A stretch of DNA of 64,000 nt, from assembly GCF_012844455.2 (NCBI RefSeq), contig NZ_JABBCQ020000007.1:124001-188000 (forward strand). Reading direction: 5' to 3'. Numbering within the stretch: position 1 is the first letter of the stretch; each line of letters begins with the position of its first letter. Below, in pieces: positions 1-64,000 of this stretch. The position numbers were made by a program, and so were the translations under genes. The notes below the pieces were generated by a model. That model saw only the letters and a list, made by a program, of their open reading frames with translations. It did not search any database and had not been told where the DNA came from. The DNA is from Comamonas suwonensis. Its GTDB lineage: Bacteria > Pseudomonadota > Gammaproteobacteria > Burkholderiales > Burkholderiaceae_C.

Positions 1-1019
1 CTACCGTGCACTGGAAGGACAAGGCAGGCGGCAGCCACAGCGCGCGTGCTAATCAGGAAATTTTGCTATGCGCTGGCGCGCTGCAGTCGCCGCAGTTGCT
101 TATGCTCTCGGGCATTGGTCCGGCAGAGCATCTGCGCGAGATGGGTATTGAGGTCAAGGTTGATCTGCCCGGCGTGGGTGCGAACCTGCAGGACCATGCC
201 ATCGCGCCCATGTCCTGGCGCATGAAGGTGGGTACGCCCAGCCTCAACCAATCGTTTCGCGGCATGGGTATTGGCGCTTCGCTCATCAAGTACTTGCTGA
301 CGAGGCAGGGTGCCATGGCCATGCCTGCATCCGAATTTGCAGCCTGGTTCAGCAGCGACCCCAGCCTGCCTTACAACGATATCCAGTTGCATGGCCTGCC
401 CGTGACGGGTGATATCGAAGGCTATATGCAAAGCGGCAAGAACTACCGCACGGAAGCATTTCCCGGCATGACGCTGGCACCGTATCAGGTGCGCCCTTAT
501 TCGCGTGGTGTGCTCAAGCTCAAGAGCAGCAAGCCTGAAGAGTTGGCCAGTGTCCGCATGAACTTTCTGCACGACGAGCGCGATCGCAAGGCCTTGCTCT
601 ACGGCGTGCGTATGGCCAGCAAGATTGCCCAGCAGCCCGCGCTGGTGGGGTTGATCGAGACGCAGACCCGCCCCACGCCGAACCTGCAAAGCGATGAAGA
701 ACTGCTGGACTGGATTGGCATGTATCTGGGATCTGGTCACCACGCCAGCGGCAGCTGTCGCATGGGCCAGCCGCATGACGCCATGACGGTGGTGACGCCG
801 GATCTCAAGGTCAAGGGCGTGCAGGGCCTGCGCGTGATCGATGCCTCGGTCATGCCGCATCTGGTGTCTGGCAACACCAATGCCGCATCGGTGGTGATTG
901 GCGATAAAGGGGCCGATCTGGTGCTGGGCTTGCTGCCGCCAGCACCTAAACAGTGGAAGGTTTCGGGCCTGATGGCTGCGACTGTGCTGAGTTCAATGGG
1001 CGCGGCTGAAGTGGTGTGA
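1..1019 (+). CDS. GMC-family FAD oxidoreductase, C-terminal part (5' end outside window)
   Basis: The reading frame is open from the window edge to TGA at 1017-1019, so only about 339 C-terminal residues are seen. The second GMC signature (GALQSPQLLMLSGIGP) lies near nt 81-128. The C-terminal catalytic region has HHASGSCRMG (near 738-767) and a NTNA motif (near 873), the His/Asn active-site arrangement of choline dehydrogenase and cholesterol oxidase-like flavoproteins. Such enzymes oxidise an alcohol to a carbonyl using FAD. The substrate cannot be read from this fragment; its place in a steroid cluster suggests a hydroxyl on the steroid or its side chain. The stop is followed 32 bp later by the start of the fused acyl-CoA dehydrogenase, so the two are probably cotranscribed. 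Confidence 0.9.
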   Translation, partial: TVHWKDKAGGSHSARANQEILLCAGALQSPQLLMLSGIGPAEHLREMGIEVKVDLPGVGANLQDHAIAPMSWRMKVGTPSLNQSFRGMGIGASLIKYLLTRQGAMAMPASEFAAWFSSDPSLPYNDIQLHGLPVTGDIEGYMQSGKNYRTEAFPGMTLAPYQVRPYSRGVLKLKSSKPEELASVRMNFLHDERDRKALLYGVRMASKIAQQPALVGLIETQTRPTPNLQSDEELLDWIGMYLGSGHHASGSCRMGQPHDAMTVVTPDLKVKGVQGLRVIDASVMPHLVSGNTNAASVVIGDKGADLVLGLLPPAPKQWKVSGLMAATVLSSMGAAEVV

Positions 1020-1051
1020 GCCTTAGGGCCATCTGTGGAGACAAGAAAAAA

Positions 1052-3463
1052 ATGAATTTTGATTTCAATGACGACCAGAATGCTTTGCGTACTGAGATTC
1101 GCAAATTTCTGAGCAAGGAATCCCCACTGACGCAGGCACGCGCACTGCTTGAAGGTGAAGGCCTTTACGCGCAAGGCGTGTGGAGCGGCATGGCGCAGCT
1201 CGGTGTGACCAGTTTGATGCTGCCTGACGATTGCGGTGGCATTGGTCTGGGTGCCATGGAGATGTGCGTGGTGGCCGAAGAAGTGGGTCGCCAGCTCAGC
1301 CCCGTGCCACTGGCATCCACCATGTATCTGGCCGTGCAGGCCTTTCTGCTATCAACGAAAGAGCAATCACCGCAACGCCAGAAATGGCTGCAGCCTGTTT
1401 CTGGGGGGAGTATCGGCTGTCTGGCAGCACCCACGGATGGTCAAAAGCCACTGGCCGATTTGCCCGCGTTTGATGGCAAGACGCTGAAGGGTGAATGCCT
1501 GCTGGTGGCCGACGGCATGGCGGCGCAATGGGGCGTGGCACTGGCGCGCAATGCGGCTGGCGCTGATGTGCTGGTGGCCTTCCAATTCGATACCTCGGTG
1601 CAGCGCAAGGCGCTCAAGACGCTGGACCCTTCCAAGCCTTATGCATCGCTGAGCTTTGGCGGCACGGCTGCCGAGCTGCTGGATGGTGCAAGCAGCGCCG
1701 CCCAGGTGCTGGCCCGCGTGCGCAATCGCGCCGCCGTCATGCTGGCGTTTGAGCAGCTGGGTGCGGCCGATGCAGCGCTGGAGATGGCCGCCGCCTATGC
1801 CAAGGAACGCAAGGCCTTTGGCCGTGCCATTGGCTCCTATCAGGGCATCAAGCACAAGCTGGCCAACCTCTACACCAACAATCAGCTGGCACGTGCCCAC
1901 TGCTACTACGGCGCATGGGCGCTGACGGCCGACATGGCTCAGGCGACTGGTGCGCCCGAGCTGGCGGCTGCCGCTGCGGCTGCGCGCGTGAGCACGACAC
2001 AAGCGCTTTCCGATGCGGCGCAGGAAAATCTGCATACCCATGGCGGCATGGGTTACACATGGGAGCTGGATTGCCATCTTTTTTACCGCCGCGCGCGCCA
2101 GCAGGCCGTGGAGCTGGGCAATATCCATGCCTGGCGCGAGCAGGTGGCGGCAGAGCTGCAAAAGTGCATGGATGAACCTGCGAAAGAGAAGGTGGCGCAA
2201 AGCATGGCCGGGGGTGACAGCCAGTCCATGGACTTTGAAGATACCCCCGAAGAAGCCGCCTTCCGCGCCGAATGCCGTGCCTGGCTGCAGCTCAATGCCG
2301 AACCCAAGGCCAGTGCTGACGACTACTTTGGCCGCGACATGACAGCTGAGCAGCGCATGGAGGCGGCCCGCATCTGGCAGGGCAAGAAGGCAGCAGGCGG
2401 CTTTGGAGCGATTACCTGGCCCAAGGTGCTGGGTGGCCGTGGCGGCACGCCCATGCAAGAGCTGATCTGGCGCCAGGAAGAGGGCAAGGTCAAGGTGCCT
2501 ACCGGTATGTTCAACGTCAGTCTGGGCATGGTGCTGCCTTCGGTGATGGCCCATGCCAGCCCTGAAGTGCTGGGCAGGCATGTGGCACCAGCGCTGGGCG
2601 GTAAAAACCTCTGGTGCCAGCTTCTGAGCGAGCCCGGTGCGGGGTCTGATCTGGGCATGGTGCGAACCCGGGCCGAACGCGCCACGGATGGCCGCGAGGG
2701 CTGGATCATCAATGGTCAGAAGGTCTGGACGTCGCTGGCGCAGTTTGCCCAGTTTGGACTGGTGCTGACGCGTACCAACCCGCAGGCGTCCAAGTTTGAA
2801 GGGATGAGCACCTTCTTTCTGGACATGAAGTCACCTGGCATTACCGTACGCCCCATTCGCCAGGCAGGCGGCGAGTCTGAATTCAACGAAGTCTTCTTCG
2901 AGAACGTGTTTGTGCCCGACAGCCAGCTGGTGGGCAAGCTGGGCGGCGGCTGGAAGGTCACCCTGACGGGCTTGATGGCTGAGCGCCTGGCCATTGGCGG
3001 CGTAATGCCCGCCGAGCTGTGGCGCACCACGGCGGGTCTGCTTGCGGACTACGAATTCGAAGGCCAACCCGCGCTGCAGGACGGCCGTATGCGTGAACGC
3101 TGGGCTGATCTTTACCTGAAAGAGCAGGCCTTGTGGCTGCTGCAATGCCGTGCGCTGACGGCGCTGAGCAAGGGCTTACAGCCCGGCCCTGAAATGAGCG
3201 GTGCCAAGAACGTGGCCGCTGCTGCGCTGCAGGCGTTCAGCTATTTCGCTATCGACCTGCTGGGCGAGCGTGGTGTGCTGGCGGCCAGCGAACTGGGGGA
3301 GCGCTTTGCCATGGTCGAGCGTCTGTGGTTCGGCTCTGCCGGCATGCGCATTGCGGGTGGTACTGACGAAGTGGTGCTCAACAGCATTGGCGAGCGGGTG
3401 CTGGGTCTGGCCCCTGAGACCCGCACGGACAAGGATGTGCCTTTTAGCGAACTGCTTGCCTAG
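1052..3463 (+). CDS. Fused double acyl-CoA dehydrogenase (FadE34/ChsE3-like)
   Basis: An 803-aa protein, about twice the usual acyl-CoA dehydrogenase length, with two complete ACAD modules. The first (about 1-375) has the FAD-contact segment ERKAFGRAIGSYQ near residues 252-264 and HGGMGYTWE near 330. A short acidic linker follows. The second (about 398-803) has LLSEPGAGSDL near 524, WTS near 559, a helix-G Glu at about 644 (AERLAIGG, the isovaleryl-CoA dehydrogenase position for the base) and GGTDE near 768. The two halves look complementary, as if the alpha and beta subunits of a steroid ACAD heteromer had been joined. M. tuberculosis FadE34 is a known fused steroid ACAD. The ATG at 1052 was chosen over an upstream in-frame start because a GGAGAC site precedes it at 1037-1042. 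Likely role: alpha,beta-dehydrogenation of a steroid side-chain acyl-CoA. Confidence 0.88.
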   Translation: MNFDFNDDQNALRTEIRKFLSKESPLTQARALLEGEGLYAQGVWSGMAQLGVTSLMLPDDCGGIGLGAMEMCVVAEEVGRQLSPVPLASTMYLAVQAFLLSTKEQSPQRQKWLQPVSGGSIGCLAAPTDGQKPLADLPAFDGKTLKGECLLVADGMAAQWGVALARNAAGADVLVAFQFDTSVQRKALKTLDPSKPYASLSFGGTAAELLDGASSAAQVLARVRNRAAVMLAFEQLGAADAALEMAAAYAKERKAFGRAIGSYQGIKHKLANLYTNNQLARAHCYYGAWALTADMAQATGAPELAAAAAAARVSTTQALSDAAQENLHTHGGMGYTWELDCHLFYRRARQQAVELGNIHAWREQVAAELQKCMDEPAKEKVAQSMAGGDSQSMDFEDTPEEAAFRAECRAWLQLNAEPKASADDYFGRDMTAEQRMEAARIWQGKKAAGGFGAITWPKVLGGRGGTPMQELIWRQEEGKVKVPTGMFNVSLGMVLPSVMAHASPEVLGRHVAPALGGKNLWCQLLSEPGAGSDLGMVRTRAERATDGREGWIINGQKVWTSLAQFAQFGLVLTRTNPQASKFEGMSTFFLDMKSPGITVRPIRQAGGESEFNEVFFENVFVPDSQLVGKLGGGWKVTLTGLMAERLAIGGVMPAELWRTTAGLLADYEFEGQPALQDGRMRERWADLYLKEQALWLLQCRALTALSKGLQPGPEMSGAKNVAAAALQAFSYFAIDLLGERGVLAASELGERFAMVERLWFGSAGMRIAGGTDEVVLNSIGERVLGLAPETRTDKDVPFSELLA

Positions 3464-3472
3464 TGACTTTGC

Positions 3473-3520
3473 GCGGCGCGCCGGGGCATTGACCCCGCCA
3501 CGGAGCGCCGCATTTTTTAT
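3473..3520 (+). terminator. Candidate rho-independent terminator
   Basis: GCGGCGC (3473-3479) pairs with GCGCCGC (3505-3511). A second small GGGG/CCCC hairpin lies inside the loop, and ATTTTTTAT follows. It sits directly after the fused acyl-CoA dehydrogenase stop codon. Confidence 0.5.
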
Positions 3521-3587
3521 CAGGCCGGGTCCAGAAAATTTCATCAATGAAACGTGGCGGAGACCACGGCTTACAAGGAGACAAGAC

Positions 3588-4958
3588 ATGAGTGCATCTG
3601 CTGCGGCCACTGTGCCAAAAGCTGCTTCGGCCACTCTGAGGGCGGTGAGCAATGTGACGGGCTGGCGTCGCCATTACCTGCTGTTTGTGCTGCTGCTCGT
3701 CTATGGCATGAGCATGATTGACCGCCAGATCATGGGAGTGCTGATTGAGCCCATCAAAAAAGAGATGGGCGTCTCGGACAGTGCCATGGGTCTGCTCACC
3801 GGTCTGGCCTTTGCGCTTTTCTACAGCATTCTGGCTGTGCCCTTTGGCCGGTTTGCTGACCGCACCAACCGCCGCAACCTGATTGCGTGGTGCTGTGGCG
3901 GTTGGAGCATTGCTACGGCTTTGTGCGGCATGGCCGTGGGCTTCTGGAGTCTGACCGCCGCGCGTGTGGGTGTTGCCGTGGGCGAGGCCGGCAGCACGGC
4001 AGCATCAACCACCATGATTGCCGATGTGTACCCGCCAGAGCAACGCAGCCGGGCCATGAGTGTGTTCAGTCTGGGCCCGCATCTGGGCTCGCTGGTCGGG
4101 CTGGGTGTGGGTGCGTGGATTGCCCAGCACTACGGCTGGCGTGCCGCATTTTTGTGGCTGGCCGTGCCTGGTGTGCTGATTGCTCTGGTGCTGCGTCTGA
4201 CTTGCCGGGAGCCCCTGCGCGGTGCGCAGGAGATATTGGGCAAGCGGGTTGCACCTCCTCAGGCTGTGGCCGAAAAGTTCTCGGATGTGATGAGCGCTTT
4301 GCGCCGCAACAAGGCCTTTGTGGGCCTGGGCCTTGCAGGCATGGTGATGGCGTTTTCAGGCTACGCGATTGGCATGTGGAACACGGCATTTCTGGTGCGC
4401 TCTCACGGACTGCAGCTCAAAGATGCCGGGGCCATCATGGGTTTTATTGGCGGGCCGGGTGCGATTTTTGGCGCCTTGCTCAGTGGCTGGATTACCGATG
4501 TGATGGCCAAGCGTGATGTGCGCTGGCAGATCGGCATTCCGGTGCTGGCAACGCTGGTTTCGATTCCGCTGGGGCTGGCGTTCTACTTCAACGATTCGCC
4601 CGAGAAGTGGCTGGTTGCGGGTCTGCAGATTCCGCATGCGATTGTCTGGTATGGCCTGTTTGCAGTGTTCTCCAGCTTCTGGGCGGCTCCTGCTTTTGCG
4701 GCGCTGGCCAATGTGATTGCATCGTCGAGCCTGGCCACATCGCTGTCTATTTACAACCTGCTTCTGACCGCGGTGGGCGGTGGGCTGGGCCCGCTGACGG
4801 TGGGACTGCTAAGCGATGCTTTTATCGCTCGCGCTGGCAATGAATCACTGCGCTGGGCACTTGCATCAATGCTGGCGTTTTATGTGCTGGGGGTGCTGGC
4901 CTATGCCTGCAGTATCAAACCTTATGCGCAGCAGATGGCAGCAAAAAAGAGAGCTTGA
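3588..4958 (+). CDS. MFS transporter, Spinster type
   Basis: A 456-aa protein with about 12 hydrophobic segments. The first helix ends in the loop MSMIDRQIMGVLIEPIKKE, followed by MGLLTGLAFALFYS and an FGRFADR cytoplasmic loop, typical of the Spinster branch of the major facilitator superfamily. The longer open frame to the left overlaps the previous gene in another frame. The ATG at 3588 is preceded by AAGGAG at 3575-3580 and gives the expected N-terminus. It is likely an inner-membrane carrier for a steroid, bile acid or degradation product; direction and substrate are not shown by the sequence. Closely related paralogues lie at 9402-10700 and 13880-15250. Confidence 0.88.
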   Translation: MSASAAATVPKAASATLRAVSNVTGWRRHYLLFVLLLVYGMSMIDRQIMGVLIEPIKKEMGVSDSAMGLLTGLAFALFYSILAVPFGRFADRTNRRNLIAWCCGGWSIATALCGMAVGFWSLTAARVGVAVGEAGSTAASTTMIADVYPPEQRSRAMSVFSLGPHLGSLVGLGVGAWIAQHYGWRAAFLWLAVPGVLIALVLRLTCREPLRGAQEILGKRVAPPQAVAEKFSDVMSALRRNKAFVGLGLAGMVMAFSGYAIGMWNTAFLVRSHGLQLKDAGAIMGFIGGPGAIFGALLSGWITDVMAKRDVRWQIGIPVLATLVSIPLGLAFYFNDSPEKWLVAGLQIPHAIVWYGLFAVFSSFWAAPAFAALANVIASSSLATSLSIYNLLLTAVGGGLGPLTVGLLSDAFIARAGNESLRWALASMLAFYVLGVLAYACSIKPYAQQMAAKKRA

Positions 4959-5103
4959 AGCGCATATTGAAAAGGCGCTTAAGCATGGTTTAGCGCATGA
5001 AAGCGTGGCTTGCAACTCAGGAAAACTTCTGTAGGACAACACCCGGCTATCGGTGAATATCAGTGCCCGGAAACTTGGGTGTTTGCTCTCAGGGTCTGCC
5101 CTC

Positions 5104-5117
5104 AGTTCAAGTGGACG
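5104..5117 (+). promoter_or_regulatory. Cluster operator motif, site 1
   Basis: AGTTC-N4-GGACG followed by ATGA, 96 bp upstream of the acyl-CoA ligase at 5213. The gene-proximal half is perfect and the distal half degenerate. The rest of the 4959-5212 gap shows no gene. Confidence 0.45.
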
Positions 5118-5212
5118 ATGAATGCGGCGGTTGACCGCTTGACGATGACGCCGTCGTCGAGCATGCCGCAGCCTATCGGATTTGAATCAATGAGAAAGAC
5201 GGAGACAAAGAC

Positions 5213-6844
5213 ATGAAGCGGACTTTCAATCTGGCAGATATTTTTGAGCTGGTGGTGCAGGCTGTGCCGGAGCGCATTGCCTTTGGCTGTGGCGATCAAA
5301 AGCTCACATTCACGCAGCTCAACGAGCGCGCCAACAAGCTGGGCAATGCGCTGAGCGCGCGCGGTATTGGTCGCGGCGACAACGTCGGCATTCAGCTCTA
5401 CAACTGCGCGGAATATCTGGAGACATTTTTTGCCTGCTGCAAGATTGGTGCGATTCCCGTCAATGTGAACTACCGCTATGTGGCCGACGAGCTGCTGGGG
5501 CTGTTCAACAGCCTGGACCTGCGTGGACTGGTTTACGGCGCAGATTTTGATGGCGCCGTGCTGGAAGTCATCCCTCAAGTGCCCACGCTGCGCCTGGCGC
5601 TGCGTGTGGGTGAGGCGCGTGAAGGACTGTCCAAGATAGTGAAATGCTACGAGCCAGTGCTCGCCCAAGGCGGTGCGCAGCTGAGCGACCCGGATCGTAG
5701 TGATGACGATATCTTCATGCTCTGCACGGGCGGAACGACCGGGCTGCCCAAGGGTGTGATGTGGCCACACAAGGCCTTGTTCATGGGCGCTTTAGGCGGT
5801 GGCGGCTACTACTTTCGTTGCCCCCCGGTTGAGGCCCCCGAAGAACTGCTGCAACTGGTACCTCACGGCCCTGCACTGGCTTACCTGGCGGCAGCCCCTC
5901 TGATGCACGGCGCGGCCATGTGGGCCACGTTGATCAGCCTTTTCTCGGGGCACCCGGTCTATGTGAATGACCGCAAGAGCTTTGACCCGGTGCATATGCT
6001 GGATCTGATCGAGCGTCACAGCATCAATGTGATGGCCGTAGTGGGCGATGCGATGGCGCTGCCCATCATTCAGGCGCTGGAGAGCCATCCCGGCCGCTGG
6101 CAGCTCAAGTCGCTGATGGTTTTTGGCAATGGCGGCGCGGTGTTCTCCCGCCATCTGCAGGAGCGGCTGCTGGTGCAGCTGCCGCATCTGGTGCTCAACA
6201 ACAGCATGGCCAGTTCTGAATCTGGCGTGGTCGGCGGCGGGGACAAGACGCCCGAGAGTGCAGGGCTGATGAGGATTGCGCCGCGCCCGGATTTGAGCGT
6301 GATCTCCGAAGACCTGCGCATCCTGAGTCAGGCGGGCGAGGAAGGCGTTCTGGCGCGCAGCGGCCACACCCCGCTGGGCTATTACGGCGACCCCAAGAAG
6401 ACCGCCGAGACCTTTGTGGTGATTGATGGATGCCGCTGGGTGCTGACCGGTGATCGCGCCCGTATCGAGACCTCGGGTGAATACATGGTGCTGGGCCGCG
6501 GCTCTCAATGCATCAATACTGGCGGCGAAAAAGTCTACCCCGAGGAAGTGGAGGAGGCGGCACGTCGCTACCCGTCTGTGCAGGACGTGGTGGTGATCGG
6601 CCTGCCCGATGAGCGCTGGGGCAGCAAGGTGGCGGCCGTGGTGCAGGTGCAGCAGGGGCAGACGTTTGACCTGCAGGAGTTCGAGAAGGTGTGTCGCACC
6701 AATCTGTCGGGCTACAAGGTGCCGCGTGCCGTGTTCGTCGCGTCTGAGGTCAAGCGCAGCCCCGCAGGTAAGGCTGACTATCGCTGGGCCAAGGCCTTCG
6801 CCCAAGACAACCAGCCACTGACGGCTGCTGCTGCGCTGGCCTGA
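5213..6844 (+). CDS. Acyl-CoA synthetase (FadD19-like steroid side-chain CoA ligase)
   Basis: A 543-aa ANL-superfamily ligase. The P-loop-like motif CTGGTTGLPKG lies near residue 171 and continues into VMW, a variant I associate with FadD17/FadD19-type steroid ligases. TGDRAR (near 415) is the adenylate-binding region, and the C-terminal subdomain ends with a SPAGKADYRWAK segment carrying the catalytic lysine. It would form the CoA thioester of a steroid carboxylic acid via an acyl-adenylate. The start has GGAG 9 bp upstream (5201-5204). The gene has its own upstream operator-like motif and a strong terminator after it, so it may be monocistronic. The exact side-chain length accepted cannot be read from sequence. 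Confidence 0.88.
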   Translation: MKRTFNLADIFELVVQAVPERIAFGCGDQKLTFTQLNERANKLGNALSARGIGRGDNVGIQLYNCAEYLETFFACCKIGAIPVNVNYRYVADELLGLFNSLDLRGLVYGADFDGAVLEVIPQVPTLRLALRVGEAREGLSKIVKCYEPVLAQGGAQLSDPDRSDDDIFMLCTGGTTGLPKGVMWPHKALFMGALGGGGYYFRCPPVEAPEELLQLVPHGPALAYLAAAPLMHGAAMWATLISLFSGHPVYVNDRKSFDPVHMLDLIERHSINVMAVVGDAMALPIIQALESHPGRWQLKSLMVFGNGGAVFSRHLQERLLVQLPHLVLNNSMASSESGVVGGGDKTPESAGLMRIAPRPDLSVISEDLRILSQAGEEGVLARSGHTPLGYYGDPKKTAETFVVIDGCRWVLTGDRARIETSGEYMVLGRGSQCINTGGEKVYPEEVEEAARRYPSVQDVVVIGLPDERWGSKVAAVVQVQQGQTFDLQEFEKVCRTNLSGYKVPRAVFVASEVKRSPAGKADYRWAKAFAQDNQPLTAAAALA

Positions 6845-6915
6845 TCACGGAGCGCACAGCCAGTAAACCCATTGAGCAATACCCCTGTTCGTCGCGCCTG
6901 ACGACGGGACTTTAC

Positions 6916-6940
6916 AAGGAGGCCTCGGCCTCCTTTTTTT
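6916..6940 (+). terminator. Rho-independent terminator
   Basis: A perfect 9-bp stem AAGGAGGCC/GGCCTCCTT (6916-6924 and 6927-6935) with a tiny loop runs into a T7 tract. It ends the acyl-CoA ligase transcript. Confidence 0.85.
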
Positions 6941-6944
6941 ATTC

Positions 6945-7385
6945 TCAGCGTGGTGCTCTGCAAATTCTGTGCGCCGTTTTTTCGGACTTCAGCGCTACAA
7001 AGGCTTTGCCTTGTGTGTCATAGCGGTGTGCAATCACATGCTGGTTGCAGCGATCGGAATATCTCGCACAGGCCTGCATGGCAATGCATAGATGAGGCCC
7101 GGAACCCCAGACCTTGGCGGGCGGCTTGTCGTAGATGCCTTCGTAAAGCGTTTGCGTTTGTGCGCCGTTGTCATTCCACTTGACCACGATTTCAGAATCA
7201 AAGTGATCAAAGCCTGCGCTGCTGTAGCCCACCTCATAGTGAACCGTTCCCAGCTTGGCAATGGACGTGCGGCCCGAGGCTTGATTTTCCCAAGCTGTAG
7301 CCTCTTGCGCGCTGCAAGGCATGGCGCAAAAGCTCATCAGCATGAGCCATGTATGAAGCGGACTGCAAAGCTTGCGCAAGTGCAT
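6945..7385 (-). CDS. Hypothetical secreted protein
   Basis: A 146-aa product I do not recognise. The N-terminus is a convincing Sec signal peptide: basic MHLRKL, a hydrophobic stretch to about residue 22, then MPCSAQ with probable cleavage after SAQ or CSA. The mature part is about 118 residues with five cysteines, which could form disulfides in the periplasm. No catalytic motif is evident. The gene converges on the ligase terminator at 6916-6940. It sits downstream of the D-aminoacylase-family gene on the same strand but is separated from it by a terminator at 7454-7476, so it needs its own promoter. A TATATA stretch lies near 7418-7423. Confidence 0.6.
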   Translation of the reverse strand: MHLRKLCSPLHTWLMLMSFCAMPCSAQEATAWENQASGRTSIAKLGTVHYEVGYSSAGFDHFDSEIVVKWNDNGAQTQTLYEGIYDKPPAKVWGSGPHLCIAMQACARYSDRCNQHVIAHRYDTQGKAFVALKSEKTAHRICRAPR

Positions 7386-7453
7386 GGGGTGACGGTCTGG
7401 ACGATGACGGCTCCACTATATAGGCGGTACCTAGGCGGCATCTGAATTCCATG

Positions 7454-7476
7454 AAAAATGGCCCGTTCGGGCCATT
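7454..7476 (-). terminator. Rho-independent terminator (minus strand)
   Basis: Stem AATGGCCC/GGGCCATT (7457-7464 and 7469-7476) with a GTTC loop. On the minus strand it is followed by TTTTC. It lies 10 bp after the stop of the amidohydrolase gene. Confidence 0.75.
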
Positions 7477-7485
7477 GATCAACGT

Positions 7486-9198
7486 CTACGCAGTGTGTTC
7501 GCTGCGCTTTACCAGCTTGCCGGGCAATGCACTGGTTGCCACGCCATCCCGGTAAGTAATCTGACCAGACTTGATGGTGTAGCGATAGCCTTCGGCTTTC
7601 TGCAAAAAGCGCTTGCCGCCTGCGGGCAGGTCTCTAACGATTTGTGGTGGCAGGATTTTCAATGCCTGCAGGTCGATGAGGTTGATATCGGCCAGCTTGC
7701 CTGCCTCCAGTGTGCCCCGGTCATGGAAGCCATAGAGCGCAGCGGGGCGCTGAGTCAGTCGTTGCACCGCCGATTCGATGCTGAACAGGCCGCGCTCGCG
7801 CACCCATTCGGTCAACAAGAACGTGGTGGCACTACCGTCGCAGATCGTCCCGACATGTGCGCCGCCATCTCCCAGCGCGGGTACGGTGTGCGCATGGCTG
7901 AGCAGCTCATGCAGTGCGCTGCAGTCGTGGTTGAGGTAGTTGGCCATGGGCAGGTAGACCAAGGCCTGGCCGTTGTTGCCGAGCATGAAGTCATAAAGCC
8001 ACTCCAGTGGCGGGACAGCGGCGGCATCTGCCTGCGCCTGAACGCAATCCTCGGGCTGCGGCAGATAGACGGGCGCATCGCCTTGCCACGGGTACATGCC
8101 TGCGTAGTTATGACCAAAGTACGCCATGAATAGATGGGGCTGACGATCTTGCTCGCTGAGGATGCGGCGGCGTGTGGCAGGATCGCCTAGCGCATGGATG
8201 CGCTCTGCCGGCGGGAGGTGCGCCAGTGCCTCATAGCTGGGTTTGCAAGAAAACGGATTGAGGCTGCATTCAAAGCCCATGAGCACACCCACGGGGCGGT
8301 TGAGGACCTGGCCGGTGATGCGCTGGCCGTCTGCGTTGGCCTGCGTGATGAGTTGCAGCAATTCGCGATGCAGCTGTGGCCTATAAGGGTACTGAATCAC
8401 CGTCAAGGTGCTTGCGCGGCCTGTGGCCTGGCTGACGCGGCTCAGAATGCTGAATTCTTGCTCCGTGTCTTCAAAGTCGGAGATCATCTGAAACACGCTG
8501 TTCGGATAGTCCTTCAGCGACAGGCCCAGCTGCAGCAGTTCGTGGCTCACCGCCTGGTACATGGGCGTGAAATCGCCAGATTTCGAGCGGTGGGCCATGG
8601 TGCGGGAAGTGGACAGACCGACGGCCCCTGCAGCCAGCCCCTGCTGAACCAGTTGCTGCATGGTTTGCAGATCTTGCTCGCTGGCGGATTCGCGCCGCAC
8701 GGCGCGCTCACCCATGGCGTAGACCCGCAGCGGGCCATGGGGCAGCAATGCGGCAATGTCGATGTCGTAGCGGCGCTCGCCGAGTGCGTTCAGGTACTCG
8801 GGAAAGCTTTCCCAGGTCCAGGGCAGACCTTCATGCAACGCCGTATCGGGGATGTCCTCCACGCCTTCCATCAGCGCGATCAATGTGTCGCGGTCTTCGG
8901 GGCGGCAGGGGGCAAAACCCACGCCGCAGTTGCCCATGACTGCCGTGGTCACACCTTGCTGTGATGTGGGCCAGAGCTGCTGGTCCCAGGTGGCCTGGCC
9001 ATCAAAGTGGGTGTGGACATCAACAAAGCCGGGAGTGACCAGAAGGCCTGTGGCATCGATGGTTTGCGCGGCACTGCCGAGTAAATGCCCGATGGCGGCA
9101 ATGCGGCCGTCCAGCACTGCCACATCGGCGACAAACGGCGGGGCACCTGTGCCGTCGACCACGCAGCCATTGCAAATCAACATATCAAAGTGCGGCAC
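7486..9198 (-). CDS. N-acyl-D-amino-acid deacylase-family amidohydrolase
   Basis: A 570-aa protein of the amidohydrolase (TIM-barrel metal hydrolase) superfamily, D-aminoacylase branch. The N-terminal beta-sandwich segment [20 protein letters not shown] is followed by the metal-binding [12 protein letters not shown] near residues 60-71 and by [16 protein letters not shown]. The C-terminal strand LADINLIDL is also typical. GTG at 9198 is chosen as start because AAAGGAG lies just upstream on the minus strand and the protein then begins [10 protein letters not shown]; the longer open frame has no such site. Family members hydrolyse N-acyl amino acids or cyclic amides. In this cluster an N-acyl-glycine or taurine bile-salt conjugate is a possible substrate, but that is inference. 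Confidence 0.85.
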
Positions 9199-9295
9199 TT
9201 TGTTTCTCCTTTGGGAATGCTTGTGAAGGGCCGCCTTGGGCAGCCAGCACACATTAGGAGTTCAGTGACACCGAGGACCTACAGGGTATTGGAAT

Positions 9296-9309
9296 CGTCC
9301 ATTGGGACG
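9296..9309. promoter_or_regulatory. Cluster operator motif, site 2 (best palindrome)
   Basis: ATCGTCC-ATTG-GGACGAT gives 7-bp perfect arms (9294-9300 and 9305-9311). It lies in the 203-bp divergent gap, 98 bp from the minus-strand deacylase start and 93 bp from the plus-strand MFS start, and points both ways. Confidence 0.6.
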
Positions 9310-9401
9310 ATGTGAGCAAGGGGTCTCAACTTCACGATAGGAAAGCTGCCGGGTAGAGATTGCCTGCGCACCGACTCCCGCGAAATACAACTCAAAGAGC
9401 A

Positions 9402-10700
9402 ATGACAGAGACCCCTTCATCCAACCGTTCCCGGCTTTATGTGCTGGCGCTGCTGACCGCACTGTCTGCCATGACCTTTATGGACCGACAAATTCTGGCG
9501 GTTCTGTTGCAGCCGATCAAACAGGAATTTGGTTTTTCTGATCTGCAGATTGGCCTGATTACGGGTCTTGGCTTTGCGTTGACCTTCGGGCTGCTGGGCA
9601 TTCCACTGGGGCGTCTGGCAGATCGACACGAGCGCCGTGGCCTGATCGCCTGGTGCCGAGGCATTGGCGGCTGTATTGCTGCGTTGGGGGCGCTGGCGAC
9701 TGGGGCGGGGGGCTTGGCCGCTTCCCGTGCGGGCGCTGCGCTGGGGGATGCGGGGGGCGGTGCCGCTTCCATGTCTATCCTGGCTGATCTGTATGCGCCG
9801 ACTGAGCGCTCGCGCGCCATGAGTGTGTTCGGGGTGGGCGCTGCCTTGGGGGCCTTGCTGGCGCTGCTGCTGGGGCCGCTGTTTGCACAGTGGTGGGGCT
9901 GGCGGGTGACCCTGGTCATCATCGGCCTAGGAGTCGTGCTGCTATCGCTGGTGCTGCGCTTTACGGTGCAGGAGCCTGTGCGGGCACTGACTCAGGCAGC
10001 TATGAGCCATGAAGACCCAGCTGTCAAACCTGCGCAATCTGCAGTGAAATTAATATGGAATGAGCCTGTAACGCGCTTCATGATTGTGGGAGCTGCTTGC
10101 GCTTTGATAGCAGGTTTGTCGATTGGCTCCTGGAATGTGGCGCTGCTGGCGCGGCGTTTTGATCTGAATCTGAAGCAGGCGGGCGGTATCTCGGCGGTGG
10201 CCGCATGTTTGTCAGTCGCGGGCAGCCTTTTCTCTGGCTGGCTGACGGACAGACTGGCCCGAGGCGATGTGCGCTGGCAGATTCGTATTCCCGTCATCGG
10301 CGTGGGCATGGCGGGGCTTTTCGGCTTGGCTTATCTGCTGGTGAGCGATGAGCTGTTCGTGCTCTCGCTGGCCTGCATGCTGATCTATTCATTTTTTACG
10401 GCCTGGTGGGCGCCTGCGACCTACGCTGCGCTGAGTCTGGTCGTGCCTGTGCAGCGCCGTGCGACAGCCAGTGCCATGGTGCTGATGTCTGGTGCATTGC
10501 TGGGCAATGGCTTAGGGCCGATTGCTGCGGGCTGGCTTAGCGATGTGCTCAATACGGTGTGGCAAGGGCAGGGCCTGCGCTATGCGCTGGTAGTGATGAT
10601 GTGCACGCTGTTGCCAGGGTTGTGGGCCTTTACGCGGGCGCTGGCTTACTATCCCGGGGCCTATCGTCAGGCTCATTCGCCTGTGGCTGTAGTGGCGTGA
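9402..10700 (+). CDS. MFS transporter, Spinster type
   Basis: A 432-aa, about 12-TM carrier closely similar in layout to the one at 3588-4958. It has MTFMDRQILAVLLQPIKQE after helix 1, LQIGLITGLGFAL, and a GRLADRHERRGLIAWCRG loop. ATG at 9402 is preferred over an in-frame ATG 42 bp upstream because it places the first helix at the usual distance; an AAAGAG sequence is nearby. The glycine- and alanine-rich stretch ALGDAGGGAASMS replaces the GEAG motif of its paralogues, so this copy has diverged. It is probably cotranscribed with the EthD-like gene that starts at 10702, immediately after its stop. Confidence 0.86.
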   Translation: MTETPSSNRSRLYVLALLTALSAMTFMDRQILAVLLQPIKQEFGFSDLQIGLITGLGFALTFGLLGIPLGRLADRHERRGLIAWCRGIGGCIAALGALATGAGGLAASRAGAALGDAGGGAASMSILADLYAPTERSRAMSVFGVGAALGALLALLLGPLFAQWWGWRVTLVIIGLGVVLLSLVLRFTVQEPVRALTQAAMSHEDPAVKPAQSAVKLIWNEPVTRFMIVGAACALIAGLSIGSWNVALLARRFDLNLKQAGGISAVAACLSVAGSLFSGWLTDRLARGDVRWQIRIPVIGVGMAGLFGLAYLLVSDELFVLSLACMLIYSFFTAWWAPATYAALSLVVPVQRRATASAMVLMSGALLGNGLGPIAAGWLSDVLNTVWQGQGLRYALVVMMCTLLPGLWAFTRALAYYPGAYRQAHSPVAVVA

Positions 10701-10701
10701 G

Positions 10702-11439
10702 ATGGTTGAAGCAATGATGAAAGAAAAAAACCAGCCCACGGTGTGGAAGATGATCTACCTGGCCCGGCGCAACCCTGTGCTGGCGGCCGCTGACTTTCCG
10801 CAGGCCTGGCGCGAGCACTCTGCGCTGGGGCGGCAGTGCAAAAACGTGGGCCAGCGTGTGAAGGCGGTGGCTCAGTGTTCACGCCAGTTGCCTGCGGATG
10901 CACCGGCATTGAGTACCGACTATGACGGCGTCAATCTGATGGTGCTGGCAGACCGGGAGGCTGGGGCCGCTATCTGGGACGATGCGGAAACGCTGGCCAT
11001 CATGCGCCCCGACGAGCCGCGCGTCTTTGCCGACTATGTACGCAACTTCTCGGTGTTGTGCCGCCAGCAGGTGCTATATGAGCGCATGGCTGCTGATGCA
11101 GCGGCGGCTTTGCTGCCGCAAAAGGCGCAAGTCATGCTGATCGGATTTTTGCAGCGCAGCGATGAATGGCAGGGCGCTGCAACGAGTCCTATTCTGTGTC
11201 CTGCGCAGTGGAGGATGGGTGGGCTCAATCAGGCCAGCCACATTGTTTGCAACACGCTTGATGAGAAAGCACCAGCCGGTTACGGCTATCGCTACATTGT
11301 GGAGTGGTGGTTTGATACTGTGGAGCAGGCGCTTAGTGCGGCGCAAAGTCTGGATGTCTCGGGCGCGGCTCAGGATGGTGAATTTGGCTGGGGTGAGCAT
11401 GTTTTTATATTGACCGAAGTGACCCACACCAGACCCTGA
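10702..11439 (+). CDS. EthD-like (dimeric alpha/beta barrel) protein
   Basis: A 245-aa protein. The opening WKMIYLARRNPVLAAADFPQAWREHSAL resembles the beta-alpha start of EthD/ferredoxin-like dimeric barrel proteins, and a second similar strand (AQVMLIGFLQR) follows near residue 137, suggesting two tandem modules. EthD proteins accompany oxygenases or isomerases, and no general reaction can be assigned. The start codon is uncertain: ATG at 10702, 10714 and 10717 are all in frame and none has a strong ribosome-binding site; tight coupling to the MFS stop at 10700 favours 10702. A bidirectional terminator follows at 11477-11510. Confidence 0.55.
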   Translation: MVEAMMKEKNQPTVWKMIYLARRNPVLAAADFPQAWREHSALGRQCKNVGQRVKAVAQCSRQLPADAPALSTDYDGVNLMVLADREAGAAIWDDAETLAIMRPDEPRVFADYVRNFSVLCRQQVLYERMAADAAAALLPQKAQVMLIGFLQRSDEWQGAATSPILCPAQWRMGGLNQASHIVCNTLDEKAPAGYGYRYIVEWWFDTVEQALSAAQSLDVSGAAQDGEFGWGEHVFILTEVTHTRP

Positions 11440-11476
11440 AACTTCGCAAACATCCAACTCAATAATCCAGACAAAT

Positions 11477-11510
11477 AAAAAGGCCCATGCAATCTCTGCA
11501 TGGGCCTTTT
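11477..11510. terminator. Bidirectional rho-independent terminator
   Basis: A long stem, AAAAGGCCCATGCA paired with TGCATGGGCCTTTT, is flanked by A and T tracts. It serves both the plus-strand EthD-like gene and the minus-strand Rieske gene, which converge here. Confidence 0.88.
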
Positions 11511-11543
11511 TTACCTTGGAGTCACGCTTCTATCTGACTTCTT

Positions 11544-12653
11544 TCAGGCCGCTGCTTCTTCGGCTTCCTGAGTGTAGGCAACCATGCCACGTGGGATGTA
11601 CTTGCCTTCGCACTGGTCCAGATACTCTGCAGCCTTGGCGCGGGGGTTGTAGAACTGCTTGTACCAGATGCGGGCTTTCAGGAAAGCACCGTCGCTGGGG
11701 ATGAACAGCGGGTTCAGGCAAGGCGCTTTTTGCGACCAGACTTCAAAGTCCTGTGCAAAGGCCAGACGGCTGGCTTCCTGGAACTGCTTGGCAGCCACTT
11801 CGTCAGCCTTGGTGGGCAGGCCGCCGTGTGCGGTTTTGACCAGCAGGTTGTGCCAGACCTTGATCTTGCCGTCCTCAATGGGGGTGTGCATGATCATCAT
11901 GAACGAGTTGAACATGCCGCTGACCTTGGAGACCAGAATGGCTGGGCCGTGATACCAGGTGTCTGTGTGCAGCATGTCGCTGGCGCCCCCTTCGCCCACC
12001 AGGGTACGGTGGCCGCCGCACTGGCGTTGAATGGCGTTGTGGGCCTTGAATTCGTTTTCAAAGCGCGCCACGGTGGAGCCGTGGATGGGGCTCAGGTGAC
12101 CGTAGTCGGCAATGTTGTCCACGACTTCCATCGGGTGCTGGCTCAGCTCGCCCAGATAGTCCCACTGGCCGTTGACATAGGTCTCATCATGCCAGTCGCC
12201 AAAAGTGGGCAGAGCGTAATCAGGCTCGCCACCTTCGGGATCAAACCAGACCCAGATCGCGCCGTACTGCTCGACCACTGTCCAGCTCTTGACGGCAGCC
12301 GCCGCAGGAATCGCACCGTCGTGGTAGGGAATGTGGTTGCACTTGCCGTCTGCACCAAAGCGCCAGCCGTGATAGGGGCAGCGAATGCCATCGCCTTCCA
12401 CGTTACTGCCACCGCCGTCGATCACCACGTAGCTGGTGGTGTTGGGCGCTGCCAAGTGGGTTTTCATGTGGGGGCAGTACGCGTCCAGCAGCACAACCTT
12501 GCCGCTTTCGCGACCGCGGTACATCGCAAAATCCTGGCCGAAGAAGCGCACCGCCACCGGCTTGTGGGTGTCGAGCGCCTTGGCCTCGGAAATCATGAAC
12601 CAGCCACGTGGGTAGGTAAATTCACCGAGGCGGTAGTCCTTCGTGGTTGCCAT
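11544..12653 (-). CDS. kshA: Rieske non-heme iron oxygenase, KshA-like (3-ketosteroid 9-alpha-hydroxylase oxygenase candidate)
   Basis: A 369-aa oxygenase component. The Rieske [2Fe-2S] ligands are C60-x-H62 and C92-x2-H95. The mononuclear iron site is DNIADYGHLSPIH with H186 and H191, and a later DFEVW supplies a candidate Asp. N-terminal YPRGWF and downstream CPYHGWRFG resemble actinobacterial KshA. The spacing between the two Rieske pairs is 29 residues, against about 17 that I recall for KshA, so there is an insert. ATG at 12653 follows GGAGAC; upstream in-frame codons lack a site. It would need a reductase, and a KshB-like one starts at 63653. The reaction, 9-alpha-hydroxylation opening ring B, is inferred; another ring hydroxylation is possible. 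Confidence 0.75.
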   Translation of the reverse strand: MATTKDYRLGEFTYPRGWFMISEAKALDTHKPVAVRFFGQDFAMYRGRESGKVVLLDAYCPHMKTHLAAPNTTSYVVIDGGGSNVEGDGIRCPYHGWRFGADGKCNHIPYHDGAIPAAAAVKSWTVVEQYGAIWVWFDPEGGEPDYALPTFGDWHDETYVNGQWDYLGELSQHPMEVVDNIADYGHLSPIHGSTVARFENEFKAHNAIQRQCGGHRTLVGEGGASDMLHTDTWYHGPAILVSKVSGMFNSFMMIMHTPIEDGKIKVWHNLLVKTAHGGLPTKADEVAAKQFQEASRLAFAQDFEVWSQKAPCLNPLFIPSDGAFLKARIWYKQFYNPRAKAAEYLDQCEGKYIPRGMVAYTQEAEEAAA

Positions 12654-12716
12654 TGCAGAAGTCTCCATATCTTGTTTTAGACACTGAATCTTCGCGCTGG
12701 GAGCCATGCTGCGCAT

Positions 12717-12730
12717 ACTCTGTTTGGACG
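12717..12730. promoter_or_regulatory. Cluster operator motif, site 3
   Basis: ACTCT-GTTT-GGACG, 64 bp upstream of the Rieske gene start. Unusually, the stronger half faces away from the gene. The surrounding gap (12654-13019) has no gene. It also holds a 10-bp inverted repeat (12982-12991 and 12999-13008) without a T tract. Confidence 0.35.
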
Positions 12731-13019
12731 AGTGAGTGCGACGCTTTGATCTGGCGCAAACCACCAAGGGTTTGCACTATGTTGAGTGTGAGTGCCTGCT
12801 TTTTTGTTCTGGGCGTTGGCGTATCGCGGTGTCAGGTCTCAATTTTTGCGCTTGGGGTTGACCGCTATCGTCCTGCTCCAGACATCAGGTCCGGGAGACG
12901 CTTACGCAGCTCGATGCACTTAAACATGCTCTGCTTCCTAATAGGGAGAGGGCTGCAGATCCTTGCTCCGTAGCCTTTTTGAGCGCACTGATTTGTCGTC
13001 AGTGCGCTGCAGCGGTGAT

Positions 13020-13859
13020 TTACGCTGCGACTGCGGCCACGCGTTCTTTGTAGATCGGTTGCAGGTCAATCATGGTGAAGGCTTTGGCCAACGGCAGGGC
13101 CTCTTCTTCTGTACCCAGCCAGAACAGGGCTGCGGCAATTTCTTCCGGGGTCGCTGCGCCATAGCGCTGGGCCAGCACGCCATCATCACCCAGAGTCGCC
13201 TTTACCGCCTCAGTCGTCACCACACCCGGGTTGACGCTGAAAGCGCGCACACCCTGCGTCTTGTATTCGGTGTTGATGCAACCTGCCAGGCGTGCAATGG
13301 CGGCCTTGGATGCGCCGTAGGCAAAGCCCCAGCCGCCTTTGTCTGCGGGCACGGGTGGGTTGAACTGACCGGCTGCCGAGCAGACATTGATGATGCGTCC
13401 GCCACCTTGCGCCACCATGGTTGGCAGTAGGCGCTGTGCCAGATGAAAGGGGGCGATCACATTGCCCTGCATCGAGCGCTCAAGCGATGCGGTACTGATA
13501 TCGGGAATCAGGTCGTTGATTTCACGGTTCTGATAGACGGCGTTGTTGATCAGCAGATCAATGCGGCCAAAGCGTGCGAGCACGGCATCGGTGGCCTTGT
13601 CTAGGCTTCCAAGATCCATCAGGTCCATGACATGCGAGAACACTTCGCCGCCAGCGGCTTCGATGGCATCGGCGGTGGATTGCAGGCTCCCAGAGAGCAA
13701 TTGACCATTGGGCAGGCGCAGCTGGTTTTCAAGCTGTGCGCCTTCGGTCAGCGTGCGGGCGGTGATGGCCACGCGCCAGCCCTTGCTGGCAAAGAAGACG
13801 GCGGTGGCCGCACCGATGCCGCGGCTGGCACCGGTGATGAGGGCGACGGGTTGAGTCAT
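13020..13859 (-). CDS. Short-chain dehydrogenase/reductase
   Basis: A 279-aa classical SDR. TGASRGIG is the nucleotide-binding motif near residue 9, NNAVYQN follows, and YGASK carries the catalytic Tyr and Lys. It differs from simple HSDHs by an insert around residues 45-60 and a Pro-rich loop after the catalytic Ser region (CSAAGQFNPPVPADKGG), which probably shapes the substrate pocket. It resembles multifunctional-enzyme-type SDRs acting on acyl-CoA or ring hydroxyls. ATG at 13859 is preceded by GGAGAC. It lies 20 bp after the MFS gene on the same strand and is probably in one operon with it. The substrate is unknown. Confidence 0.85.
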   Translation of the reverse strand: MTQPVALITGASRGIGAATAVFFASKGWRVAITARTLTEGAQLENQLRLPNGQLLSGSLQSTADAIEAAGGEVFSHVMDLMDLGSLDKATDAVLARFGRIDLLINNAVYQNREINDLIPDISTASLERSMQGNVIAPFHLAQRLLPTMVAQGGGRIINVCSAAGQFNPPVPADKGGWGFAYGASKAAIARLAGCINTEYKTQGVRAFSVNPGVVTTEAVKATLGDDGVLAQRYGAATPEEIAAALFWLGTEEEALPLAKAFTMIDLQPIYKERVAAVAA

Positions 13860-13879
13860 GAAAAGTCTCCAGATTCTTG

Positions 13880-15250
13880 TTATGCGGATGCCGACTGCAT
13901 TTGCTGCAGGCGTTGCTTGTAGGGCTTGATCGCCAGTGCGAAGAACAGCACGGTCAACAAGAACATCATTGACACTCCAGATAGAGCCAGGCGCAGGCCT
14001 TCTGTGCCATGGGTCTTGGCAAAGTAGTCTGACAGCATGCCAGTGACCAGGGGGCCCACGCCTACGCCAAGCAAGGTGATAAAAAGATTGAGCACGGCAG
14101 CGGCCACGCTGCGCTCGCCGGCTCCAACCAGCTGGCTGATGGCGCTGTATGACAGCGTGGCAAACCAAGCACCGAAGAAGCCAAACATCAAAGCAAACAC
14201 CATGGCCACCGGTACTTTGATGCTGCCCAGCATCCAGAAGTCAGAGACAGGCCAGAAGAAGACGCCCAAGGCGGCGGGCACGGCGCAGAAGCTGCCAATG
14301 GCGGCCAGGCGCAGCTGCCAGCGGCTATCACGCTGGGTGAGCTTATCGGACAACCAGCCGCAGAACATGGCACCAACCACGGCGCCAGAGCCGCTGGCAA
14401 TACCAAAGACCAGGCCCGCGTGCGAAATGCTCATGCCGTGTATGCGAATGAAAAAGCTGGGTGCCCACACGCCATAGCCATAGCCAGCAATACCTGCCAT
14501 GCCACAGGCCAGGCAGATATTGCGCAGCGCCTTCATGCCCAGCAGGCGAAACACCTGCTTGAGCATGGGCTCACGTGCCGCATTGGCGACGGGCTTGGTC
14601 TTTGGCGCTTCATAAGCACCGCGAACAGGCTCTTTGACAAAAAAGTACACCAGCACGGCCAGGATCACTCCGGGTATGCCAAAAGCCAGAAACACCGCGC
14701 GCCAGCCGTAGTACTGGGCCACCATGCCGCCGATGACCAGGCCCAGCAGCGTGCCGAGGTTGGGGCCCATCATGAACAGGCTGATGGCGAAAGAGCGCAT
14801 CCTGGGTGGATAAGAGTCCGAAACGATGGAGATCGACGGTGCCATGCCCCCCGCTTCGCCCACCGCCACGCTCATGCGGGCGGCCAGCATGTGCCAGTAC
14901 TGAGTCGCAAACCCGCAAGCGGCTGTGGCCAGACTCCATACGCCGCAGCACACGGCGACGATATTGCGGCGGTTCTGCGTATCGGCCATACGCCCTACGG
15001 GAATTCCCAGTAGCGCATAAATCAGGCCAAAGGCCAGTCCCGTCAGCAGGCCCATCTGCGTGTCGGACGCTCCGAACTCCTGCTTGATCGGCTCCAGCAA
15101 AATAGAGAGTACCTGGCGGTCAATGAAAGAGAAAATATAGACCAGTGCAAGCAGGGCAAGACTCAGGTGAGTGCGCCATGTGACGGTGGGGGGCGAGGTT
15201 TGAGGGGTGTGCATGCGCAGCATCGTGAAGGTGGCTTTAGGTTGTGCCAT
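13880..15250 (-). CDS. MFS transporter, Spinster type
   Basis: About 456 aa and about 12 TM helices, paralogous to the carriers at 3588 and 9402. It has FSFIDRQVLSILLEPIKQE after helix 1, TQMGLLTGLAFGLIYALLG and VGEAGGMAPSISI. The start is uncertain: ATG codons at 15250, 15223 and 15214 are in frame and none has a clear Shine-Dalgarno. The 15250 start would abut the operator-like motif at 15251-15264, so one of the two downstream starts may be used. It heads a two-gene minus-strand operon with the SDR. It is an inner-membrane carrier, probably for a steroid or bile acid; substrate and direction are not determined by sequence. Confidence 0.87.
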   Translation of the reverse strand: MAQPKATFTMLRMHTPQTSPPTVTWRTHLSLALLALVYIFSFIDRQVLSILLEPIKQEFGASDTQMGLLTGLAFGLIYALLGIPVGRMADTQNRRNIVAVCCGVWSLATAACGFATQYWHMLAARMSVAVGEAGGMAPSISIVSDSYPPRMRSFAISLFMMGPNLGTLLGLVIGGMVAQYYGWRAVFLAFGIPGVILAVLVYFFVKEPVRGAYEAPKTKPVANAAREPMLKQVFRLLGMKALRNICLACGMAGIAGYGYGVWAPSFFIRIHGMSISHAGLVFGIASGSGAVVGAMFCGWLSDKLTQRDSRWQLRLAAIGSFCAVPAALGVFFWPVSDFWMLGSIKVPVAMVFALMFGFFGAWFATLSYSAISQLVGAGERSVAAAVLNLFITLLGVGVGPLVTGMLSDYFAKTHGTEGLRLALSGVSMMFLLTVLFFALAIKPYKQRLQQMQSASA

Positions 15251-15264
15251 CGTCTTTTTGGACG
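15251..15264. promoter_or_regulatory. Cluster operator motif, site 4
   Basis: CGTCT-TTTT-GGACG between the divergent MFS (-) and aldehyde dehydrogenase (+) genes. It lies 76 bp upstream of the latter's ATG and directly next to the most upstream candidate MFS start. Confidence 0.5.
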
Positions 15265-15339
15265 ACGACCGAGAAATCCTCAGGTCTGAGCATGTGATCT
15301 TCCGCTCATGGCTTTTACGAGAAATATCAAGGAGACAAA

Positions 15340-16764
15340 ATGACCCAGACGAATTCGTCCGTAGGCATTCGCCAGTTGCTGGACATGCAGAACCAGGCCT
15401 TTATCGCAGAAGGCGCTGTCAGCGCCGAGGTGCGTGTACAGCGTATTCAGCAAGTCATTGACTTGCTGGTTGAGTCCAAAGATGCCCTGTGCCAGGCCAT
15501 GGGTGAAGATTTTGGTGGTCGCCCAGCCGTTTTTTCGCTGGCCAATGACATTCTTGGCTCGCTGTCCTCGCTCAAGCACGCTCGTGATCATCTGACGGAA
15601 TGGCTGGGCGATTCCGTGCGCCCCAGCGTCAAGCCCTTTGACATGTTTGGCGCCTCGGCCTGGGTCAAATACCAGCCCAAGGGCGTGATTGGCATCATCG
15701 GCACCTGGAATGCACCGCTGTTCACGCTGCTGTCACCGCTGGCCTGCGCCTTTGCAGCGGGCAACCGTGCCGTGCTCAAGCCTTCTGAAATTGCGCCGCG
15801 CACTGCCCAGGTGCTGGCCCAAGCCGTGGCGAAACGCTTTGATCCTCAGGTGCTGGCAGTCGTGCAGGGCGGCCCTGAAGTGGCGGCTGCATTCTCCGAG
15901 CAACCCTGGAGCCATCTGGTCTTCACGGGCTCGACCAGCGTTGGCAAGCTCATCATGGGGGCTGCGGCCAAGAATCTGGTGCCCGTCACGCTGGAGCTGG
16001 GCGGCAAGTCGCCCGTGCTGGTGGGGGACTCGGCTGACATTGCCAATGTGGCCGAACGTATTGCCGTGGGCAAGTCGCTGAATTCGGGTCAGCTTTGTGT
16101 CTCGCCCGATGTGGTGTGGGTGCATGAGTCGCGTCTGCAGTCGCTGACGGATGGCATCGTGGCTCATTACCAGTCGCTATACCCCTCGGTCACGGCGAAT
16201 GCGGACATGACACCCGTGGTCAACGAACGCCACCACGCCCGCGTCAGCGCCTACGTGCAAGATGCCAAGGACCGTGGCGTGCAGGTGGTGGAAACAGGTG
16301 CTGCGCAAGCCGGTGTGGATCGTCGCCTGCCGCTGTCTCTGGTCATCAATCCGCCACAGGACGCTGAAATTTCGCAGCACGAAATTTTTGGCCCCGCTGT
16401 GGTGCTGCGCAGCTTCCAGAACATTCGCGAAGCGGTTGCGGCCATCAATCAGGGTGACCGTCCGCTGGCGCTGTACTACTTTGGCAGCGATGAGGTCGAG
16501 CAGAACTGGATTCTGGACAATACCTTGTCGGGCGGCGTTTCCATCAACGATGTGGTCATGCACCCCGCGCTGGAAGATGCTCCCTTTGGAGGTGTCGGCG
16601 CTTCGGGCATGGGTCACTACCATGGCCGTGAAGGTTTCCTGGAGTTCAGCCACGCTCGCTCGGTTTACAAGGCCGGCAGTCACGACCCGCGCCGTGAGTG
16701 GGGCATGCTGCCGCCTTACAACGAGCAGTTTGCGCAGATGCTGAACCAGGCAGTCACCCCTTAA
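15340..16764 (+). CDS. Aldehyde dehydrogenase (coniferyl-aldehyde-dehydrogenase-like; Sad-like candidate)
   Basis: A 474-aa NAD(P)-dependent aldehyde dehydrogenase with the key residues in place: N124 in GTWNAP, E219 in LELGGKSP and C253 in NSGQLCVSPD. GSTSVGK near 197-203 is the cofactor loop, and the C-terminal half resembles the fatty/coniferyl aldehyde dehydrogenase branch. In Pseudomonas sp. Chol1 a dehydrogenase called Sad oxidises the C22 steroid aldehyde released from the cholate side chain by a thiolase-like aldolase. This gene is the obvious candidate for the same step here, because two such aldolases are in the window. That assignment is inference. GGAGAC at 15331 precedes the ATG. 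The gene is divergent from the MFS/SDR operon. Confidence 0.87.
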   Translation: MTQTNSSVGIRQLLDMQNQAFIAEGAVSAEVRVQRIQQVIDLLVESKDALCQAMGEDFGGRPAVFSLANDILGSLSSLKHARDHLTEWLGDSVRPSVKPFDMFGASAWVKYQPKGVIGIIGTWNAPLFTLLSPLACAFAAGNRAVLKPSEIAPRTAQVLAQAVAKRFDPQVLAVVQGGPEVAAAFSEQPWSHLVFTGSTSVGKLIMGAAAKNLVPVTLELGGKSPVLVGDSADIANVAERIAVGKSLNSGQLCVSPDVVWVHESRLQSLTDGIVAHYQSLYPSVTANADMTPVVNERHHARVSAYVQDAKDRGVQVVETGAAQAGVDRRLPLSLVINPPQDAEISQHEIFGPAVVLRSFQNIREAVAAINQGDRPLALYYFGSDEVEQNWILDNTLSGGVSINDVVMHPALEDAPFGGVGASGMGHYHGREGFLEFSHARSVYKAGSHDPRREWGMLPPYNEQFAQMLNQAVTP

Positions 16765-16928
16765 GTTTCTGAGCGCCTTCCCCTTTGCGCTTTTCGGAAG
16801 GGGGACGAGAGCTTGGCTGCCTCGCACTTGCGCTGTACCTGTTTGGACGCCTTGCCTTGGCAGGGCGTTCTGCATTTTTGCCTGGTGATGGGCGGTGCGC
16901 ATCGTTCTGACTGAACGGTCTGCGCTTG

Positions 16929-16950
16929 ACCATGGGGCTTGTCCCATGGT
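16929..16950. repeat. Inverted repeat upstream of 7-alpha-HSDH-like gene
   Basis: ACCATGGG (16929-16936) and CCCATGGT (16943-16950) form a perfect 8-bp inverted repeat with a 6-nt spacer. Another, CGTTC-N5-GAACG, is at 16903-16917. Both lie in the promoter gap before 17023 and could be operators. No gene is seen in 16765-17022. Confidence 0.4.
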
Positions 16951-16961
16951 CCGTTTGGCAG
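16948..16961 (+). promoter_or_regulatory. Cluster operator motif, site 5 (weak)
   Basis: GGTCC-GTTT-GGCAG followed by ATGT, 62 bp upstream of the SDR at 17023. Both halves deviate from the best sites. Confidence 0.3.
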
Positions 16962-17022
16962 ATGTTTCAAAGGCGTTTCATCCAGAGTATGACTGGGTCA
17001 GAATGCTATTAAAGGACGAGTA

Positions 17023-17793
17023 ATGAACGAGATTTTTCGCCAGTTTTCGCTGGAAGGCCAAGTCGCCGTAGTGACCGGTGCTGGCAAGGGTATTGGCCGT
17101 GCTTGTGCCATCACGCTGGCCAAGGCTGGGGCCGATGTGGCGCTGTTTGCGCGCACAGAGTCAGACCTGCAGGCGGTCAAGGCTGACATCGAGGCACTGG
17201 GGCGACGCGCCATCATCGTGCCCGGTGATGTGAACAAGGAAGAAGATCTGGACAACCTGATCACCCGTGCCGTGGCCGAACTGGGCAAGATCAATGTGCT
17301 CATCAACAACGTGGGCGGTGGCGGCCCTAATGACCCGCGCAAAGTCACGGGCAAGGCTGTGGGCGAGATGCTGGCCTTCAATGTGGTGCCTGCCTATACG
17401 CTGATCCAGAAGGCTGCTGCAGCGATGGAAGCATCAGGTGGCGGTGCCGTGGTCAATATTTCTTCGACGGCTGCGCGCTACTCGCAGAAGTACTTCAGTG
17501 CCTACGCTGCGGCCAAGGCTGCGCTCAACCAGTTGACGCGCTGCCTGGCGCAGGACTTCGGGCCCAAGGTACGTATCAATGCCATTGAACCCGGCACCAT
17601 CATGACGGATGCGCTGGCTCCCTTCCTCACCCCTGAGCGCAAGGAGCGCATGGAGCGCACCACGCCCTTGACACGCCTGGGCCAGCCCGAGGACATTGCT
17701 GCCGCAGCGTTGTTCCTGGCCAGCCCCGCATCCAGCTGGGTAACCGGCAAGGTGCTGGGTGTGGACGGTGGCGTGGAAGCGCCTAACTTCTAA
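17023..17793 (+). CDS. SDR, probable 7-alpha-hydroxysteroid dehydrogenase
   Basis: A 256-aa SDR. TGAGKGIG, INNVGGGGP, Ser147/148 in NISST, Tyr161 and Lys165 (YAAAK) match the layout of E. coli 7-alpha-HSDH (HdhA). The C-terminal half also tracks that enzyme: MTDAL, TPLTRLGQPEDIA, then SSWVTGKVL and a terminal GG. The position that holds Asp42 in the E. coli enzyme reads FARTES here, with no acidic residue and an adjacent Arg44, which suggests NADP(H) rather than NAD(H). It would oxidise a bile-acid 7-alpha-hydroxyl to the 7-ketone in the cytoplasm. It stands alone with a terminator at 17808-17841. Specificity could instead be another steroid hydroxyl. Confidence 0.72.
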   Translation: MNEIFRQFSLEGQVAVVTGAGKGIGRACAITLAKAGADVALFARTESDLQAVKADIEALGRRAIIVPGDVNKEEDLDNLITRAVAELGKINVLINNVGGGGPNDPRKVTGKAVGEMLAFNVVPAYTLIQKAAAAMEASGGGAVVNISSTAARYSQKYFSAYAAAKAALNQLTRCLAQDFGPKVRINAIEPGTIMTDALAPFLTPERKERMERTTPLTRLGQPEDIAAAALFLASPASSWVTGKVLGVDGGVEAPNF

Positions 17794-17807
17794 GACTGAG
17801 CATCGCC

Positions 17808-17841
17808 AAAAACAAAGGGACCGCGAGGTCCCTTTGTTTTT
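17808..17841. terminator. Bidirectional rho-independent terminator
   Basis: A 15-bp perfect stem, AAAAACAAAGGGACC paired with GGTCCCTTTGTTTTT, around a GCGA loop. It separates the convergent SDR (+) and flavoenzyme (-) genes. Confidence 0.9.
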
Positions 17842-17898
17842 GATTTTGAAGAAAATACCGCTGCAGCCCAATCACTGCATACGGTATTAGCTATCAAA

Positions 17899-20025
17899 TC
17901 AGATGGTACGGCCGGCCTGGTGTCCAGAGTGCATGGCACCCTCGATATAGCCCAGATCGTTGCAGTCACCAATGCGGCGCACAGGTGTCTGTGTGATGGA
18001 CTGCAGCTGATCGGCCACGGTGGAGTCGGCCTCTGCGCCCATGGCCAGAACGACCGAGTCAGCAGGCGTGCGGTATTCCTCGCCTTTTTTGTCGGTCCAG
18101 ATGACTTCCTTGCGGTCGATCTGGGTGACGTTGGCTTGCATCAGCAGCTTGCCGTGGTTCTTCACGGCGTCATACACGCGCCAGCGGCGCACGATGGGCA
18201 GCTCGGTACCAGGGTGTGTGCCTGGGTCCAGAACCGTGACTTCGCGGCCGCGCTCAATCAGGAATTCGGCCAGCTCCAGTCCCACCAGACCCGCGCCAAT
18301 AATGCTCACGCGCTTACCCAATGGCATCCACAGTTTGGACAGATTCTGAATTGCTGCGGTGCTGTCCGTCACCTTGAGCATGCCGCCGGCCTTGAACAGT
18401 GTGCGCTCGGCCAGGTTCAGCTTGGCCTTGGCGATCTCTTCGGCGCGGTCGCCCGTCATCAGGCGGCGCAGCTCGTCACCGCTCCACACATGGGTTTGAT
18501 CGGCGCCGGGAATAGGGGGGGCAGCGCGCTTGGCACCGGTGCCCACCAGAATTTCGTCGGGCTTGAGGTCGGCCAGCAATTGGGCATCTACCGTGGTGTT
18601 CAGGCGCACATCGATCTGTGGGTGCTTCATCTGCTTGACCAGATAGTCCAGCAGGCGGCCGTTTTCCGGGTAGGCCAGCGCGGCAAAGAACAGCGTGCCG
18701 CCAAGGCGGTCGCTGCGCTCGGCCAGCGTCACGCGATGACCGCGCAGAGCCGCCACGCGTGCCGCTTCCATGCCGGAAGGGCCGCCACCGACGATGAGCA
18801 CATGCTTGGGCTTTTCCGCAAAGGTGATGGTCTTGGTTGTTTCGTGCCCGGTCTGGGCATTGACTGCGCACTTGATGCCCTTGTTGATGAAGATTTCACT
18901 GACGCAGGCATAGCAGTAGATGCAGGGGCGCACATCCTGCGCGGCGTTGGCTTGCAGCTTGTTGGCCAATTCAGGCTCGGCCAGCAGCTTGCGACCCATG
19001 GCCACAAAGTCAATCTCGCCCTTGTTCAAGGCGTCAGCGGCATCGTCCAGTTCCCAGCGGCCTGCCGAGATGATGGGAAGGCTTACCGCCTTCTTGAACT
19101 GCTTGGCGAAGTCGCGATAGGCGTTCTGCTTTTGCGGAATGGGGGCATCGGTGAATGCCGTGCCAGTGATCAGGCGTGCATAAGCCGATACGCTGATGGC
19201 GTTCATGCCCAGCTCTTCACAGAGCTTGGCCGTCTTGAGTGCCTCGTCCATGGTGATCCCGCCGGGTGTATGCATCTCTTCAGAATCCAGGCGCACCCAG
19301 ACCGGAAAGTCCGGGCCCACGCGTTTGCGCACTTCAGTCAGCACTTCGCGCAGCAGGCGGCTGCGGTTTTCATAGCTGCCGCCGTATTCATCGGTGCGGC
19401 TGTTGAAGAAGGGCGAGAGGAAGTTTGCAATCATGTAGTTGTGTGCGCAGTGCACTTCAACCGCATCAAAGTTGGCCTGCTTGGCGCGCACGGCGGCGGC
19501 TCCAAACCATTCGATCATCTGTGCGATGTCGGCCTGATCCATCACGCGGTAGCGGTCAGGGTAGGGGCCGACGCCGACGAAGGTTGAGAACTCCTTGGGT
19601 GTGACGGTACGCATGGCCTCTGCCACGGGGCCATCCGGAGGCATGGACGATACCCACATCTCGCGGCCATGGGAGCGGTCATTGGCGGCGACTTTGCCGC
19701 TGTGGTTGATCTGGATGGCGACCTTGCCACCGTGCGCGTGCACGCGGCGCGTGACTTCGGCCAGACCTGGAATGAACGAGTCCTCCGAGATGCCCAGCTG
19801 GTGTGGCTCGCTGGTGCCTGAAGGCCAGGAGATGGCGGCCGTGCCCATGATGATGAGGCCGGTGCCGCCCTTGGCGCGCTCTTCGTAGTAGGCCTGGGCG
19901 CGTTCGCCGCAGATGCCATCGGTGCCGCCATAGTTCTCGCCCATGGGGGCCATGGCGATGCGGTTCTTCAGCTCCATGGAACCTATGCGTCCGGATTGAA
20001 GCAGGGGTGCGTGGGGATTGCTCAT
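17899..20025 (-). CDS. Old-yellow-enzyme/Fe-S flavoprotein reductase, BaiCD/BaiH-like
   Basis: A 708-aa protein of the 2,4-dienoyl-CoA reductase/BaiCD/BaiH family. An N-terminal OYE TIM barrel (about 1-370) includes MAPMGENYGG and the HCAHNYMIANFLSPFFNSR substrate/FMN loop. A [4Fe-4S] motif CxxCxxxC-x11-C follows (CIYCYAC ... CAVN, near 370-391). The C-terminal part has NAD(P)/FAD Rossmann motifs (LIVGGGPSGMEAA near 409; SIIGAGLVGLE near 576). Clostridial BaiCD and BaiH act on 3-oxo-delta-4 and delta-4,6 bile acids. Here it may reduce a delta-6 or delta-4 bond, or act in the reverse direction as a 5-beta dehydrogenase. AGGAGA precedes the start. It is second in a two-gene operon after the paralogue ending 15 bp upstream. 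Confidence 0.85.
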   Translation of the reverse strand: MSNPHAPLLQSGRIGSMELKNRIAMAPMGENYGGTDGICGERAQAYYEERAKGGTGLIIMGTAAISWPSGTSEPHQLGISEDSFIPGLAEVTRRVHAHGGKVAIQINHSGKVAANDRSHGREMWVSSMPPDGPVAEAMRTVTPKEFSTFVGVGPYPDRYRVMDQADIAQMIEWFGAAAVRAKQANFDAVEVHCAHNYMIANFLSPFFNSRTDEYGGSYENRSRLLREVLTEVRKRVGPDFPVWVRLDSEEMHTPGGITMDEALKTAKLCEELGMNAISVSAYARLITGTAFTDAPIPQKQNAYRDFAKQFKKAVSLPIISAGRWELDDAADALNKGEIDFVAMGRKLLAEPELANKLQANAAQDVRPCIYCYACVSEIFINKGIKCAVNAQTGHETTKTITFAEKPKHVLIVGGGPSGMEAARVAALRGHRVTLAERSDRLGGTLFFAALAYPENGRLLDYLVKQMKHPQIDVRLNTTVDAQLLADLKPDEILVGTGAKRAAPPIPGADQTHVWSGDELRRLMTGDRAEEIAKAKLNLAERTLFKAGGMLKVTDSTAAIQNLSKLWMPLGKRVSIIGAGLVGLELAEFLIERGREVTVLDPGTHPGTELPIVRRWRVYDAVKNHGKLLMQANVTQIDRKEVIWTDKKGEEYRTPADSVVLAMGAEADSTVADQLQSITQTPVRRIGDCNDLGYIEGAMHSGHQAGRTI

Positions 20026-20040
20026 TTTCTTTGCTGTCTC

Positions 20041-22056
20041 CTATAGTTTTCTGCCGAGTTCTGCGCCTTCGTTGATGGCTCGTGTCGCATCAATTTGGTG
20101 AGCATCTCGCGCTCCGCCAATCACGGTATGCGCAATATTGTGTGCTTCAAGTCGGGCCGACCAGGGGTTGTGAGACTCCTGTCCGGCGCAGACCACGATG
20201 TTGTCCACGCTCAGGCAGCGCTGCTCGCCGCCTATGCGCAGGTGCAGGCCGTTGTCGTCGATGTGGATGTACTTCACATCGTTGAACAGGCGGGCACTTT
20301 TATTCTTGAGTTTGTTGCGGCGAATCCAGCCCGTGGTGGTGGGCAGGGTTTTGCCCATGGGCAACTTGCTGCGCTGAAGCAGCCAGAGCTGGCGCGGGGA
20401 TTCGATGATCTCGATGGGCTTGATGCCGCCGCGCAGCTCGCGTTTTTGGTCAATACCCCATTCGCGCTCAAAGGCAGCCACGCTGCCGTCCTCAGCCTTG
20501 CTGTGGCTCAGTAGTTCGGCCATATCAAAGCCCAGCGGGCCTGCGCCCACAATGGCGACGCGCTCGCCCAGAAAGCGCGGGTTGCGCAGCGCCTCCATAT
20601 AGTCCAGCACCTTGGCATTGTTCTCGCCGGCAATGCCGCTGCGCCGTGGCACCACGCCGGTGGCAACCACCACATGGTCAAAGTCGGCCAGCAGGGCCAC
20701 ATTGGGCGTGGTGTTCAGGCGCAGCTCAATGCCAAGGCGCTGAATTTCGCTTTCAAAATAGCGCAGCGTTTCACCCAGTTCTTGCTTGCCGGGAATTTTC
20801 TGCGCCAGAAACAGTTGGCCGCCAATGCGGATGCTGGGCTCAAACAGGGTCACGCGGTGGCCGCGCTCTGCGGCCTCGCGGGCGCAGGCCAGGCCTGCGG
20901 GGCCTGCACCCAGCACGGCAAGCTTGATCGATTTTTCAGCCTTCTTGATCGGCCACTCCCACTCGCGGCAGGCGCGGGGGTTGACCAGACAGCTGATTGG
21001 CTGGCGCGTGAAGATGCGGTCCAGACATGCCTGATTGCAGGCGATGCAGGTGTTGATGGCGCTGCTCTGCCCCGCCTGTGATTTGCGCACAAAAGCCGGG
21101 TCGGCCAGAAACGGGCGGGCCATGGCCACCATGTCGGCGTGACCCTGAGCGATGAGATCGTCCGCCACTTCGGGGGTGTTGATGCGGTTGCTGGCCACCA
21201 CGGGCACGCTCACCGCCTGCTTGAGCTGCTGCGCAGCCCAGCTGAAGGCCGCGCGGGGCACCACCATGGCAACGGTGGGTATGCGGGCCTCGTGCCAGCC
21301 CACGCTGGTGTTGAAAAGGTCTACGCCTGCCGCTTCAAGCTGGCGGGCTAGGTCAAGCACTTCCAGCCAGTGGCTGCCATGCTCGACCAGATCCATCAGC
21401 GACAGGCGAAAGCTGATGACAAAGTTCTCGGGCAAGGCTGCGCGAATGCCCTGCACGATGCGCAGCGGAAAGCGGCTGCGGCCTTGGGCATCGCCACCCC
21501 AGCCATCCTCGCGGAAGTTGGTCACAGGGGCCAGAAACTGGTTGATCAGATAGCCTTCTCCGCCCATGATTTCCACGCCGTCGTAGCCTGCATCTTTGGC
21601 CAGCAGTGCACAGCGCACATGGTCGGCAATGATTTGCTCGATCTGCTCATGGCTCAGCTCCAGCGAGCTGCGGTTGCTGAGCTTGGAGATCACGCTGCTG
21701 GGTGATACGCCGCCGCTGCCGTGGTCGTAGCGCCCCACATGCAGCAGCTGCATGAGGATGTGGCAGCCCTCGGCATGCACGGACTGCGTGATGATGCGGT
21801 GCCGTTCGGCCTGCTCGGGTGTGCAGAGGGTGGAGAATTCGGCATTTTCTGGCATGCCCAGCGCATGGGTGTTGACGCCAAAACCACCTGTCACAATCAG
21901 CTGCAGCCCCTCGCGGGCCCGCTCGGCATAGAAGACGGCCAGTTTTTCGAAGCCTTGAGCCTGATCCTCCAGGCCGGTATGCATGGAGCCCATCAGAATG
22001 CGATTCTTCAGAGCGAGGTGGCCCACACGAATGGGCTGGAACAAAGAGGGGTACAT
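20041..22056 (-). CDS. Old-yellow-enzyme/Fe-S flavoprotein reductase, BaiCD/BaiH-like (paralogue)
   Basis: A 671-aa paralogue of the 17899-20025 product with the same plan. The OYE barrel starts PIRVGHLALKNRILMGSMHTGLED. The Fe-S motif is CIACNQAC ... CLVN, again C-x2-C-x3-C-x11-C. A glycine-rich dinucleotide motif (AVLGAGPAGLACA) and a second Rossmann segment (AIVGAGPLGFDMA) follow. The barrel motif after the first strand differs (MGSMHTGLE versus MAPMGENYG), so the two probably act on different double bonds or stereochemistries. It is first gene of the minus-strand pair and divergent from hsdA, with an operator-like motif 72 bp upstream. No strong Shine-Dalgarno is visible. The physiological substrate, probably a 3-keto-enoyl bile acid, is inferred from the family and neighbours. 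Confidence 0.84.
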   Translation of the reverse strand: MYPSLFQPIRVGHLALKNRILMGSMHTGLEDQAQGFEKLAVFYAERAREGLQLIVTGGFGVNTHALGMPENAEFSTLCTPEQAERHRIITQSVHAEGCHILMQLLHVGRYDHGSGGVSPSSVISKLSNRSSLELSHEQIEQIIADHVRCALLAKDAGYDGVEIMGGEGYLINQFLAPVTNFREDGWGGDAQGRSRFPLRIVQGIRAALPENFVISFRLSLMDLVEHGSHWLEVLDLARQLEAAGVDLFNTSVGWHEARIPTVAMVVPRAAFSWAAQQLKQAVSVPVVASNRINTPEVADDLIAQGHADMVAMARPFLADPAFVRKSQAGQSSAINTCIACNQACLDRIFTRQPISCLVNPRACREWEWPIKKAEKSIKLAVLGAGPAGLACAREAAERGHRVTLFEPSIRIGGQLFLAQKIPGKQELGETLRYFESEIQRLGIELRLNTTPNVALLADFDHVVVATGVVPRRSGIAGENNAKVLDYMEALRNPRFLGERVAIVGAGPLGFDMAELLSHSKAEDGSVAAFEREWGIDQKRELRGGIKPIEIIESPRQLWLLQRSKLPMGKTLPTTTGWIRRNKLKNKSARLFNDVKYIHIDDNGLHLRIGGEQRCLSVDNIVVCAGQESHNPWSARLEAHNIAHTVIGGARDAHQIDATRAINEGAELGRKL

Positions 22057-22127
22057 GAGGAGCTCAGCAGACTATGGCGATGCCAATGCAGAAGCACCAC
22101 AGTAATTTTTCCAAAGGCTGATCACAT

Positions 22128-22141
22128 CGTCCGTTTGCATG
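22128..22141 (-). promoter_or_regulatory. Cluster operator motif, site 6
   Basis: ACATCGTCC-GTTT-GCATG on the plus strand, i.e. GGACGATGT pointing to the minus-strand flavoenzyme start 72 bp away. It lies in the divergent gap with hsdA. Confidence 0.45.
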
Positions 22142-22159
22142 TGGTGCAGGCCGCAGGCT

Positions 22160-22169
22160 TGGGCTTTGA
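22160..22169 (-). promoter_or_regulatory. TCAAAGCCCA element next to hsdA
   Basis: The minus strand reads TCAAAGCCCA, ending 36 bp before the hsdA ATG. I recall this decamer as the core of the RepA operators described upstream of C. testosteroni hsdA. Its presence here may be functional or chance. Confidence 0.3.
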
Positions 22170-22204
22170 TGTGGCACCAACAACCCAAAAGACAAGGAAG
22201 AGAC

Positions 22205-22978
22205 ATGTCCACTATCGTGATGAGCGGCTGTGCAACCGGCATTGGCGCAGCTACTCGCAAGGCCCTGGAAGAGGCTGGTCACCAGATCATCGGTATTGAT
22301 ATCCGTGATGCAGAAGTGATTGCCGACCTTTCCACCGCTGAAGGCCGCAAGCAGGCGATTGCCGATGTGCTGGCAAAGTGCAGCGGTGGTATGGACGGTC
22401 TCGTGTTGTGCGCCGGTCTGGGCCCGCAGACCAAGGTGCTTGGCAACGTCGTGTCGGTCAACTACTTTGGCGCGGTCGAGTTGATGGACGCTTTTCTGCC
22501 TGAGCTGAAAAAGGGCAAGCAGCCTGCAGCCGTCGTTATTTCGTCAGTGGCAGCGGCCCACTTGCCGTTTGACAAAAACCCGCTGGCTGCACCGCTGGAG
22601 GCGGGTGAAGAGGCCAAGGCTCGCGCCATTGTGGAAGGTGCTGGCGAGCAGGGTGGCAACCTGGCCTATGCAGGCAGCAAGAACGCGCTGACGGTGGCTG
22701 TGCGCAAGCGCGCCACAGCATGGGGGCAGGCTGGCGTGCGCCTGAACACCATCGCCCCCGGTGCCACAGAGACCCCGCTGCTGCAAGCCGGTCTGGAAGA
22801 TCCGCGCTTTGGCGAATCCATCGCCAAGTTCGTGCCGCCGATGGGTCGCCGTGCCGAGCCTTCGGAAATGGCCTCTGTCATTGCCTTTCTGATAAGCCCC
22901 GCCGCCAGCTATGTGCATGGCACGCAAATCGTGATTGACGGCGGTATTGATGCGGTGATGCGCCCAACAGCGTTCTGA
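22205..22978 (+). CDS. hsdA: 3-alpha-hydroxysteroid dehydrogenase/carbonyl reductase
   Basis: A 257-aa SDR that I recognise as the C. testosteroni HsdA. It begins MSTIVMSGCATGIGAATRK, and Ser114, Tyr155 and Lys159 (YAGSK) fall exactly at the published catalytic numbers. The C-terminus IDGGIDAVMRPTAF is also characteristic. It oxidises the 3-alpha-hydroxyl of steroids and bile acids with NAD+ and reduces xenobiotic carbonyls. Several substitutions against the protein I remember point to a different strain or species. AGGAAG lies at 22195-22200. ksi follows 108 bp downstream with a palindromic repeat between. In C. testosteroni the gene is steroid-inducible. Confidence 0.95.
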   Translation: MSTIVMSGCATGIGAATRKALEEAGHQIIGIDIRDAEVIADLSTAEGRKQAIADVLAKCSGGMDGLVLCAGLGPQTKVLGNVVSVNYFGAVELMDAFLPELKKGKQPAAVVISSVAAAHLPFDKNPLAAPLEAGEEAKARAIVEGAGEQGGNLAYAGSKNALTVAVRKRATAWGQAGVRLNTIAPGATETPLLQAGLEDPRFGESIAKFVPPMGRRAEPSEMASVIAFLISPAASYVHGTQIVIDGGIDAVMRPTAF

Positions 22979-22980
22979 TC

Positions 22981-23464
<484 letters not shown>

Positions 23465-23501
23465 ATCGGCAAAGAGCTAAGCCGTATCTGCTCTTGATTT
23501 C

Positions 23502-23582
23502 AAAGCTGCTTGCGCTTGATTAGCTTGGATTTCAGAGTATTTTTTAGTCTGAACTCTATGAATATCAGGCGCAAGCAGCTTT
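23502..23582. repeat. Perfect 14-bp inverted repeat with long loop, downstream of ksi
   Basis: AAAGCTGCTTGCGC (23502-23515) pairs with GCGCAAGCAGCTTT (23569-23582) across a 53-nt loop and is followed by TTATTTTG. It may terminate the ksi transcript. Each arm is also a copy of the ATNAAGCGC..GCAGCT element found at 42288 and 49928. No gene is visible in 23465-23760. Confidence 0.55.
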
Positions 23583-23760
23583 TATTTTGATAGCGGATCT
23601 GGGTTGATTTTTTGATCACAGATCGTTAGCAGCGGACACATCGAGATCCGAGCAACTGCCTGCTTTTCTGCTCTCTCAATCGCTGCACGACAAGAATGCT
23701 CGTTGCTTTAGCTGTTCTCACGGCCTAAGATTTTTCATTGATGGCTTGTGAGGACGCTCG

Positions 23761-24042
23761 ATGGTCGAAGTAATTGCCTGGCTGCTCTGGAGCTGTATTG
23801 ATCTTGTGCTGGTCCTTACAGGAAAGATCGTGGTCACCGCTGCCAGTTTTGGGCAATGGCGTGGCGAGCGATGGCGTAGCAAGGAAAGCCGCATTGATGG
23901 CGCGGCAGGTGCTCTTTGCTTCAAGCGTGATGGGCAGCGAGTTTTTACCACCACAGGCCTGCTGTGGGTGGGCGCGCTGTTCTATGTACTGCTTGTCGTG
24001 ATACTTCTCTGGTATTCCTCTCAGCACCCATCAGGAGGCTGA
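23761..24042 (+). CDS. Small hypothetical membrane protein
   Basis: A 93-aa product not recognised as any family. Two clear hydrophobic helices (about residues 4-26 and 65-85) flank a basic, polar middle segment (QWRGERWRSKESR ... FKRDGQR). A GAGGA sequence lies about 10 bp before the ATG. The predicted shape, two TM helices with a cytoplasmic or periplasmic loop, argues for a real gene rather than a chance frame. It lies alone between the ksi downstream repeat and the convergent enoyl-CoA hydratase gene. No steroid link is evident beyond position. Confidence 0.6.
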   Translation: MVEVIAWLLWSCIDLVLVLTGKIVVTAASFGQWRGERWRSKESRIDGAAGALCFKRDGQRVFTTTGLLWVGALFYVLLVVILLWYSSQHPSGG

Positions 24043-24103
24043 GTGGAAGTGCAGGGGGCAAGCCACGCAAGAGAAAGTCGCAAACTGTTTTGGTATCGGG
24101 CGT

Positions 24104-24916
24104 TCACTCCCCCTTGAACACCGCCTGCCGTTTTTCAATAAACGCGTTCATGCCTTCCTTCTGGTCCTGCGTGGCAAACAGAATCTGGTTGGCCTTGCGC
24201 TCCAGCATCAGCGCGGTGTCCAGCGATGCATCCATGCCGGCAATGACGACTTCCTTGATCTGCTCCACGGCCAGCGGTGGCATGTTGGCGATCAATTTTG
24301 CCATTTTTAATGACTCAGGGATTACCTGATCGTCTGCACAGACTAGGCTGACCAGACCCATTGCATAAGCCTCGTCAGCAGTCACGGGCTTGCCGGTCAG
24401 CAGGATGCGCATGGCCTGGAATTTTCCTACGGCGCGCACCAGTCGCTGGGTACCGCCGATGCCCGGCATGATGCCGATGCGAATCTCTGGCTGCGCAAAG
24501 CTGGAACCATGGCCAGCAATGATGATGTCGCAGTGCATGGCCAGTTCTGCCCCGCCGCCAAAGGCATAGCCGCAGACGGCGGCAATGATGGGCTTGGGGC
24601 AGTTTTCAATGGGAGCCCAGACGCGCTCGGTGTGGCGCTTCATGATTTCTATAGGGCCGCAGGAGTCCATGCTCTTGATATCGCCACCCGCGGCAAACAC
24701 TTTTTCGCCGCCGGTCAGCACGATGCAGCGCACGCTGTCGTCATGACTCAGCGCCTGAAATGTCTGGGATAGCGCGGCCTGCAGCGACAGGCTCAGGGCA
24801 TTGGTGGCCTGTGGGCGGTTGAGCTTGACGATCACGACGCCGTTCTCCGCGCGCTGCACCAGCAGCTCCTGCTCGGTACTTTCCATGTTTTCAATAGCAG
24901 ACGGCGATGTAGTCAT
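24104..24916 (-). CDS. Enoyl-CoA hydratase/isomerase (crotonase family)
   Basis: A 270-aa crotonase-fold enzyme. The oxyanion-hole segments are AAGGDIKSM and GGGAELAMHCD. The two Glu positions of enoyl-CoA hydratase are both kept, in GAEL and in QPEIRIGIMPG, so hydration of a 2-enoyl-CoA is plausible. The C-terminal helix ending GMNAFIEKRQAVFKG is usual for the family. ATG at 24916 gives a normal N-terminus; a second ATG about 30 bp inside is possible because neither has a strong Shine-Dalgarno. It is single and divergent from the SDR at 25025, with an operator-like motif 59 bp upstream. Likely a beta-oxidation step on side-chain or ring-derived CoA esters. Confidence 0.87.
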   Translation of the reverse strand: MTTSPSAIENMESTEQELLVQRAENGVVIVKLNRPQATNALSLSLQAALSQTFQALSHDDSVRCIVLTGGEKVFAAGGDIKSMDSCGPIEIMKRHTERVWAPIENCPKPIIAAVCGYAFGGGAELAMHCDIIIAGHGSSFAQPEIRIGIMPGIGGTQRLVRAVGKFQAMRILLTGKPVTADEAYAMGLVSLVCADDQVIPESLKMAKLIANMPPLAVEQIKEVVIAGMDASLDTALMLERKANQILFATQDQKEGMNAFIEKRQAVFKGE

Positions 24917-24974
24917 AAGGCATTCCAAGGGTTTGATCTGAGGGGATGGTCGTTTTACAGGGAGTGAGTTACAT

Positions 24975-24988
24975 CGTCCTTTTGGACG
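24975..24988 (-). promoter_or_regulatory. Cluster operator motif, site 7
   Basis: ACATCGTCC-TTTT-GGACG: perfect 5-bp arms, extended ATCGTCC arm. It lies 59 bp upstream of the enoyl-CoA hydratase start (-) and 37 bp upstream of the SDR ATG (+). Confidence 0.6.
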
Positions 24989-25024
24989 TATCTGCGGTGA
25001 GTGCTGAAACCTAAATTGGCAGCC

Positions 25025-25816
25025 ATGGATACGAATAACGACTTTCAACATCAAGTGGTTCTGGTGACTGGTGGCACCAAGGGCATCGGCAAAGGCATTG
25101 CGCAGGCATTTCTGGCAGCGGGAGCCACGGTGGTGGTTTGCGGTCGCCAGCAGCCTGAGGTGTTGCCAGCCGCATCCGGGCGCACTGCGGATTTCATCGC
25201 TTGCGATGTCCGCGAAGCCCAGGCTGTCAAGGACCTGATTGACGCGGTGAAAACCCGCCATGGCCGCTTGGACGTTCTCGTCAACAACGCCGGCGGTGCG
25301 CCAGCGGTGGATGCCGCGACGGTCTCGCCCCGCTTTCATGAAGGCGTGCTGCGCCTCAATCTTTTCTCCACTCTGCATGCATCGCAGGCGGCCAATGCCG
25401 TCATGCAGGAGCAGGACAGCGGCGGTGTGATTGTCTGCATCGGCAGCATCAGCGCACTGCGCCCCTCGCCCGGTACAGCGGCCTATGGCGCGGCCAAGGC
25501 GGCAGTGCTGAGTCTGGTCAGCTCGCTGGCGGTGGAGTGGGCCCCCAAGGTGCGCGTGGTGGCCGTGAGCCCCGGTCTGGTGCGTACCGAGCAATCGCAT
25601 CTGCACTTTGGTGACGACGCAGGTATTGCCTCCGTCGCACAAACGATTCCAGCTGGCCGTCTGGCCGAGCCAGAGGACATTGCCAATGCTTGTCTGTATG
25701 TGGCGTCCAAGCGCGCTTCATACATGAGCGGCACGAATTTGCTGCTGCATGGCGGCGGTGAGCGCCCGGCATTTCTGGGTGCCTCGAACTCAGATTCCGT
25801 ACAGAAAAATCACTGA
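25025..25816 (+). CDS. Short-chain dehydrogenase/reductase
   Basis: A 263-aa classical SDR: TGGTKGIG cofactor motif near residue 17, NNAGG, Ser in IGSIS, YGAAK catalytic pair, and the PGLVRTE loop. Position 25025 (ATG) is preferred over an in-frame GTG at 25001, which overlaps the promoter motif region; neither has a clear ribosome-binding site. It ends 18 bp before the ChsH2-like gene and is likely the first gene of the long plus-strand side-chain operon. In that context it could oxidise a side-chain hydroxyacyl-CoA or a ring hydroxyl. The residue after the second beta strand (VVCGRQQ, Arg) hints at NADP(H). Specificity is unknown. Confidence 0.85.
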   Translation: MDTNNDFQHQVVLVTGGTKGIGKGIAQAFLAAGATVVVCGRQQPEVLPAASGRTADFIACDVREAQAVKDLIDAVKTRHGRLDVLVNNAGGAPAVDAATVSPRFHEGVLRLNLFSTLHASQAANAVMQEQDSGGVIVCIGSISALRPSPGTAAYGAAKAAVLSLVSSLAVEWAPKVRVVAVSPGLVRTEQSHLHFGDDAGIASVAQTIPAGRLAEPEDIANACLYVASKRASYMSGTNLLLHGGGERPAFLGASNSDSVQKNH

Positions 25817-25834
25817 ATTTCAAAGGAGACAATC

Positions 25835-26785
25835 TTGACCGATCAAGACTGGATGACAGAAGTCCGCACCTATGTGGGCAAGCAGTACGGGCGTATCTAT
25901 GCCTGGGATAAGGTCAACAGCCCGATGATTCGCCAGTGGTGCGAGCTGATGGGCGTGACTGTCAAGACGAACAGCGAGGGCAAGATCATTGCGCCGCCAG
26001 CCATGCTGCAGGTCTGGTGCATGGAAGGCCCGGTGCAGAACAACTATCCGCCCGGCTCCACCACCGAGAACCCCTATGAGGTTCTGAAGCAGATCGAGGC
26101 GCACAACTTCTCATCCACTGTGGCGGTGAACTCCGAGCTGACGTTTGACCGCGATGTGGTCGAAGGCGAAGATCTTTACTACACCACGCGCCTGGAAGCC
26201 ATCAGCGAAGAAAAGACCACGGGTCTGGGCACGGGCTACTTTGTCACGCTGATCATGGATTACTTCTCGATCAGGGCCAAGAATGGCGAAGACGAGAAGG
26301 TCGGTCAGCTGATGTTCCGCGTCTTCAAGTTCCGCCCTGCCAATGTGCACACGCCTGCACCGGCTGCTGAAGCGGCCGCGCCCAAGATCAAGCGCCCCGC
26401 GCCTGGCGTGAGCGATGACAACCGCTTTTTCTGGGAAGGTGCCAAGCAAGGCAAGCTGCTGATTCAGCGCTGCACAGGCTGTGGCGACCTGCACCACCCA
26501 CCGGGCCCCGTCTGCCCCAAGTGCCATTCGTTTGACTGGAATGCGGTAGAGGTCAGCGGCAAGGGTACGGTTTACTCCTTCGTGGTCATGCACTACCCCG
26601 AAGTACCTCCGTTTGATCATCCCAACCCCATTGGCCTGATTGAGCTGGAAGAAGGCGTGCGCCTGATTGCGCAGCTGGTCGGCATCAAGCCCGGCGATGT
26701 GCAGGTGGGTCAGAAGGTTCAGGTCGAGTTCAACACCTTTAATGATGGTGAACTGACGCTGCCCCAGTTCCGCCCTGTGGCCTGA
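25835..26785 (+). CDS. MaoC-DUF35 fusion, ChsH2-like subunit of steroid enoyl-CoA hydratase/aldolase complex
   Basis: A 316-aa protein in two parts. Residues about 1-165 form a MaoC-like hot-dog domain lacking an obvious Asp/His catalytic pair. Residues about 195-316 are DUF35, with a four-Cys zinc ribbon (C-x2-C near 213-216, C-x2-C near 227-230) and an OB-fold. This matches the length and order of M. tuberculosis ChsH2, which pairs its MaoC domain with ChsH1 for hydration and docks the aldolase Ltp2 through DUF35. ChsH1-like and Ltp2-like genes lie just downstream, supporting the call. The start is TTG at 25835 with AAGGAGAC 6 bp upstream. The substrate would be a 3-carbon side-chain enoyl-CoA. 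Confidence 0.86.
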   Translation: MTDQDWMTEVRTYVGKQYGRIYAWDKVNSPMIRQWCELMGVTVKTNSEGKIIAPPAMLQVWCMEGPVQNNYPPGSTTENPYEVLKQIEAHNFSSTVAVNSELTFDRDVVEGEDLYYTTRLEAISEEKTTGLGTGYFVTLIMDYFSIRAKNGEDEKVGQLMFRVFKFRPANVHTPAPAAEAAAPKIKRPAPGVSDDNRFFWEGAKQGKLLIQRCTGCGDLHHPPGPVCPKCHSFDWNAVEVSGKGTVYSFVVMHYPEVPPFDHPNPIGLIELEEGVRLIAQLVGIKPGDVQVGQKVQVEFNTFNDGELTLPQFRPVA

Positions 26786-26800
26786 GTTGAGGAGCCTGTC

Positions 26801-27916
26801 ATGGACTTTCAACTGACTGAAGATCAGCGTGCATTTGCAGACATGGCGCAAAGCCTGTTTGCTGACTATTGCACCGACGACAAGCTGCGCGAGCACGATG
26901 CCTCGGGTCAGCCTTTCATGCAAGACCTGTGGCAGCAATGCGTTGCCTCTGGCCTGAACACCATTCTGGTGCCCGAGGGCGCTGGTGGTCTGGGTCTGGG
27001 AACGACCGAGCTGCTGGCCGTGCTGGAGCAGCAGGGCCGTTTTCTGGCGCAGGTTCCTCTGTGGCAGCAGCAAGTGGCTGCCGCCGCCTTGGCCAAGTTT
27101 GGTGGCGATGATCCCCGTGTCACGGCAGCCGTGCAATCGGTTCTGGAAGGTGCGCTGATTGCGCTGTCCCTGGAAAACCTGGTCGCCAGCCGTGGCCCTT
27201 CGCTGCAGATCAAAGATGGCCAGCTGCAAGGATCGCTCAATGCAGTCGCTCTGGCTGCACAGGCGGATCTGGCACTGGTGGCCGCTGCTGCAGAGAATGG
27301 TGCCATCAAGATGGTACTGGTCAGCCTGCAAGCCGCTGGCGTGGTGCGAGTCGATGGCATGCGCCAGGACTACTGCGCTGTGGCCGATATTCAGTTCAGC
27401 GCCACCCCCGTGATCGCCGTGCTGAGCAGCCGCGCCGTGGAGTGGGTGAGCGAGCAGGCGATTGCCTGCCTGGCCAGCTTGCAGCAAGGCGTGACGCAGG
27501 AGCAACTGCGCCGCACCGTGGAATACGTGACCGAGCGCAAGCAGTTTGACCGCCCCATCGGCACCTTCCAGCTGGCGCAAGGCCAGATGGCAGATGGCTA
27601 CATCCTCGTGCAAGCCCAGCGCAGCGCCTTGAGCCAGCTGGTCTGGCGACTGGATGCCAACCTGCCTTGCGCACCTCAGGCGCACGCAGTGCGCGTTCAG
27701 TCCAATGAGCTGGGCTTGAAGATTGGCCGCGTGGCACAGCACCTGCACGGCGGCATGGGGGTGGATGTGACCTATCACATGCACCGCTACCTGCTCTGGT
27801 GCCGCGCGCTGGCTGTTGAGTTCGGCAGCGCCGATCAGCACCTGGAAGCCCTGGGCCAGTGGCTCGCAGACAACGACACACTCGGCTGGAAGTACGACCT
27901 TCCTGAAGACCGCTAA
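26801..27916 (+). CDS. Acyl-CoA dehydrogenase, beta-type subunit of a steroid ACAD heteromer
   Basis: A 371-aa ACAD with FAD-contact segment ERKQFDRPIGTFQ and HLHGGMGVDVTYHMHRY near residues 315-331. It lacks the SEPGAGSD substrate loop and the GGTNE C-terminal motif of the partner at 29567, so it probably forms an alpha2-beta2 complex with that product, as ChsE1-ChsE2 do in Mycobacterium. At the position of Glu in the GYTWE motif of the fused ACAD this protein has Thr. Ribosome-binding site GAGGAG precedes ATG. It is embedded between ChsH2-like and ChsH1-like genes in one operon. Reaction: FAD-dependent alpha,beta-dehydrogenation of a steroid side-chain acyl-CoA. Confidence 0.85.
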   Translation: MDFQLTEDQRAFADMAQSLFADYCTDDKLREHDASGQPFMQDLWQQCVASGLNTILVPEGAGGLGLGTTELLAVLEQQGRFLAQVPLWQQQVAAAALAKFGGDDPRVTAAVQSVLEGALIALSLENLVASRGPSLQIKDGQLQGSLNAVALAAQADLALVAAAAENGAIKMVLVSLQAAGVVRVDGMRQDYCAVADIQFSATPVIAVLSSRAVEWVSEQAIACLASLQQGVTQEQLRRTVEYVTERKQFDRPIGTFQLAQGQMADGYILVQAQRSALSQLVWRLDANLPCAPQAHAVRVQSNELGLKIGRVAQHLHGGMGVDVTYHMHRYLLWCRALAVEFGSADQHLEALGQWLADNDTLGWKYDLPEDR

Positions 27917-27928
27917 GGAGACAACATC

Positions 27929-28345
27929 ATGGCAAATCAAACACCTCGCTTTGAATCGGTGAACGTCGGCGACGAACTCCAACCCCTGAGCGTGCCCGTG
28001 ACTGTGCCGCTGATTGCAGGCGGTGCCATTGCAACGCGTGACTACTTTCCCGGTCACCACGACCGCGATGCCGCACGTGCCCTGGGTTCGCCCCACATCT
28101 TCATGAACATCCTGACCACCAATGGTCTGGTGCAGAGTTTTGTTGAAAGCTGGGCAGGCCCCGAGTCGCGCCTGATGGATCTGAAGATTCGTCTGGGTGC
28201 GCCCAACTACCCCGGTGACACGATGAAGTTCACGGCCTCCGTGACGGAGAAGAACGATGCCACGCGCAGCGTCCAAGTCACCTTGAAGGGCAGCAACTCC
28301 ATGGGCTCCCACGTCAGCGGCACTGTGCAAGTCGCCCTGCCTTAA
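27929..28345 (+). CDS. MaoC-domain hydratase, ChsH1-like
   Basis: A 138-aa single hot-dog MaoC domain. The segment RDYFPGHHDRDAA carries D38 and H43, the Asp/His pair expected of the hydratase site; the ChsH2-like partner encoded at 25835 lacks it. In Mycobacterium ChsH1 and ChsH2 together hydrate the 17-enoyl-CoA of the steroid propionyl side chain, producing the tertiary alcohol that Ltp2 cleaves. AAGGAGAC precedes the ATG. It lies 12 bp after the ACAD and 23 bp before the Ltp2-like gene, in exactly the order needed for complex assembly. Confidence 0.87.
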   Translation: MANQTPRFESVNVGDELQPLSVPVTVPLIAGGAIATRDYFPGHHDRDAARALGSPHIFMNILTTNGLVQSFVESWAGPESRLMDLKIRLGAPNYPGDTMKFTASVTEKNDATRSVQVTLKGSNSMGSHVSGTVQVALP

Positions 28346-28368
28346 GAACAACAAACGGAGACATTCCT

Positions 28369-29550
28369 GTGAACGATATGAATATTTCCGGTCGCGCCGC
28401 CATTGCGGGTCTGGGCGCTACAGAATTTTCCAAGAACTCCGGCCGTACTGAGCTGCGTCTGGCGATGGAAGCCACGCTGGCCGCTCTGGCGGATGCGGGT
28501 ATCGACCCCAAGGAAGTGGACGGCTTCTCGTCCTATTCCGTGGACAAGGTTCCCGAGTATGAAATCGCCCGCCTGCTGGGGGCGCGCAATGTGAACTTCT
28601 TCTCGCAAGTGCCGCATGGCGGAGGCGCAGCGTGTGGCCCCGTGCTGCATGCCGCGATGGCAGTGGCCACTGGCGTTGCCAAGACGGTGGTGGTGTACCG
28701 CGCCATGAACGAGCGCAGCTGGTACCGCTTCGGTACCGGTAGCTACGGCTTTGGTAGCTCACCGTTCTTCGATAACGTGAACTATGGCTGGTATATGCCC
28801 CATGGTTTCCACACGCCCGCGTCATGGGTGGGCATGTTTGCCCGCCGCTACATGCACACGTTTGGCGCTACGAGCGAAGACTTTGGCCGTGTGGCGGTTG
28901 CCGTGCGTGACTTTGCGGCCACCAATCCGGCGGCCTTCTTCTACGGCAAGCCTATTACGCTGGAAGAGCATCAGGCCAGCCGCTGGATTTGCGAGCCTCT
29001 GCACTTGCTGGATTGCTGCCAGGAGTCCGACGGTGCCGTGGCCATGGTCATTACCTCCAGCGACCGTGCGCGTGACTTGAAGGCCAAGCCTGTGTTTATC
29101 AAGGCTGCCGCTCAAGGCATCTCTGATGGCCAGCAGTCCATGACTTCGTTCTACCGCGAAGACATCACCGGCCTGCCTGAAATGGGCCATGTGGCCAACC
29201 AGCTGTGGAAGCAGAGCGGCCTGAGCCCTCAGGACGTGCAAAGCGCCGTGCTGTATGACCACTTCTCGCCGTTTGTGCTGCCCCAGCTCGAAGAGTTCGG
29301 TTTCGTCAAGCGTGGGGAGGCCAAGGACTTCATCCGCGCTGGCGAGCATGCGCGTGGCGGTTCATTGCCCATCAACACCCATGGCGGTCAGCTGGGTGAG
29401 GCTTATATCCACGGCATGAACGGCATTGCCGAGGCGGTGCGTCAGATTCGCGGTACTTCGGTCAACCAGGTCAAGGACGTGCACAACATGGTGGTGACCG
29501 CCGGTACCGGCGTACCCACCAGCGGCCTGATTCTGGGCGATCGCGCTTGA
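28369..29550 (+). CDS. Thiolase-superfamily steroid retro-aldolase, Ltp2-like
   Basis: A 393-aa thiolase-fold protein of the lipid-transfer/SCP-x type. The nucleophilic Cys context of true thiolases is not evident. Typical segments are DHFSPFVLPQLEEFGF near residue 303 and NTHGGQLGEAYIHGMNG near 340. It starts at GTG 28369 behind GGAGAC; an ATG three codons on is the alternative. Ltp2 in actinobacteria splits 17-hydroxy-3-oxo-pregnane-carboxyl-CoA into a 17-ketosteroid and propionyl-CoA when bound to the DUF35 domain of ChsH2. The same role is inferred here from family and from the neighbouring ChsH2/ChsH1-like genes. Confidence 0.85.
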   Translation: MNDMNISGRAAIAGLGATEFSKNSGRTELRLAMEATLAALADAGIDPKEVDGFSSYSVDKVPEYEIARLLGARNVNFFSQVPHGGGAACGPVLHAAMAVATGVAKTVVVYRAMNERSWYRFGTGSYGFGSSPFFDNVNYGWYMPHGFHTPASWVGMFARRYMHTFGATSEDFGRVAVAVRDFAATNPAAFFYGKPITLEEHQASRWICEPLHLLDCCQESDGAVAMVITSSDRARDLKAKPVFIKAAAQGISDGQQSMTSFYREDITGLPEMGHVANQLWKQSGLSPQDVQSAVLYDHFSPFVLPQLEEFGFVKRGEAKDFIRAGEHARGGSLPINTHGGQLGEAYIHGMNGIAEAVRQIRGTSVNQVKDVHNMVVTAGTGVPTSGLILGDRA

Positions 29551-29566
29551 TTGAAAGGGGCAAACC

Positions 29567-30748
29567 ATGTTCATTGATTTGACCCCGGAGCAGCATGCGC
29601 TGCGCCTGAAGTGCCGTGACTACTTCCAGAACCTGATGACGCCCGAGATCAAGGCCCGCATGCGCGGTGCCGAGGGTGGCGACGAGTACCGCGCCCTGAT
29701 CCGCAAGATGGGGCGCGACGGCTGGCTGGCCATTGGCTGGCCCAAGGAATATGGCGGCCAGGGCCTGTCGGCGACCGAGCAGCTGATCTTCTTTGAAGAA
29801 GCCAACATCGCAGGTGCACCTCTTCCCTTCGTGACCATCAGCACCGTTGGCCCTGCGCTCATGGAGCATGGTACTGAAGCGCAGAAAAAGGAGTTTCTGC
29901 CGGGCATGGCCTCTGGCGACATCATTTTCGCCATTGGCTACTCTGAACCCGGCGCAGGCTCCGATCTGGCGGTGCTCAAGACGCAAGCCCAGCTGCAAGG
30001 CGATCTGCAAAGCGGCCATTTTGTGGTCAACGGCCAAAAGCTGTGGACCTCGGGCATTGAGTCCGCTGACTATGTGTGGCTGGCTGCACGTACCGACCAG
30101 GATCTGCCACGCCACAAGGGCATCTCCATCATGGTGGTGGATGCCAAGGCCAAGGGCTTTTCGCATACGCTGATTCAGACCGTGGGCAACTTCACGGCGG
30201 CTACGTATTTCGACAACGTTGAAGTGCCTGCAAGCCGTCTGATTGGCTCGCTCAACGGTGGCTGGAAGCTGATTACTGCTCAGCTGAATCACGAGCGTCT
30301 GGGTTTGGGTGCCTGGTCTGACAAGGTGTTCGGCCCCTTCACCAAGGTGCTGGAATGGGCCAAGGCCAAGGACGAAAACGGCCGCCGAGCGGTCGATCAG
30401 GCCTGGGTGCGCCGAAGCCTGGCGGAGTGCTACACCCGCATCGAAGCCATGCGCCTGACCAACTTCCGTATTGCGGCAAGTCTGGAAGCCGGAGCCATGG
30501 ACGTGAGCCTGGCATCTGCCACCAAGGTCTATGGCTCCGAAGGCGTGGTGGAGGTATTGCACCGCCTGATGGATATCGTGGGCAGTAGCTCTCTCGTGCG
30601 TGGTGGTTCTGCCGCCGCCTATCTGATGGGCGAGCTGGAGTATGAGCTGCGTGCAGCACCTATCAACACCTTTGGTGGTGGCACGAACGAGATTCAGCGC
30701 GAGCTGATTGCCCAGTTCGGCCTGGGTATGCCGCGCCCTCAGCGCTGA
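29567..30748 (+). CDS. Acyl-CoA dehydrogenase, alpha-type subunit (partner of 26801-27916)
   Basis: A 393-aa ACAD with YSEPGAGSDL near residue 126, WTSG, a helix-G Glu at 243 (HERLGLGAW) and a GGGTNEIQRELI C-terminus. The usual Glu before GGTNE in medium-chain enzymes is replaced by Gly, so the helix-G Glu is the likely base, as in isovaleryl-CoA dehydrogenase. It complements the subunit at 26801, which lacks the SEPGAGSD and GGTNE motifs. Shine-Dalgarno GAAAGGGG precedes ATG. The pair would desaturate the 3-carbon side-chain CoA ester ahead of ChsH1/H2-like hydration. Confidence 0.87.
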   Translation: MFIDLTPEQHALRLKCRDYFQNLMTPEIKARMRGAEGGDEYRALIRKMGRDGWLAIGWPKEYGGQGLSATEQLIFFEEANIAGAPLPFVTISTVGPALMEHGTEAQKKEFLPGMASGDIIFAIGYSEPGAGSDLAVLKTQAQLQGDLQSGHFVVNGQKLWTSGIESADYVWLAARTDQDLPRHKGISIMVVDAKAKGFSHTLIQTVGNFTAATYFDNVEVPASRLIGSLNGGWKLITAQLNHERLGLGAWSDKVFGPFTKVLEWAKAKDENGRRAVDQAWVRRSLAECYTRIEAMRLTNFRIAASLEAGAMDVSLASATKVYGSEGVVEVLHRLMDIVGSSSLVRGGSAAAYLMGELEYELRAAPINTFGGGTNEIQRELIAQFGLGMPRPQR

Positions 30749-30787
30749 GCGAACCTCTCACACATAACAAAGACAAGGAGACCGGTG

Positions 30788-32599
30788 ATGAGTGAAACCA
30801 CTCTGGTGTCGCGCGAGCAGACCCAGCTCAAGCTGGATCGTCGCGCCCCCATCGCGGCCAAGTACATGGCTGCCACGCCTTACACGATGGCAGACCGTCT
30901 GGACGACTGCGTGCGTGACTTTGGTGAGCGCACCTTTTTGACAGAAGGCGATGTGCGCTACACCTACGCACAGTTCAATCAGCGCGCGAACCAGGTGGCA
31001 CGTGCGCTGCATGAGCAGGGCGTGAAAAAAGGCGATGTGGTGGCCATGGCCATTGAAAATCGCCCCGCATTTTTCTTCGCCTGGTTTGGCATTGCCAAAC
31101 TGGGCGCGGTCGTGGCCTTCATCAACACCAATGTGGCTGGGAAGCCTTTGGTGCATGCGCTGGAAGTCACCAGTGCCAGCCATGTGATCGTGGGTGAAGA
31201 ATGTGCCGAGCGCTTTGCGCAGACCGATGGTCTGAACACCACGCTGACCTACTGGCACTGGCCTGATGAAAGCCGCCCAGCCGCTGCTGGTGTGCTTGAG
31301 CAGTTTGGCGCAGACCTGCAGGCACTGGCCATGACTGAGGATGGAGCCCCCGTGCCGCTTGCGTGGCGTGAAGGCGTTCTGGCGGGTGATACGGCGCAGT
31401 ACATCTTTACCTCGGGCACCACTGGTCTGCCCAAGGCCGCAGTTATCAGCCACGCGCGCTGGCTGATGGCGGGTGATTCCATGCAGGTACTGTGGGAGAT
31501 CACCAAGGACGATTGCTTTTACTGCTTCTTGCCGCTGTATCACGGCGCAGCCTCCATGTCGCTGACGGCTACAGCCATGGCGGCAGGTGCGCGCATTGTG
31601 GTGCGTCGCAAGTTCAGTCGCAGCGAGTTCTGGAGCGATATTCGCGCTCATGACATCACCTTTTGCCAGTACGTGGGCGAGATCTGCCGCTTTCTGCTCA
31701 GCGTTCCCGGAGCAGATAACGACAAGGATCACACTCTGCGCAAGATGGCTGGAACGGGTCTGACGCCAGAAATCTGGCAGCAGTGGACAGGGCGCTTTGG
31801 CGCTGACTTCCAGATTTTTGAAGGCTGGGGTGGCACGGAGTCCAACACCAATACCATCAATCTGGACAACCGCATCGGCTCCTGTGGTCGCGTTCCGTAC
31901 TGGGAAAAGACCAATCTGCGCCTGGTGCGTTTCGATCAGGAAAAGGGTGACTACATCCGTGACGAAAACGGTTTTCTGCAACTGGCGGGTGTGGACGAAC
32001 CAGGCGAAGCCATCGGCATGGTGATTCAGTATCCGGGCGTGGTGGCGGGCCGCTTTGAGGGCTACACCAACGTCGAGGCGTCAGAGAAAAAGCTGCTGCG
32101 CAATGTCTTCCAGGAAGGCGATGTGTGGTGGACTTCGGGCGACTTGCTGCGCTGCGATGAAGACGGTTACTGCTGGTTTGTGGACCGCATTGGTGACACC
32201 TTCCGCTGGAAGAGCGAAAACGTCTCGACCATGGAAGTCAGCGATGCGCTGGGCGACTTTAACGGCCTTGACGCTATCACCGTTTATGGCGTGCAGGTAC
32301 CTGGCCACGGCGGTCGTGCGGGCATGGCAGCTCTGGTGATGCACGAAGATGCACAGTTTGAGCCCAAGGCCTTCTGGGACATGGCTATTGCCCGTCTGCC
32401 GCGTTACGCTGCTCCGCAGTTTGTGCGGCTGATGGATACGCCTGACATGACTGGCAACTACAAGCTGCGCAAGGTCGATCTGCAAAAGCAGGGTTATGAC
32501 GCTGCCCAGACCAGCGATCCGCTGTTTGTGCGCAATGACAAGCTGCAGACCTATGTGCCGCTGACTGCAAACGCAGTTGAGGAGGCGCTGCGTGGATAA
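30788..32599 (+). CDS. FATP-type very-long-chain/bile acyl-CoA synthetase
   Basis: A 603-aa ANL ligase. YIFTSGTTGLPKAAVISH lies near residue 202, and GYCWFVDRIGDTFRWKSENVST near 460 is the hallmark of the FATP/VLACS branch that includes the vertebrate bile acyl-CoA synthetase. The C-terminus YVPLT is also typical of that branch. It would activate a bile-acid or steroid carboxylate with ATP and CoA. An in-frame GTG lies directly before ATG 30788; AAGGAG at 30775-30780 fits the ATG. The 3' end overlaps the next gene's start (GTGGATAA), so translation of the hydrolase is coupled. Confidence 0.88.
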   Translation: MSETTLVSREQTQLKLDRRAPIAAKYMAATPYTMADRLDDCVRDFGERTFLTEGDVRYTYAQFNQRANQVARALHEQGVKKGDVVAMAIENRPAFFFAWFGIAKLGAVVAFINTNVAGKPLVHALEVTSASHVIVGEECAERFAQTDGLNTTLTYWHWPDESRPAAAGVLEQFGADLQALAMTEDGAPVPLAWREGVLAGDTAQYIFTSGTTGLPKAAVISHARWLMAGDSMQVLWEITKDDCFYCFLPLYHGAASMSLTATAMAAGARIVVRRKFSRSEFWSDIRAHDITFCQYVGEICRFLLSVPGADNDKDHTLRKMAGTGLTPEIWQQWTGRFGADFQIFEGWGGTESNTNTINLDNRIGSCGRVPYWEKTNLRLVRFDQEKGDYIRDENGFLQLAGVDEPGEAIGMVIQYPGVVAGRFEGYTNVEASEKKLLRNVFQEGDVWWTSGDLLRCDEDGYCWFVDRIGDTFRWKSENVSTMEVSDALGDFNGLDAITVYGVQVPGHGGRAGMAALVMHEDAQFEPKAFWDMAIARLPRYAAPQFVRLMDTPDMTGNYKLRKVDLQKQGYDAAQTSDPLFVRNDKLQTYVPLTANAVEEALRG

Positions 32600-33659
32600 C
32601 GCTGTCGCGCAAGAACGCGCACGGGCCAAGCCCGCTGACGTGCTGCGCTACCCCTTCGAGCCGCCAAAGCCCGATGGAAGCCATGTGGAGATCGTTCCCG
32701 GTCTGCTATGGCTGCGCATGCCCATGCCCATGACGCTGGACCACATCAATGTCTACCTGCTGCGTGATGGCGAAGGTTGGGCGGTGGTTGATACGGGGCT
32801 GGGTATTCCCAGCACCTTTGAACTATGGGAAAAGATCTTCACGGAAAAGCTGGCCGGCCAGCCGCTGACCCGCGTGATCTGTACCCACTGCCATTACGAC
32901 CATGCGGGTGCTGCCCACTGGTTGCAGGAGCGCTTTGGTGTGCCGCTACTGATGACTTATGGCGAGTTCATGATGCTGCGCTCGCTGATGGGGCCGCCGC
33001 CTGATCCGCTGCCGCAGTCGCACCGCGACTTCTACGCTCGCGCCGGGGTCACGGATGAAGAGCTGGATCACATGGTCGGAGCCATGCGCAAAGACCCGTT
33101 CATGCCCAAGCCGCCTAGCAGCTACCAGCGCATTCGCTCTGGCGAGGTGCTGCAGGTGGGTGAGCGCCAGTGGCGCATTGTGCTGGGTGAAGGTCACTCG
33201 CCAGAGCATGCCTGTCTGTACTGTGAAGAAGACGGCATTTTGCTGGCCGGCGATCAGGTGCTGCCGCGCATCACCTCGAACGTGATGGTCAGTCCCATCG
33301 AGCCCGAGGGCAATCCGCTCAAGGACTGGCTGGCATCGCTGCAGCGCTTGCACAGCTTGCCTGCGGATACGCTGGTTCTGCCTTCGCATCAAGGTGTGTT
33401 CTACGGCCTGCACGAGCGACTGGATCAGATCAGGGAGCACCACGGGCAGCAGTTTGACTTGCTCAAGTCGCACCTGCAGCAAGTGGGGCGTGCCTCGGCG
33501 GCAGAGCTGGTGCCGGTGCTTTTTCCCAAGCTGCGCGGCCCCGTTGATCGCCTGATGGCACTAGGGGAAACCATGGCCCATTTGAACCTTCTTTACCTGG
33601 CTGGAGAGCTTTCGCGCCAGTCCCGAGAAGGCAAGATTGCGTATTTTTCGTTGACGTAA
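32592..33659 (+). CDS. Metallo-beta-lactamase-fold hydrolase
   Basis: A 355-aa MBL-fold protein. The metal motif is H99-C-H101-Y-D103-H104, followed by GEGHSPEHA, LLAGDQVLP and LPSHQG, which supply the remaining ligands for a two-metal site. A C-terminal winged-helix-like extension of about 90 residues is typical of the MBL proteins found in acyl-CoA gene clusters. The start is GTG 32592, overlapping the ligase stop and preceded by GAGGAGG. It is probably a thioesterase or lactonase acting on a side-chain CoA ester or by-product; the tight coupling with the FATP-like ligase favours proof-reading or recycling of CoA. That role is inference. Confidence 0.82.
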   Translation: MDNAVAQERARAKPADVLRYPFEPPKPDGSHVEIVPGLLWLRMPMPMTLDHINVYLLRDGEGWAVVDTGLGIPSTFELWEKIFTEKLAGQPLTRVICTHCHYDHAGAAHWLQERFGVPLLMTYGEFMMLRSLMGPPPDPLPQSHRDFYARAGVTDEELDHMVGAMRKDPFMPKPPSSYQRIRSGEVLQVGERQWRIVLGEGHSPEHACLYCEEDGILLAGDQVLPRITSNVMVSPIEPEGNPLKDWLASLQRLHSLPADTLVLPSHQGVFYGLHERLDQIREHHGQQFDLLKSHLQQVGRASAAELVPVLFPKLRGPVDRLMALGETMAHLNLLYLAGELSRQSREGKIAYFSLT

Positions 33660-33668
33660 GGAATTGCC

Positions 33669-34862
33669 ATGACGGAACTAGAAACATTCAAACAAGAAGT
33701 CGCTGGCTGGCTGGAAGAAAACTGCCCAGCCAGCATGCGCCGCCCCATCGTTTCGGAGGAAATGGTGTGGGGTAGTTCCCAGCTGGAATTCATCAACGAA
33801 GACCAGAAGCTGTGGTTCGAGCGTATGCGCGACCGCGGCTGGTTTGCACCTGCCTGGCCCAAGGAGTATGGCGGCGGTGGCCTGAACCCGAAAGAAGCGC
33901 GCATCCTCGAAACCGAGATGGCGCGTCTGGGTTGCCGTCAGCCCCAGTACAACCTGGGCGTGTGGATGCTGGGCCCGGTGCTGGTTGAAGAGGGTACGCA
34001 CGAGCAAAAGCTGGAGCATCTGGTCCCCATGATGCGTGGCCAGCAGCGCTGGTGCCAGGGCTTCTCTGAGCCCAATGCCGGTTCTGATCTGGCCAGCCTC
34101 AAGACATCGGCCAGGCGCGTGACGGATGAGCAGGGCGAAGCCTATATCGTCAACGGCGGCAAGATCTGGACGTCTGACGGAGACAAGGGTGACTGGATGT
34201 ATGCGCTGGTGCGTACCGACAGCAGCTCCAAGAAGCAGCAAGGCATCAGCTTCGTGCTGATCGACATGAAGAGCCCCGGCGTGACGGTCAAGCCCATTGA
34301 GCTGATCAGTGGCAAGTCCAGCTTTTGCCAGGTCTTTTTTGACGATGTACGCGTGCCGGTTCGTCAGCTGGTTGGCAAGGAAGGCGAGGGTTGGACGCTG
34401 GCTAAGAAGTTGCTGCAGCACGAGCGTGCCGCCATGTCCAAGTTCACCGAAGGTGGTGCACCTTCACACGATGCCTTGAAAACAGCCCTGCCCTATATGG
34501 TCGATGAGCAAGGGCAAGTGAATGATCCCGCCCTGCGCGACAAGCTGGCCAGCGTGCTGATGGATGCTCAGGCCTTTGGCCTGACACACCGCCGCGTGAC
34601 GGAGAAAGCGCTGGCGCGTCAGGATATCTCTGGCCCCTCCAGCATCATGAAGTTGGTGCAGACCGAGCAGGAAGTGGCTAAATATGAGCTGCTGGAGCAG
34701 GTACTGGGCTTGCGTGGGCTGGGCTGGGAAGGCGATGAATTCAGCGCTGATGAGCTGGATGTGTGCCGCGCCTGGCTGCGCTCCAAGAGCTACACGATCG
34801 CGGGCGGAAGCTCCGAAGTGCAGCTGAACATTATTGCGAAGCGGGTTCTGGAACTTCCTTGA
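33669..34862 (+). CDS. Acyl-CoA dehydrogenase, alpha-type subunit (second pair)
   Basis: A 397-aa ACAD with FSEPNAGSDL near residue 135, KIWTSDGDKGDW, a helix-G Glu at 252 (QHERAAM) and GGSSEVQLNIIAKRVL at the C-terminus. The Asn in SEPNAGSD and the long N-terminal helix (LETFKQEVAGWLEENCP) resemble FadE26/ChsE4-type steroid dehydrogenases. It needs a beta-type partner, and that gene starts at 34987 after a 124-bp gap containing a palindromic repeat. It starts 9 bp after the MBL gene with AAGGAA upstream. It probably acts on a longer side chain than the 26801/29567 pair, but chain length cannot be told from sequence. Confidence 0.85.
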   Translation: MTELETFKQEVAGWLEENCPASMRRPIVSEEMVWGSSQLEFINEDQKLWFERMRDRGWFAPAWPKEYGGGGLNPKEARILETEMARLGCRQPQYNLGVWMLGPVLVEEGTHEQKLEHLVPMMRGQQRWCQGFSEPNAGSDLASLKTSARRVTDEQGEAYIVNGGKIWTSDGDKGDWMYALVRTDSSSKKQQGISFVLIDMKSPGVTVKPIELISGKSSFCQVFFDDVRVPVRQLVGKEGEGWTLAKKLLQHERAAMSKFTEGGAPSHDALKTALPYMVDEQGQVNDPALRDKLASVLMDAQAFGLTHRRVTEKALARQDISGPSSIMKLVQTEQEVAKYELLEQVLGLRGLGWEGDEFSADELDVCRAWLRSKSYTIAGGSSEVQLNIIAKRVLELP

Positions 34863-34864
34863 TC

Positions 34865-34955
34865 CTCTAGAGCAGCTTTGCTGATCAACCCGAGAGGGGC
34901 GACAGCATCGCTGCGGGCGGCCCTCGCTTGCTGCCTCTGGTTTGGGGCAGGGTGT
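34865..34955. repeat. Comamonadaceae-type palindromic intergenic repeat, copy 2 (diverged)
   Basis: It has the same layout as the element after hsdA: a GAGCAGCTTTGCTG hairpin, a GAGAGGGGCGAC segment, then a CGGCCCTCGCTTGCTG segment. It separates the two ACAD genes of a pair. Confidence 0.45.
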
Positions 34956-34986
34956 GCGGATAAGAAATTGAGATTGGAGACACGAT

Positions 34987-36114
34987 ATGACCATGCTTTT
35001 GTCGCAAGAGCAGGAACTGCTCAAAGACAGTGCCATCGCCTTTCTGGCTGAAGAAGCGCCCGTGGCCCAGCAGCGCCGCCTGCGGGACGAGAAGGTAGAA
35101 CAGGGCTTTGATACCCAGCTTTGGCAGCAGATGGTGGAGATGGGCTGGCCTGTGGCCGTGTTGCCCGAGGAGCATGATGGACTTGCCGCAGGCTATCTGG
35201 GCATGGGCTTCGTGTTTGAGGCCATTGGCCGCAACCTGTCGGCCCAGCCTTTGCTGAGTCAGGCCATTATTGCGCCTGAGTTGCTGATTCGCGCTGGCTC
35301 CCCCGCGCAGCAGGAGCAGTGGCTGCCTTTGCTGGCGGCTGGCGAGGCGCGCATTGCCCTGGCCACCGATGAGCAATCGGGTCTGCACCTGCCGGCCAAA
35401 CTGAACACGGTTGCCGCCAAGAGCAGCACCGGCTGGAGTCTGAGCGGGGAGAAATTTTTTGTGATTGACGGCGTGGGTGCCGACGCCTTTGTGGTGCTGG
35501 CGGCTTCGGGTGAGGGGGCTCCCGGACTGTGGCTGGTTCCCGCGAATACGCAAGGTGTCACGGTGCAGCGACAGTCGCTGATTGACAGCCGCAACATGGC
35601 GCGCGTGCAGTTTGACCAGGTGGCTCTGACAGCCGAAATGGCGCTGGTCGCCATGCCTGCCGCCAAGGCGCTCGATGAAGTGCTGGACCGCGCCCGTGCC
35701 TGTCTGGCTTCTGAAGCGCTGGGCCTGATGCGTGAAGTGTTTGAGCGCACGGTGGCTTACCTCAAAGAACGCGTGCAGTTTGATGTGGTGATTGGCTCCT
35801 TTCAGGCGCTGCAGCACCGCGCATCGCGCCTGTATGTGGAGCTGGAGTTGCTAGAAAGCTGCGTTCTGGGCGCCCATGAAGCCATTGATTCTGGCAAGGA
35901 GGCTCAGGTGGCAGAGCTCGTGAGCATCGCCAAGGCCAAGGCTTCCGATCTGTGCGAGAAGCTGTGCAACGAAGCCATTCAGCTGCATGGCGGTATCGGC
36001 GTGACCGATGAACTCGATATCGGCCTGTTCTTCAAGCGGGCACGTGTTTTGCAGCGTTTGCTGGGGGATGGTGGTTTTCACCGTGCCCGCTTTGCTCAGC
36101 TGAAAGGATTTTGA
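34987..36114 (+). CDS. Acyl-CoA dehydrogenase, beta-type subunit (second pair)
   Basis: A 375-aa ACAD. KERVQFDVVIGSFQ is the FAD-contact segment near residue 260, and QLHGGIGVTDELDIGLFFKRA near 330 keeps the Glu at the position where the fused ACAD has GYTWE. The central substrate loop is degenerate (ATDEQSGLHLP in place of SEPGAGSD), as expected of a non-catalytic or half-site subunit. It would pair with the 33669 product. GGAGAC precedes ATG. Its stop is separated from the ATG of the next ligase by one base (TGAGATG), indicating translational coupling. Confidence 0.84.
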   Translation: MTMLLSQEQELLKDSAIAFLAEEAPVAQQRRLRDEKVEQGFDTQLWQQMVEMGWPVAVLPEEHDGLAAGYLGMGFVFEAIGRNLSAQPLLSQAIIAPELLIRAGSPAQQEQWLPLLAAGEARIALATDEQSGLHLPAKLNTVAAKSSTGWSLSGEKFFVIDGVGADAFVVLAASGEGAPGLWLVPANTQGVTVQRQSLIDSRNMARVQFDQVALTAEMALVAMPAAKALDEVLDRARACLASEALGLMREVFERTVAYLKERVQFDVVIGSFQALQHRASRLYVELELLESCVLGAHEAIDSGKEAQVAELVSIAKAKASDLCEKLCNEAIQLHGGIGVTDELDIGLFFKRARVLQRLLGDGGFHRARFAQLKGF

Positions 36115-36115
36115 G

Positions 36116-37831
36116 ATGACGACAGAGACCAGTGCCGCCCCCTCCATTGGCGACAAGATCAAGGGCGTTCGCGCTCAGCTGACTTCGCCTGGCGCACCGT
36201 TTGAAGTGCAGCAACTCACGCTGGCGGATGGCCGCAATGTGGCGACCTATCGCAATGCTTTTCAGAACCTGCCTCAGTTCATCAACGCCGGGCGAGCACA
36301 TGGCGCGGCTGAATTTCTGGTGTACGGCGATGACCGCTGGACGTTTGACCGTTTCTTTGCCGCGGCCGATGCGCTGGCCAGCCGTTTGCAAAAGCTCCAT
36401 GGCCTGAAGGCCGGTGAGCGTGTGGCCATTGCCATGCGTAACCGCCCCGAATGGGCGGTGGCGTTTGCGGCTGTGGCTTTGCTGGGCGCCGTGCCCGTGC
36501 CGCTCAACAGCTTTGGCTTGAGCAGCGAGCTGATGGCCAACCTGGAAGACACCACGCCTGTCATGCTGTTCTGCGATGCAGATCGCTATGCGCGCGTCAA
36601 GGAAGCCATCGCTGGTCAGGCCATCAAGACGGTGGTGGTGGATGGCGAGGGTGGTGATGCCAGCTGGGCTGAACTGACGGCGGGTGGCCACGACGGTTTT
36701 GCCGCGCCTCAGCTGGACTCTGATGTGCCTGCGCTGGTTCTGTTTACCTCGGGTGCAACCAGTCGTGCCAAGGGTGTTGAGTCAACGCACCGCGCTGTAT
36801 GCCAGGGCTTGTTCAATATTGACTTCATCGGCGCCTTGGCCGCGATCACATCGCCGGATGCGATTGCCGCCATCATGGCGCGCCAGTTGCAGCCCACTAC
36901 GCTGTCTGCGGTTCCTCTGTTCCATGTCAGTGGCCTGCATGCGCAGTTTCTGGTCAGCCTGCGCCACGGCCGCCGCCTGATCTTTGTTCACCGCTGGGAG
37001 CCTGAAAAGGCTGCCGAGCTGATCCGCAAGGAAAAGGTCACGCAGTTCAATGGCGCACCCAGCATGGTGCAGCAGCTCATCAGCTTGCCGGGCTTTGAGC
37101 AGCCCGAGAACTCGGGCAACCTCTCTGGCGTTGGCTTTGGCGGCGCAGGCCTGCATCCCCGTCTGATTGATGATGTGCTGGGCAAGTTCAGCGGGCGTAT
37201 GTCGGGCATCGGCTTTGGCTTGACGGAATCCAACGGAGTCTGCGCAGGCAGCTCTGGCCGCATGTTTGAGGCGCATCCTCGCAGCTCTGGTGTGCTGTCT
37301 CCCATTATTGAGGTTCGCATTGCCGATCTGGATGGAACGGCCTTGCCTGTCGGCGCTGCCGGAGAAATCTGGTTGCGCGGCGTGACCCTGATGGAGCGCT
37401 ACTGCGGCGATACCGAGGCCACGGAAAACGCCATGCGTGGCGGCTGGTTCCACACGGGGGATATCGGCGTTCTGGATGACTCGGGATTCTTGACCATCGT
37501 CGACCGCATCAAGGATGTGATCAACCGCAGTGGCGAAAAAATAGCGGCGGCTGAGGTCGAGTCTTGCCTGTTACAGCATGAGGCGCTGGAAGAGGCCGCA
37601 GTGTTCTCCATGCCGCATGAGGTGACTGGCGAGCAGGTGGTTGCCGTGGTTGTGGGGAAACCCTGGAGCCAGGTGACGCCCGAGGCCTTGCGCGACTTTG
37701 TGGCGCAGCGCCTGGCGGGCTACAAGGTGCCTACACAGATTGTGGTGCGTGATCAGCCTTTGCCCCGCAATCCAGCCGGAAAGATGCTCAAGGCCGCCAT
37801 CCGTAAGGAGTGCGCTCACCTGATGAGCTAA
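36116..37831 (+). CDS. AMP-forming acyl-CoA synthetase
   Basis: A 571-aa ANL ligase. LVLFTSGATSRAKGVESTH near residue 207 is the P-loop; the more common TSGTTGxPKG has become TSGATSRAKG. FGLTESNGV, WFHTGDIGVLDD and DRIKDVINRSGEKIAAAEVE (near 462) follow, and the catalytic Lys lies in NPAGKMLK near the C-terminus. The N-terminal 60 residues are longer than in simple ligases. It is coupled to the preceding ACAD and is the last gene before the strong terminator at 37874-37912. It presumably provides the CoA ester for the 33669/34987 dehydrogenase. Which of the three ligases takes the C24 acid is not evident. Confidence 0.87.
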   Translation: MTTETSAAPSIGDKIKGVRAQLTSPGAPFEVQQLTLADGRNVATYRNAFQNLPQFINAGRAHGAAEFLVYGDDRWTFDRFFAAADALASRLQKLHGLKAGERVAIAMRNRPEWAVAFAAVALLGAVPVPLNSFGLSSELMANLEDTTPVMLFCDADRYARVKEAIAGQAIKTVVVDGEGGDASWAELTAGGHDGFAAPQLDSDVPALVLFTSGATSRAKGVESTHRAVCQGLFNIDFIGALAAITSPDAIAAIMARQLQPTTLSAVPLFHVSGLHAQFLVSLRHGRRLIFVHRWEPEKAAELIRKEKVTQFNGAPSMVQQLISLPGFEQPENSGNLSGVGFGGAGLHPRLIDDVLGKFSGRMSGIGFGLTESNGVCAGSSGRMFEAHPRSSGVLSPIIEVRIADLDGTALPVGAAGEIWLRGVTLMERYCGDTEATENAMRGGWFHTGDIGVLDDSGFLTIVDRIKDVINRSGEKIAAAEVESCLLQHEALEEAAVFSMPHEVTGEQVVAVVVGKPWSQVTPEALRDFVAQRLAGYKVPTQIVVRDQPLPRNPAGKMLKAAIRKECAHLMS

Positions 37832-37873
37832 TGCACTGTTCTGGGGTGTCCTAGGACTTTCCCCAGAGCCTTC

Positions 37874-37912
37874 AAAAAGCCTGCTGCCGCCAAGTGCGCC
37901 AGCAGGCTTTTT
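37874..37912 (+). terminator. Rho-independent terminator
   Basis: AAAAAGCCTGCTG (37874-37886) pairs with CAGCAGGCTTTTT (37900-37912) around a 13-nt loop, and the stem ends in a T5 tract. It closes the long side-chain operon. Confidence 0.88.
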
Positions 37913-37969
37913 CATTGGGAAAAGTTACTTTCATGCCCTATGTGGACTAGGCCTCTAGGGTCTGTCAGT

Positions 37970-37983
37970 AGTCTTCTCAGACG
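37970..37983 (+). promoter_or_regulatory. Cluster operator motif, site 8
   Basis: AGTCT-TCTC-AGACG followed by ATGG: perfect 5-bp arms, 127 bp upstream of the DUF1329 gene. It has the same half-sites as the 46483 site. Confidence 0.5.
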
Positions 37984-38109
37984 ATGGGTTTAAGACTCTG
38001 CTCAAGCAGAATGCAACTGCCTGCAAACGGCAAAACCAAGGGGTACGGCGAGGCATGAATGTCGTTTGTAGCACCCGTCAAAAAAAACTCTAGAACCTAG
38101 GAGACAGAG

Positions 38110-39489
38110 ATGAAGTTTGTGACAGCAAAGACTCCGCTCGCAGTGGCAGTGGGTTTGTTGGTGGCAACGTCGGTATGGGCGAAGGTACCGGCTAGCGAAG
38201 CAGAACAGCTGGGCAAAGAGCTGACTTGTGTTGGTGCGATCAAAGCCGGCAACAAAGAAGGCACTATCCCTGAGTTCACTGGCAAGTGGCTGGGCGCTCC
38301 AGCGGGCGTGGCGCATGTCCAGGCGAGCGGCAAGCATCCTGTCGACATCTATGCGGGCGAGAAGCCAATTCTCGTGATTACCGCCGAGAACATGGATAAG
38401 TACGCTGACAAGCTCAGTGATGGCCAAAAAGCCATGTTCAAGAAGTACCCCAAGACCATGCAAATTCCGGTCTACAAGGGACACCGTGATTTCCGCTATA
38501 CCGACGAGACTTGCGCCATCTTGAAGAAGAATGCGCTGGAGTCCGAAGTCGCTGCAGATGGCCTGAGCATCAAGGGCACTTTTGGTGCCATCAACTTCCC
38601 GATTCCTAAGACGGGCCAGGAAGTGATCTGGAACAACCTGCTGCCCACACGTGCCTACACGGAAACGATTATTCGCGACATGGCCAATGTGCTGTCCGAC
38701 GGCAGCATGAGCTTCGGCCGCATGGGCAACCGCAATCTGGACATGGTGAATATGCCGGAGAAGCTGGGCACGCCAGTGGAAGGTCCAATGGCCTACAGCA
38801 CCACCCGAGGCATGCTGCCCGAGCGTGAAAAAGGCGGCGTTACCAACTCCGTAGAACCCACCAATTTTGGCAAGGACAAGCGTCTGGCCTGGAGCTATGA
38901 CCCCGGTACACGTCGCGTGCGTCAGGTGCCCGAGTACGGCTTTGATCAGCCCATGACCGGCACCGGCGGCAAGATGACGATTGACTCTGATCGTCTGTTC
39001 AATGGCTCGCCTGAGCGCTACAACTGGAAGCTGTTGGGCAAGAAGGAGATGTATATCCCCGCCAACAACTTCAAGATTCACCAGGCGACTGTGAAGTACG
39101 CAGACCTGCTCAAGCCTGGTCACGCCAACCCAGAGTTCATGCGCTATGAGCTGCGCCGCGTATGGGCTGTGGAAGGCACGCTGAAGGAAGGCTTCCGCCA
39201 CCTCTATGGCAAGCGCGTTCTGTTTGTAGATGAGGACACCGGTCAGGCCGTGGCTTCCGATATGTATGACGCACGAGGTCAGCTCTGGCAGCAGGCCCTC
39301 ATCAACTACTACTACTCGTTCGATATCAAGGCTTGGCACGCAGGTACGTCCTTCTATCACGACCTGAATTCGGGCGGATACATGGGCTACAACTTGTTCC
39401 AGGAGCGCCCTCTGGGTCCCATCCTGAACAAGGGTGATCTGACTCCCGCCATGTTCACGCCCGAAGCCGCGCGCAACGCTGGTAACTAA
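38110..39489 (+). CDS. DUF1329 family exported protein
   Basis: A 459-aa protein with a signal peptide (MKFVTAKTPLAVAVGLLVATSVWA, cleavage after about residue 24). The mature protein matches the DUF1329 family I recognise from steroid, hydrocarbon and polyester-degrading proteobacteria: LTCVGAIKAGNKEGTIPEFTGKW near the N-terminus, and WSYDPGTRRVRQVPEYGFD in the middle. DUF1329 proteins are thought to be periplasmic or outer-membrane-associated LolA/LolB-like carriers, nearly always encoded beside a DUF1302 protein, as here 23 bp downstream. A role in moving hydrophobic substrate across the periplasm is inferred. Ribosome-binding site AGGAGACA precedes ATG. Confidence 0.87.
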   Translation: MKFVTAKTPLAVAVGLLVATSVWAKVPASEAEQLGKELTCVGAIKAGNKEGTIPEFTGKWLGAPAGVAHVQASGKHPVDIYAGEKPILVITAENMDKYADKLSDGQKAMFKKYPKTMQIPVYKGHRDFRYTDETCAILKKNALESEVAADGLSIKGTFGAINFPIPKTGQEVIWNNLLPTRAYTETIIRDMANVLSDGSMSFGRMGNRNLDMVNMPEKLGTPVEGPMAYSTTRGMLPEREKGGVTNSVEPTNFGKDKRLAWSYDPGTRRVRQVPEYGFDQPMTGTGGKMTIDSDRLFNGSPERYNWKLLGKKEMYIPANNFKIHQATVKYADLLKPGHANPEFMRYELRRVWAVEGTLKEGFRHLYGKRVLFVDEDTGQAVASDMYDARGQLWQQALINYYYSFDIKAWHAGTSFYHDLNSGGYMGYNLFQERPLGPILNKGDLTPAMFTPEAARNAGN

Positions 39490-39512
39490 GTTTTATCAAC
39501 GAGCAATTCACT

Positions 39513-41039
39513 ATGAAAAACAATATAAAGAAACTCACCCCCATTGCCGTGGCTGCGCTGCTGTCTCTGGGTATGGGTGCTGTTCACGCGGGGGAGACCA
39601 TTGAGCTGGGCGATGGCGTCAAGTTCGACTGGCGTCTGAACATGAGCTATGGCTTGGGTGTGCGTTTGGAGAATCCATCCCCGGTTCTGAATACCGACGG
39701 TAACAACAACTTCAAGAAGGGCTCCCTCACTGCGAATCGTCTGGGTGCTGTCTGGGAAAGCAAACTGTCCAAGGGCGACAGCGGCTTTGTGCTGAATGCC
39801 AGCACTTTCTATGACGACGTGTATCACGGCAGCAATGACAACAAGAGCCGTTTCATCAGCACGCCGGGTCCCGTCAATGAGTTCAACTCGGCGGCCAAGC
39901 GTTACGGTGGTGGCTACTCACGTCTGCTGGATACCTATGCCTACACCAGCTTTAACCTGGGTGAAAGCCGCGCTACCGTTCGACTGGGTAAGCAGGTCGT
40001 GAACTGGGGTGAGTCCAATCTGTTTGCCAATATCGCTTCGGCTCAAGGCCCTAGCGATGCGGCCAAGGCAGCCTCTCCTGGTGCTGAAGTCAAGGAAATC
40101 CTGCTGCCGGAAGATCAGATTTCGGCTTCTCTGGAAGTGAACCCCAAGCTGTCGCTGCTGGCGCATTATCAGTTTGGTTTCCATGAAACCCTGCTGCCTG
40201 CACCTGGCATGTACACCAGCACCAGCAATGCCTTGGGTCCAGGTGCATCCTGCCTGGGCGTCTACATGGGGGCGAACTGTGCAGGTCTTAAGCGTGGTAA
40301 CGATATTCGCCCCAGCAGCACTGGTCAGTGGGGCGTTGGTGGTCGCTTCCGCGTCACCGATGAAACCGAAGTCGGTCTCTACTACCTGAACTACAACGAT
40401 CGCACGCCATCTCTGGTGGTGAACATGAATGGCCGTACTCCTACGGGCTATCAGGTGCGTTATTTCGATGACATCCATATGGTGGGTGCAACAGCCAGCT
40501 CCACCTTCGGCAAGTTCTCCGGCTATACCGAAGTCAGCTATCGCAAGGGTACGCCTGTGCTCAATGGCTCTGGGACGCCTGTGCGTGGTGATGTGGTGCA
40601 GGGTAACGTGGGCGGTATCTTCAATATCGGCCGTACAGCGATTGCAGACGACATGTCTTTGCTGGCTGAAGTTTCGGGTTCGCGTGTGATGAGCGTGGCT
40701 GATGGCAGCAGTGTCGACAACCTGAACTTCAAGACTCGCAATTCGCTGGTGGCTGGTGCAACTTTGACACTGAGCTACCCCGGTGTTTTTGAAGGCTGGG
40801 ATCTGAACATTCCTATCAGCTACCAGTCGCAACTGCGTGGTCGCGCTCTGGTCGGCACCTTCGGTGGTGGCCAAAGCGACAGCCGTCTGAGCCTGGGTGC
40901 AACGTTTGTGCGCAAGAGCAATCTCGCGATCAGCGTTGCCTACATCAACTACCTGGGCAATCCATCTACGGATGCTCTGCGCGCACGTCCTCTGGCAGAC
41001 CGCGATCAGCTGTCCGTCACAGCCAAGTACTCGTTCTAA
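39513..41039 (+). CDS. DUF1302 family outer-membrane protein
   Basis: A 508-aa protein with a signal peptide cleaved after about residue 26 (AVHA-GETI). The mature chain is rich in alternating polar/hydrophobic strands and ends in SVTAKYSF; the terminal Phe is the outer-membrane beta-barrel signal. WRLNMSYGLGVRLENPSP at the start and VNWGESNLF near 160 are DUF1302 features. It is probably a porin-like channel for steroids working with the DUF1329 protein. The gene follows DUF1329 closely and a strong hairpin lies after its stop, so downstream hydrolase expression may be attenuated. Confidence 0.87.
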   Translation: MKNNIKKLTPIAVAALLSLGMGAVHAGETIELGDGVKFDWRLNMSYGLGVRLENPSPVLNTDGNNNFKKGSLTANRLGAVWESKLSKGDSGFVLNASTFYDDVYHGSNDNKSRFISTPGPVNEFNSAAKRYGGGYSRLLDTYAYTSFNLGESRATVRLGKQVVNWGESNLFANIASAQGPSDAAKAASPGAEVKEILLPEDQISASLEVNPKLSLLAHYQFGFHETLLPAPGMYTSTSNALGPGASCLGVYMGANCAGLKRGNDIRPSSTGQWGVGGRFRVTDETEVGLYYLNYNDRTPSLVVNMNGRTPTGYQVRYFDDIHMVGATASSTFGKFSGYTEVSYRKGTPVLNGSGTPVRGDVVQGNVGGIFNIGRTAIADDMSLLAEVSGSRVMSVADGSSVDNLNFKTRNSLVAGATLTLSYPGVFEGWDLNIPISYQSQLRGRALVGTFGGGQSDSRLSLGATFVRKSNLAISVAYINYLGNPSTDALRARPLADRDQLSVTAKYSF

Positions 41040-41060
41040 GCACTGCGACGAGCCAACCCC

Positions 41061-41088
41061 ACAAAAGCCCGGCTCTCCGGGCTTTTGT
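41061..41088 (+). terminator. Rho-independent terminator or attenuator
   Basis: ACAAAAGCCCGG (41061-41072) pairs with CCGGGCTTTTGT (41077-41088) with a CTCT loop, then GTTTG. It lies between the DUF1302 stop and the next ATG at 41111. Confidence 0.75.
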
Positions 41089-41110
41089 GTTTGAACGGGG
41101 ATGTAAACAA

Positions 41111-42214
41111 ATGCACATTCTGACAAAGACAATTGCCATGCCCCTGGGGGCTGTTGCTCTGAGCCTCTTGAGTTCGGCGGCTTGGGCTCAACACATGTTC
41201 GATGCTTTGCCTCCGTTGCCAAGAGTCGCTCCTTTGATGCCACCCACGGAACTGCGCAGCGAGACGCAGGGTGAAATTCGTTTCAAATCCAGCAGCCCAT
41301 ATGACCTTGATGTGTTGCTCAATCAGCCTGCCAAGGCAGAAGCGACGATGGGTATGGGCAAGCTGTTTTTGCCCAAGGGAGCCAGCGAGAAAAAACAGGT
41401 GCCAGCCATGGTGGTCCTGCCTGGTAGCGCTGGAGCCATTCCCGGACGTGAGAACGAAACTGCGCAGATGCTGGCAGACAACGGCATTGCTGCGCTGCTG
41501 GTGGATAACTTCAAGCCGCGTGGCATCAGCGAGGAGATGCCTTATGCCCTCAAGATCATGGGCACCTCCGAGTTCGATGCCGTGGCCGATGCTTACGCAG
41601 CGCTCAAGGCATTGAACAAACACCCTGCCATTGATGGCTGGCGCATTGGGGTGATGGGATTTTCCAAAGGCGGGATCGCGGCGCGTATGAGCATGGACGC
41701 ACGTATTCGCGACAAATTGGCACCTTTTATTCAGCCTTTTGCCATGCATGTGGACTTTTACGGTCCTTGCTACGCGCTGCTGCAGTCACAAAAAACTACG
41801 GGCTCGCCGCTGCTCAGCTTCAGAGCAGGAGAGGATGCATCGAACGACCTTGTTGCCTGTGCCCAGCAGGAAGCCATTTTGCGTAAAGCAGGCTCTGATG
41901 TCAGCACGGTGGTCTACGCCAAGGCAGGCCATGACTGGGAAAGTGACAAACCGCGCGAGATGACGAGCCGCCCCTACCTGGCGGGTTGCACGATTGAGTT
42001 CAATGACAAGTACTTTCCGGTCTTGAACGGTCAGCCATTGATTCCTGCAGGTGCTCAGCCTGATCGTCAGACCCGCTACCAGATTCGGGTGCAAAGCGGC
42101 AAGGCGCTGGGCGACTGCGTCAAGGTTGGTTATATCGCTGGTCGTGATGAGTCCGCTCGTAGCCTGGGGAGCAAGCAGTTGCTGCAGTTTCTCAAGGCAC
42201 GGTTTGAGATGTAG
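41111..42214 (+). CDS. Secreted alpha/beta hydrolase (dienelactone-hydrolase-like)
   Basis: A 367-aa protein with a Sec signal peptide ending near AAWA-Q (residue 26). The hydrolase core has VVLPGSAGAIPG near 102-113, nucleophile Ser185 in GFSKGG, a candidate acid Asp242 and His274 in KAGHDW. It would hydrolyse an ester or lactone in the periplasm or outside, possibly releasing a steroid from an ester; no substrate can be fixed. ATG at 41111 is 72 bp after the DUF1302 stop and just beyond a terminator-like hairpin, so it may be expressed by read-through. A terminator follows at 42236-42258. Confidence 0.82.
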   Translation: MHILTKTIAMPLGAVALSLLSSAAWAQHMFDALPPLPRVAPLMPPTELRSETQGEIRFKSSSPYDLDVLLNQPAKAEATMGMGKLFLPKGASEKKQVPAMVVLPGSAGAIPGRENETAQMLADNGIAALLVDNFKPRGISEEMPYALKIMGTSEFDAVADAYAALKALNKHPAIDGWRIGVMGFSKGGIAARMSMDARIRDKLAPFIQPFAMHVDFYGPCYALLQSQKTTGSPLLSFRAGEDASNDLVACAQQEAILRKAGSDVSTVVYAKAGHDWESDKPREMTSRPYLAGCTIEFNDKYFPVLNGQPLIPAGAQPDRQTRYQIRVQSGKALGDCVKVGYIAGRDESARSLGSKQLLQFLKARFEM

Positions 42215-42235
42215 CGCTTTCTGAACTCTGCAAAG

Positions 42236-42258
42236 GCCAGCTTAAAGCTGGCTTTTTT
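42236..42258 (+). terminator. Rho-independent terminator (plus strand)
   Basis: GCCAGCTT/AAGCTGGC stem (42236-42243 and 42245-42252) followed by T6. It ends the DUF1329-DUF1302-hydrolase transcript. Confidence 0.8.
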
Positions 42259-42287
42259 ATGCCAGATAAGCCGTTGGCGCTTATTTG

Positions 42288-42305
42288 ATAAGCGCAGGCA
42301 GCTAT
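42288..42305 (+). repeat. Dispersed ATAAGCGC..GCAGCTAT element
   Basis: ATAAGCGCAGGCAGCTAT, preceded by its own inverted repeat GCGCTTAT. Related copies are at 23505-23520, 23564-23580 and 49928-49945, all in 3' intergenic sequence. Confidence 0.45.
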
Positions 42306-42340
42306 GCATTTAGTAGTCCAGTTGGAAGTTGGAGGACATG

Positions 42341-42368
42341 AAAAAAGCCGCACAGCGAGCTGTGCGGC
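42341..42368 (-). terminator. Rho-independent terminator (minus strand)
   Basis: Stem GCCGCACAGC/GCTGTGCGGC (42347-42356 and 42359-42368). On the minus strand it runs into T6. It ends the Ycf48-RND-SnoaL operon. Confidence 0.85.
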
Positions 42369-42388
42369 CTGATCGTTGATGGAAGTTT

Positions 42389-42853
42389 TCAGGACTTGGG
42401 TGCAGGCTGGAGCACTGAGCGATCACCAATCTCCAGCAGCATGGTCATGCTGCGCTTTTGAATGCGCCAGCCTTGCGGCAGCTGCAGCCATTCGTCTTCA
42501 TAAAAGCCAATGGCGTCATAGCGCAGATGAGCGCGCTCACCCAGCCCTTGATGCACTGCGCGCACCTGCATTTTGCTGCGCGGGCGGGCCGGGTTGCTGG
42601 CATCCACTTCCAGGTTGCCCAGCAGGTGCTGGGTGGGGCCGCAGCCGTCGAGGTGTGTGCTGATCATATGGCGGACCCCGGCCACACCTTCGCAGGTGTA
42701 GCCGCCGCCATAGATTGTGGTGCAGTCAGGTGTGAAAACCTGCTGCAGCAAGTCCCAGTTGCGTGTGTCGCATGCCGTGGCATAGCGAGTCAGGGTCTGG
42801 GCCAGAGCATGCTCGAGAAGAAGCTGCTCCAGCGTGCTTGCTGCAGTCCTCAT
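42389..42853 (-). CDS. SnoaL-like (NTF2-fold) protein
   Basis: A 154-aa protein of the NTF2-like cone fold: an N-terminal helix pair (LEQLLLEHALAQTLTRYATACDTRNWD), then FTPDCTTIYGGG and a beta sheet ending WRIQKRSMTML. It resembles the SnoaL_4 group of small dehydratases and isomerases, and His/Asp candidates (HMISTHLDG) line the expected cavity. It could act on a steroid ring or side chain. Its ATG overlaps the RND stop codon (ATGA type), so it is translationally coupled as third gene of the Ycf48-RND operon. The exact reaction is unknown. Confidence 0.8.
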   Translation of the reverse strand: MRTAASTLEQLLLEHALAQTLTRYATACDTRNWDLLQQVFTPDCTTIYGGGYTCEGVAGVRHMISTHLDGCGPTQHLLGNLEVDASNPARPRSKMQVRAVHQGLGERAHLRYDAIGFYEDEWLQLPQGWRIQKRSMTMLLEIGDRSVLQPAPKS

Positions 42854-45342
42854 CACAGTTTTCCGTTCACGGACGACTGGGGCTCGGGCTTGAGCATGCC
42901 GCCCGCATGGCTGATGCCACCTGTGCTGCTGGGGCTGGCTGCGGCTTTTGTGCCTTGCTGCTTTTGCATGCGCTTGGCGCGGGCCTTGGCTTCAGCCGGG
43001 CCCACATTCAGCCAGGCCGCCATGGCGGGCAGCAGGAAGATGGCTCCCAGCATGTTCACCAGGAACATGAAGGCCAGCAAGATACCCATGTCGGCCTGGA
43101 ACTTCAGAGCCGAGAAGGCCCAGGTACCCACGCCAATCGACATGGTCAGCGCTGTAAAGATGGCGGCATTGCCGCGCTGGCGCATGGCCTCATAGAAAGC
43201 CTCGCGTAGCGAGATGTCGCGCTCGCGCAGCTCGTGCTGCATGCTCTCGAACAGGTAGATGCCGTAATCCACGCCCACACCCACACCCAGTGCGACCACG
43301 GGCAGCGTAGGAACCTTCAGGCCAATGCCCAGCATGGCCATCAAGGCATTGCAGAGAATGGAGACGATGGCCAGAGGCACGACGATGCACAGCACGGCAC
43401 GCCAGCTGCGGAAGGTCAACCAGCACAGCAGTGTGATGGCGCCGAAGATGGAGCCCAGCATTTGCACTTCAGCGTGCTCAACAGCCTCATTGGTCGCGAC
43501 GGCCACACCGGCGTTGCCGCCAGCCAGCAGGAACTTGACGTTCGGCGTCTTGTCCGCGGCGATGAAGTCACGCACTTCATTGACCACATGGGTCAGTGTC
43601 GCGCCTTCGTGGTTCTTCAGGAAGACCTGCAGGTTGATGACCTTGCAGCCTTCGGTGTTCAGACCCAGATCAGGCGAGAGTGCTTTGGCACCGGAGCGCA
43701 AAGACGCTTCCGTGCGCTGCAGAGCAGCCCAGCGGGGATTGCCTTCGTTGTTGCTGGATGCTGCAATCTTGGCCAGGCCGGAGACAGTAGAGACCGATTG
43801 AACGCCATCCACGCGGCGCATGCGGGCGTCAAAACGCTCGACGGCATTCATCACCTGCCAGTTCAGGCAGCTTTCTTCGAGGTTGGAGGTTTCCACGAAG
43901 ACCGACAGCACATCCATACCAATGGAGTAGTTGCTGATGATGTTGTCGTTGTCGCGGTTGTAGCGCGATTCGGCGCGCAACTCGGGAGCGCCAGTGCCCA
44001 CGTCACCTGTCAGCAGATTTCGAGACTCGTAAGTGCCCACGGCCAGCAGCACCAGCGACACCGCCAGCGTCAGCAGAGCGGGGCGCGATTCGGCCAGACC
44101 CGACAGCTTCCACCAGATGGGGTTGCGGCCGTTGGATGTCGAAGAGGGCGCTTGCATCGCCTTCTTTTCCAGACGCAGATTGGCCAGCACCGCAGGCAGG
44201 AAAACCTTGTTGGTGATGATCATCAGCAGCACGCCCATGCAGGCGGTCAGGCCCAGTTCATGCACGATGGGGATGTCGATCAGCATGATGACCATGAACC
44301 CCAGGGCGTTGGTCAGCAGCGCCAGTGCACCGGGAATGGCCAGCTTGCGAATTGCGTTCTCGGCGGCGAGCTTGGAGCTCAAGCCGGCGCGCACATCATG
44401 CTTCCATGCACCTGTCATCTGCACCGCGTGCGAGACGCCGATGGAGAAGATCAGGAAGGGCACCAGAATCGACATGGGGTCGATGCCGTAACCAATCAGC
44501 GGCAAGATACCCAGCAGCCAGATCACGGGCAGCAAGGCCACAGCCAGGCCCACCACGGTGAGGTTGGTGGACTTGGTGTACATGCGCAGCATGATGGTGG
44601 TGATCACGAACGCGATGGCGAAGAACGTCATCACTGTGCTCAGGCCGTCCATCACATCACCCAATACCTTGGAGAACCCAATGATGTGGATGGAGATGTC
44701 CTTGCTTTCAAACTTGCTGCGAATCTCTTCGAGTCGCTGGGCGACCTGGTGATAGTCCAGCTTTTCGCCGGTCTTGGGATCCACTTCCAGCAAGTCGGCG
44801 CGCACCATGGCGGACTTCAGGTCGTTGCTGACCAGCGAGCCAATCTGGCCGGACTTGGCCACGTTGGAGCGCACCTTGGCAAGACCTTCCTCGTTGGCTT
44901 CAAAGCGAGAGGGAATCAGCACCTCGCCCACATAGCCTACTTCGGTGATCTCGATGTACTTCACATTCGGGGTGTACAGCGAATACACCTGGCCGCGATT
45001 CACACCGGGGGTGAAGAACACCTCGTCCGTCACACCGCGCAGCGCATCCAGAAATTCCTTGTTGTAGATGTCGCCCTGCTGGCCCTTCCACTCCACGCTC
45101 ACCAGAATGCGGTTGGCACCCGAGAAGGTGCTGGCGTGCTTGAGGAAAGCCGTCATGTAGTCATGACGCATGGGAATCAGCTTGTTGAAGCCGGGGTCCA
45201 GATGGGTGCGCGTGGCAGAAATGGCCAGCAGTACCGTGGCAATCAGCGTCAGAACGACGATGGATTTGCTCCACGAAATCAGCCAGCGCGCGGTCGCTGC
45301 AATCATCCGGTCCAGTCGGCTGGTGGGTTCGCTCAAAGTCAT
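42853..45342 (-). CDS. RND-superfamily transporter (HAE3/MMPL-like)
   Basis: An 829-aa protein with TM1 at about 20-42, a large periplasmic domain, five clustered TM helices (about 225-400), a second periplasmic domain and five to six further TM helices (about 640-790). LVPFLIFSIGVSHAVQ and LGVGVGVDYGIYLFE are the paired TM4/TM10 motifs of RND carriers; DYG in the second supplies the proton-relay Asp. It belongs to the two-domain type that transports lipids, hopanoids or sterols. Its ATG overlaps the Ycf48 gene stop. Placed opposite DUF1329/DUF1302, it is a strong candidate for steroid movement across the envelope. Import versus export is unknown. Confidence 0.87.
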   Translation of the reverse strand: MTLSEPTSRLDRMIAATARWLISWSKSIVVLTLIATVLLAISATRTHLDPGFNKLIPMRHDYMTAFLKHASTFSGANRILVSVEWKGQQGDIYNKEFLDALRGVTDEVFFTPGVNRGQVYSLYTPNVKYIEITEVGYVGEVLIPSRFEANEEGLAKVRSNVAKSGQIGSLVSNDLKSAMVRADLLEVDPKTGEKLDYHQVAQRLEEIRSKFESKDISIHIIGFSKVLGDVMDGLSTVMTFFAIAFVITTIMLRMYTKSTNLTVVGLAVALLPVIWLLGILPLIGYGIDPMSILVPFLIFSIGVSHAVQMTGAWKHDVRAGLSSKLAAENAIRKLAIPGALALLTNALGFMVIMLIDIPIVHELGLTACMGVLLMIITNKVFLPAVLANLRLEKKAMQAPSSTSNGRNPIWWKLSGLAESRPALLTLAVSLVLLAVGTYESRNLLTGDVGTGAPELRAESRYNRDNDNIISNYSIGMDVLSVFVETSNLEESCLNWQVMNAVERFDARMRRVDGVQSVSTVSGLAKIAASSNNEGNPRWAALQRTEASLRSGAKALSPDLGLNTEGCKVINLQVFLKNHEGATLTHVVNEVRDFIAADKTPNVKFLLAGGNAGVAVATNEAVEHAEVQMLGSIFGAITLLCWLTFRSWRAVLCIVVPLAIVSILCNALMAMLGIGLKVPTLPVVALGVGVGVDYGIYLFESMQHELRERDISLREAFYEAMRQRGNAAIFTALTMSIGVGTWAFSALKFQADMGILLAFMFLVNMLGAIFLLPAMAAWLNVGPAEAKARAKRMQKQQGTKAAASPSSTGGISHAGGMLKPEPQSSVNGKL

Positions 45343-46343
45343 TGTTTCGCTCCTTGGTCAGCGGATGCGGCTGCCTTGGCCTGAGATGGAGGGAAGGGCT
45401 GCAAGCCTGCGTCGCTGGAAATCCAACCGCTGTCAGGGCCGGTCAGCACGATGTCGGTCAGGGTTGCGCGGCCTTTGGCGCGCTGCAGCGTGAAAGTCTT
45501 ACCGCCGTCCTTGCTCATGCCCAGCATGCTGCCCTGGCCGACGAGAACAATGGTTCCGTCTTTTTCCTGGGCGTGGCCGAAGAAGGAGATGGGGGCCTGA
45601 ATCGTGGACTTGATCCACTGCTCGCCTGGTGCGGTCTGCACAAATGCGTTGCCGCGCATGCCGTAGATCAGCCAGCCACCTTCGCGGGTAGACATGGCGT
45701 TGTAGAAGGAGCCGTTGTAGAACTCGGGCTCAATTTGCCATGTCTCGCCAGAGTCCGTGGACTTGATGACTAGGCCGCGCTCGCCCACGATCAGCCAGTT
45801 CTTGCCATCTTCAGTGCTGGCAATGCGGTTCATGTGTTTGTCTTCGACTTCGGCAGGCAGCGTCAGCGGCCCCCAGGTCTGGCCGTTGTCCTTGGAGGTG
45901 ATGGCGCGGCCAAAAGCGCCGACGCTGATCCAGTCACCTGAAGGCAGGCGTGCAATCGACATCAGCGGCTCGCCGTTTTCTTTGGAGAAAGCGACTTCCT
46001 CCCAGGTGCTGCCAGCATCCTTGGTACGCAGCATCCAGCCTTCGTGACCCACGGCAAAACCGGTTTTCTTGTCGGGTGCGAAAGCAATGCTGACGAGCAG
46101 GGCCTGGCGGTCCTGGCTGAGCTTGGCAGAGGTCCAGGTCACGCCTTTATCGTCAGAGTAGAGGATTCCACCCAGAGCACCGGCGGCCAGCAGCCTGTCG
46201 CCCACCTGAGTGACGGTGTTGAAGTGGCTGCGCTCAACGCCAATCGTTGTGGGGGCCAGTGGGGGTGGGGTGCGAGGTGCAAAGGCGAGCGCAGAGGCAA
46301 AGGCCACCAATGCTGCTGCGCCGATACCGACGGCTGTTTTCAC
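45339..46343 (-). CDS. Ycf48/BNR-repeat beta-propeller exported protein
   Basis: A 334-aa protein with an N-terminal signal or anchor helix (MKTAVGIGAAALVAFASALAFA), then repeated blades of the form ILYSDDKGVTW, MLRTKDAGSTW, AITSKDNGQTW, VIKSTDSGETW and MSKDGGKTF. This is the Asp-box/BNR propeller of the Ycf48/Hcf136 family. Such proteins often sit beside MMPL/RND and DUF1302/DUF1329 genes; they are thought to be periplasmic adaptor or assembly factors. The stop overlaps the RND ATG. The promoter region carries an operator-like motif 85 bp upstream, shared with the divergent aldolase gene. Confidence 0.86.
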   Translation of the reverse strand: MKTAVGIGAAALVAFASALAFAPRTPPPLAPTTIGVERSHFNTVTQVGDRLLAAGALGGILYSDDKGVTWTSAKLSQDRQALLVSIAFAPDKKTGFAVGHEGWMLRTKDAGSTWEEVAFSKENGEPLMSIARLPSGDWISVGAFGRAITSKDNGQTWGPLTLPAEVEDKHMNRIASTEDGKNWLIVGERGLVIKSTDSGETWQIEPEFYNGSFYNAMSTREGGWLIYGMRGNAFVQTAPGEQWIKSTIQAPISFFGHAQEKDGTIVLVGQGSMLGMSKDGGKTFTLQRAKGRATLTDIVLTGPDSGWISSDAGLQPFPPSQAKAAASADQGAKQ

Positions 46344-46427
46344 GTTGTCTCCTTATTGATTCATTACACGCATGTGCATGTATTGCAAACACCAGGGCAG
46401 GTTCTTGATTTGGGGCTTTGGCAACAT

Positions 46428-46441
46428 CGTCCGAATGGACG
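46428..46441 (-). promoter_or_regulatory. Cluster operator motif, site 9
   Basis: ACATCGTCC-GAAT-GGACG: perfect 5-bp arms. GGACGATGT faces the Ycf48-like gene 85 bp away on the minus strand. Confidence 0.6.
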
Positions 46442-46482
46442 TTTGCTCTGAGAATTAGGGGTATGTACTGGGCCGGTTTTTT

Positions 46483-46496
46483 AGTCTCTACAGACG
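46483..46496 (+). promoter_or_regulatory. Cluster operator motif, site 10
   Basis: AGTCT-CTAC-AGACG followed by ATGG, 60 bp upstream of the aldolase ATG at 46556. The divergent gap therefore has one motif per direction. Confidence 0.55.
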
Positions 46497-46555
46497 ATGG
46501 ATTCAGTCCGCTTCATTCCGACAATGAATGAACACTTTCTTGGTAAGGGAGATAT

Positions 46556-47770
46556 ATGGGTTTGCAAGGAAAAGCGGCGCTGGTAGGCGTTGCACAGTAC
46601 AAACCGGAGAAATACGCGACAGCGCCACGCATGTTCCATCTGGAACAGGTTGCGGATCTGACGCTGCAGGCTCTGGAGGACGCGGGCATGGAGTTGTCCG
46701 AGGTCGATGGTCTGATCACCAGCGCCCCGCACTTTCATGAAGCCAGTTGCTTTGTGCCTGCCATGGCGGGTGAATACCTGGGCGTGCGTCTGAACTTTGC
46801 CGAGGTCGTGGATCTGGGCGGAGCCAGCTCCGTCGCCATGGTGTGGCGTGCAGCCGCAGCGATTGAGCTGGGCCTGTGCAACACCGTGGTCTGCGTGCTG
46901 CCATCGCGCATGGCACCGATTTCTGAGCATGACGACCACATCAAGGAAGTCATGAAGGCCAGCCGTTTTGGCGGCCACAGCACCCGCTTTGGTGCGCCTG
47001 AAGCCGAGATGGACCTGCCTTATGGCCATATGGCCCAGAACACCGGCTACGCCATGATTGCCCAGCGCTATGGTGCGGTGTATGGCTACGATGCAGCGGC
47101 GCTTGCGCGCATCAGTGTGGATCAGCGCTTCAACGCCTGCCACAACCCCAACGCCATGTTCTACGGCCAGCCCATCACAGTGGATGATGTGCTGAACTCG
47201 CGCATGGTGGCCGAGCCTCTGCGCGTGCTGGAAATCGTGCTGCCCGCCGCAGGTGGTGGTGCCATGATCGTCACCCGCGCGGACCGCGCCAAGACGACCA
47301 AGCACCGCCCCGTCAGCATCGTTGGCTGCGGCGAGCATGTCAGCAGCAAGTCGCCCACGTACATGGCCGACATGCTTAAAACACCCATCGGCCCAGCATC
47401 TGCCAAGGCATTCGAGATGGCGGGCATGCGACCTTCCGACATGCACATGGCGCAGATCTATGACTGCTACACGATCACCGTGATGCTGTCGCTGGAAGAT
47501 GCGGGCTTTTGCGAAAAGGGCAAGGGCATGGACTTCCTGCGCAACAACGACTTCACCTTCAAGGGCAACTTCCCCATGAACACCCACGGCGGTCAGCTGA
47601 GCTTCGGCCAGTCCGGCACAGCGGGCGGTATGTCGCAAGTGATTGAAGCGGTGCACCAGATTCAGGGCCGAGCAGGCGACAGACAGCTGGGTCGCAACGA
47701 TCTGGCCTATGTGTCCGGCACCGGTGGTGTGATGAGCGAGCAGGGCGCCTTGATCCTGCGGGGAGCATAA
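46556..47770 (+). CDS. Thiolase-superfamily aldolase (second; Sal-like candidate)
   Basis: A 404-aa thiolase-fold, lipid-transfer-type protein, distinct from the Ltp2-like one at 28369. QIYDCYTITVMLSLEDAGFCEKGKGMDFL near residue 300 and NTHGGQLSFGQSGTAGG near 342 are characteristic; the N-terminal thiolase Cys is not evident. AAGGGA precedes ATG. It lies 4 bp before a DUF35-MaoC fusion gene, the partner type such aldolases need. In Pseudomonas sp. Chol1 the aldolase Sal cleaves the 22-hydroxy C24-CoA of cholate to a C22 aldehyde plus acetyl-CoA; this gene is a good candidate for that first round. Assignment to round one rather than two is inference. Confidence 0.82.
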   Translation: MGLQGKAALVGVAQYKPEKYATAPRMFHLEQVADLTLQALEDAGMELSEVDGLITSAPHFHEASCFVPAMAGEYLGVRLNFAEVVDLGGASSVAMVWRAAAAIELGLCNTVVCVLPSRMAPISEHDDHIKEVMKASRFGGHSTRFGAPEAEMDLPYGHMAQNTGYAMIAQRYGAVYGYDAAALARISVDQRFNACHNPNAMFYGQPITVDDVLNSRMVAEPLRVLEIVLPAAGGGAMIVTRADRAKTTKHRPVSIVGCGEHVSSKSPTYMADMLKTPIGPASAKAFEMAGMRPSDMHMAQIYDCYTITVMLSLEDAGFCEKGKGMDFLRNNDFTFKGNFPMNTHGGQLSFGQSGTAGGMSQVIEAVHQIQGRAGDRQLGRNDLAYVSGTGGVMSEQGALILRGA

Positions 47771-47774
47771 GAAC

Positions 47775-48719
47775 ATGGCCTGGAACAAACCTCTGCCCCA
47801 TCCCACGGAAATTTCTGCACCGTACTGGGAAGGCCTCAAATCCCATGAAGTCCGCATTCAGCAATGCGATCGCGGACATTCATTGTTTTTCCCCCGCACC
47901 CATTGCCCCACCTGCGGATCCCGCTCCTTGAAGTGGAGCAAGGTCTCCGGCGAAGGTACGCTGTACAGCTTCACCATTGCGCGCATTCCCACCATGCCCG
48001 AGTTCACGGACGAGATGCCTCAGGCACTGGCTGTGGTTGAGCTGAAAGAAGGCGTTCGCATCAACACCACCATGGTGGGTGTCGATCCTGAAGCGCTGAA
48101 GGTTGGCATGGCGGTGCGCCCCGTGTTTGACGACCGTCCCGGTGAGATTACGCTGCTGCGCTTTACCGACAAGGCGGGCAGTCATCCTTCGGTCATCAAG
48201 GCCGAAGAAGAGGCTGCATCGGCCGCCGCTGCCGTGGAGGAAAACGCGGCACCCAAGCGCAAGATTTCCGTCAAGGACATCGATGCCATGAAGTCGCTGG
48301 TCTCAGAGGAATACAGTCCCTGGTCCAACGAGTTCACCGTAAGCCAGGAAGTCATCAATGACTTCGCCAAGCTCTCGGGCGATGACTACTGGATTCACAC
48401 CGACCCCGTGCAAGCGCGTGAGAAGAGCCCGTTTGGCACCACCATCGCCCATGGCGCTCTGGTTCAGGTGCTGGCCAGCCAGCTTCAGATCCCGCTGGAC
48501 TACGAGGTGGTTGATTTCAACAACATGGTCAACTACGGTTCGGATCGTCTGCGCTTCCCATCGCCTGTTCCCTCTGGCTGCAAGATTCGCGCCCGTGCGC
48601 GTATCAAGGCGGTTGAGCAAGTCAAGAGCGGGGTGCAGGCCACCATGGAAATCAACGTCCATGTGGTCGGCCAGGACCGCCCTGCGGTCATCAATGATCT
48701 GGTGATTCTGTACATGTAA
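47775..48719 (+). CDS. DUF35-MaoC fusion (reverse domain order)
   Basis: A 314-aa protein. Residues about 1-135 are DUF35 (zinc ribbon plus OB-fold). A charged Ala/Glu linker (about 142-165) follows, then a MaoC hydratase domain (about 175-314) with FAKLSGDDYWIHTD, where D204 and H208 form the catalytic pair, and a FGTTIAHG strand. The zinc site is C31, C44, C47 with H35 in place of the usual second Cys. Order and active site differ from the ChsH2-like protein at 25835: this MaoC domain is self-sufficient. It probably hydrates the delta-22 enoyl-CoA and docks the aldolase encoded 4 bp upstream. Confidence 0.84.
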   Translation: MAWNKPLPHPTEISAPYWEGLKSHEVRIQQCDRGHSLFFPRTHCPTCGSRSLKWSKVSGEGTLYSFTIARIPTMPEFTDEMPQALAVVELKEGVRINTTMVGVDPEALKVGMAVRPVFDDRPGEITLLRFTDKAGSHPSVIKAEEEAASAAAAVEENAAPKRKISVKDIDAMKSLVSEEYSPWSNEFTVSQEVINDFAKLSGDDYWIHTDPVQAREKSPFGTTIAHGALVQVLASQLQIPLDYEVVDFNNMVNYGSDRLRFPSPVPSGCKIRARARIKAVEQVKSGVQATMEINVHVVGQDRPAVINDLVILYM

Positions 48720-48752
48720 TCTGCGCGAGCAGAACGACAGCGAAAGACCGAC

Positions 48753-49931
48753 ATGGGCGCGACCTTCAAACCTCAAAATGTGGTCGCGCTCATGCTGGCG
48801 GCCAGTCTGGCCTCCACCATTGGTGGCCTGCCGTTCAATACGTTGCCAGTGCTGCTGGGTAGCCTGGCTGACAGCTTTCATCTGCCGCCTGAGCAGGTGG
48901 GCCTGCTGGGCTCCATCTGCTTTGGCGGCTATCTGCTGGGAACGCTGGGCGCGCCCGTCTGGATGAACCGGCTCAACTGGCGCTGGCTGACGGTGGTGGG
49001 TGCCATGGGTACGGCGCTGTGCTTTGCGCTCAGCGCCATGGTGCAGGCCTTGCCGCTGCTGTATGTCAGCTGGGCTTGTACCGGCTTTTTTGCGTCGACC
49101 ATGACTTGCCTGGGCATGCGGATGCTTTCCGATTTGCCCAACAAGGAACGCGCCTTTGGCGTGCGTCAGGGGGTGGAGCTTTCGGTGACGGCGGCGGTGC
49201 TGTTTGCGCTGCCGCCGCTGCTGATTGCCCGCTTTCAGTATGCAGGTGCCGCCTGGGCCTTGGCAGCGCTGGTGCTGCTGCTGGGACTCTCCGTCTTCTG
49301 GGTACCAAGTGGGGCACACGCCCGTTCAACACTCTTAACCGATGCGCTGACCATTCAGCCTCATCGCACGCCTGTGAAAGCCTGGTGGGCGCTGGCCGTG
49401 CTGTGGCTGTTTCTGGTCGGCAATGTCGGTCTGTGGGCGTTTCTGGAGCGCATTGGTGTCCACCTGTCTGTCAGTGCGACGGACATGGGGGTGGTCTTTG
49501 CCGTGCTCAAGCTGCTGGGCAGCGTGGCGGCTTTCTGCATTGCCGGAGTGGGGGCGCGCTGGTCGCTGGCGAGGGGGCTGAGTGTGACCTTGCTGGGCCT
49601 GATGGGCGGGCTGGGTCTGCTGGCATCCGCCACGGGTTTTGGCTTTTATGCCGCCGGTGCTTGGCTATGGGAGTTTGCCTTTACCTGCGGCTGCGTTCTA
49701 CAGACGGCTCATATTGCGCGTATCGACCCTTCGGGGCGCGCCATTGTGCTGGTGCCGGGTGCGTTTGCACTGGCTTCCATGGTGGGGCCGGGTGTGGCGG
49801 GCAAGCTCATGGGGGCGCAGGGAATTGAGCCTGTGCTGTGGTTCGCACTGGCTTCCAGCGTGGTACCTGTCCTCCATTTGCTGCTGAGTAAAAAATCACG
49901 GTTAAATCAGCTTTTGGTGCACGCTGGATAA
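48753..49931 (+). CDS. MFS transporter (not Spinster type)
   Basis: A 392-aa protein with about 12 hydrophobic helices. LPVLLGSLADSFHLPPEQVGLLGSICFGGYLLGTL covers the first helix pair and loop. It lacks the DRQ-LEPIK motif of the three Spinster paralogues, so it is a different MFS branch, with a shorter central loop. It starts 33 bp after the DUF35-MaoC gene on the same strand and ends before a terminator at 49971, so it closes the aldolase operon. Its substrate is unknown; import or efflux of a steroid acid or aldehyde intermediate would fit. Confidence 0.83.
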   Translation: MGATFKPQNVVALMLAASLASTIGGLPFNTLPVLLGSLADSFHLPPEQVGLLGSICFGGYLLGTLGAPVWMNRLNWRWLTVVGAMGTALCFALSAMVQALPLLYVSWACTGFFASTMTCLGMRMLSDLPNKERAFGVRQGVELSVTAAVLFALPPLLIARFQYAGAAWALAALVLLLGLSVFWVPSGAHARSTLLTDALTIQPHRTPVKAWWALAVLWLFLVGNVGLWAFLERIGVHLSVSATDMGVVFAVLKLLGSVAAFCIAGVGARWSLARGLSVTLLGLMGGLGLLASATGFGFYAAGAWLWEFAFTCGCVLQTAHIARIDPSGRAIVLVPGAFALASMVGPGVAGKLMGAQGIEPVLWFALASSVVPVLHLLLSKKSRLNQLLVHAG

Positions 49932-49945
49932 GCGCTAGTAGCTAC
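49928..49945 (+). repeat. Dispersed ATAAGCGC..AGCTA element
   Basis: ATAAGCGCTAGTAGCTAC overlaps the MFS stop codon. It is related to the copies near 23505, 23564 and 42288. Confidence 0.45.
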
Positions 49946-49970
49946 AGATTTCATAGTTTCCTCTTGCTAG

Positions 49971-49995
49971 GCGCCTGTCAATGACAGGCGCTTTT
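49971..49995 (+). terminator. Rho-independent terminator
   Basis: GCGCCTGTCA (49971-49980) pairs with TGACAGGCGC (49982-49991), followed by TTTT. It ends the aldolase-DUF35/MaoC-MFS operon. Confidence 0.8.
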
Positions 49996-50046
49996 CATTG
50001 CCGGACAGTTAAAGCTTAGGGGTTGAACCTTAGGTAAATACCTGTT

Positions 50047-50060
50047 CGTTGAAATGGACG
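50047..50060 (+). promoter_or_regulatory. Cluster operator motif, site 11
   Basis: CGTTG-AAAT-GGACG followed by ATGT, 90 bp upstream of the small secreted-peptide ATG at 50150. Confidence 0.45.
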
Positions 50061-50149
50061 ATGTTGCATTTCTTGCGCTGGCGATACTGCAAGCAAATAG
50101 GGCGTTAGAAGCTCAAGACGTTAACGCTGGCATAGCAAAGGAGACGACG

Positions 50150-50353
50150 ATGAAAAAGCCTTCTCAACTGATGAACAGGGTACGGCTTCTAGGGCTTGGC
50201 TTGGCAGCGCTGGCGCTGTCTCTGCCTGCCACGAATCTGCAGCAAAACGCAGCCGCTGCTGCGCAGGCTGATTCGCAAGTCAAGCTGCCTGCCGGCATCA
50301 GCATGGCCAGCGCACATAAGTCCTGGCAAACCGTTTTGGCATCCCGCTATTGA
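50150..50353 (+). CDS. Small exported peptide of unknown function
   Basis: A 67-aa product. AAAGGAGAC at 50137-50144 is one of the better ribosome-binding sites in the window. The N-terminus (MKKPSQLMNRVRLLGLGLAALALSLPA) is a signal peptide with a long basic n-region; cleavage may be near 27 or at the AAAAAQA segment. The mature part would be about 30 residues with no cysteine and no known motif. It has its own copy of the cluster operator motif upstream, so it is probably steroid-regulated. A longer in-frame extension begins inside the operator and is unlikely to be translated. Not recognised as any family. Confidence 0.65.
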   Translation: MKKPSQLMNRVRLLGLGLAALALSLPATNLQQNAAAAAQADSQVKLPAGISMASAHKSWQTVLASRY

Positions 50354-50441
50354 GTTTCGAGCTGGTCCCTGCGCTGGGGACTAGCCGGTCTGCTTTTCGC
50401 TCTCTTTTATCCCTCTCTTCGCTTCTTGCACTTCTCCATGT

Positions 50442-50655
50442 AAAAGGTTCCGTCGCCGCCCTAGGCCGCCACTGAACACGAACTCATTGAGGAAGTGAGA
50501 GCCCGAGGAAAACGGCTTGAACCGCGCAGCTACTTCGCTGGCGCATTGTGGTCAGAGCCGTGTCTTTCATCATGTCTTCCTGATCGCCAACCATGGCTCA
50601 GCGGCCCCGTTCCAACGCGCGCGGCTTGGGCTTCCGCTCGCTTGGAAAACAGCAC
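50442..50655 (-). pseudogene. Decayed copy of the tesG 3' end and its terminator
   Basis: This stretch aligns with 53768-54000, which holds the tesG terminator and C-terminal codons. Shared blocks include AAAAGGTTC, GCCACTGAAC, GAAAACGGCTT, GCCGTGTCTT and ATCATGTCTTCCTGA, plus the later GCGCG...GCTTGG-AAACAGCA. Many substitutions and deletions (for example around 50605) destroy the frame. The terminator stem is also degraded. It is a relic, not a gene. It lies upstream of the iron-uptake cassette while intact tesG lies downstream of it. Outside it, 50354-50441 and 50656-50760 show no gene. Confidence 0.75.
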
Positions 50656-50761
50656 GAGGCAACCCGGCATGTCGACCTCGCGCTGAAACAGCACTGTGTG
50701 GCCTCCGCATGATTTTTGAGCTTCCAAAGCTGCCTACAAGACTTCTATTTTTCCATGATTT

Positions 50762-50779
50762 CTGTACTGTAAAGTACAG
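50762..50779. repeat. Inverted repeat before the Fur box
   Basis: CTGTACT (50762-50768) and AGTACAG (50773-50779) form a perfect 7-bp inverted repeat with a GTAA spacer, directly adjoining the Fur-box-like sequence. It may be a second operator or promoter element. Confidence 0.35.
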
Positions 50780-50798
50780 GTAAATGAGAGTCATTCTC
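50780..50798 (+). promoter_or_regulatory. Fur box
   Basis: GTAAATGAGAGTCATTCTC matches the 19-bp consensus GATAATGATAATCATTATC at 14 positions. It lies 117 bp upstream of a TonB-dependent siderophore receptor, the classical Fur target. Confidence 0.75.
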
Positions 50799-50914
50799 GA
50801 CTATGATTCACGCGCTTTCGCACAGCACATAGGTTGTAGCCAATTGATGCCGTAGTCACTGTTTCGGTAGATACCCGCCAAGCCGCATTAAAAACTTCAT
50901 ATAACGAGGCATTT

Positions 50915-53014
50915 ATGGCATTAAGGTATTCACCGCTGGCCGCGGCATTGGGGCTGGCTTTTTCTGGCGCAGCGTGGGCGCAGCAAGCATCGGAAGTGAC
51001 ACTGGGGGAGGTGCAGGTTCGCAGCGATCGCCAGCTCGATCCCAGCTACAACCCGCCTACGGCAACGAGCGCAACCAAGATTGAGGCACCGCTGCGCGAT
51101 ATCCCTCAGACCGTGAATCTGGTGCCGCAGAGCCTGCTGCGTGATCAGGTCGCGCAGTCCATGCAAGATGCCCTCAAAGCCGTGCCTGGCGTGGGCCTGT
51201 CTCATGGCGATGGTCAGCGCGATCAGGTCACCATTCGCGGCTTCTCAGCCATTGCCGATCAGTTTGTGGATGGTTTGCGCGATGACGCGCTGTACTTCAG
51301 GGACTTGTCCAATATTGAGCAGATTGAAGTGCTCAAAGGCCCTGCGTCGGTGCTCTATGGGCGTGGCTCATCGGGCGGATTGATCAACCGCATCACCAAG
51401 AAGCCGGGAGGCAACTTCAGCGAAGTGGGTCTGACACTTGGGCGCTGGAACCAGCGCCGGGGCGAGTTCGACCTGGCCCGTGCACCAGAGGGCGGTGTGG
51501 TGTCTTATCGCCTGACCGGCGCCGTCGAGCGCGCCGACAGCTATCGTGACCAGCAGTTTCTGGATCGCAAGGCAATGGCCGCATCAGTGTTGATCAAACC
51601 CAGCGCCGACACCAGTGTGCTGCTGCAGGCCGACTATCTCAAAGACAGCCGGTTGACGGATTTCGGTATACCCGCATATCAGGGCAGGCCCGTCAACGTG
51701 GCCCCGGGCACCTATTACGGCGCGGCGAATGCCAGGGATGTGGATGTGAGCAGAGCCGAGGTGGCATCGCTGGGTGCGACCTTGAATCACCGTATCAGCG
51801 ACAGCTTGTCGCTGCGCAATGCATTCCGCTACTACGACTATTCGCTGGAAAGAAGCAACACGCTGGTCGGTTCGGTCAATGAGAAGGCGATGACTGCATC
51901 GCTGACCCGGGGTGATCTGCAGCGTGACGAAAGCGGCTTCTTCAATCAGACCGAGCTGACGCAAAAGCTGGAGCTGGCGGGGATGAAGCATCAGCTGCTG
52001 TATGGCTTTGAATTCGGTCGCCAGAGCAAGGAGCTGATCTCATACAGCCGGGCCAATGTGGCGACCGTCTCGCTCTTGAATCCGGTGCTGCCAACCCTGC
52101 CGCGGCGCATTGATGGCAAGCCTTCGGCAGACAATCAAAGCGTCTTCAAGGTGGCCAGCGTATACCTGCAGGACTTGGTCACCATTACCCCACAGTGGAA
52201 GGCTCTGGCGGGCGTGCGTTACGACCGTTTCCAGCAGGACACGCATGAGCGCCAGCCCGGCAAGCCGGATCTGGGTCGCACGGACACAGCCTGGAGCCCG
52301 CGCATCGGTCTGGTCTATCAGCCATCGTCTGCGTGGTCTTACTATGCTTCGTGGAGCAAGTCCTTCCAGCCCTCGGGTGAAACCTTTGCGCTGGCTGCGA
52401 GCAATGCGCAACTGGCACCGGAGAAGACGACCAGCCAGGAGGTTGGTGTCAAGTGGGATCTGCCGGATGGCAAGGCGTCGGTCACAGCTTCGCTGTTCAA
52501 GCTGGAGCGCACCAATATCAAGAGCACCGACCCCACAACCAATACCGTTGTGCCTCTGGGTGTACAGCGCACCAATGGCTTGGAGCTGACCTTTGCGGGT
52601 GAAATTGTGCCCTCCTGGCAGATCTGGGCAGGCTATGCCTTCCTTGACGGTGAAATGACGACATCGCCAGCTGTTGATGCAGGCCAGCCCGTGCAGGGCA
52701 AGCGTCCCACGCTGACCGCCAAGCACAGTGCCAACCTTTGGCTAACCAAAGCGCTGGGTCACGGCTTTGGTCTGGGCGGGGGGCTGAACTATGTGGGGGC
52801 CCGGTTTGCCAATCCAGGTAACACTGTGACCTTGCCTGGCTACGTGACGGTGGATGCCATGGCCTACTACCGCATGGGTGTCTGGGATGTACAGCTCAAG
52901 CTCAACAACCTGCTGGATCGCCGCTATATCGTCGCCGGTCATGGCAGCTCGCCCAACCTCAACCTGCCAGGTGCGCCGCGCTCTGCCCAGGTTGTGGCGC
53001 GCTATCGCTTCTAA
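50915..53014 (+). CDS. TonB-dependent siderophore receptor
   Basis: A 699-aa outer-membrane receptor. A signal peptide ends near AAWA-QQ (residue 23). A TonB-box-like stretch and plug domain (about 45-160) include IPQTVNLVPQSLLRDQ, VTIRGFSA and LKGPASVLYGRGSSGGLINRITKKP, all hallmarks of ferric-siderophore receptors. The barrel ends in VVARYRF with C-terminal Phe. It imports a ferric siderophore with energy from TonB/ExbBD. Iron supply would support the Fe-S and Rieske enzymes nearby, but this cassette looks inserted rather than native. Expression is expected to be Fur-repressed. The PepSY gene follows 3 bp later. Confidence 0.93.
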   Translation: MALRYSPLAAALGLAFSGAAWAQQASEVTLGEVQVRSDRQLDPSYNPPTATSATKIEAPLRDIPQTVNLVPQSLLRDQVAQSMQDALKAVPGVGLSHGDGQRDQVTIRGFSAIADQFVDGLRDDALYFRDLSNIEQIEVLKGPASVLYGRGSSGGLINRITKKPGGNFSEVGLTLGRWNQRRGEFDLARAPEGGVVSYRLTGAVERADSYRDQQFLDRKAMAASVLIKPSADTSVLLQADYLKDSRLTDFGIPAYQGRPVNVAPGTYYGAANARDVDVSRAEVASLGATLNHRISDSLSLRNAFRYYDYSLERSNTLVGSVNEKAMTASLTRGDLQRDESGFFNQTELTQKLELAGMKHQLLYGFEFGRQSKELISYSRANVATVSLLNPVLPTLPRRIDGKPSADNQSVFKVASVYLQDLVTITPQWKALAGVRYDRFQQDTHERQPGKPDLGRTDTAWSPRIGLVYQPSSAWSYYASWSKSFQPSGETFALAASNAQLAPEKTTSQEVGVKWDLPDGKASVTASLFKLERTNIKSTDPTTNTVVPLGVQRTNGLELTFAGEIVPSWQIWAGYAFLDGEMTTSPAVDAGQPVQGKRPTLTAKHSANLWLTKALGHGFGLGGGLNYVGARFANPGNTVTLPGYVTVDAMAYYRMGVWDVQLKLNNLLDRRYIVAGHGSSPNLNLPGAPRSAQVVARYRF

Positions 53015-53017
53015 AAA

Positions 53018-53731
53018 ATGAGCGCTATACGTCCATCGATAAAGGCGGAACCGGGGATGAGCGGTGAACCGATCACGCCGCGACCGGCAAAGTCCGGTGG
53101 CGGACATTTGTTTGTTCCGGCGCGCTGGCATCGGCCGGTCGTTCTCAAATGGCTGCGCCGCGTCCATGCCTGGCTGGGTATCTGGGGTGCCGCTCTTGGC
53201 TTGTTGTTTGGCGCCACGGGCCTGCTGCTCAATCATCGGGCCACGATGAAGATACCCGGCCCTGCGTATGACAACACCCAGTGGCAGCTCAGTCTGGCGC
53301 AGCAGCCTGCAGATATTGATGCACTGGTGCGGCAATTGCAGCAGGAGCTGGGGATTAGCAAACCACCGCATCAGAAAAAGGTGGAGGCCTCAGGCCCCAC
53401 ACCCTGGCCCGGTGCCAGGCAGCCTGAGCGCTGGCAGATTGCCTTTGCTGTCCCAAAGGCCACGGTCAATGCAGAATATTGGGTGGGCAACCAGTCGGTA
53501 TCGAGCAAGCGCATGGACCCCAATTTGCTGGCCAAGCTGAACCGGCTGCACATGGCAACCGGTGCATCTGCGGCCTGGATCTTGCTCACAGACACCCTGG
53601 CCGGTGCCTTGATTGCACTGTCGTTGACGGGCATCTTGCTCTGGACGAAGTTGCATGGCTGTCGCTTATTGGCTTTGGGTATTGGGGGAAGCAGTCTTGG
53701 ACTTTTGTTGTTGCTTGGCTTCACAGCTTGA
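53018..53731 (+). CDS. PepSY-associated transmembrane protein
   Basis: A 237-aa inner-membrane protein. Basic WLRRVHAWLGIWGA leads into TM1 (about 52-72, with GATGLLLNHRA), then a periplasmic domain of about 100 residues with KLNRLHMATGASAAW, and two TM helices at the C-terminus (about 185-207 and 215-236). This is the PepSY_TM layout often paired with siderophore receptors, where related proteins act as ferric-siderophore reductases. It starts 3 bp after the receptor stop; an alternative ATG 39 bp inside has a better GGAACCGGGG context. The chain is shorter than four-TM PepSY_TM reductases. Confidence 0.78.
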   Translation: MSAIRPSIKAEPGMSGEPITPRPAKSGGGHLFVPARWHRPVVLKWLRRVHAWLGIWGAALGLLFGATGLLLNHRATMKIPGPAYDNTQWQLSLAQQPADIDALVRQLQQELGISKPPHQKKVEASGPTPWPGARQPERWQIAFAVPKATVNAEYWVGNQSVSSKRMDPNLLAKLNRLHMATGASAAWILLTDTLAGALIALSLTGILLWTKLHGCRLLALGIGGSSLGLLLLLGFTA

Positions 53732-53763
53732 GTTGCCATGGAATGTGGGGTGCTGATGCTCCA

Positions 53764-53804
53764 TAAAAAAAGGTTCAGTGGCCGTCCCAAGCAGCCACTG
53801 AACC
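53764..53804 (-). terminator. Rho-independent terminator of the tesG operon
   Basis: On the minus strand GGTTCAGTGGC pairs with GCCACTGAACC (arms 53794-53804 and 53772-53782), followed by T7. A decayed copy of this stem is at 50445-50477. Confidence 0.85.
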
Positions 53805-53842
53805 CGAATCCAAAGTGGAAATGAGAACCTGAAGAAAACGGC

Positions 53843-54880
53843 TTAGGCCGTGACAGCCGCCTTGCGGTTGCGAACCATGGTCAGGGCCGTGTCTTCAATC
53901 ATGTCTTCCTGACCGCCCACCATGCCGCGGCGGCCCAGCTCCAGCAGCAGCTCGCGCGCGGGAATGCCGTACTTGGCTTCAGCGCGCTTGGCAAACAGCA
54001 GGAAACTGCCATACACGCCAGCGTAGCCCAGTGTCAGCGCATCGCGGTCGATGCGGATGGGGAAGTCCATCAGCGGGACCACCAGGTCTTCGGCGACGTC
54101 CTGGATTTTGAACACGTCCACGCCGGTTTCAATGCCCATGCGGGCGCACACGGCAATCAGCACTTCCATGGGGGTGTTGCCGGCACCAGCGCCCAGGCCG
54201 GCGGCTGCCGCGTCGATGCGGTTGGCACCGACTTCGATCGCAGCCAGTGAGTTGGCAATGCCCATCGCCATGTTGTGGTGACCATGGAAGCCCAGCTCGG
54301 TCTCCGCATTCAGTGCCTGGCGCACGGCAGACAGGCGCTCTTTTACGTCGTCAGGCAGCATATAGCCGGCCGAGTCGGTGATGTAGATGCAGTTGGCACC
54401 GTAGCTTTCCATCAGCTTGGCCTGCTTGACCAGACCTTCGGCGCTGTTCATGTGCGCCATCATCAAAAAGCCCACCGTGTCCATGCCCATCTTGCGGGCC
54501 ATGGAAATGTGCTGCTCGGACACATCGGCCTCGGTGCAATGGGTGGCCACGCGGATGGTGGAGACGCCGAGGTCGTAGGCCATCTTCAGGTGGTCGACGG
54601 TACCGATGCCGGGCAGCAGCAGGGCGGACACTTTGGCCTGCTTCATGAGCGGGATGACGGCACCCAGATACTCTTCGTCGGTGTGGGAGGGGAAGCCGTA
54701 ATTGACGGAGCTGCCGCCCAGACCGTCACCGTGGGTGACTTCGATCAGGGGCACGCCAGCTGCATCGAGACCGCAGGCCACGGTTTTCATTTGTTCCAGC
54801 GAGATGAGGTGGCGCTTGGGGTGCATGCCGTCGCGCAGCGTCATGTCATGAACGGTGATTTTCTTACCTTTGAGGGACAT
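53843..54880 (-). CDS. tesG: 4-hydroxy-2-oxovalerate aldolase
   Basis: A 345-aa HMGL-like aldolase of the DmpG/BphI family. The active-site start TLRDGMH (R16, D17, H20) and the metal-binding GFHGHHN segment are intact. The C-terminal communication domain ends [19 protein letters not shown]. In steroid degradation it cleaves the 4-hydroxy-2-oxo acid from ring A into pyruvate and an aldehyde, which is channelled to TesF. It is last gene of the minus-strand A2-D-E-F-G operon, 14 bp after tesF. GGAGAAG precedes ATG. Its 3' end is duplicated as a relic at 50442-50655. Confidence 0.95.
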
Positions 54881-54894
54881 GTTCTTCTCCTAGA

Positions 54895-55818
54895 TCAGGC
54901 TGCAACAGCGACTTCAGCGGGCTCAAAGCGGCCAGCCAGGATTTCTTCAGCAAACATCTCAGCCGTGCGCGCGGCAGCGGCGGTCATGATGTCCAGGTTG
55001 CCGGCGTACTTGGGCAGGTAGTCGCCCAGGCCTTCGACTTCCATGTAGATGGAGACGCGGTTGCCGTCGATGACCGGGCCGTTGACCAGCTTGTAGCCGG
55101 GCACGTACTTCTGCACTTGCTTGATCATGTCCTGCACGGATGCTTCGATCTCGGCAACCTTGGGTGTGTCCACCGTCAGGCAGTGAATGGTGTCGCGCAT
55201 GATGAGCGGCGGCTCTGCCGGGTTGATCACGATGATGGCCTTGCCTTTTTGGGCGCCACCAATCTTCTCCACGGCACCGGCTGTGGTGCGCGTGAACTCG
55301 TCAATGTTCTTGCGGGTACCGGGGCCTACCGACTTGCTGGACACCGTCGCCACGATTTCGCCATAGCTCACGGCTTGCACGCGCGAGACCGCTGCGACCA
55401 TGGGGATGGTGGCCTGGCCGCCGCAGGTGACCATGTTCACGTTCATGGCCTTTTCAGCCACCTTCTCGGCCAGATTCACGCTGGGCACGCAGTAGGGGCC
55501 GATGGCCGCAGGTGTCAGGTCGATCATCAGCACGCCCAGTTCGTTGAGCTTGCGGCTGTTTTCAGCGTGGACATAGGCGCTGGTAGCGTCAAAGGCGATC
55601 TGGATGCCGTCTTCCTTGACGAAGGGCAGCAGGCCATCCACGCCATCAGCCGTGGTCTTGATGCCCATTTCGCGGGCGCGCTTCAGGCCATCAGATTCGG
55701 GGTCGATACCGACCATCCACACAGGCTCCAGAATGGAGGAGCGCTGCAGTTTCATGAGCAGATCGGTGCCGATGTTGCCGGGACCGATCAGTGCGCACTT
55801 GATTTTCTTTTGCGTCAT
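54895..55818 (-). CDS. tesF: Acetaldehyde/propionaldehyde dehydrogenase (acylating)
   Basis: A 307-aa protein of the DmpF/BphJ family. GPGNIGTDL (12-20) is the NAD-binding loop, and Cys132 in VTCGGQ is the catalytic nucleophile at the canonical number. It oxidises the aldehyde released by TesG to acetyl- or propionyl-CoA, using NAD+ and CoA, in a TesG-TesF channelling complex. It sits between tesE (6 bp) and tesG (14 bp). GGAGTAAG lies ahead of ATG. Confidence 0.95.
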
Positions 55819-55824
55819 GGTGTC

Positions 55825-56619
55825 TTACTCCGTGAATTGAATGGAACAGGTGCCCATGCCTTCGATGACCATGTCGAAACGGTCGCCGGCAGAGGCAGGC
55901 ACGAGAGGGGCGAGAGAGCCGGAGAGAATCACTTCGCCAGCCTTGAACGGAATGCCGAAAGCGCCCAGGGTGTTGGCCAGCCAGGCCACCGCTTCAGCCG
56001 GGTGGCCTTGCACCGCGCTGCCCAGGCCAGCACCTGCAGGCTGGCCGTTCTTGGTCATTTGCATGGAGGCTGCGGCCAGGTCCAGCGAAGCCGGGTCAGT
56101 GTGCTGCTTGCCGATGACGAATACGCCGCAAGAGGCGTTATCGGCCACGGTGTCCTGAATCTTGATCTTCCAGTCATTGATGCGTGAATCAACAATTTCG
56201 AAGCAGGGTGCGACCCATTTGGTAGCGGCCAGAACGTCTTCCTTGGTCACGCCCGGGCCTTGCAGGTCCTTCTTGAGCATGAAAGCGATTTCGCCTTCGG
56301 CGCGGGGCTGGATGAGGCCGGAGGCTTTGAGCGAGACGGCGGCTCCGTCCTCGAACTGCATGCTGTCGGTGAGAAAGCCAAAGTCGGGCTGGAATACACC
56401 CAGCATGTCCTGCACGGGCTTGGACGTGACGCCGATTTTCTTGCCAATCAGGCGCTCGCCCGATGCTTCACGCAGGCGCAGCATGTGCAGGGAGATGTGA
56501 TAAGCGTCTTCCACCGTCATTTCGGGGTGGCTGTCGGTCAGCGGAGCCAGGGTCTTGGCGGTGCGCAGCGCGTCATATAGGCGCTGGCCTTGGGCTTCAA
56601 TAAATTGCTTGTCGCTCAT
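55825..56619 (-). CDS. tesE: 2-hydroxypenta/hexa-2,4-dienoate hydratase
   Basis: A 264-aa protein of the MhpD/DmpE hydratase family. KKIGVTSKPVQDMLGVFQPDFGF (near 65-87), PRAEGEIAFMLKKDL (near 112) and the C-terminal SGSLAPLVPASAGD are typical, and the Glu-rich segment AEGE and downstream Glu in CFEIVDSRI are the metal-binding region. It hydrates the dienoate from ring A to the 4-hydroxy-2-oxo acid for TesG. The ATG lies 6 bp after the tesD stop, so it is probably translationally coupled. Confidence 0.94.
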   Translation of the reverse strand: MSDKQFIEAQGQRLYDALRTAKTLAPLTDSHPEMTVEDAYHISLHMLRLREASGERLIGKKIGVTSKPVQDMLGVFQPDFGFLTDSMQFEDGAAVSLKASGLIQPRAEGEIAFMLKKDLQGPGVTKEDVLAATKWVAPCFEIVDSRINDWKIKIQDTVADNASCGVFVIGKQHTDPASLDLAAASMQMTKNGQPAGAGLGSAVQGHPAEAVAWLANTLGAFGIPFKAGEVILSGSLAPLVPASAGDRFDMVIEGMGTCSIQFTE

Positions 56620-56625
56620 GATGGA

Positions 56626-57465
56626 TCAGCCGTTTTGCATGAAGTCGATGCAGGTGCGGTTGAACATATTGCGGTGCTCAACCTGTACCCAGTGACCGCA
56701 CTGGTTGACCAGAACGATGCGGCAGTTCTTGATGCCGTTTGCCAACTTTTCAGCGCCGCCCACAGGGTTGAAGGCATCTTGCATGCCCCAGAAGCCCAGC
56801 ACATTGCACTTCAGATCGGGCAGTTGTTCGGTCATGTTGGGGATATACAGGCGCTGGCGCGACGCGTCGGTCTGTGTGAGTGCAATAGGGGCGCGCTCGT
56901 TGATGATCTCGTCGGTCAGCAGCGATTGGTCCACCACCTGCATGCTCATCACGGCGCGCATGGCTTCGGGACCAGTCTTGCCGGACTTGTAGATGTTGAA
57001 CATATTGGTAATGCCGGGCATGGCCATATAGGCTTCAAACTCTTCCACGCCGCCGGGGGCCATCAGGATCAGGCTCTTGACGTCTTCAGGGTACTTGAGC
57101 GCATAGCCCAGTGCCACGGCTCCGCCCAGCGAGTTGCCCAACAAGGTGATGTTCTTCAGGCCCAGCTTGTCGACCAGACCCTTGACGCCAGCGATGAAGA
57201 AATCCATGTCGTACTGCTTGGGCTCTTCGGTCTTGGAAGACAGTCCATAGCCCAGCAGATCAGGAACGATGGAGCGGAATCCCGCCTTGGCAAACTCGGG
57301 GTAGTTGCCCTTGAAGTTGCTGTAGCCGCTGGCACCACCGCCTGCGCCGTGCAAAAAGATGACGGGATCACCCGAGCCTTGCTCGTGATAGTGCACGCGC
57401 TGGGGCTGGCCGGCCACATTGCCGATGTCCACATATTTGCCTTCGGGGATGGAAAAAGTGCTCAT
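56626..57465 (-). CDS. tesD: 4,9-DSHA hydrolase (meta-cleavage product hydrolase)
   Basis: A 279-aa alpha/beta hydrolase of the BphD/HsaD type. FLHGAGGGASGYSNF forms the oxyanion-hole region (37-51), Ser112 is in GNSLGG, Asp230 in GMQD and His258 in CGHW. In TA441-type degradation it cuts the C-C bond of the ring-A meta-cleavage product 4,9-DSHA, giving the hexadienoate for TesE and the perhydroindane acid. It lies between tesA2 and tesE. TesB, which makes its substrate, is not in the window. Confidence 0.95.
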   Translation of the reverse strand: MSTFSIPEGKYVDIGNVAGQPQRVHYHEQGSGDPVIFLHGAGGGASGYSNFKGNYPEFAKAGFRSIVPDLLGYGLSSKTEEPKQYDMDFFIAGVKGLVDKLGLKNITLLGNSLGGAVALGYALKYPEDVKSLILMAPGGVEEFEAYMAMPGITNMFNIYKSGKTGPEAMRAVMSMQVVDQSLLTDEIINERAPIALTQTDASRQRLYIPNMTEQLPDLKCNVLGFWGMQDAFNPVGGAEKLANGIKNCRIVLVNQCGHWVQVEHRNMFNRTCIDFMQNG

Positions 57466-57532
57466 CTCTGTTCTTTATGGTTGGAGTGGATTGGCGAAGG
57501 CTGTCTCCGGCCTTCGGCTGAAAAATGGGCAT

Positions 57533-58510
57533 TCAGGCCTTGGCTTGCCAGAGTTTGGGCAGACCAGGGTCGGTGGCGGTGATCGCTTTCTTGAGCAGAT
57601 TGCGCAGCGTGGCTGCTTCCATCTCGCCCAGGCTTTCGATCAGATCGGTCTCTACCGCCTTGGCCGCGGCCAGCACATGCAAGATGGCTGTGTTGCCTTG
57701 CGCCGTCAGCTGCAGTGACTCAGCGCGACCACGGCTTTCTTCCACCCAGCCTTTGCTGATGAGGGATTGCAGTGCCACGGTGCCAATGTCAGTGCCTGTG
57801 TAGGCCATGTGCGAGGCGATCTCGGCAGGCGACTGAGGTTGCTGGATGCTGAGCAGGGAGAGCACGTAAAAATCAGCATCCGTCATACCGTAGGCCGCCA
57901 TGGGCTTGCGCAGGCCGCTTAAGAATTGGAAGTGAGCACGGCCCATCAGATAGCCGATGAGATTCTCTGAATACGCGGCATTGGTATCGGCTGCAGGCTC
58001 GCTGGCCACAGCACTGGCCATGCGCGATGCCAGTGCGTAGCCACCGGTCACATACAACAGAGGCGGGTGCGGATTGGAGTCGTAGCCAGTCACTTCGCCC
58101 ACAAAAATGATGTGGTCGCCGCCGTCGTACTGGAAGGCTGTCTTGCACTGAAAGCGCGCGCTGCAGTCTTGCAGCAGAGGGGCATGTGCTTCTTCTGAGT
58201 CCAGTGGCAGGCCCGAGAACTTGTCTTCGCCGGCTCGGGCAAAGCGGTTGGACAGGGCTTCTTGCTCGTTAGAGAGAATGTGCACATTCCAGGTCTGAGC
58301 GCTCTGGAATACGGGCAGGCTACGTGCGTTCTTGGCCAGACTCCACAGAACCATGGGCGGCTCCAGCGAAACCGAATTGAAGCTGTTGGCGGTGATTCCT
58401 ACAGGCTCGCCATTTTCGGCACGGGTGGTGACGATGGTGACCCCTGTGCCGAACATGCCCAGGGTGCGGCGGAAGTCTTTGGGGTCGAAGGTTGCTGTAG
58501 TACTTTGCAT
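57533..58510 (-). CDS. tesA2: Flavin reductase component of 3-HSA hydroxylase, with MarR-like C-terminal domain
   Basis: A 325-aa protein. Residues about 8-170 are the flavin reductase fold (MFGTGVTIVTTRAENG, GITANSFNSVSLEPPMVLWSL). Residues about 215-325 look like a MarR-type winged helix (MTDADFYVLSLLSIQQPQSPAEIASHMAYTG then a wing and long helix). The 4-hydroxyphenylacetate hydroxylase reductase C1 of Acinetobacter baumannii has the same build, and there the MarR-like domain senses substrate and controls reductase activity. Here it would supply FMNH2 or FADH2 to TesA1. ATG at 58510 is chosen; the longer frame requires TTG. It is first gene of the minus-strand operon. Confidence 0.9.
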   Translation of the reverse strand: MQSTTATFDPKDFRRTLGMFGTGVTIVTTRAENGEPVGITANSFNSVSLEPPMVLWSLAKNARSLPVFQSAQTWNVHILSNEQEALSNRFARAGEDKFSGLPLDSEEAHAPLLQDCSARFQCKTAFQYDGGDHIIFVGEVTGYDSNPHPPLLYVTGGYALASRMASAVASEPAADTNAAYSENLIGYLMGRAHFQFLSGLRKPMAAYGMTDADFYVLSLLSIQQPQSPAEIASHMAYTGTDIGTVALQSLISKGWVEESRGRAESLQLTAQGNTAILHVLAAAKAVETDLIESLGEMEAATLRNLLKKAITATDPGLPKLWQAKA

Positions 58511-58673
58511 GGGGTGAATGTCTCCTTGCTCCAAGAGTGCTGGCTATGGGCAATTTTTGAATCCTTCACATGGACTAGCAGAGGTAAACAGGTCTTGGTG
58601 TTTGTCCTAGGGTTCTGTTTTTTGCTGTGCTGAACCCGCTTGGAGTGGAGCGGTTTTGTGCATGTTTACTCGT

Positions 58674-58687
58674 TAGTCTGATCGGAC
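58674..58687 (+). promoter_or_regulatory. Cluster operator motif, site 12
   Basis: AGTCT-GATC-GGACG followed by ATGA, 103 bp upstream of tesA1, in the 279-bp divergent gap with tesA2. Confidence 0.55.
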
Positions 58688-58789
58688 GATGAATGGGAAT
58701 TTGCATGGTGAGAGCATTCCTGTCATAGGCAAAAAGGCCTTGCCCACCACACCACAAGCCGTCCGGTGGAGCGGCAACTGGAGACCTGA

Positions 58790-59986
58790 ATGAACACAAT
58801 GACAGACAACTACCTCACCCCCGATGCGCTGGCCGTGATCGAGCGTGCCAAGGCGCTGGCACCCAAGCTGGCCGCTCGCGCACAGCAAGCAGATCGCGAA
58901 GGTAAGATCAGCGACGAAACCGTTCAGCAGATGGCCGAGGCGGGTCTGTTCCGTGTGCTGCAACCCAAGCGCTGGGGTGGCTATGAAATGGACCCGCGCG
59001 TTTTCTACAGCGTGCAGATGGAGCTGGCCAAAGGCTGTATGTCCACTGCCTGGATTTATGGGGTGGTCGGTGTGCACCCCTGGCAGCTGGGTCTGTTCCC
59101 CGCTCAGGCGCAGGAGGATGTCTGGGGCAAGGACAGCGGCGTGCGCATTGCCTCGACCTATATGCCTACCGGCAAGGCAGAGCCTGTGGACGGTGGTTTC
59201 AAGTTCAATGGCCGCTGGAGCTTCTCCACTGGCTCCAAGCATTGCGACTGGCTGTTCCTGGGCGGACTGCTGCCCAAGCGCGATGGCACCCCCGGCTTTG
59301 AGCATGTGACCTTCCTGCTGCCCAAGAGCGACTACCGCATTGAAGACAACTGGGATGTGCTGGGCCTGCGCGGCACTGGCAGTCACGACATTGTGGTGGA
59401 AGACGCATTCGTGCCTGCGCACCGCATTCAGTACACCAATGACCACAGCGATGCGGGTTGCCCTGGTCGCGTGGAAAACACCAGCTGGCTGTTCCGCATT
59501 CCCTTCACCCATGTATTCCAGCGTGCCGTGTCAACGGCTTGCCTGGGCGCGCTGGAAGGCACGATTGCCTCGTTCACCGAGCGTGCCACGGCACACGTGG
59601 GCAAGCATGGCAACAAGATGGCCGAAGACGTGAATGCGCAGACTGCGGTGACGGAAGCTGCCATTGCCCTGGACCAGCTGAAGCTGGTGCTGTTCCGCAA
59701 CTATGCACGCATCGTGGACGCTGCCAAGACCGGTATTCAGCTGTCGCTGGAAGAACGCCTGCTGCAGCGTGCCCAGGCTTCCTATGTGCCTAAGCTCACC
59801 GGCTATCACGTCAACGAGATGATGCGTGCCTGCGCCGCCAGCGGTACCTTCAAGAGCAACCCCATTGAGCGCGTGTTCCGAGACATCCATCAGGGCCGTA
59901 CCCACATCGCCAACAATACGGATGCCTATGTGCGTGCCTATGGGTCGCATGTGCTGGGCATTCCTAATCAGGAACCTTTCGTCTGA
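58790..59986 (+). CDS. tesA1: Flavin-dependent monooxygenase (3-HSA hydroxylase oxygenase)
   Basis: A 398-aa protein of the acyl-CoA-dehydrogenase-fold group D monooxygenases (HsaA, HpaH C2). Landmarks are RWGGYEMDPRVF near 62-73, GRWSFSTGSKHCDWLFLGG near 140, LGLRGTGSHDIVVEDAFVP near 188 and the C-terminal HIANNTDAY. It hydroxylates 3-HSA at C4 using reduced flavin from TesA2 and O2, making the catechol for TesB. GGAGACC precedes ATG. It is divergent from tesA2 with a shared regulatory gap, and tesH follows 101 bp downstream past a hairpin. Confidence 0.94.
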   Translation: MNTMTDNYLTPDALAVIERAKALAPKLAARAQQADREGKISDETVQQMAEAGLFRVLQPKRWGGYEMDPRVFYSVQMELAKGCMSTAWIYGVVGVHPWQLGLFPAQAQEDVWGKDSGVRIASTYMPTGKAEPVDGGFKFNGRWSFSTGSKHCDWLFLGGLLPKRDGTPGFEHVTFLLPKSDYRIEDNWDVLGLRGTGSHDIVVEDAFVPAHRIQYTNDHSDAGCPGRVENTSWLFRIPFTHVFQRAVSTACLGALEGTIASFTERATAHVGKHGNKMAEDVNAQTAVTEAAIALDQLKLVLFRNYARIVDAAKTGIQLSLEERLLQRAQASYVPKLTGYHVNEMMRACAASGTFKSNPIERVFRDIHQGRTHIANNTDAYVRAYGSHVLGIPNQEPFV

Positions 59987-60003
59987 ATCTGATCAGCTGA
60001 AAC

Positions 60004-60035
60004 TGCGGCAGTCGTCCATAGAGGCCACTGCCGCA
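60004..60035 (+). repeat. Hairpin between tesA1 and tesH
   Basis: TGCGGCAGT (60004-60012) pairs with ACTGCCGCA (60027-60035) with a 14-nt loop and no T tract. It may set differential mRNA stability within the operon. Confidence 0.4.
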
Positions 60036-60087
60036 AGCGTTCTTTTGCGACAGACCATCCATAAAACAAAGATTTCGGAGACAAGGT

Positions 60088-61818
60088 ATGGCAGAACAAG
60101 AATATGACCTGATCGTCGTGGGCTCGGGAGCGGGAGCCCTGCTGGGGGCGATTCGCGCTCAGGAGCAGGGCCTCAAGACGTTGCTGGTCGAGAAAACAGA
60201 TCTGTTTGGCGGCACCTCCGCTTTGTCGGGTGGTGGTATCTGGATTCCGCTCAATTACGATCAGAAGAATTCGGGCATCAAAGATGACCTTGAAACCGCA
60301 TTCAGCTACATGAAGCGTTGCGTACGCGGTATGGCCACGGATGACCGTGTGCTGGCCTATGTGGAAACCGCCAGCAAGATGGCTGAGTACCTGCGCCAGA
60401 TCGGCATTCCCTACCGGGCCATGGCTAAGTACGCTGACTACTACCCTCATATCGAAGGCTCCAAGCCCGGGGGGCGCACCATGGACCCGATGGATTTCAA
60501 CGCCGCCAAGCTGGGCTTGCCAGCGCTTGAGACCATGCGCCCTGGAGCGACGGGCAACATGTTGTTTGGCAAGATGAGCATTAATGCGTTTGAAGCGCAT
60601 TCCATGTTGTCGCGTGAACTCAAGTCGCGCTTCACCATCGTGGGCATCATGCTCAAATATTTTCTGGACTACCCCTGGCGCAGCAAGACGACGCGCGATC
60701 GCCGCATGGCCGGTGGCCAGGCCTTGATCGCTGGCCTGCTGACAGCGGCTAACAAGGTTGGGGTCGAGATGTGGTGCAAGTCGCCACTGAAGGAACTGGT
60801 GAAGGATGCATCGGGCCGCGTGACTGGCGTCATCGTTGAAAAGAACGGCCAGTGCATACAAGTCAACGCCAAGCGCGGTGTGATGCTGGGGGCCGGTGGT
60901 TTTGAGCGCAATCAGGAAATGCGCGACCAATATCTGACCAAGCCCACCAAGGCCGAATGGACTGCTACTCCTGTAGGCGGCAATACCGGTGATGCACACC
61001 GTGCAGGTCAGGCCGTGGGGGCGCAATTGCACCTGATGGATTGGTCCTGGGGCGTGCCGACGATGGATGTTCCTAAAGAAGCGGCCTTCCGCGGTATTTT
61101 TGTAGAGCGTTCATTGCCTGGCTGCATGGTGGTCAACAACAAGGGACAGCGCTTTCTGGATGAGTCCGGCCCATATCCCGAGTTTCAGCAAGCCATGCTG
61201 GCTGAACATGCCAAGGGCAATGGCGGCGTGCCTGCGTGGATTGTGTTTGATGCCTCTTTCCGCGCTCAAAACCCCATGGGACCACTCATGCCTGCCTCCG
61301 CCATTCCAGACAGCAAGGTGCGCAAGAGCTGGTTGAATAATGTGTACTGGAAGGGCGAAACGCTGGAAGATCTGGCCGGTCAGATCGGTGTGGAGGCTGC
61401 GGGCCTGAAGGACAGCGCATGCCGCATGACCGAATACGCCAAGACCGGCAAGGATCTGGACTTTGACCGCGGTGGCAACGTGTTTGACCGCTACTACGGC
61501 GACCCACGTCTGAAGAATCCTAACCTGGGGCCCATCGAAAAAGGCCCGTTCTACGCCATGCGCCTGTGGCCCGGCGAAATCGGCACCAAGGGCGGTTTGC
61601 TGACTGACCGTGAAGGCCGTGTGCTGAACACCGAAGGTCAGGTGATTGATGGCTTGTACTGCGTGGGTAATAACTCCGCTTCCGTTATGGGGCCGGCTTA
61701 TGCGGGCGCTGGTTCTACGCTTGGGCCAGCCATGACATTTGCTTTCCGAGCGGTGGCTGACATGCTGGGCAAGCCTCTGCCACTCGAAAACCCACACCTG
61801 CTGGGTAAGGCTGTTTAA
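60088..61818 (+). CDS. tesH: 3-ketosteroid delta-1-dehydrogenase
   Basis: A 576-aa flavoprotein. LIVVGSGAGALLGAIRA (residues 8-24) binds FAD; FGGTSALSGGGIWIP follows. Tyr residues in ADYYPH (near 117) and GPFYAM, then PGEIGTKGG and the C-terminal MGPAYAGAGSTLGPAMTFAF, match the KstD family. It introduces the C1-C2 double bond in 3-keto-4-ene steroids. GGAGACAAGGT lies directly before ATG. It is followed by tesI after 13 bp. Confidence 0.94.
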   Translation: MAEQEYDLIVVGSGAGALLGAIRAQEQGLKTLLVEKTDLFGGTSALSGGGIWIPLNYDQKNSGIKDDLETAFSYMKRCVRGMATDDRVLAYVETASKMAEYLRQIGIPYRAMAKYADYYPHIEGSKPGGRTMDPMDFNAAKLGLPALETMRPGATGNMLFGKMSINAFEAHSMLSRELKSRFTIVGIMLKYFLDYPWRSKTTRDRRMAGGQALIAGLLTAANKVGVEMWCKSPLKELVKDASGRVTGVIVEKNGQCIQVNAKRGVMLGAGGFERNQEMRDQYLTKPTKAEWTATPVGGNTGDAHRAGQAVGAQLHLMDWSWGVPTMDVPKEAAFRGIFVERSLPGCMVVNNKGQRFLDESGPYPEFQQAMLAEHAKGNGGVPAWIVFDASFRAQNPMGPLMPASAIPDSKVRKSWLNNVYWKGETLEDLAGQIGVEAAGLKDSACRMTEYAKTGKDLDFDRGGNVFDRYYGDPRLKNPNLGPIEKGPFYAMRLWPGEIGTKGGLLTDREGRVLNTEGQVIDGLYCVGNNSASVMGPAYAGAGSTLGPAMTFAFRAVADMLGKPLPLENPHLLGKAV

Positions 61819-61831
61819 GCAGGAGGCGTGT

Positions 61832-63571
61832 ATGTCGAATTCAAAAAAACACATTAGTACGATTAATCCTGTAGGCCCCGCACTGGATGTGCAGTCTGCC
61901 GATGAGATTCAGTGGTCTGATGCAGTCGATGTGGTGGTCGTGGGCTGGGGTGGAGCCGGTGCGAGCGCGGCGATTGAAGCACGCGAGCAAGGCGCTGAAG
62001 TGCTGGTGATCGACCGCTTCAGCGGCGGCGGTGCCAGCGTGCTCTCGGGCGGCGTGGTCTATGCCGGTGGTGGCACCAAGTACCAGAAGCAAGCAGGCTT
62101 TGAGGATTCGCCCGAAGCCATGACCGCTTACCTCAAGCATGAGGTCAATGGCGTGGTCAGCGATGAGACGCTGGCACGTTTCAGTCGAGACAGCGTGGCT
62201 AATCTGGACTGGCTGGAAAAGCAGGGTGCGACCTTCTCGTCGACCATGCCTGCGTACAAAACGTCGTACCCTGCCGACGGCATGTACCTGTACTACTCGG
62301 GCAACGAAGTGGTCCCTGCTTATGGCAATCCGCAACTGGTCAGAAAGCCTGCTCCGCGTGGTCACCGTGTGGTGGCCAAGGGTCAGTCGGGTGCTACGTT
62401 TTTTGCGGCGCTTCAACAATCGACGCTGGCCCATGGTGCTCGCACGCTGACTCAGGCCCGCGTGCAGCGACTGGTTCGCGAGCAAGTCACCGGCCGTATT
62501 CTGGGTGTGGAAGTGACTGTGCTGCCTGAAGGTGATGCACGCACCGAGCGCCACAAAAAACTCGATGAGCTGGTAGCCAAGTGGCGTCTGTATCAAGCGC
62601 CACGCGCCCAGGCAGGTCGCCGCGAAGCTGCGCAGATTGAGAGCGAGATTGGCGAGAAGCGCTTTATCCGCGCCCGCAAGGGCGTAGTGCTGTCTACCGG
62701 TGGCTATATCTTCAACTCTGAATTGATGGATCAGTACGCACCGGCATACAAGCCCGGCTGGCTGACAGGTGCCACGGGCTGCGATGGATCGGGTCTGCGT
62801 CTGGGTCAGTCCGTGGGTGGCGTTGGCAAGGATCTGAACAATATCTCGGCCTGGCGTTTCATCACGCCCCCGTCGGTCTGGCCCAAGGGGTTGGTGGTCA
62901 ATACCAAGGGTGAGCGTTTCTGTAACGAGCAGGTCTATGGCGCCAAGCTGGGCTATGAGCTGATGGAAAAGCAGGGTGGCAAGGGGTGGCTCATTATTGA
63001 TAGCAAACTACGCAGGCAGGCTGCGTGGCAGTGCCTGTTTGGTGGTCTGTGGGCCTTTCAGTCCATGCCAGCGCTGGCGCTGATGTACAAGGTTGCAGTC
63101 AAGGCTAAGTCTGTTGCCGATCTGGCCAAAAAACTGGACATGGATGCTGCAGTTTTACAGCGCCAGTTTGACAGCGCCAATGCTGCTGCGCGTGGCGAAG
63201 CTGAGGACCCTCAGGGTAAATCCAAGGGCATGCGCCACGAGTTCAAGGGTGGCTCGCTGTTCGCCATTGATATCTCCATCACGCAGAAGATGTTCCCGCT
63301 GGCTGTGCTAAGTCTGGGTGGCCTCCAGGTCAACGAAGACAACGGCGCGGTGATTAATGGCGCAGGCTGCGATATTCCCGGCCTGTATGCCGCTGGTCGC
63401 ACAGCCATTGGTGTGGCCTCTTCACGGTATGTGAGCGGGCTGTCTCTGGCGGACTGCGTGTTTTCTGGTCGTCGTGCAGGTAAGGCAGCAGCGCTAGCGC
63501 TGGAGGGCGACGAACCAGAAAAGCGGGTGCAAGTCCAGCCAGCAGTGGCTCTGGATAGTGTTTCGGCCTGA
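61832..63571 (+). CDS. tesI: 3-ketosteroid delta-4(5-alpha)-dehydrogenase
   Basis: A 579-aa FAD-binding protein. VVVVGWGGAGASAAIEA near 34-50 is the dinucleotide motif, followed by GGGASVLSGGVVYAGGG. GATGCDGSGLRLGQSVGG near 310 and the C-terminal AAGRTAIGVASSRYVSGLSLADCVFSGRRAG are family features. It introduces the C4-C5 double bond into 5-alpha-3-ketosteroids. AGGAGG at 61821-61826 decides the ATG at 61832 over an upstream in-frame start inside tesH. It is coupled to tesH. Confidence 0.93.
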   Translation: MSNSKKHISTINPVGPALDVQSADEIQWSDAVDVVVVGWGGAGASAAIEAREQGAEVLVIDRFSGGGASVLSGGVVYAGGGTKYQKQAGFEDSPEAMTAYLKHEVNGVVSDETLARFSRDSVANLDWLEKQGATFSSTMPAYKTSYPADGMYLYYSGNEVVPAYGNPQLVRKPAPRGHRVVAKGQSGATFFAALQQSTLAHGARTLTQARVQRLVREQVTGRILGVEVTVLPEGDARTERHKKLDELVAKWRLYQAPRAQAGRREAAQIESEIGEKRFIRARKGVVLSTGGYIFNSELMDQYAPAYKPGWLTGATGCDGSGLRLGQSVGGVGKDLNNISAWRFITPPSVWPKGLVVNTKGERFCNEQVYGAKLGYELMEKQGGKGWLIIDSKLRRQAAWQCLFGGLWAFQSMPALALMYKVAVKAKSVADLAKKLDMDAAVLQRQFDSANAAARGEAEDPQGKSKGMRHEFKGGSLFAIDISITQKMFPLAVLSLGGLQVNEDNGAVINGAGCDIPGLYAAGRTAIGVASSRYVSGLSLADCVFSGRRAGKAAALALEGDEPEKRVQVQPAVALDSVSA

Positions 63572-63652
63572 CCCCTTTGGGGGCAGTCATGTGCTGGGGC
63601 GTCGGCACCTGACTGCGACAAAAAGTGTGAGTGAGTAAGGGGATCAATAAAA

Positions 63653-64000
63653 ATGAGCAGTGAAGCCACAACAACCACATCGCGTTACCACCCGCTGCGC
63701 GTGAGCGCGGTGATTGATGAAACGCACGACACCAAATCCATCGTGTTTGATGTACCCGAGGCACTCGCCGAGCAATTCAGCTATCGCCCCGGTCAGTTTT
63801 TGACGCTGCGACTGCCTATCGACGGCCGTTATGTGCCCCGCTGCTATTCCATGTCCAGCGCGCCTGCGCTGGACAATGCGCTGCGCGTCACCGTCAAGCG
63901 CGTGAATCAAGGGCGTGGTTCCAACTGGGTGTGCGACAAAATTCGCGTGGGTGATGCCATCGAGTTGATGCCGCCGTCTGGTCTGTTTTCGCCCAAAAAT
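63653..64000 (+). CDS. kshB: KshB-like ferredoxin reductase, N-terminal part (3' end outside window)
   Basis: The frame is open from ATG 63653 to the window edge (116 codons). YRPGQFLTLRLPIDG, YVPRCYSMSSAP (the RxYS flavin motif, here RCYS) and VKRVNQGRGSNW are the FAD-binding start of the PaaE/KshB plant-type ferredoxin reductase family. NADH domain and [2Fe-2S] domain would lie beyond the edge. It follows tesI by 81 bp and is the natural reductase for a 9-alpha-hydroxylase; the KshA-like oxygenase is at 11544-12653. GGGG at 63639-63642 lies 10 bp ahead. Confidence 0.82.
   Translation, partial: MSSEATTTTSRYHPLRVSAVIDETHDTKSIVFDVPEALAEQFSYRPGQFLTLRLPIDGRYVPRCYSMSSAPALDNALRVTVKRVNQGRGSNWVCDKIRVGDAIELMPPSGLFSPKN

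Follow-up and report, generated by a model that had tools for sequence, protein, structure and literature searches.

Among the closest described relatives of the genes considered here is the AmeABCD system of Castellaniella defragrans, which joins a DUF1302 protein (AmeA), a DUF1329 protein (AmeB), a COG4447/Ycf48 protein (AmeC) and an HAE3 RND transporter (AmeD); according to the accessible part of its description, it lies within a genomic island for the catabolism of a hydrophobic compound and is induced together with it, and loss of ameB causes a growth defect (PMC6394551). In Pseudomonas putida, a comparable set of DUF1302, DUF1329, periplasmic, and RND proteins (PP_0765/PP_0766/PP_2018/PP_2019; by numbering, two separate loci) has a joint fitness phenotype on Tween 20 and predicted complexes; its authors propose a substrate transport system, with no link to steroids in the available portion of the text (PMC10866462). 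The “nanopod” cluster of anaerobic benzene degraders, as described in the available text, is highly expressed and includes a porin-like protein, DUF1329, a YCF48-related protein, and an MMPL transporter; unlike the present case, its hosts are benzene-degrading Desulfobacterota and it has additional universal-stress genes (PMC13101534). A regulon study also groups the four families, giving them a role in withstanding toxic aromatics and solvent stress. The preliminary description of our locus had taken the function of this combination to be uncharacterized; the AmeABCD deletion mutant, the P. putida fitness data and predicted complexes, the nanopod cluster, and the regulon grouping rule this out. 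Fusions of MMPL and LolA genes, found in four other genomes examined, likewise pair a pump with a carrier beside a DUF1302-like gene (in all three loci whose neighbor was scanned, one below the Pfam cut-off); unlike here, pump and carrier share a single chain, and LolA_like (PF17131) scores far higher than DUF1329.

Mce4 is an ABC/Mce system whose proteins are unrelated to the Ame-type set. Proposed as a steroid importer in mycolic-acid actinobacteria, it resembles our case in its proposed role, steroid crossing of a two-membrane envelope; the same source, in its available part, describes steroid uptake systems outside mycolic-acid bacteria as not identified (PMC4810484). Substrate uptake by bile-acid degraders is still called largely unknown in the accessible text of another paper (PMC8399759).

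The window analyzed here, a 64,000-nt stretch of Comamonas suwonensis DNA, holds a proteobacterial 9,10-seco steroid cluster with KshA, KstD, HsaA/HsaB, and TesD-G type genes. One protein has a KshA_C domain (E 3.9e-56); the NCBIfam matches to KstD type (E 7.6e-153), HsaA (E 4.5e-113), and HsaB (E 1.1e-36) all fall below strict cut-offs; and DmpG, acetaldehyde dehydrogenase, FAA hydrolase, and alpha/beta hydrolase domains are present. Within this cluster two operons converge, DUF1329-DUF1302-hydrolase facing Ycf48-RND-SnoaL (Table 1). The preliminary description of this arrangement holds up well: the ORF list confirms the coordinates of the six ORFs, Pfam profiles agree with every family call, the operons do face each other, each has an exact copy of the cluster operator, and no Mce/MlaD match is tabulated for the window proteins scanned, in keeping with the claim that the window has no Mce system. 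Of the ATGA junctions said to link the last three genes, Ycf48/RND is the sole such overlap in the operon; RND/SnoaL reads GTGATG, with the stop inside.

Table 1. Genes of the two convergent operons and exact operator copies near annotated starts (window coordinates).
Feature	Position	Strand	Evidence or context
Operator copy	37969..37985	+	Exact match, 141 bp upstream of DUF1329 start
DUF1329, LolA-fold periplasmic carrier (AmeB-like), putative	38110..39489	+	PF07044 E 7.9e-108
DUF1302 outer-membrane beta-barrel (AmeA-like), C-terminal Phe	39513..41039	+	PF06980 E 1.1e-118
Dienelactone-hydrolase-like serine hydrolase, secreted, accessory	41087..42214	+	PF01738 (DLH) E 3.6e-11
SnoaL_4/NTF2-like protein, accessory	42389..42856	-	PF13577 E 1.5e-22
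MMPL/HAE3-type RND transporter (AmeD-like), sterol-sensing-domain similarity	42853..45342	-	PF03176, PF12349
Ycf48-like beta-propeller (AmeC-like), N-terminal anchor or signal by eye	45339..46343	-	PF14870 (PSII_BNR) E 2.5e-20
Operator copy	46482..46498	+	Exact match, 139 bp before propeller start, between Ycf48-RND-SnoaL operon and divergent thiolase/ChsH2-MaoC genes
Operator copy	58674..58690	+	Exact match upstream of HsaA-like gene at 58790

The Ame-type DUF1302 barrel, LolA-superfamily DUF1329 protein, and COG4447/Ycf48 propeller are thus all present. Unlike AmeABCD, a single monoterpene-related cassette, the genes here belong to a steroid cluster, form two convergent operons rather than one cassette in conserved order, come with extra carriers, a hydrolase, and a SnoaL protein, and have their own steroid clade. 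Since the cassettes of two relatives (L126 and L039) run in one direction, the convergent operons are a variant layout.

The DUF1329 protein has a signal peptide (by eye), Cys40, and Cys135. Its predicted structure matches LolA3 and the solved DUF1329 structure 4z48; the model is of low confidence (mean pLDDT 53, pTM 0.59), so this match serves as supporting evidence. The predicted DUF1302 structure can be superposed on OprD/Occ porins (best Z 22.7), although the exporter AlgE scores nearly as high as these uptake porins. The RND protein matches MMPL (E 3.6e-28) as well as Sterol-sensing and Patched profiles; its best NCBIfam match is TIGR00921 (HAE3), at 191 bits below the cut-off of 351.9. 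It falls short of the models for HpnN (NF052374, 38.1 bits against 1100; TIGR03480, 74.9 against 751.85) and for the sterol transporter BstA (NF045600, 20.2 against 1400). No membrane-fusion protein or TolC-type factor domain, as in HAE1 tripartite efflux (AcrAB-TolC), was found in the six proteins at E 0.001. The propeller matches Ycf48 structures (E 4.2e-17). PDB sequence searches with the DUF1329, DUF1302, SnoaL, and hydrolase proteins gave no useful relative (none for SnoaL at E 0.1; one search returned implausible weak matches alone). The hydrolase ORF opens with GTG at 41087; translation more likely begins from the ATG at 41111, which precedes a stretch resembling a signal peptide. The SnoaL_4/NTF2-like protein is probably a cytoplasmic enzyme. 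In the steroid loci of Vibrio and Pseudomonas, tblastn (E 1e-10) matched neither of them near the cassette, and both are therefore regarded as accessory; among the loci compared, the hydrolase adjoins the cassette in Comamonas alone.

In a survey of 300 genomes of the same order, 32 had a strong DUF1329 match, and all 32 also had DUF1302 and RND genes. KstD (E 1e-100) was found in just four of 33 RND-bearing genomes, so the RND family as a whole is not steroid-specific, and steroid specificity of all four families taken whole is ruled out. The RND tree, which did not include AmeD, is more discriminating: all 19 steroid-marked loci fall inside one clade of 22 rows (support 100/99) with members from Burkholderiales, Pseudomonas, and a Vibrio plasmid, while none of the 36 rows outside it is so marked. 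On this phylogeny, one RND clade is steroid-specific. Similarly, KstD is present in 7 of 7 plasmid records (four genera) with an RND protein of at least 58% identity, vs. 2 of 33 others. The association is not complete in the other direction: two of five KstD genomes searched (G314 and G442) and 17 sphingomonad plasmid records have KstD without the system, and one further KstD genome (G227) has an RND protein outside the clade. Co-occurrence mainly with unrelated pathways, which the preliminary description said would count against it, is thus true for the families overall (29 of 33 RND genomes lack KstD) and not for the steroid clade.

The operator, with core pattern TAGTC-N5-DGACGAT, is new here. 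A longer pattern, AGTCTNNNCAGACGATGGRTT, was dropped as overly strict; the core used instead was picked after the Vibrio upstream region had been seen, so its choice was not blind to all of the data. The window has four exact matches, vs. 0.01 expected. The copy before the HsaA-like gene links the cassette to ring-degradation genes, and the position of that at 46482 is kept in most relatives compared; the fourth match (24329) lies within an enoyl-CoA hydratase coding sequence, so not all matches need be functional. Genome-wide there are 11 matches (reversed controls, 0). Four were matched to no identified gene: C44:152696 and C65:97373 are within ORFs, and C6:92311 and C65:93803 are 224 and 158 bp ahead of ORFs. 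Another (C11:44501) is 20 bp ahead of an ORF resembling, when read by eye, an acyl-CoA ligase. Across genomes, 45 matches occur in 587 kb of steroid-related loci and none in 773 kb of other loci. The operator is missing from some members of the steroid RND clade. No copy was found in the Burkholderia arboris locus, the G618 cassette stretch, or the stretches from G264, and 5 of 15 steroid-locus and 2 of 8 orphan DUF1329 genes lack one within one mismatch. A two-mismatch copy before the orphan DUF1329 gene on C33 was not counted as support, given that a match this loose also precedes 7 of 35 other DUF1329 genes.

These distributions bear on the possibility that the genes form an induced envelope-stress or solvent-tolerance module, guarding membrane integrity against hydrophobic compounds and moving no steroid itself. 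The regulon study's link to toxic aromatics and solvent stress points that way, as does the majority of family members in genomes without KstD; a clade that tracks the pathway and an operator common to ring-degradation genes are hard to square with general stress, and we consider this reading improbable.

The six cassette genes match six published under other names, with log2 changes of 7.0-8.4 at 3 h of testosterone. MFS and TonB proteins are named as steroid transporters in the JLU460ET paper, whose three MFS genes go up by log2 4.7-5.8 at that time point; the window has MFS genes (9360, 13880, and 48753) and a TonB receptor gene (50915), and Caenibius tardaugens employs a TonB-dependent receptor. 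Steroids might then enter by diffusion or by these proteins, the cassette being dispensable. We think this very improbable: the TonB gene, in the same table as the cassette genes, rises by just log2 2.57 at 3 h of testosterone, and neither type provides a periplasmic carrier. Literature joining DUF1329 and steroids, covered mostly where non-subscription, yielded nothing beyond a pangenome study; a literature search for the gene name stdC beside a 3beta/17beta-hydroxysteroid dehydrogenase gene found nothing, and no transport assay for the steroid clade was found.

The proposal of a steroid envelope transport system thus stands in part: position, operator, phylogeny, and published induction all connect these genes, as an envelope system, with the steroid cluster, while the four-family combination was already known. 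It appears to be a steroid-dedicated version of the Ame-type four-part envelope machine, a known if little-understood assembly reaching across both membranes. Gene content, clade, operator, and copy numbers were observed here, and induction is published; the ligand, its route and direction, the energy source, and carrier exchange are inferred. Steroid would cross the outer membrane through the DUF1302 barrel; the LolA-fold DUF1329 carrier would pick it up, shield it in the periplasm, and exchange it with the RND pump, itself held with the Ycf48 propeller at the inner membrane. Using the proton gradient, the pump would pass steroid to the carrier or take it off on the periplasmic side of that membrane, with net flow probably inward, to the KstD/Ksh enzymes. 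In Comamonas, several carriers, most with the same operator, would serve one barrel and one pump. We give such trafficking between membranes, net inward, slightly better than even odds (roughly 0.56). Counted in its favor were the steroid clade, plasmid pairing with KstD, operator contrast, induction, likeness of barrel to OprD/Occ and carrier to LolA, MMPL-LolA fusions, and published growth defects on loss of ameB or the P. putida genes; counted against it were KstD carriers without the system, the G227 RND protein, DUF1329 genes and loci without operator, and the AlgE score.

Its main rival is export or detoxification, the RND protein extracting steroids or toxic ring intermediates from the inner membrane and passing them via DUF1329 out through DUF1302. 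The AmeABCD authors concluded export, which also counts against inward flow: in the accessible text, deletion lowers monoterpene tolerance and increases Nile Red accumulation in CCCP-treated cells, although real-time Nile Red efflux is near-equal in wild type and mutant (PMC6394551). HpnN, an HAE3 relative, carries lipid (hopanoids) outward in the partial account available, and a review proposes efflux as a candidate role for the RND gene in the steroid cluster of P. stutzeri Chol1. Against export, cells without DUF1329 or the set grow poorly on the very substrate, as far as the available texts describe, though toxicity is a possible cause of this too; and the barrel model is like porins, unlike the TolC duct. 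On balance we regard export as unlikely.

Returning to inward trafficking, the C. suwonensis genome has one barrel, one pump, and four DUF1329 carriers, and a Comamonas relative one, one, and six; several carriers per barrel and pump in these two genomes are new here. All eight extra carriers are in the steroid clade, and six have the operator within one mismatch. They presumably serve different steroids. Tentatively, and with more doubt than confidence, one barrel and one pump might be common to four to six interchangeable, genome-scattered LolA-like carriers, mostly under one steroid operator, each with its own steroid or ring-opened intermediate. If so, DUF1329 would be the specificity element for the whole Ame-type family. 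Single-gene knockouts might miss the extra carriers.

Candidate steroid-transport genes, which form a clade specific to steroids and mostly carry an operator of their own, can now be named for Gram-negative bacteria, making an old question of steroid handling testable. The same families have been linked to the use of monoterpenes, Tween 20, and benzene, and indirectly (via the available text of PMC13101534) to phenanthrene, so an answer here would also be relevant for hydrocarbon degraders and for biotechnology aimed at steroid removal.

An open reading frame and profile check found all six genes, with their named domains, where the preliminary description had placed them. A plus-strand operon encodes DUF1329, DUF1302, and a secreted dienelactone-hydrolase-like protein; converging on it is a minus-strand operon for the Ycf48-like propeller, an MMPL-type RND protein (829 residues; closest named relatives in two C. 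testosteroni strains, 93% identity), and a SnoaL_4 protein. The ATGA overlaps proposed for the last three genes are present between propeller and RND, but the RND/SnoaL junction is GTGATG. Among window proteins, the surrounding 9,10-seco steroid cluster includes KshA and relatives of KstD, HsaA, and HsaB, together with TesD-G type domains, a ChsH2-type protein, and a CasG-like ligase scoring under its cut-off.

This kind of system is already known. The four-family combination had been taken as uncharacterised, a view overtaken by published examples. AmeA-D of Castellaniella defragrans comprise the same four families (DUF1302, DUF1329, a COG4447 Ycf48-type protein, and an HAE3 RND protein), although in a monoterpene island rather than a steroid cluster (PMC6394551). 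P. putida on Tween 20 requires PP_0765 (DUF1302), PP_0766 (DUF1329), PP_2018, and PP_2019, among which contacts, some weak, are predicted (PMC10866462). A benzene consortium strongly expressed a cluster of the same kind (PMC13101534), and a regulon study grouped the four families together and suggested roles in solvent stress (PMC6449761).

In 300 genomes from the same order, the set used in every search, the RND protein was found in 33 (E ≤1e-40), strong DUF1302 matches in 36, and strong DUF1329 matches in 32, weaker ones being removed at 130 and 180 bits, respectively (at a plain E of 0.001, 76 and 66 genomes match). By hand tabulation, all 32 strong-DUF1329 genomes carry the full trio; one genome (G115) has the RND without either strong partner, and four have strong DUF1302 without it. 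The three families thus form one unit. KstD (E ≤1e-100) occurs in four genomes, all with the RND, and 29 of the 33 RND genomes are without it at that threshold, so the unit is not restricted to steroids. In a class-wide sample of 362 genomes, KstD (E ≤1e-120) was found in five: the window's own, its relative G090, G618, and, more weakly, G314 and G442, the last two without a pump relative at E 1e-20. G618 has one (62% identity over the larger piece) about 83 kb from KstD on the same contig, in a cassette ordered Ycf48-RND-DUF1302-DUF1329 in one direction.

A steroid-associated form is nevertheless distinct within the family. When 58 RND proteins were placed in a maximum-likelihood tree, all 19 loci labelled as having nearby steroid genes fell into one clade of 22 rows (bootstrap 100, aLRT 99), whose other three rows are contigs under 6 kb; none of the 36 rows outside is so labelled. 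Labels were assigned by hand from a locus marker search, three (L036, L041, L044) on Ltp/ChsH2 side-chain markers only, L135 on KstD only, and L091 through its neighbouring stretch L090. The tree omits fragments (L042, L045, L109), duplicates (L033, L125), and L123, a distant third RND of genome G126. Among the rows outside, L102 has a TesE-like gene as its sole marker, and the KstD of G227 lies on a different contig from its RND. By identity, with a threshold fixed after the marker search and near-duplicate loci counted, markers occur at 21 of 26 loci with an RND at least 58% identical (the five without are four short contigs and L091) and at 1 of 38 below it (L102). The clade unites Burkholderiales, Pseudomonas panipatensis, and a Vibrio alfacsensis plasmid, while G127, of the window's genus, has only a distant RND (39%); the pump therefore follows the pathway and not the species phylogeny.

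An independent check on plasmids gives a similar picture. Forty plasmid records have the RND family. KstD is present on all seven whose RND reaches at least 58% identity (Vibrio, three; Caballeronia, two; Burkholderia and Cupriavidus, one each) but on 2 of the remaining 33, and 17 records of Sphingobium/Novosphingobium plasmids carry KstD but no such RND. On V. alfacsensis pYa108 (L126), which carries a steroid degradation cluster, the four cassette genes run in one direction, adjoining flavin reductase (HsaB-like), TesE-G type, Rieske, and KstD-like genes, and cross-class transfer of pathway and transporter together is likely. Two of the three such Vibrio records originate from fish. Plasmid cassettes outside the steroid clade have serine peptidase annotations nearby (see table); pairing with a hydrolase may thus be a recurring feature of the family at large.

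As the preliminary description noted, both facing operons carry the operator TAGTC-N5-DGACGAT, 5′ of DUF1329 and 5′ of the propeller/thiolase pair; it also lies upstream of the HsaA-like gene. There are 4 copies in the window (0.01 expected) and 11 in the 4.7-Mb genome, with 0 for the reversed control. Across 22 steroid-related loci (587 kb, many close relatives) there are 45 copies, 2 of them in the orphan-carrier loci L048 and L112. A comparison set of 41 further loci (773 kb), made up of whole or partial cassettes from other genomes plus the G227 KstD stretch, has none; the reversed pattern is absent from both sets. On the Vibrio plasmid it stands 134 bp upstream of DUF1329. Some members of the steroid clade lack it: the core pattern is missing from the Burkholderia arboris locus and both G264 stretches, and the looser form, T[AC]GTC-N6-GACGAT, from the G618 cassette stretch. 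In the genome the looser form has 20 matches, compared with 4 for the reversed control, each overlapping palindromic copy being counted twice. The LuxR-type activator of testosterone degradation, TeiR/TesR, is the obvious candidate for a putative regulator acting here; a limited look at the literature found no description of the motif. A palindromic TCGTC-N6-GACGA lies 154 bp upstream of a LuxR-type (GerE) gene on contig C25 of the window's genome, a candidate steroid regulon regulator.

Features with coordinates in the window or in compared stretches (L numbers)
Feature	Stretch	Coordinates	Remark
MMPL-LolA fusion	L175	2530-5784	
MMPL-LolA fusion	L176	4496-7687	
MMPL-LolA fusion	L177	1981-5136	
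MMPL-LolA fusion	L178	3942-7124	
MFS gene, weak OATP match, and nearby KshA	window	13880-15250 (-) and 11544-12767 (-)	looser operator copy at MFS start
MFS gene, weak OATP match	L126	5586-8058	immediately 5′ of Rieske gene
TonB-dependent receptor, then PepSY-TM protein	window	50915-53731	between cassette and tesG
Orphan DUF1329 gene, then 3beta/17beta-hydroxysteroid dehydrogenase gene	L049	9993-12320	contig C7 of the window's genome
Palindromic operator, then LuxR-type (GerE) gene	L163	4713-6130	contig C25 of the window's genome
Prolyl oligopeptidase family serine peptidase	L137	3731-4906	near plasmid cassette
Prolyl oligopeptidase family serine peptidase	L142	12368-13528	near plasmid cassette

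Extra carrier genes are present in some genomes. DUF1329, DUF1302, and RND stand at 1:1:1 in 26 of 32 trio genomes, the others being G000 (4:1:1), G090 (6:1:1), G057 (4:4:3), G108 (2:2:2), G126 (4:3:3), and G254 (2:1:1; assembly fragmented). In the window's genome, four DUF1329 genes accompany a single DUF1302 and a single such RND (six other RND matches, in open frames of 1049-1105 aa, reach at most 34 bits); in G090 the figures are six, one, and one. In a 58-row DUF1329 tree (L033, L041, and L125 omitted), all eight orphan carriers of these two genomes share a 23-row clade (100/100) with 15 steroid-locus copies. All eight have the Cys40/Cys135-type pair, absent from the clade's Burkholderia/Caballeronia/Cupriavidus/G264 branch. 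Scanned over 300 bp upstream, the looser operator is exact in five orphans and in 10 of the 15 steroid-locus genes, and has one mismatch in one orphan and four in another; the remaining orphan (contig C33) has two, rejected as no better than chance. For the 35 other DUF1329 genes whose available upstream stretch is 250 bp or longer, two mismatches are likewise the best match. One orphan with an exact operator (L049) lies directly 5′ of a 3beta/17beta-hydroxysteroid dehydrogenase gene (1HXH, E 8.1e-152), and in C. testosteroni JL40 a second DUF1329 gene (66%) adjoins the first, with operator copies close by.

Published expression data agree with a steroid role. Table 4 of the C. testosteroni JLU460ET transcriptome lists GM003860-3865 in the window's gene order, labelled “glycosyl hydrolase,” “exporter protein,” “3-phenylpropionate/cinnamic acid dioxygenase,” “dienelactone hydrolase,” “hypothetical,” and “MucB/RseB,” with log2 changes after 3 h on testosterone of 8.41, 8.36, 7.81, 6.99, 8.30, and 7.91 and, at 13 h, of at most 2.4 or not significant (PMC10637631). 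From order and label, we infer that these are counterparts of the six genes; a weak fold match of the DUF1329 model to RseB/MucB may explain the last label. Its authors give the transport role to MFS and TonB proteins (PMC10637631). An MFS gene near KshA in the window has a weak OATP match, as has the one on the Vibrio plasmid, and a looser operator copy at 15249 falls on the start of the window gene; it could provide the inner-membrane step. The window's TonB receptor/PepSY-TM pair looks like siderophore uptake; among the cassette relatives compared, a match to the receptor is listed in L028 and L043 only.

Several observations bear on mechanism. In the RND, every one of the 60 aligned family members (near-duplicates included) shares Ser304, His305, and Gln308 in one half and Asp692 and Tyr693 in the second; from their position, these residues might form a proton path. 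The DUF1329 model is poor, but its residues 165-453 match the LolA family (LolA3 Z 8.8; the solved DUF1329 structure 4z48, 6.8). Four of four weak DUF1329 matches looked into, from four further genomes of the order, are MMPL-LolA fusion transporters of 1052-1085 residues (LolA_like E ≤5.4e-52), which speaks for a carrier that works in contact with its pump; all three fusion neighbours scanned match DUF1302, one below cut-off and also matching FimV_N. Further weak matches in the 300-genome search lie in frames of about 1052-1085 residues.

The direction of transport is a separate question, and export by the RND is a serious rival to import. The AmeA-D authors concluded export, although their real-time Nile Red efflux curves were near identical for wild type and mutant (PMC6394551), and in a review an RND gene from the steroid cluster of P. 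stutzeri Chol1 is mentioned as a candidate for efflux (PMC8399759). For the DUF1302 model (mean pLDDT 67, pTM 0.68), the best structural matches are substrate-specific porins of the OprD/Occ type (OccK2 Z 22.7 over 307 residues at rmsd 3.1), but the exporter AlgE scores up to 20.8, so barrel type leaves direction unsettled. A putative net inward flow is nonetheless our preferred reading, since loss of parts impairs growth on the substrate in relatives, as in the ameB insertion mutant, which grows poorly on monoterpenes (PMC6394551), and the outer-membrane part is porin-like. The system likely handles steroids; within a known family, it is a form dedicated to them, and the expansion of its carrier in Comamonas is unusual.
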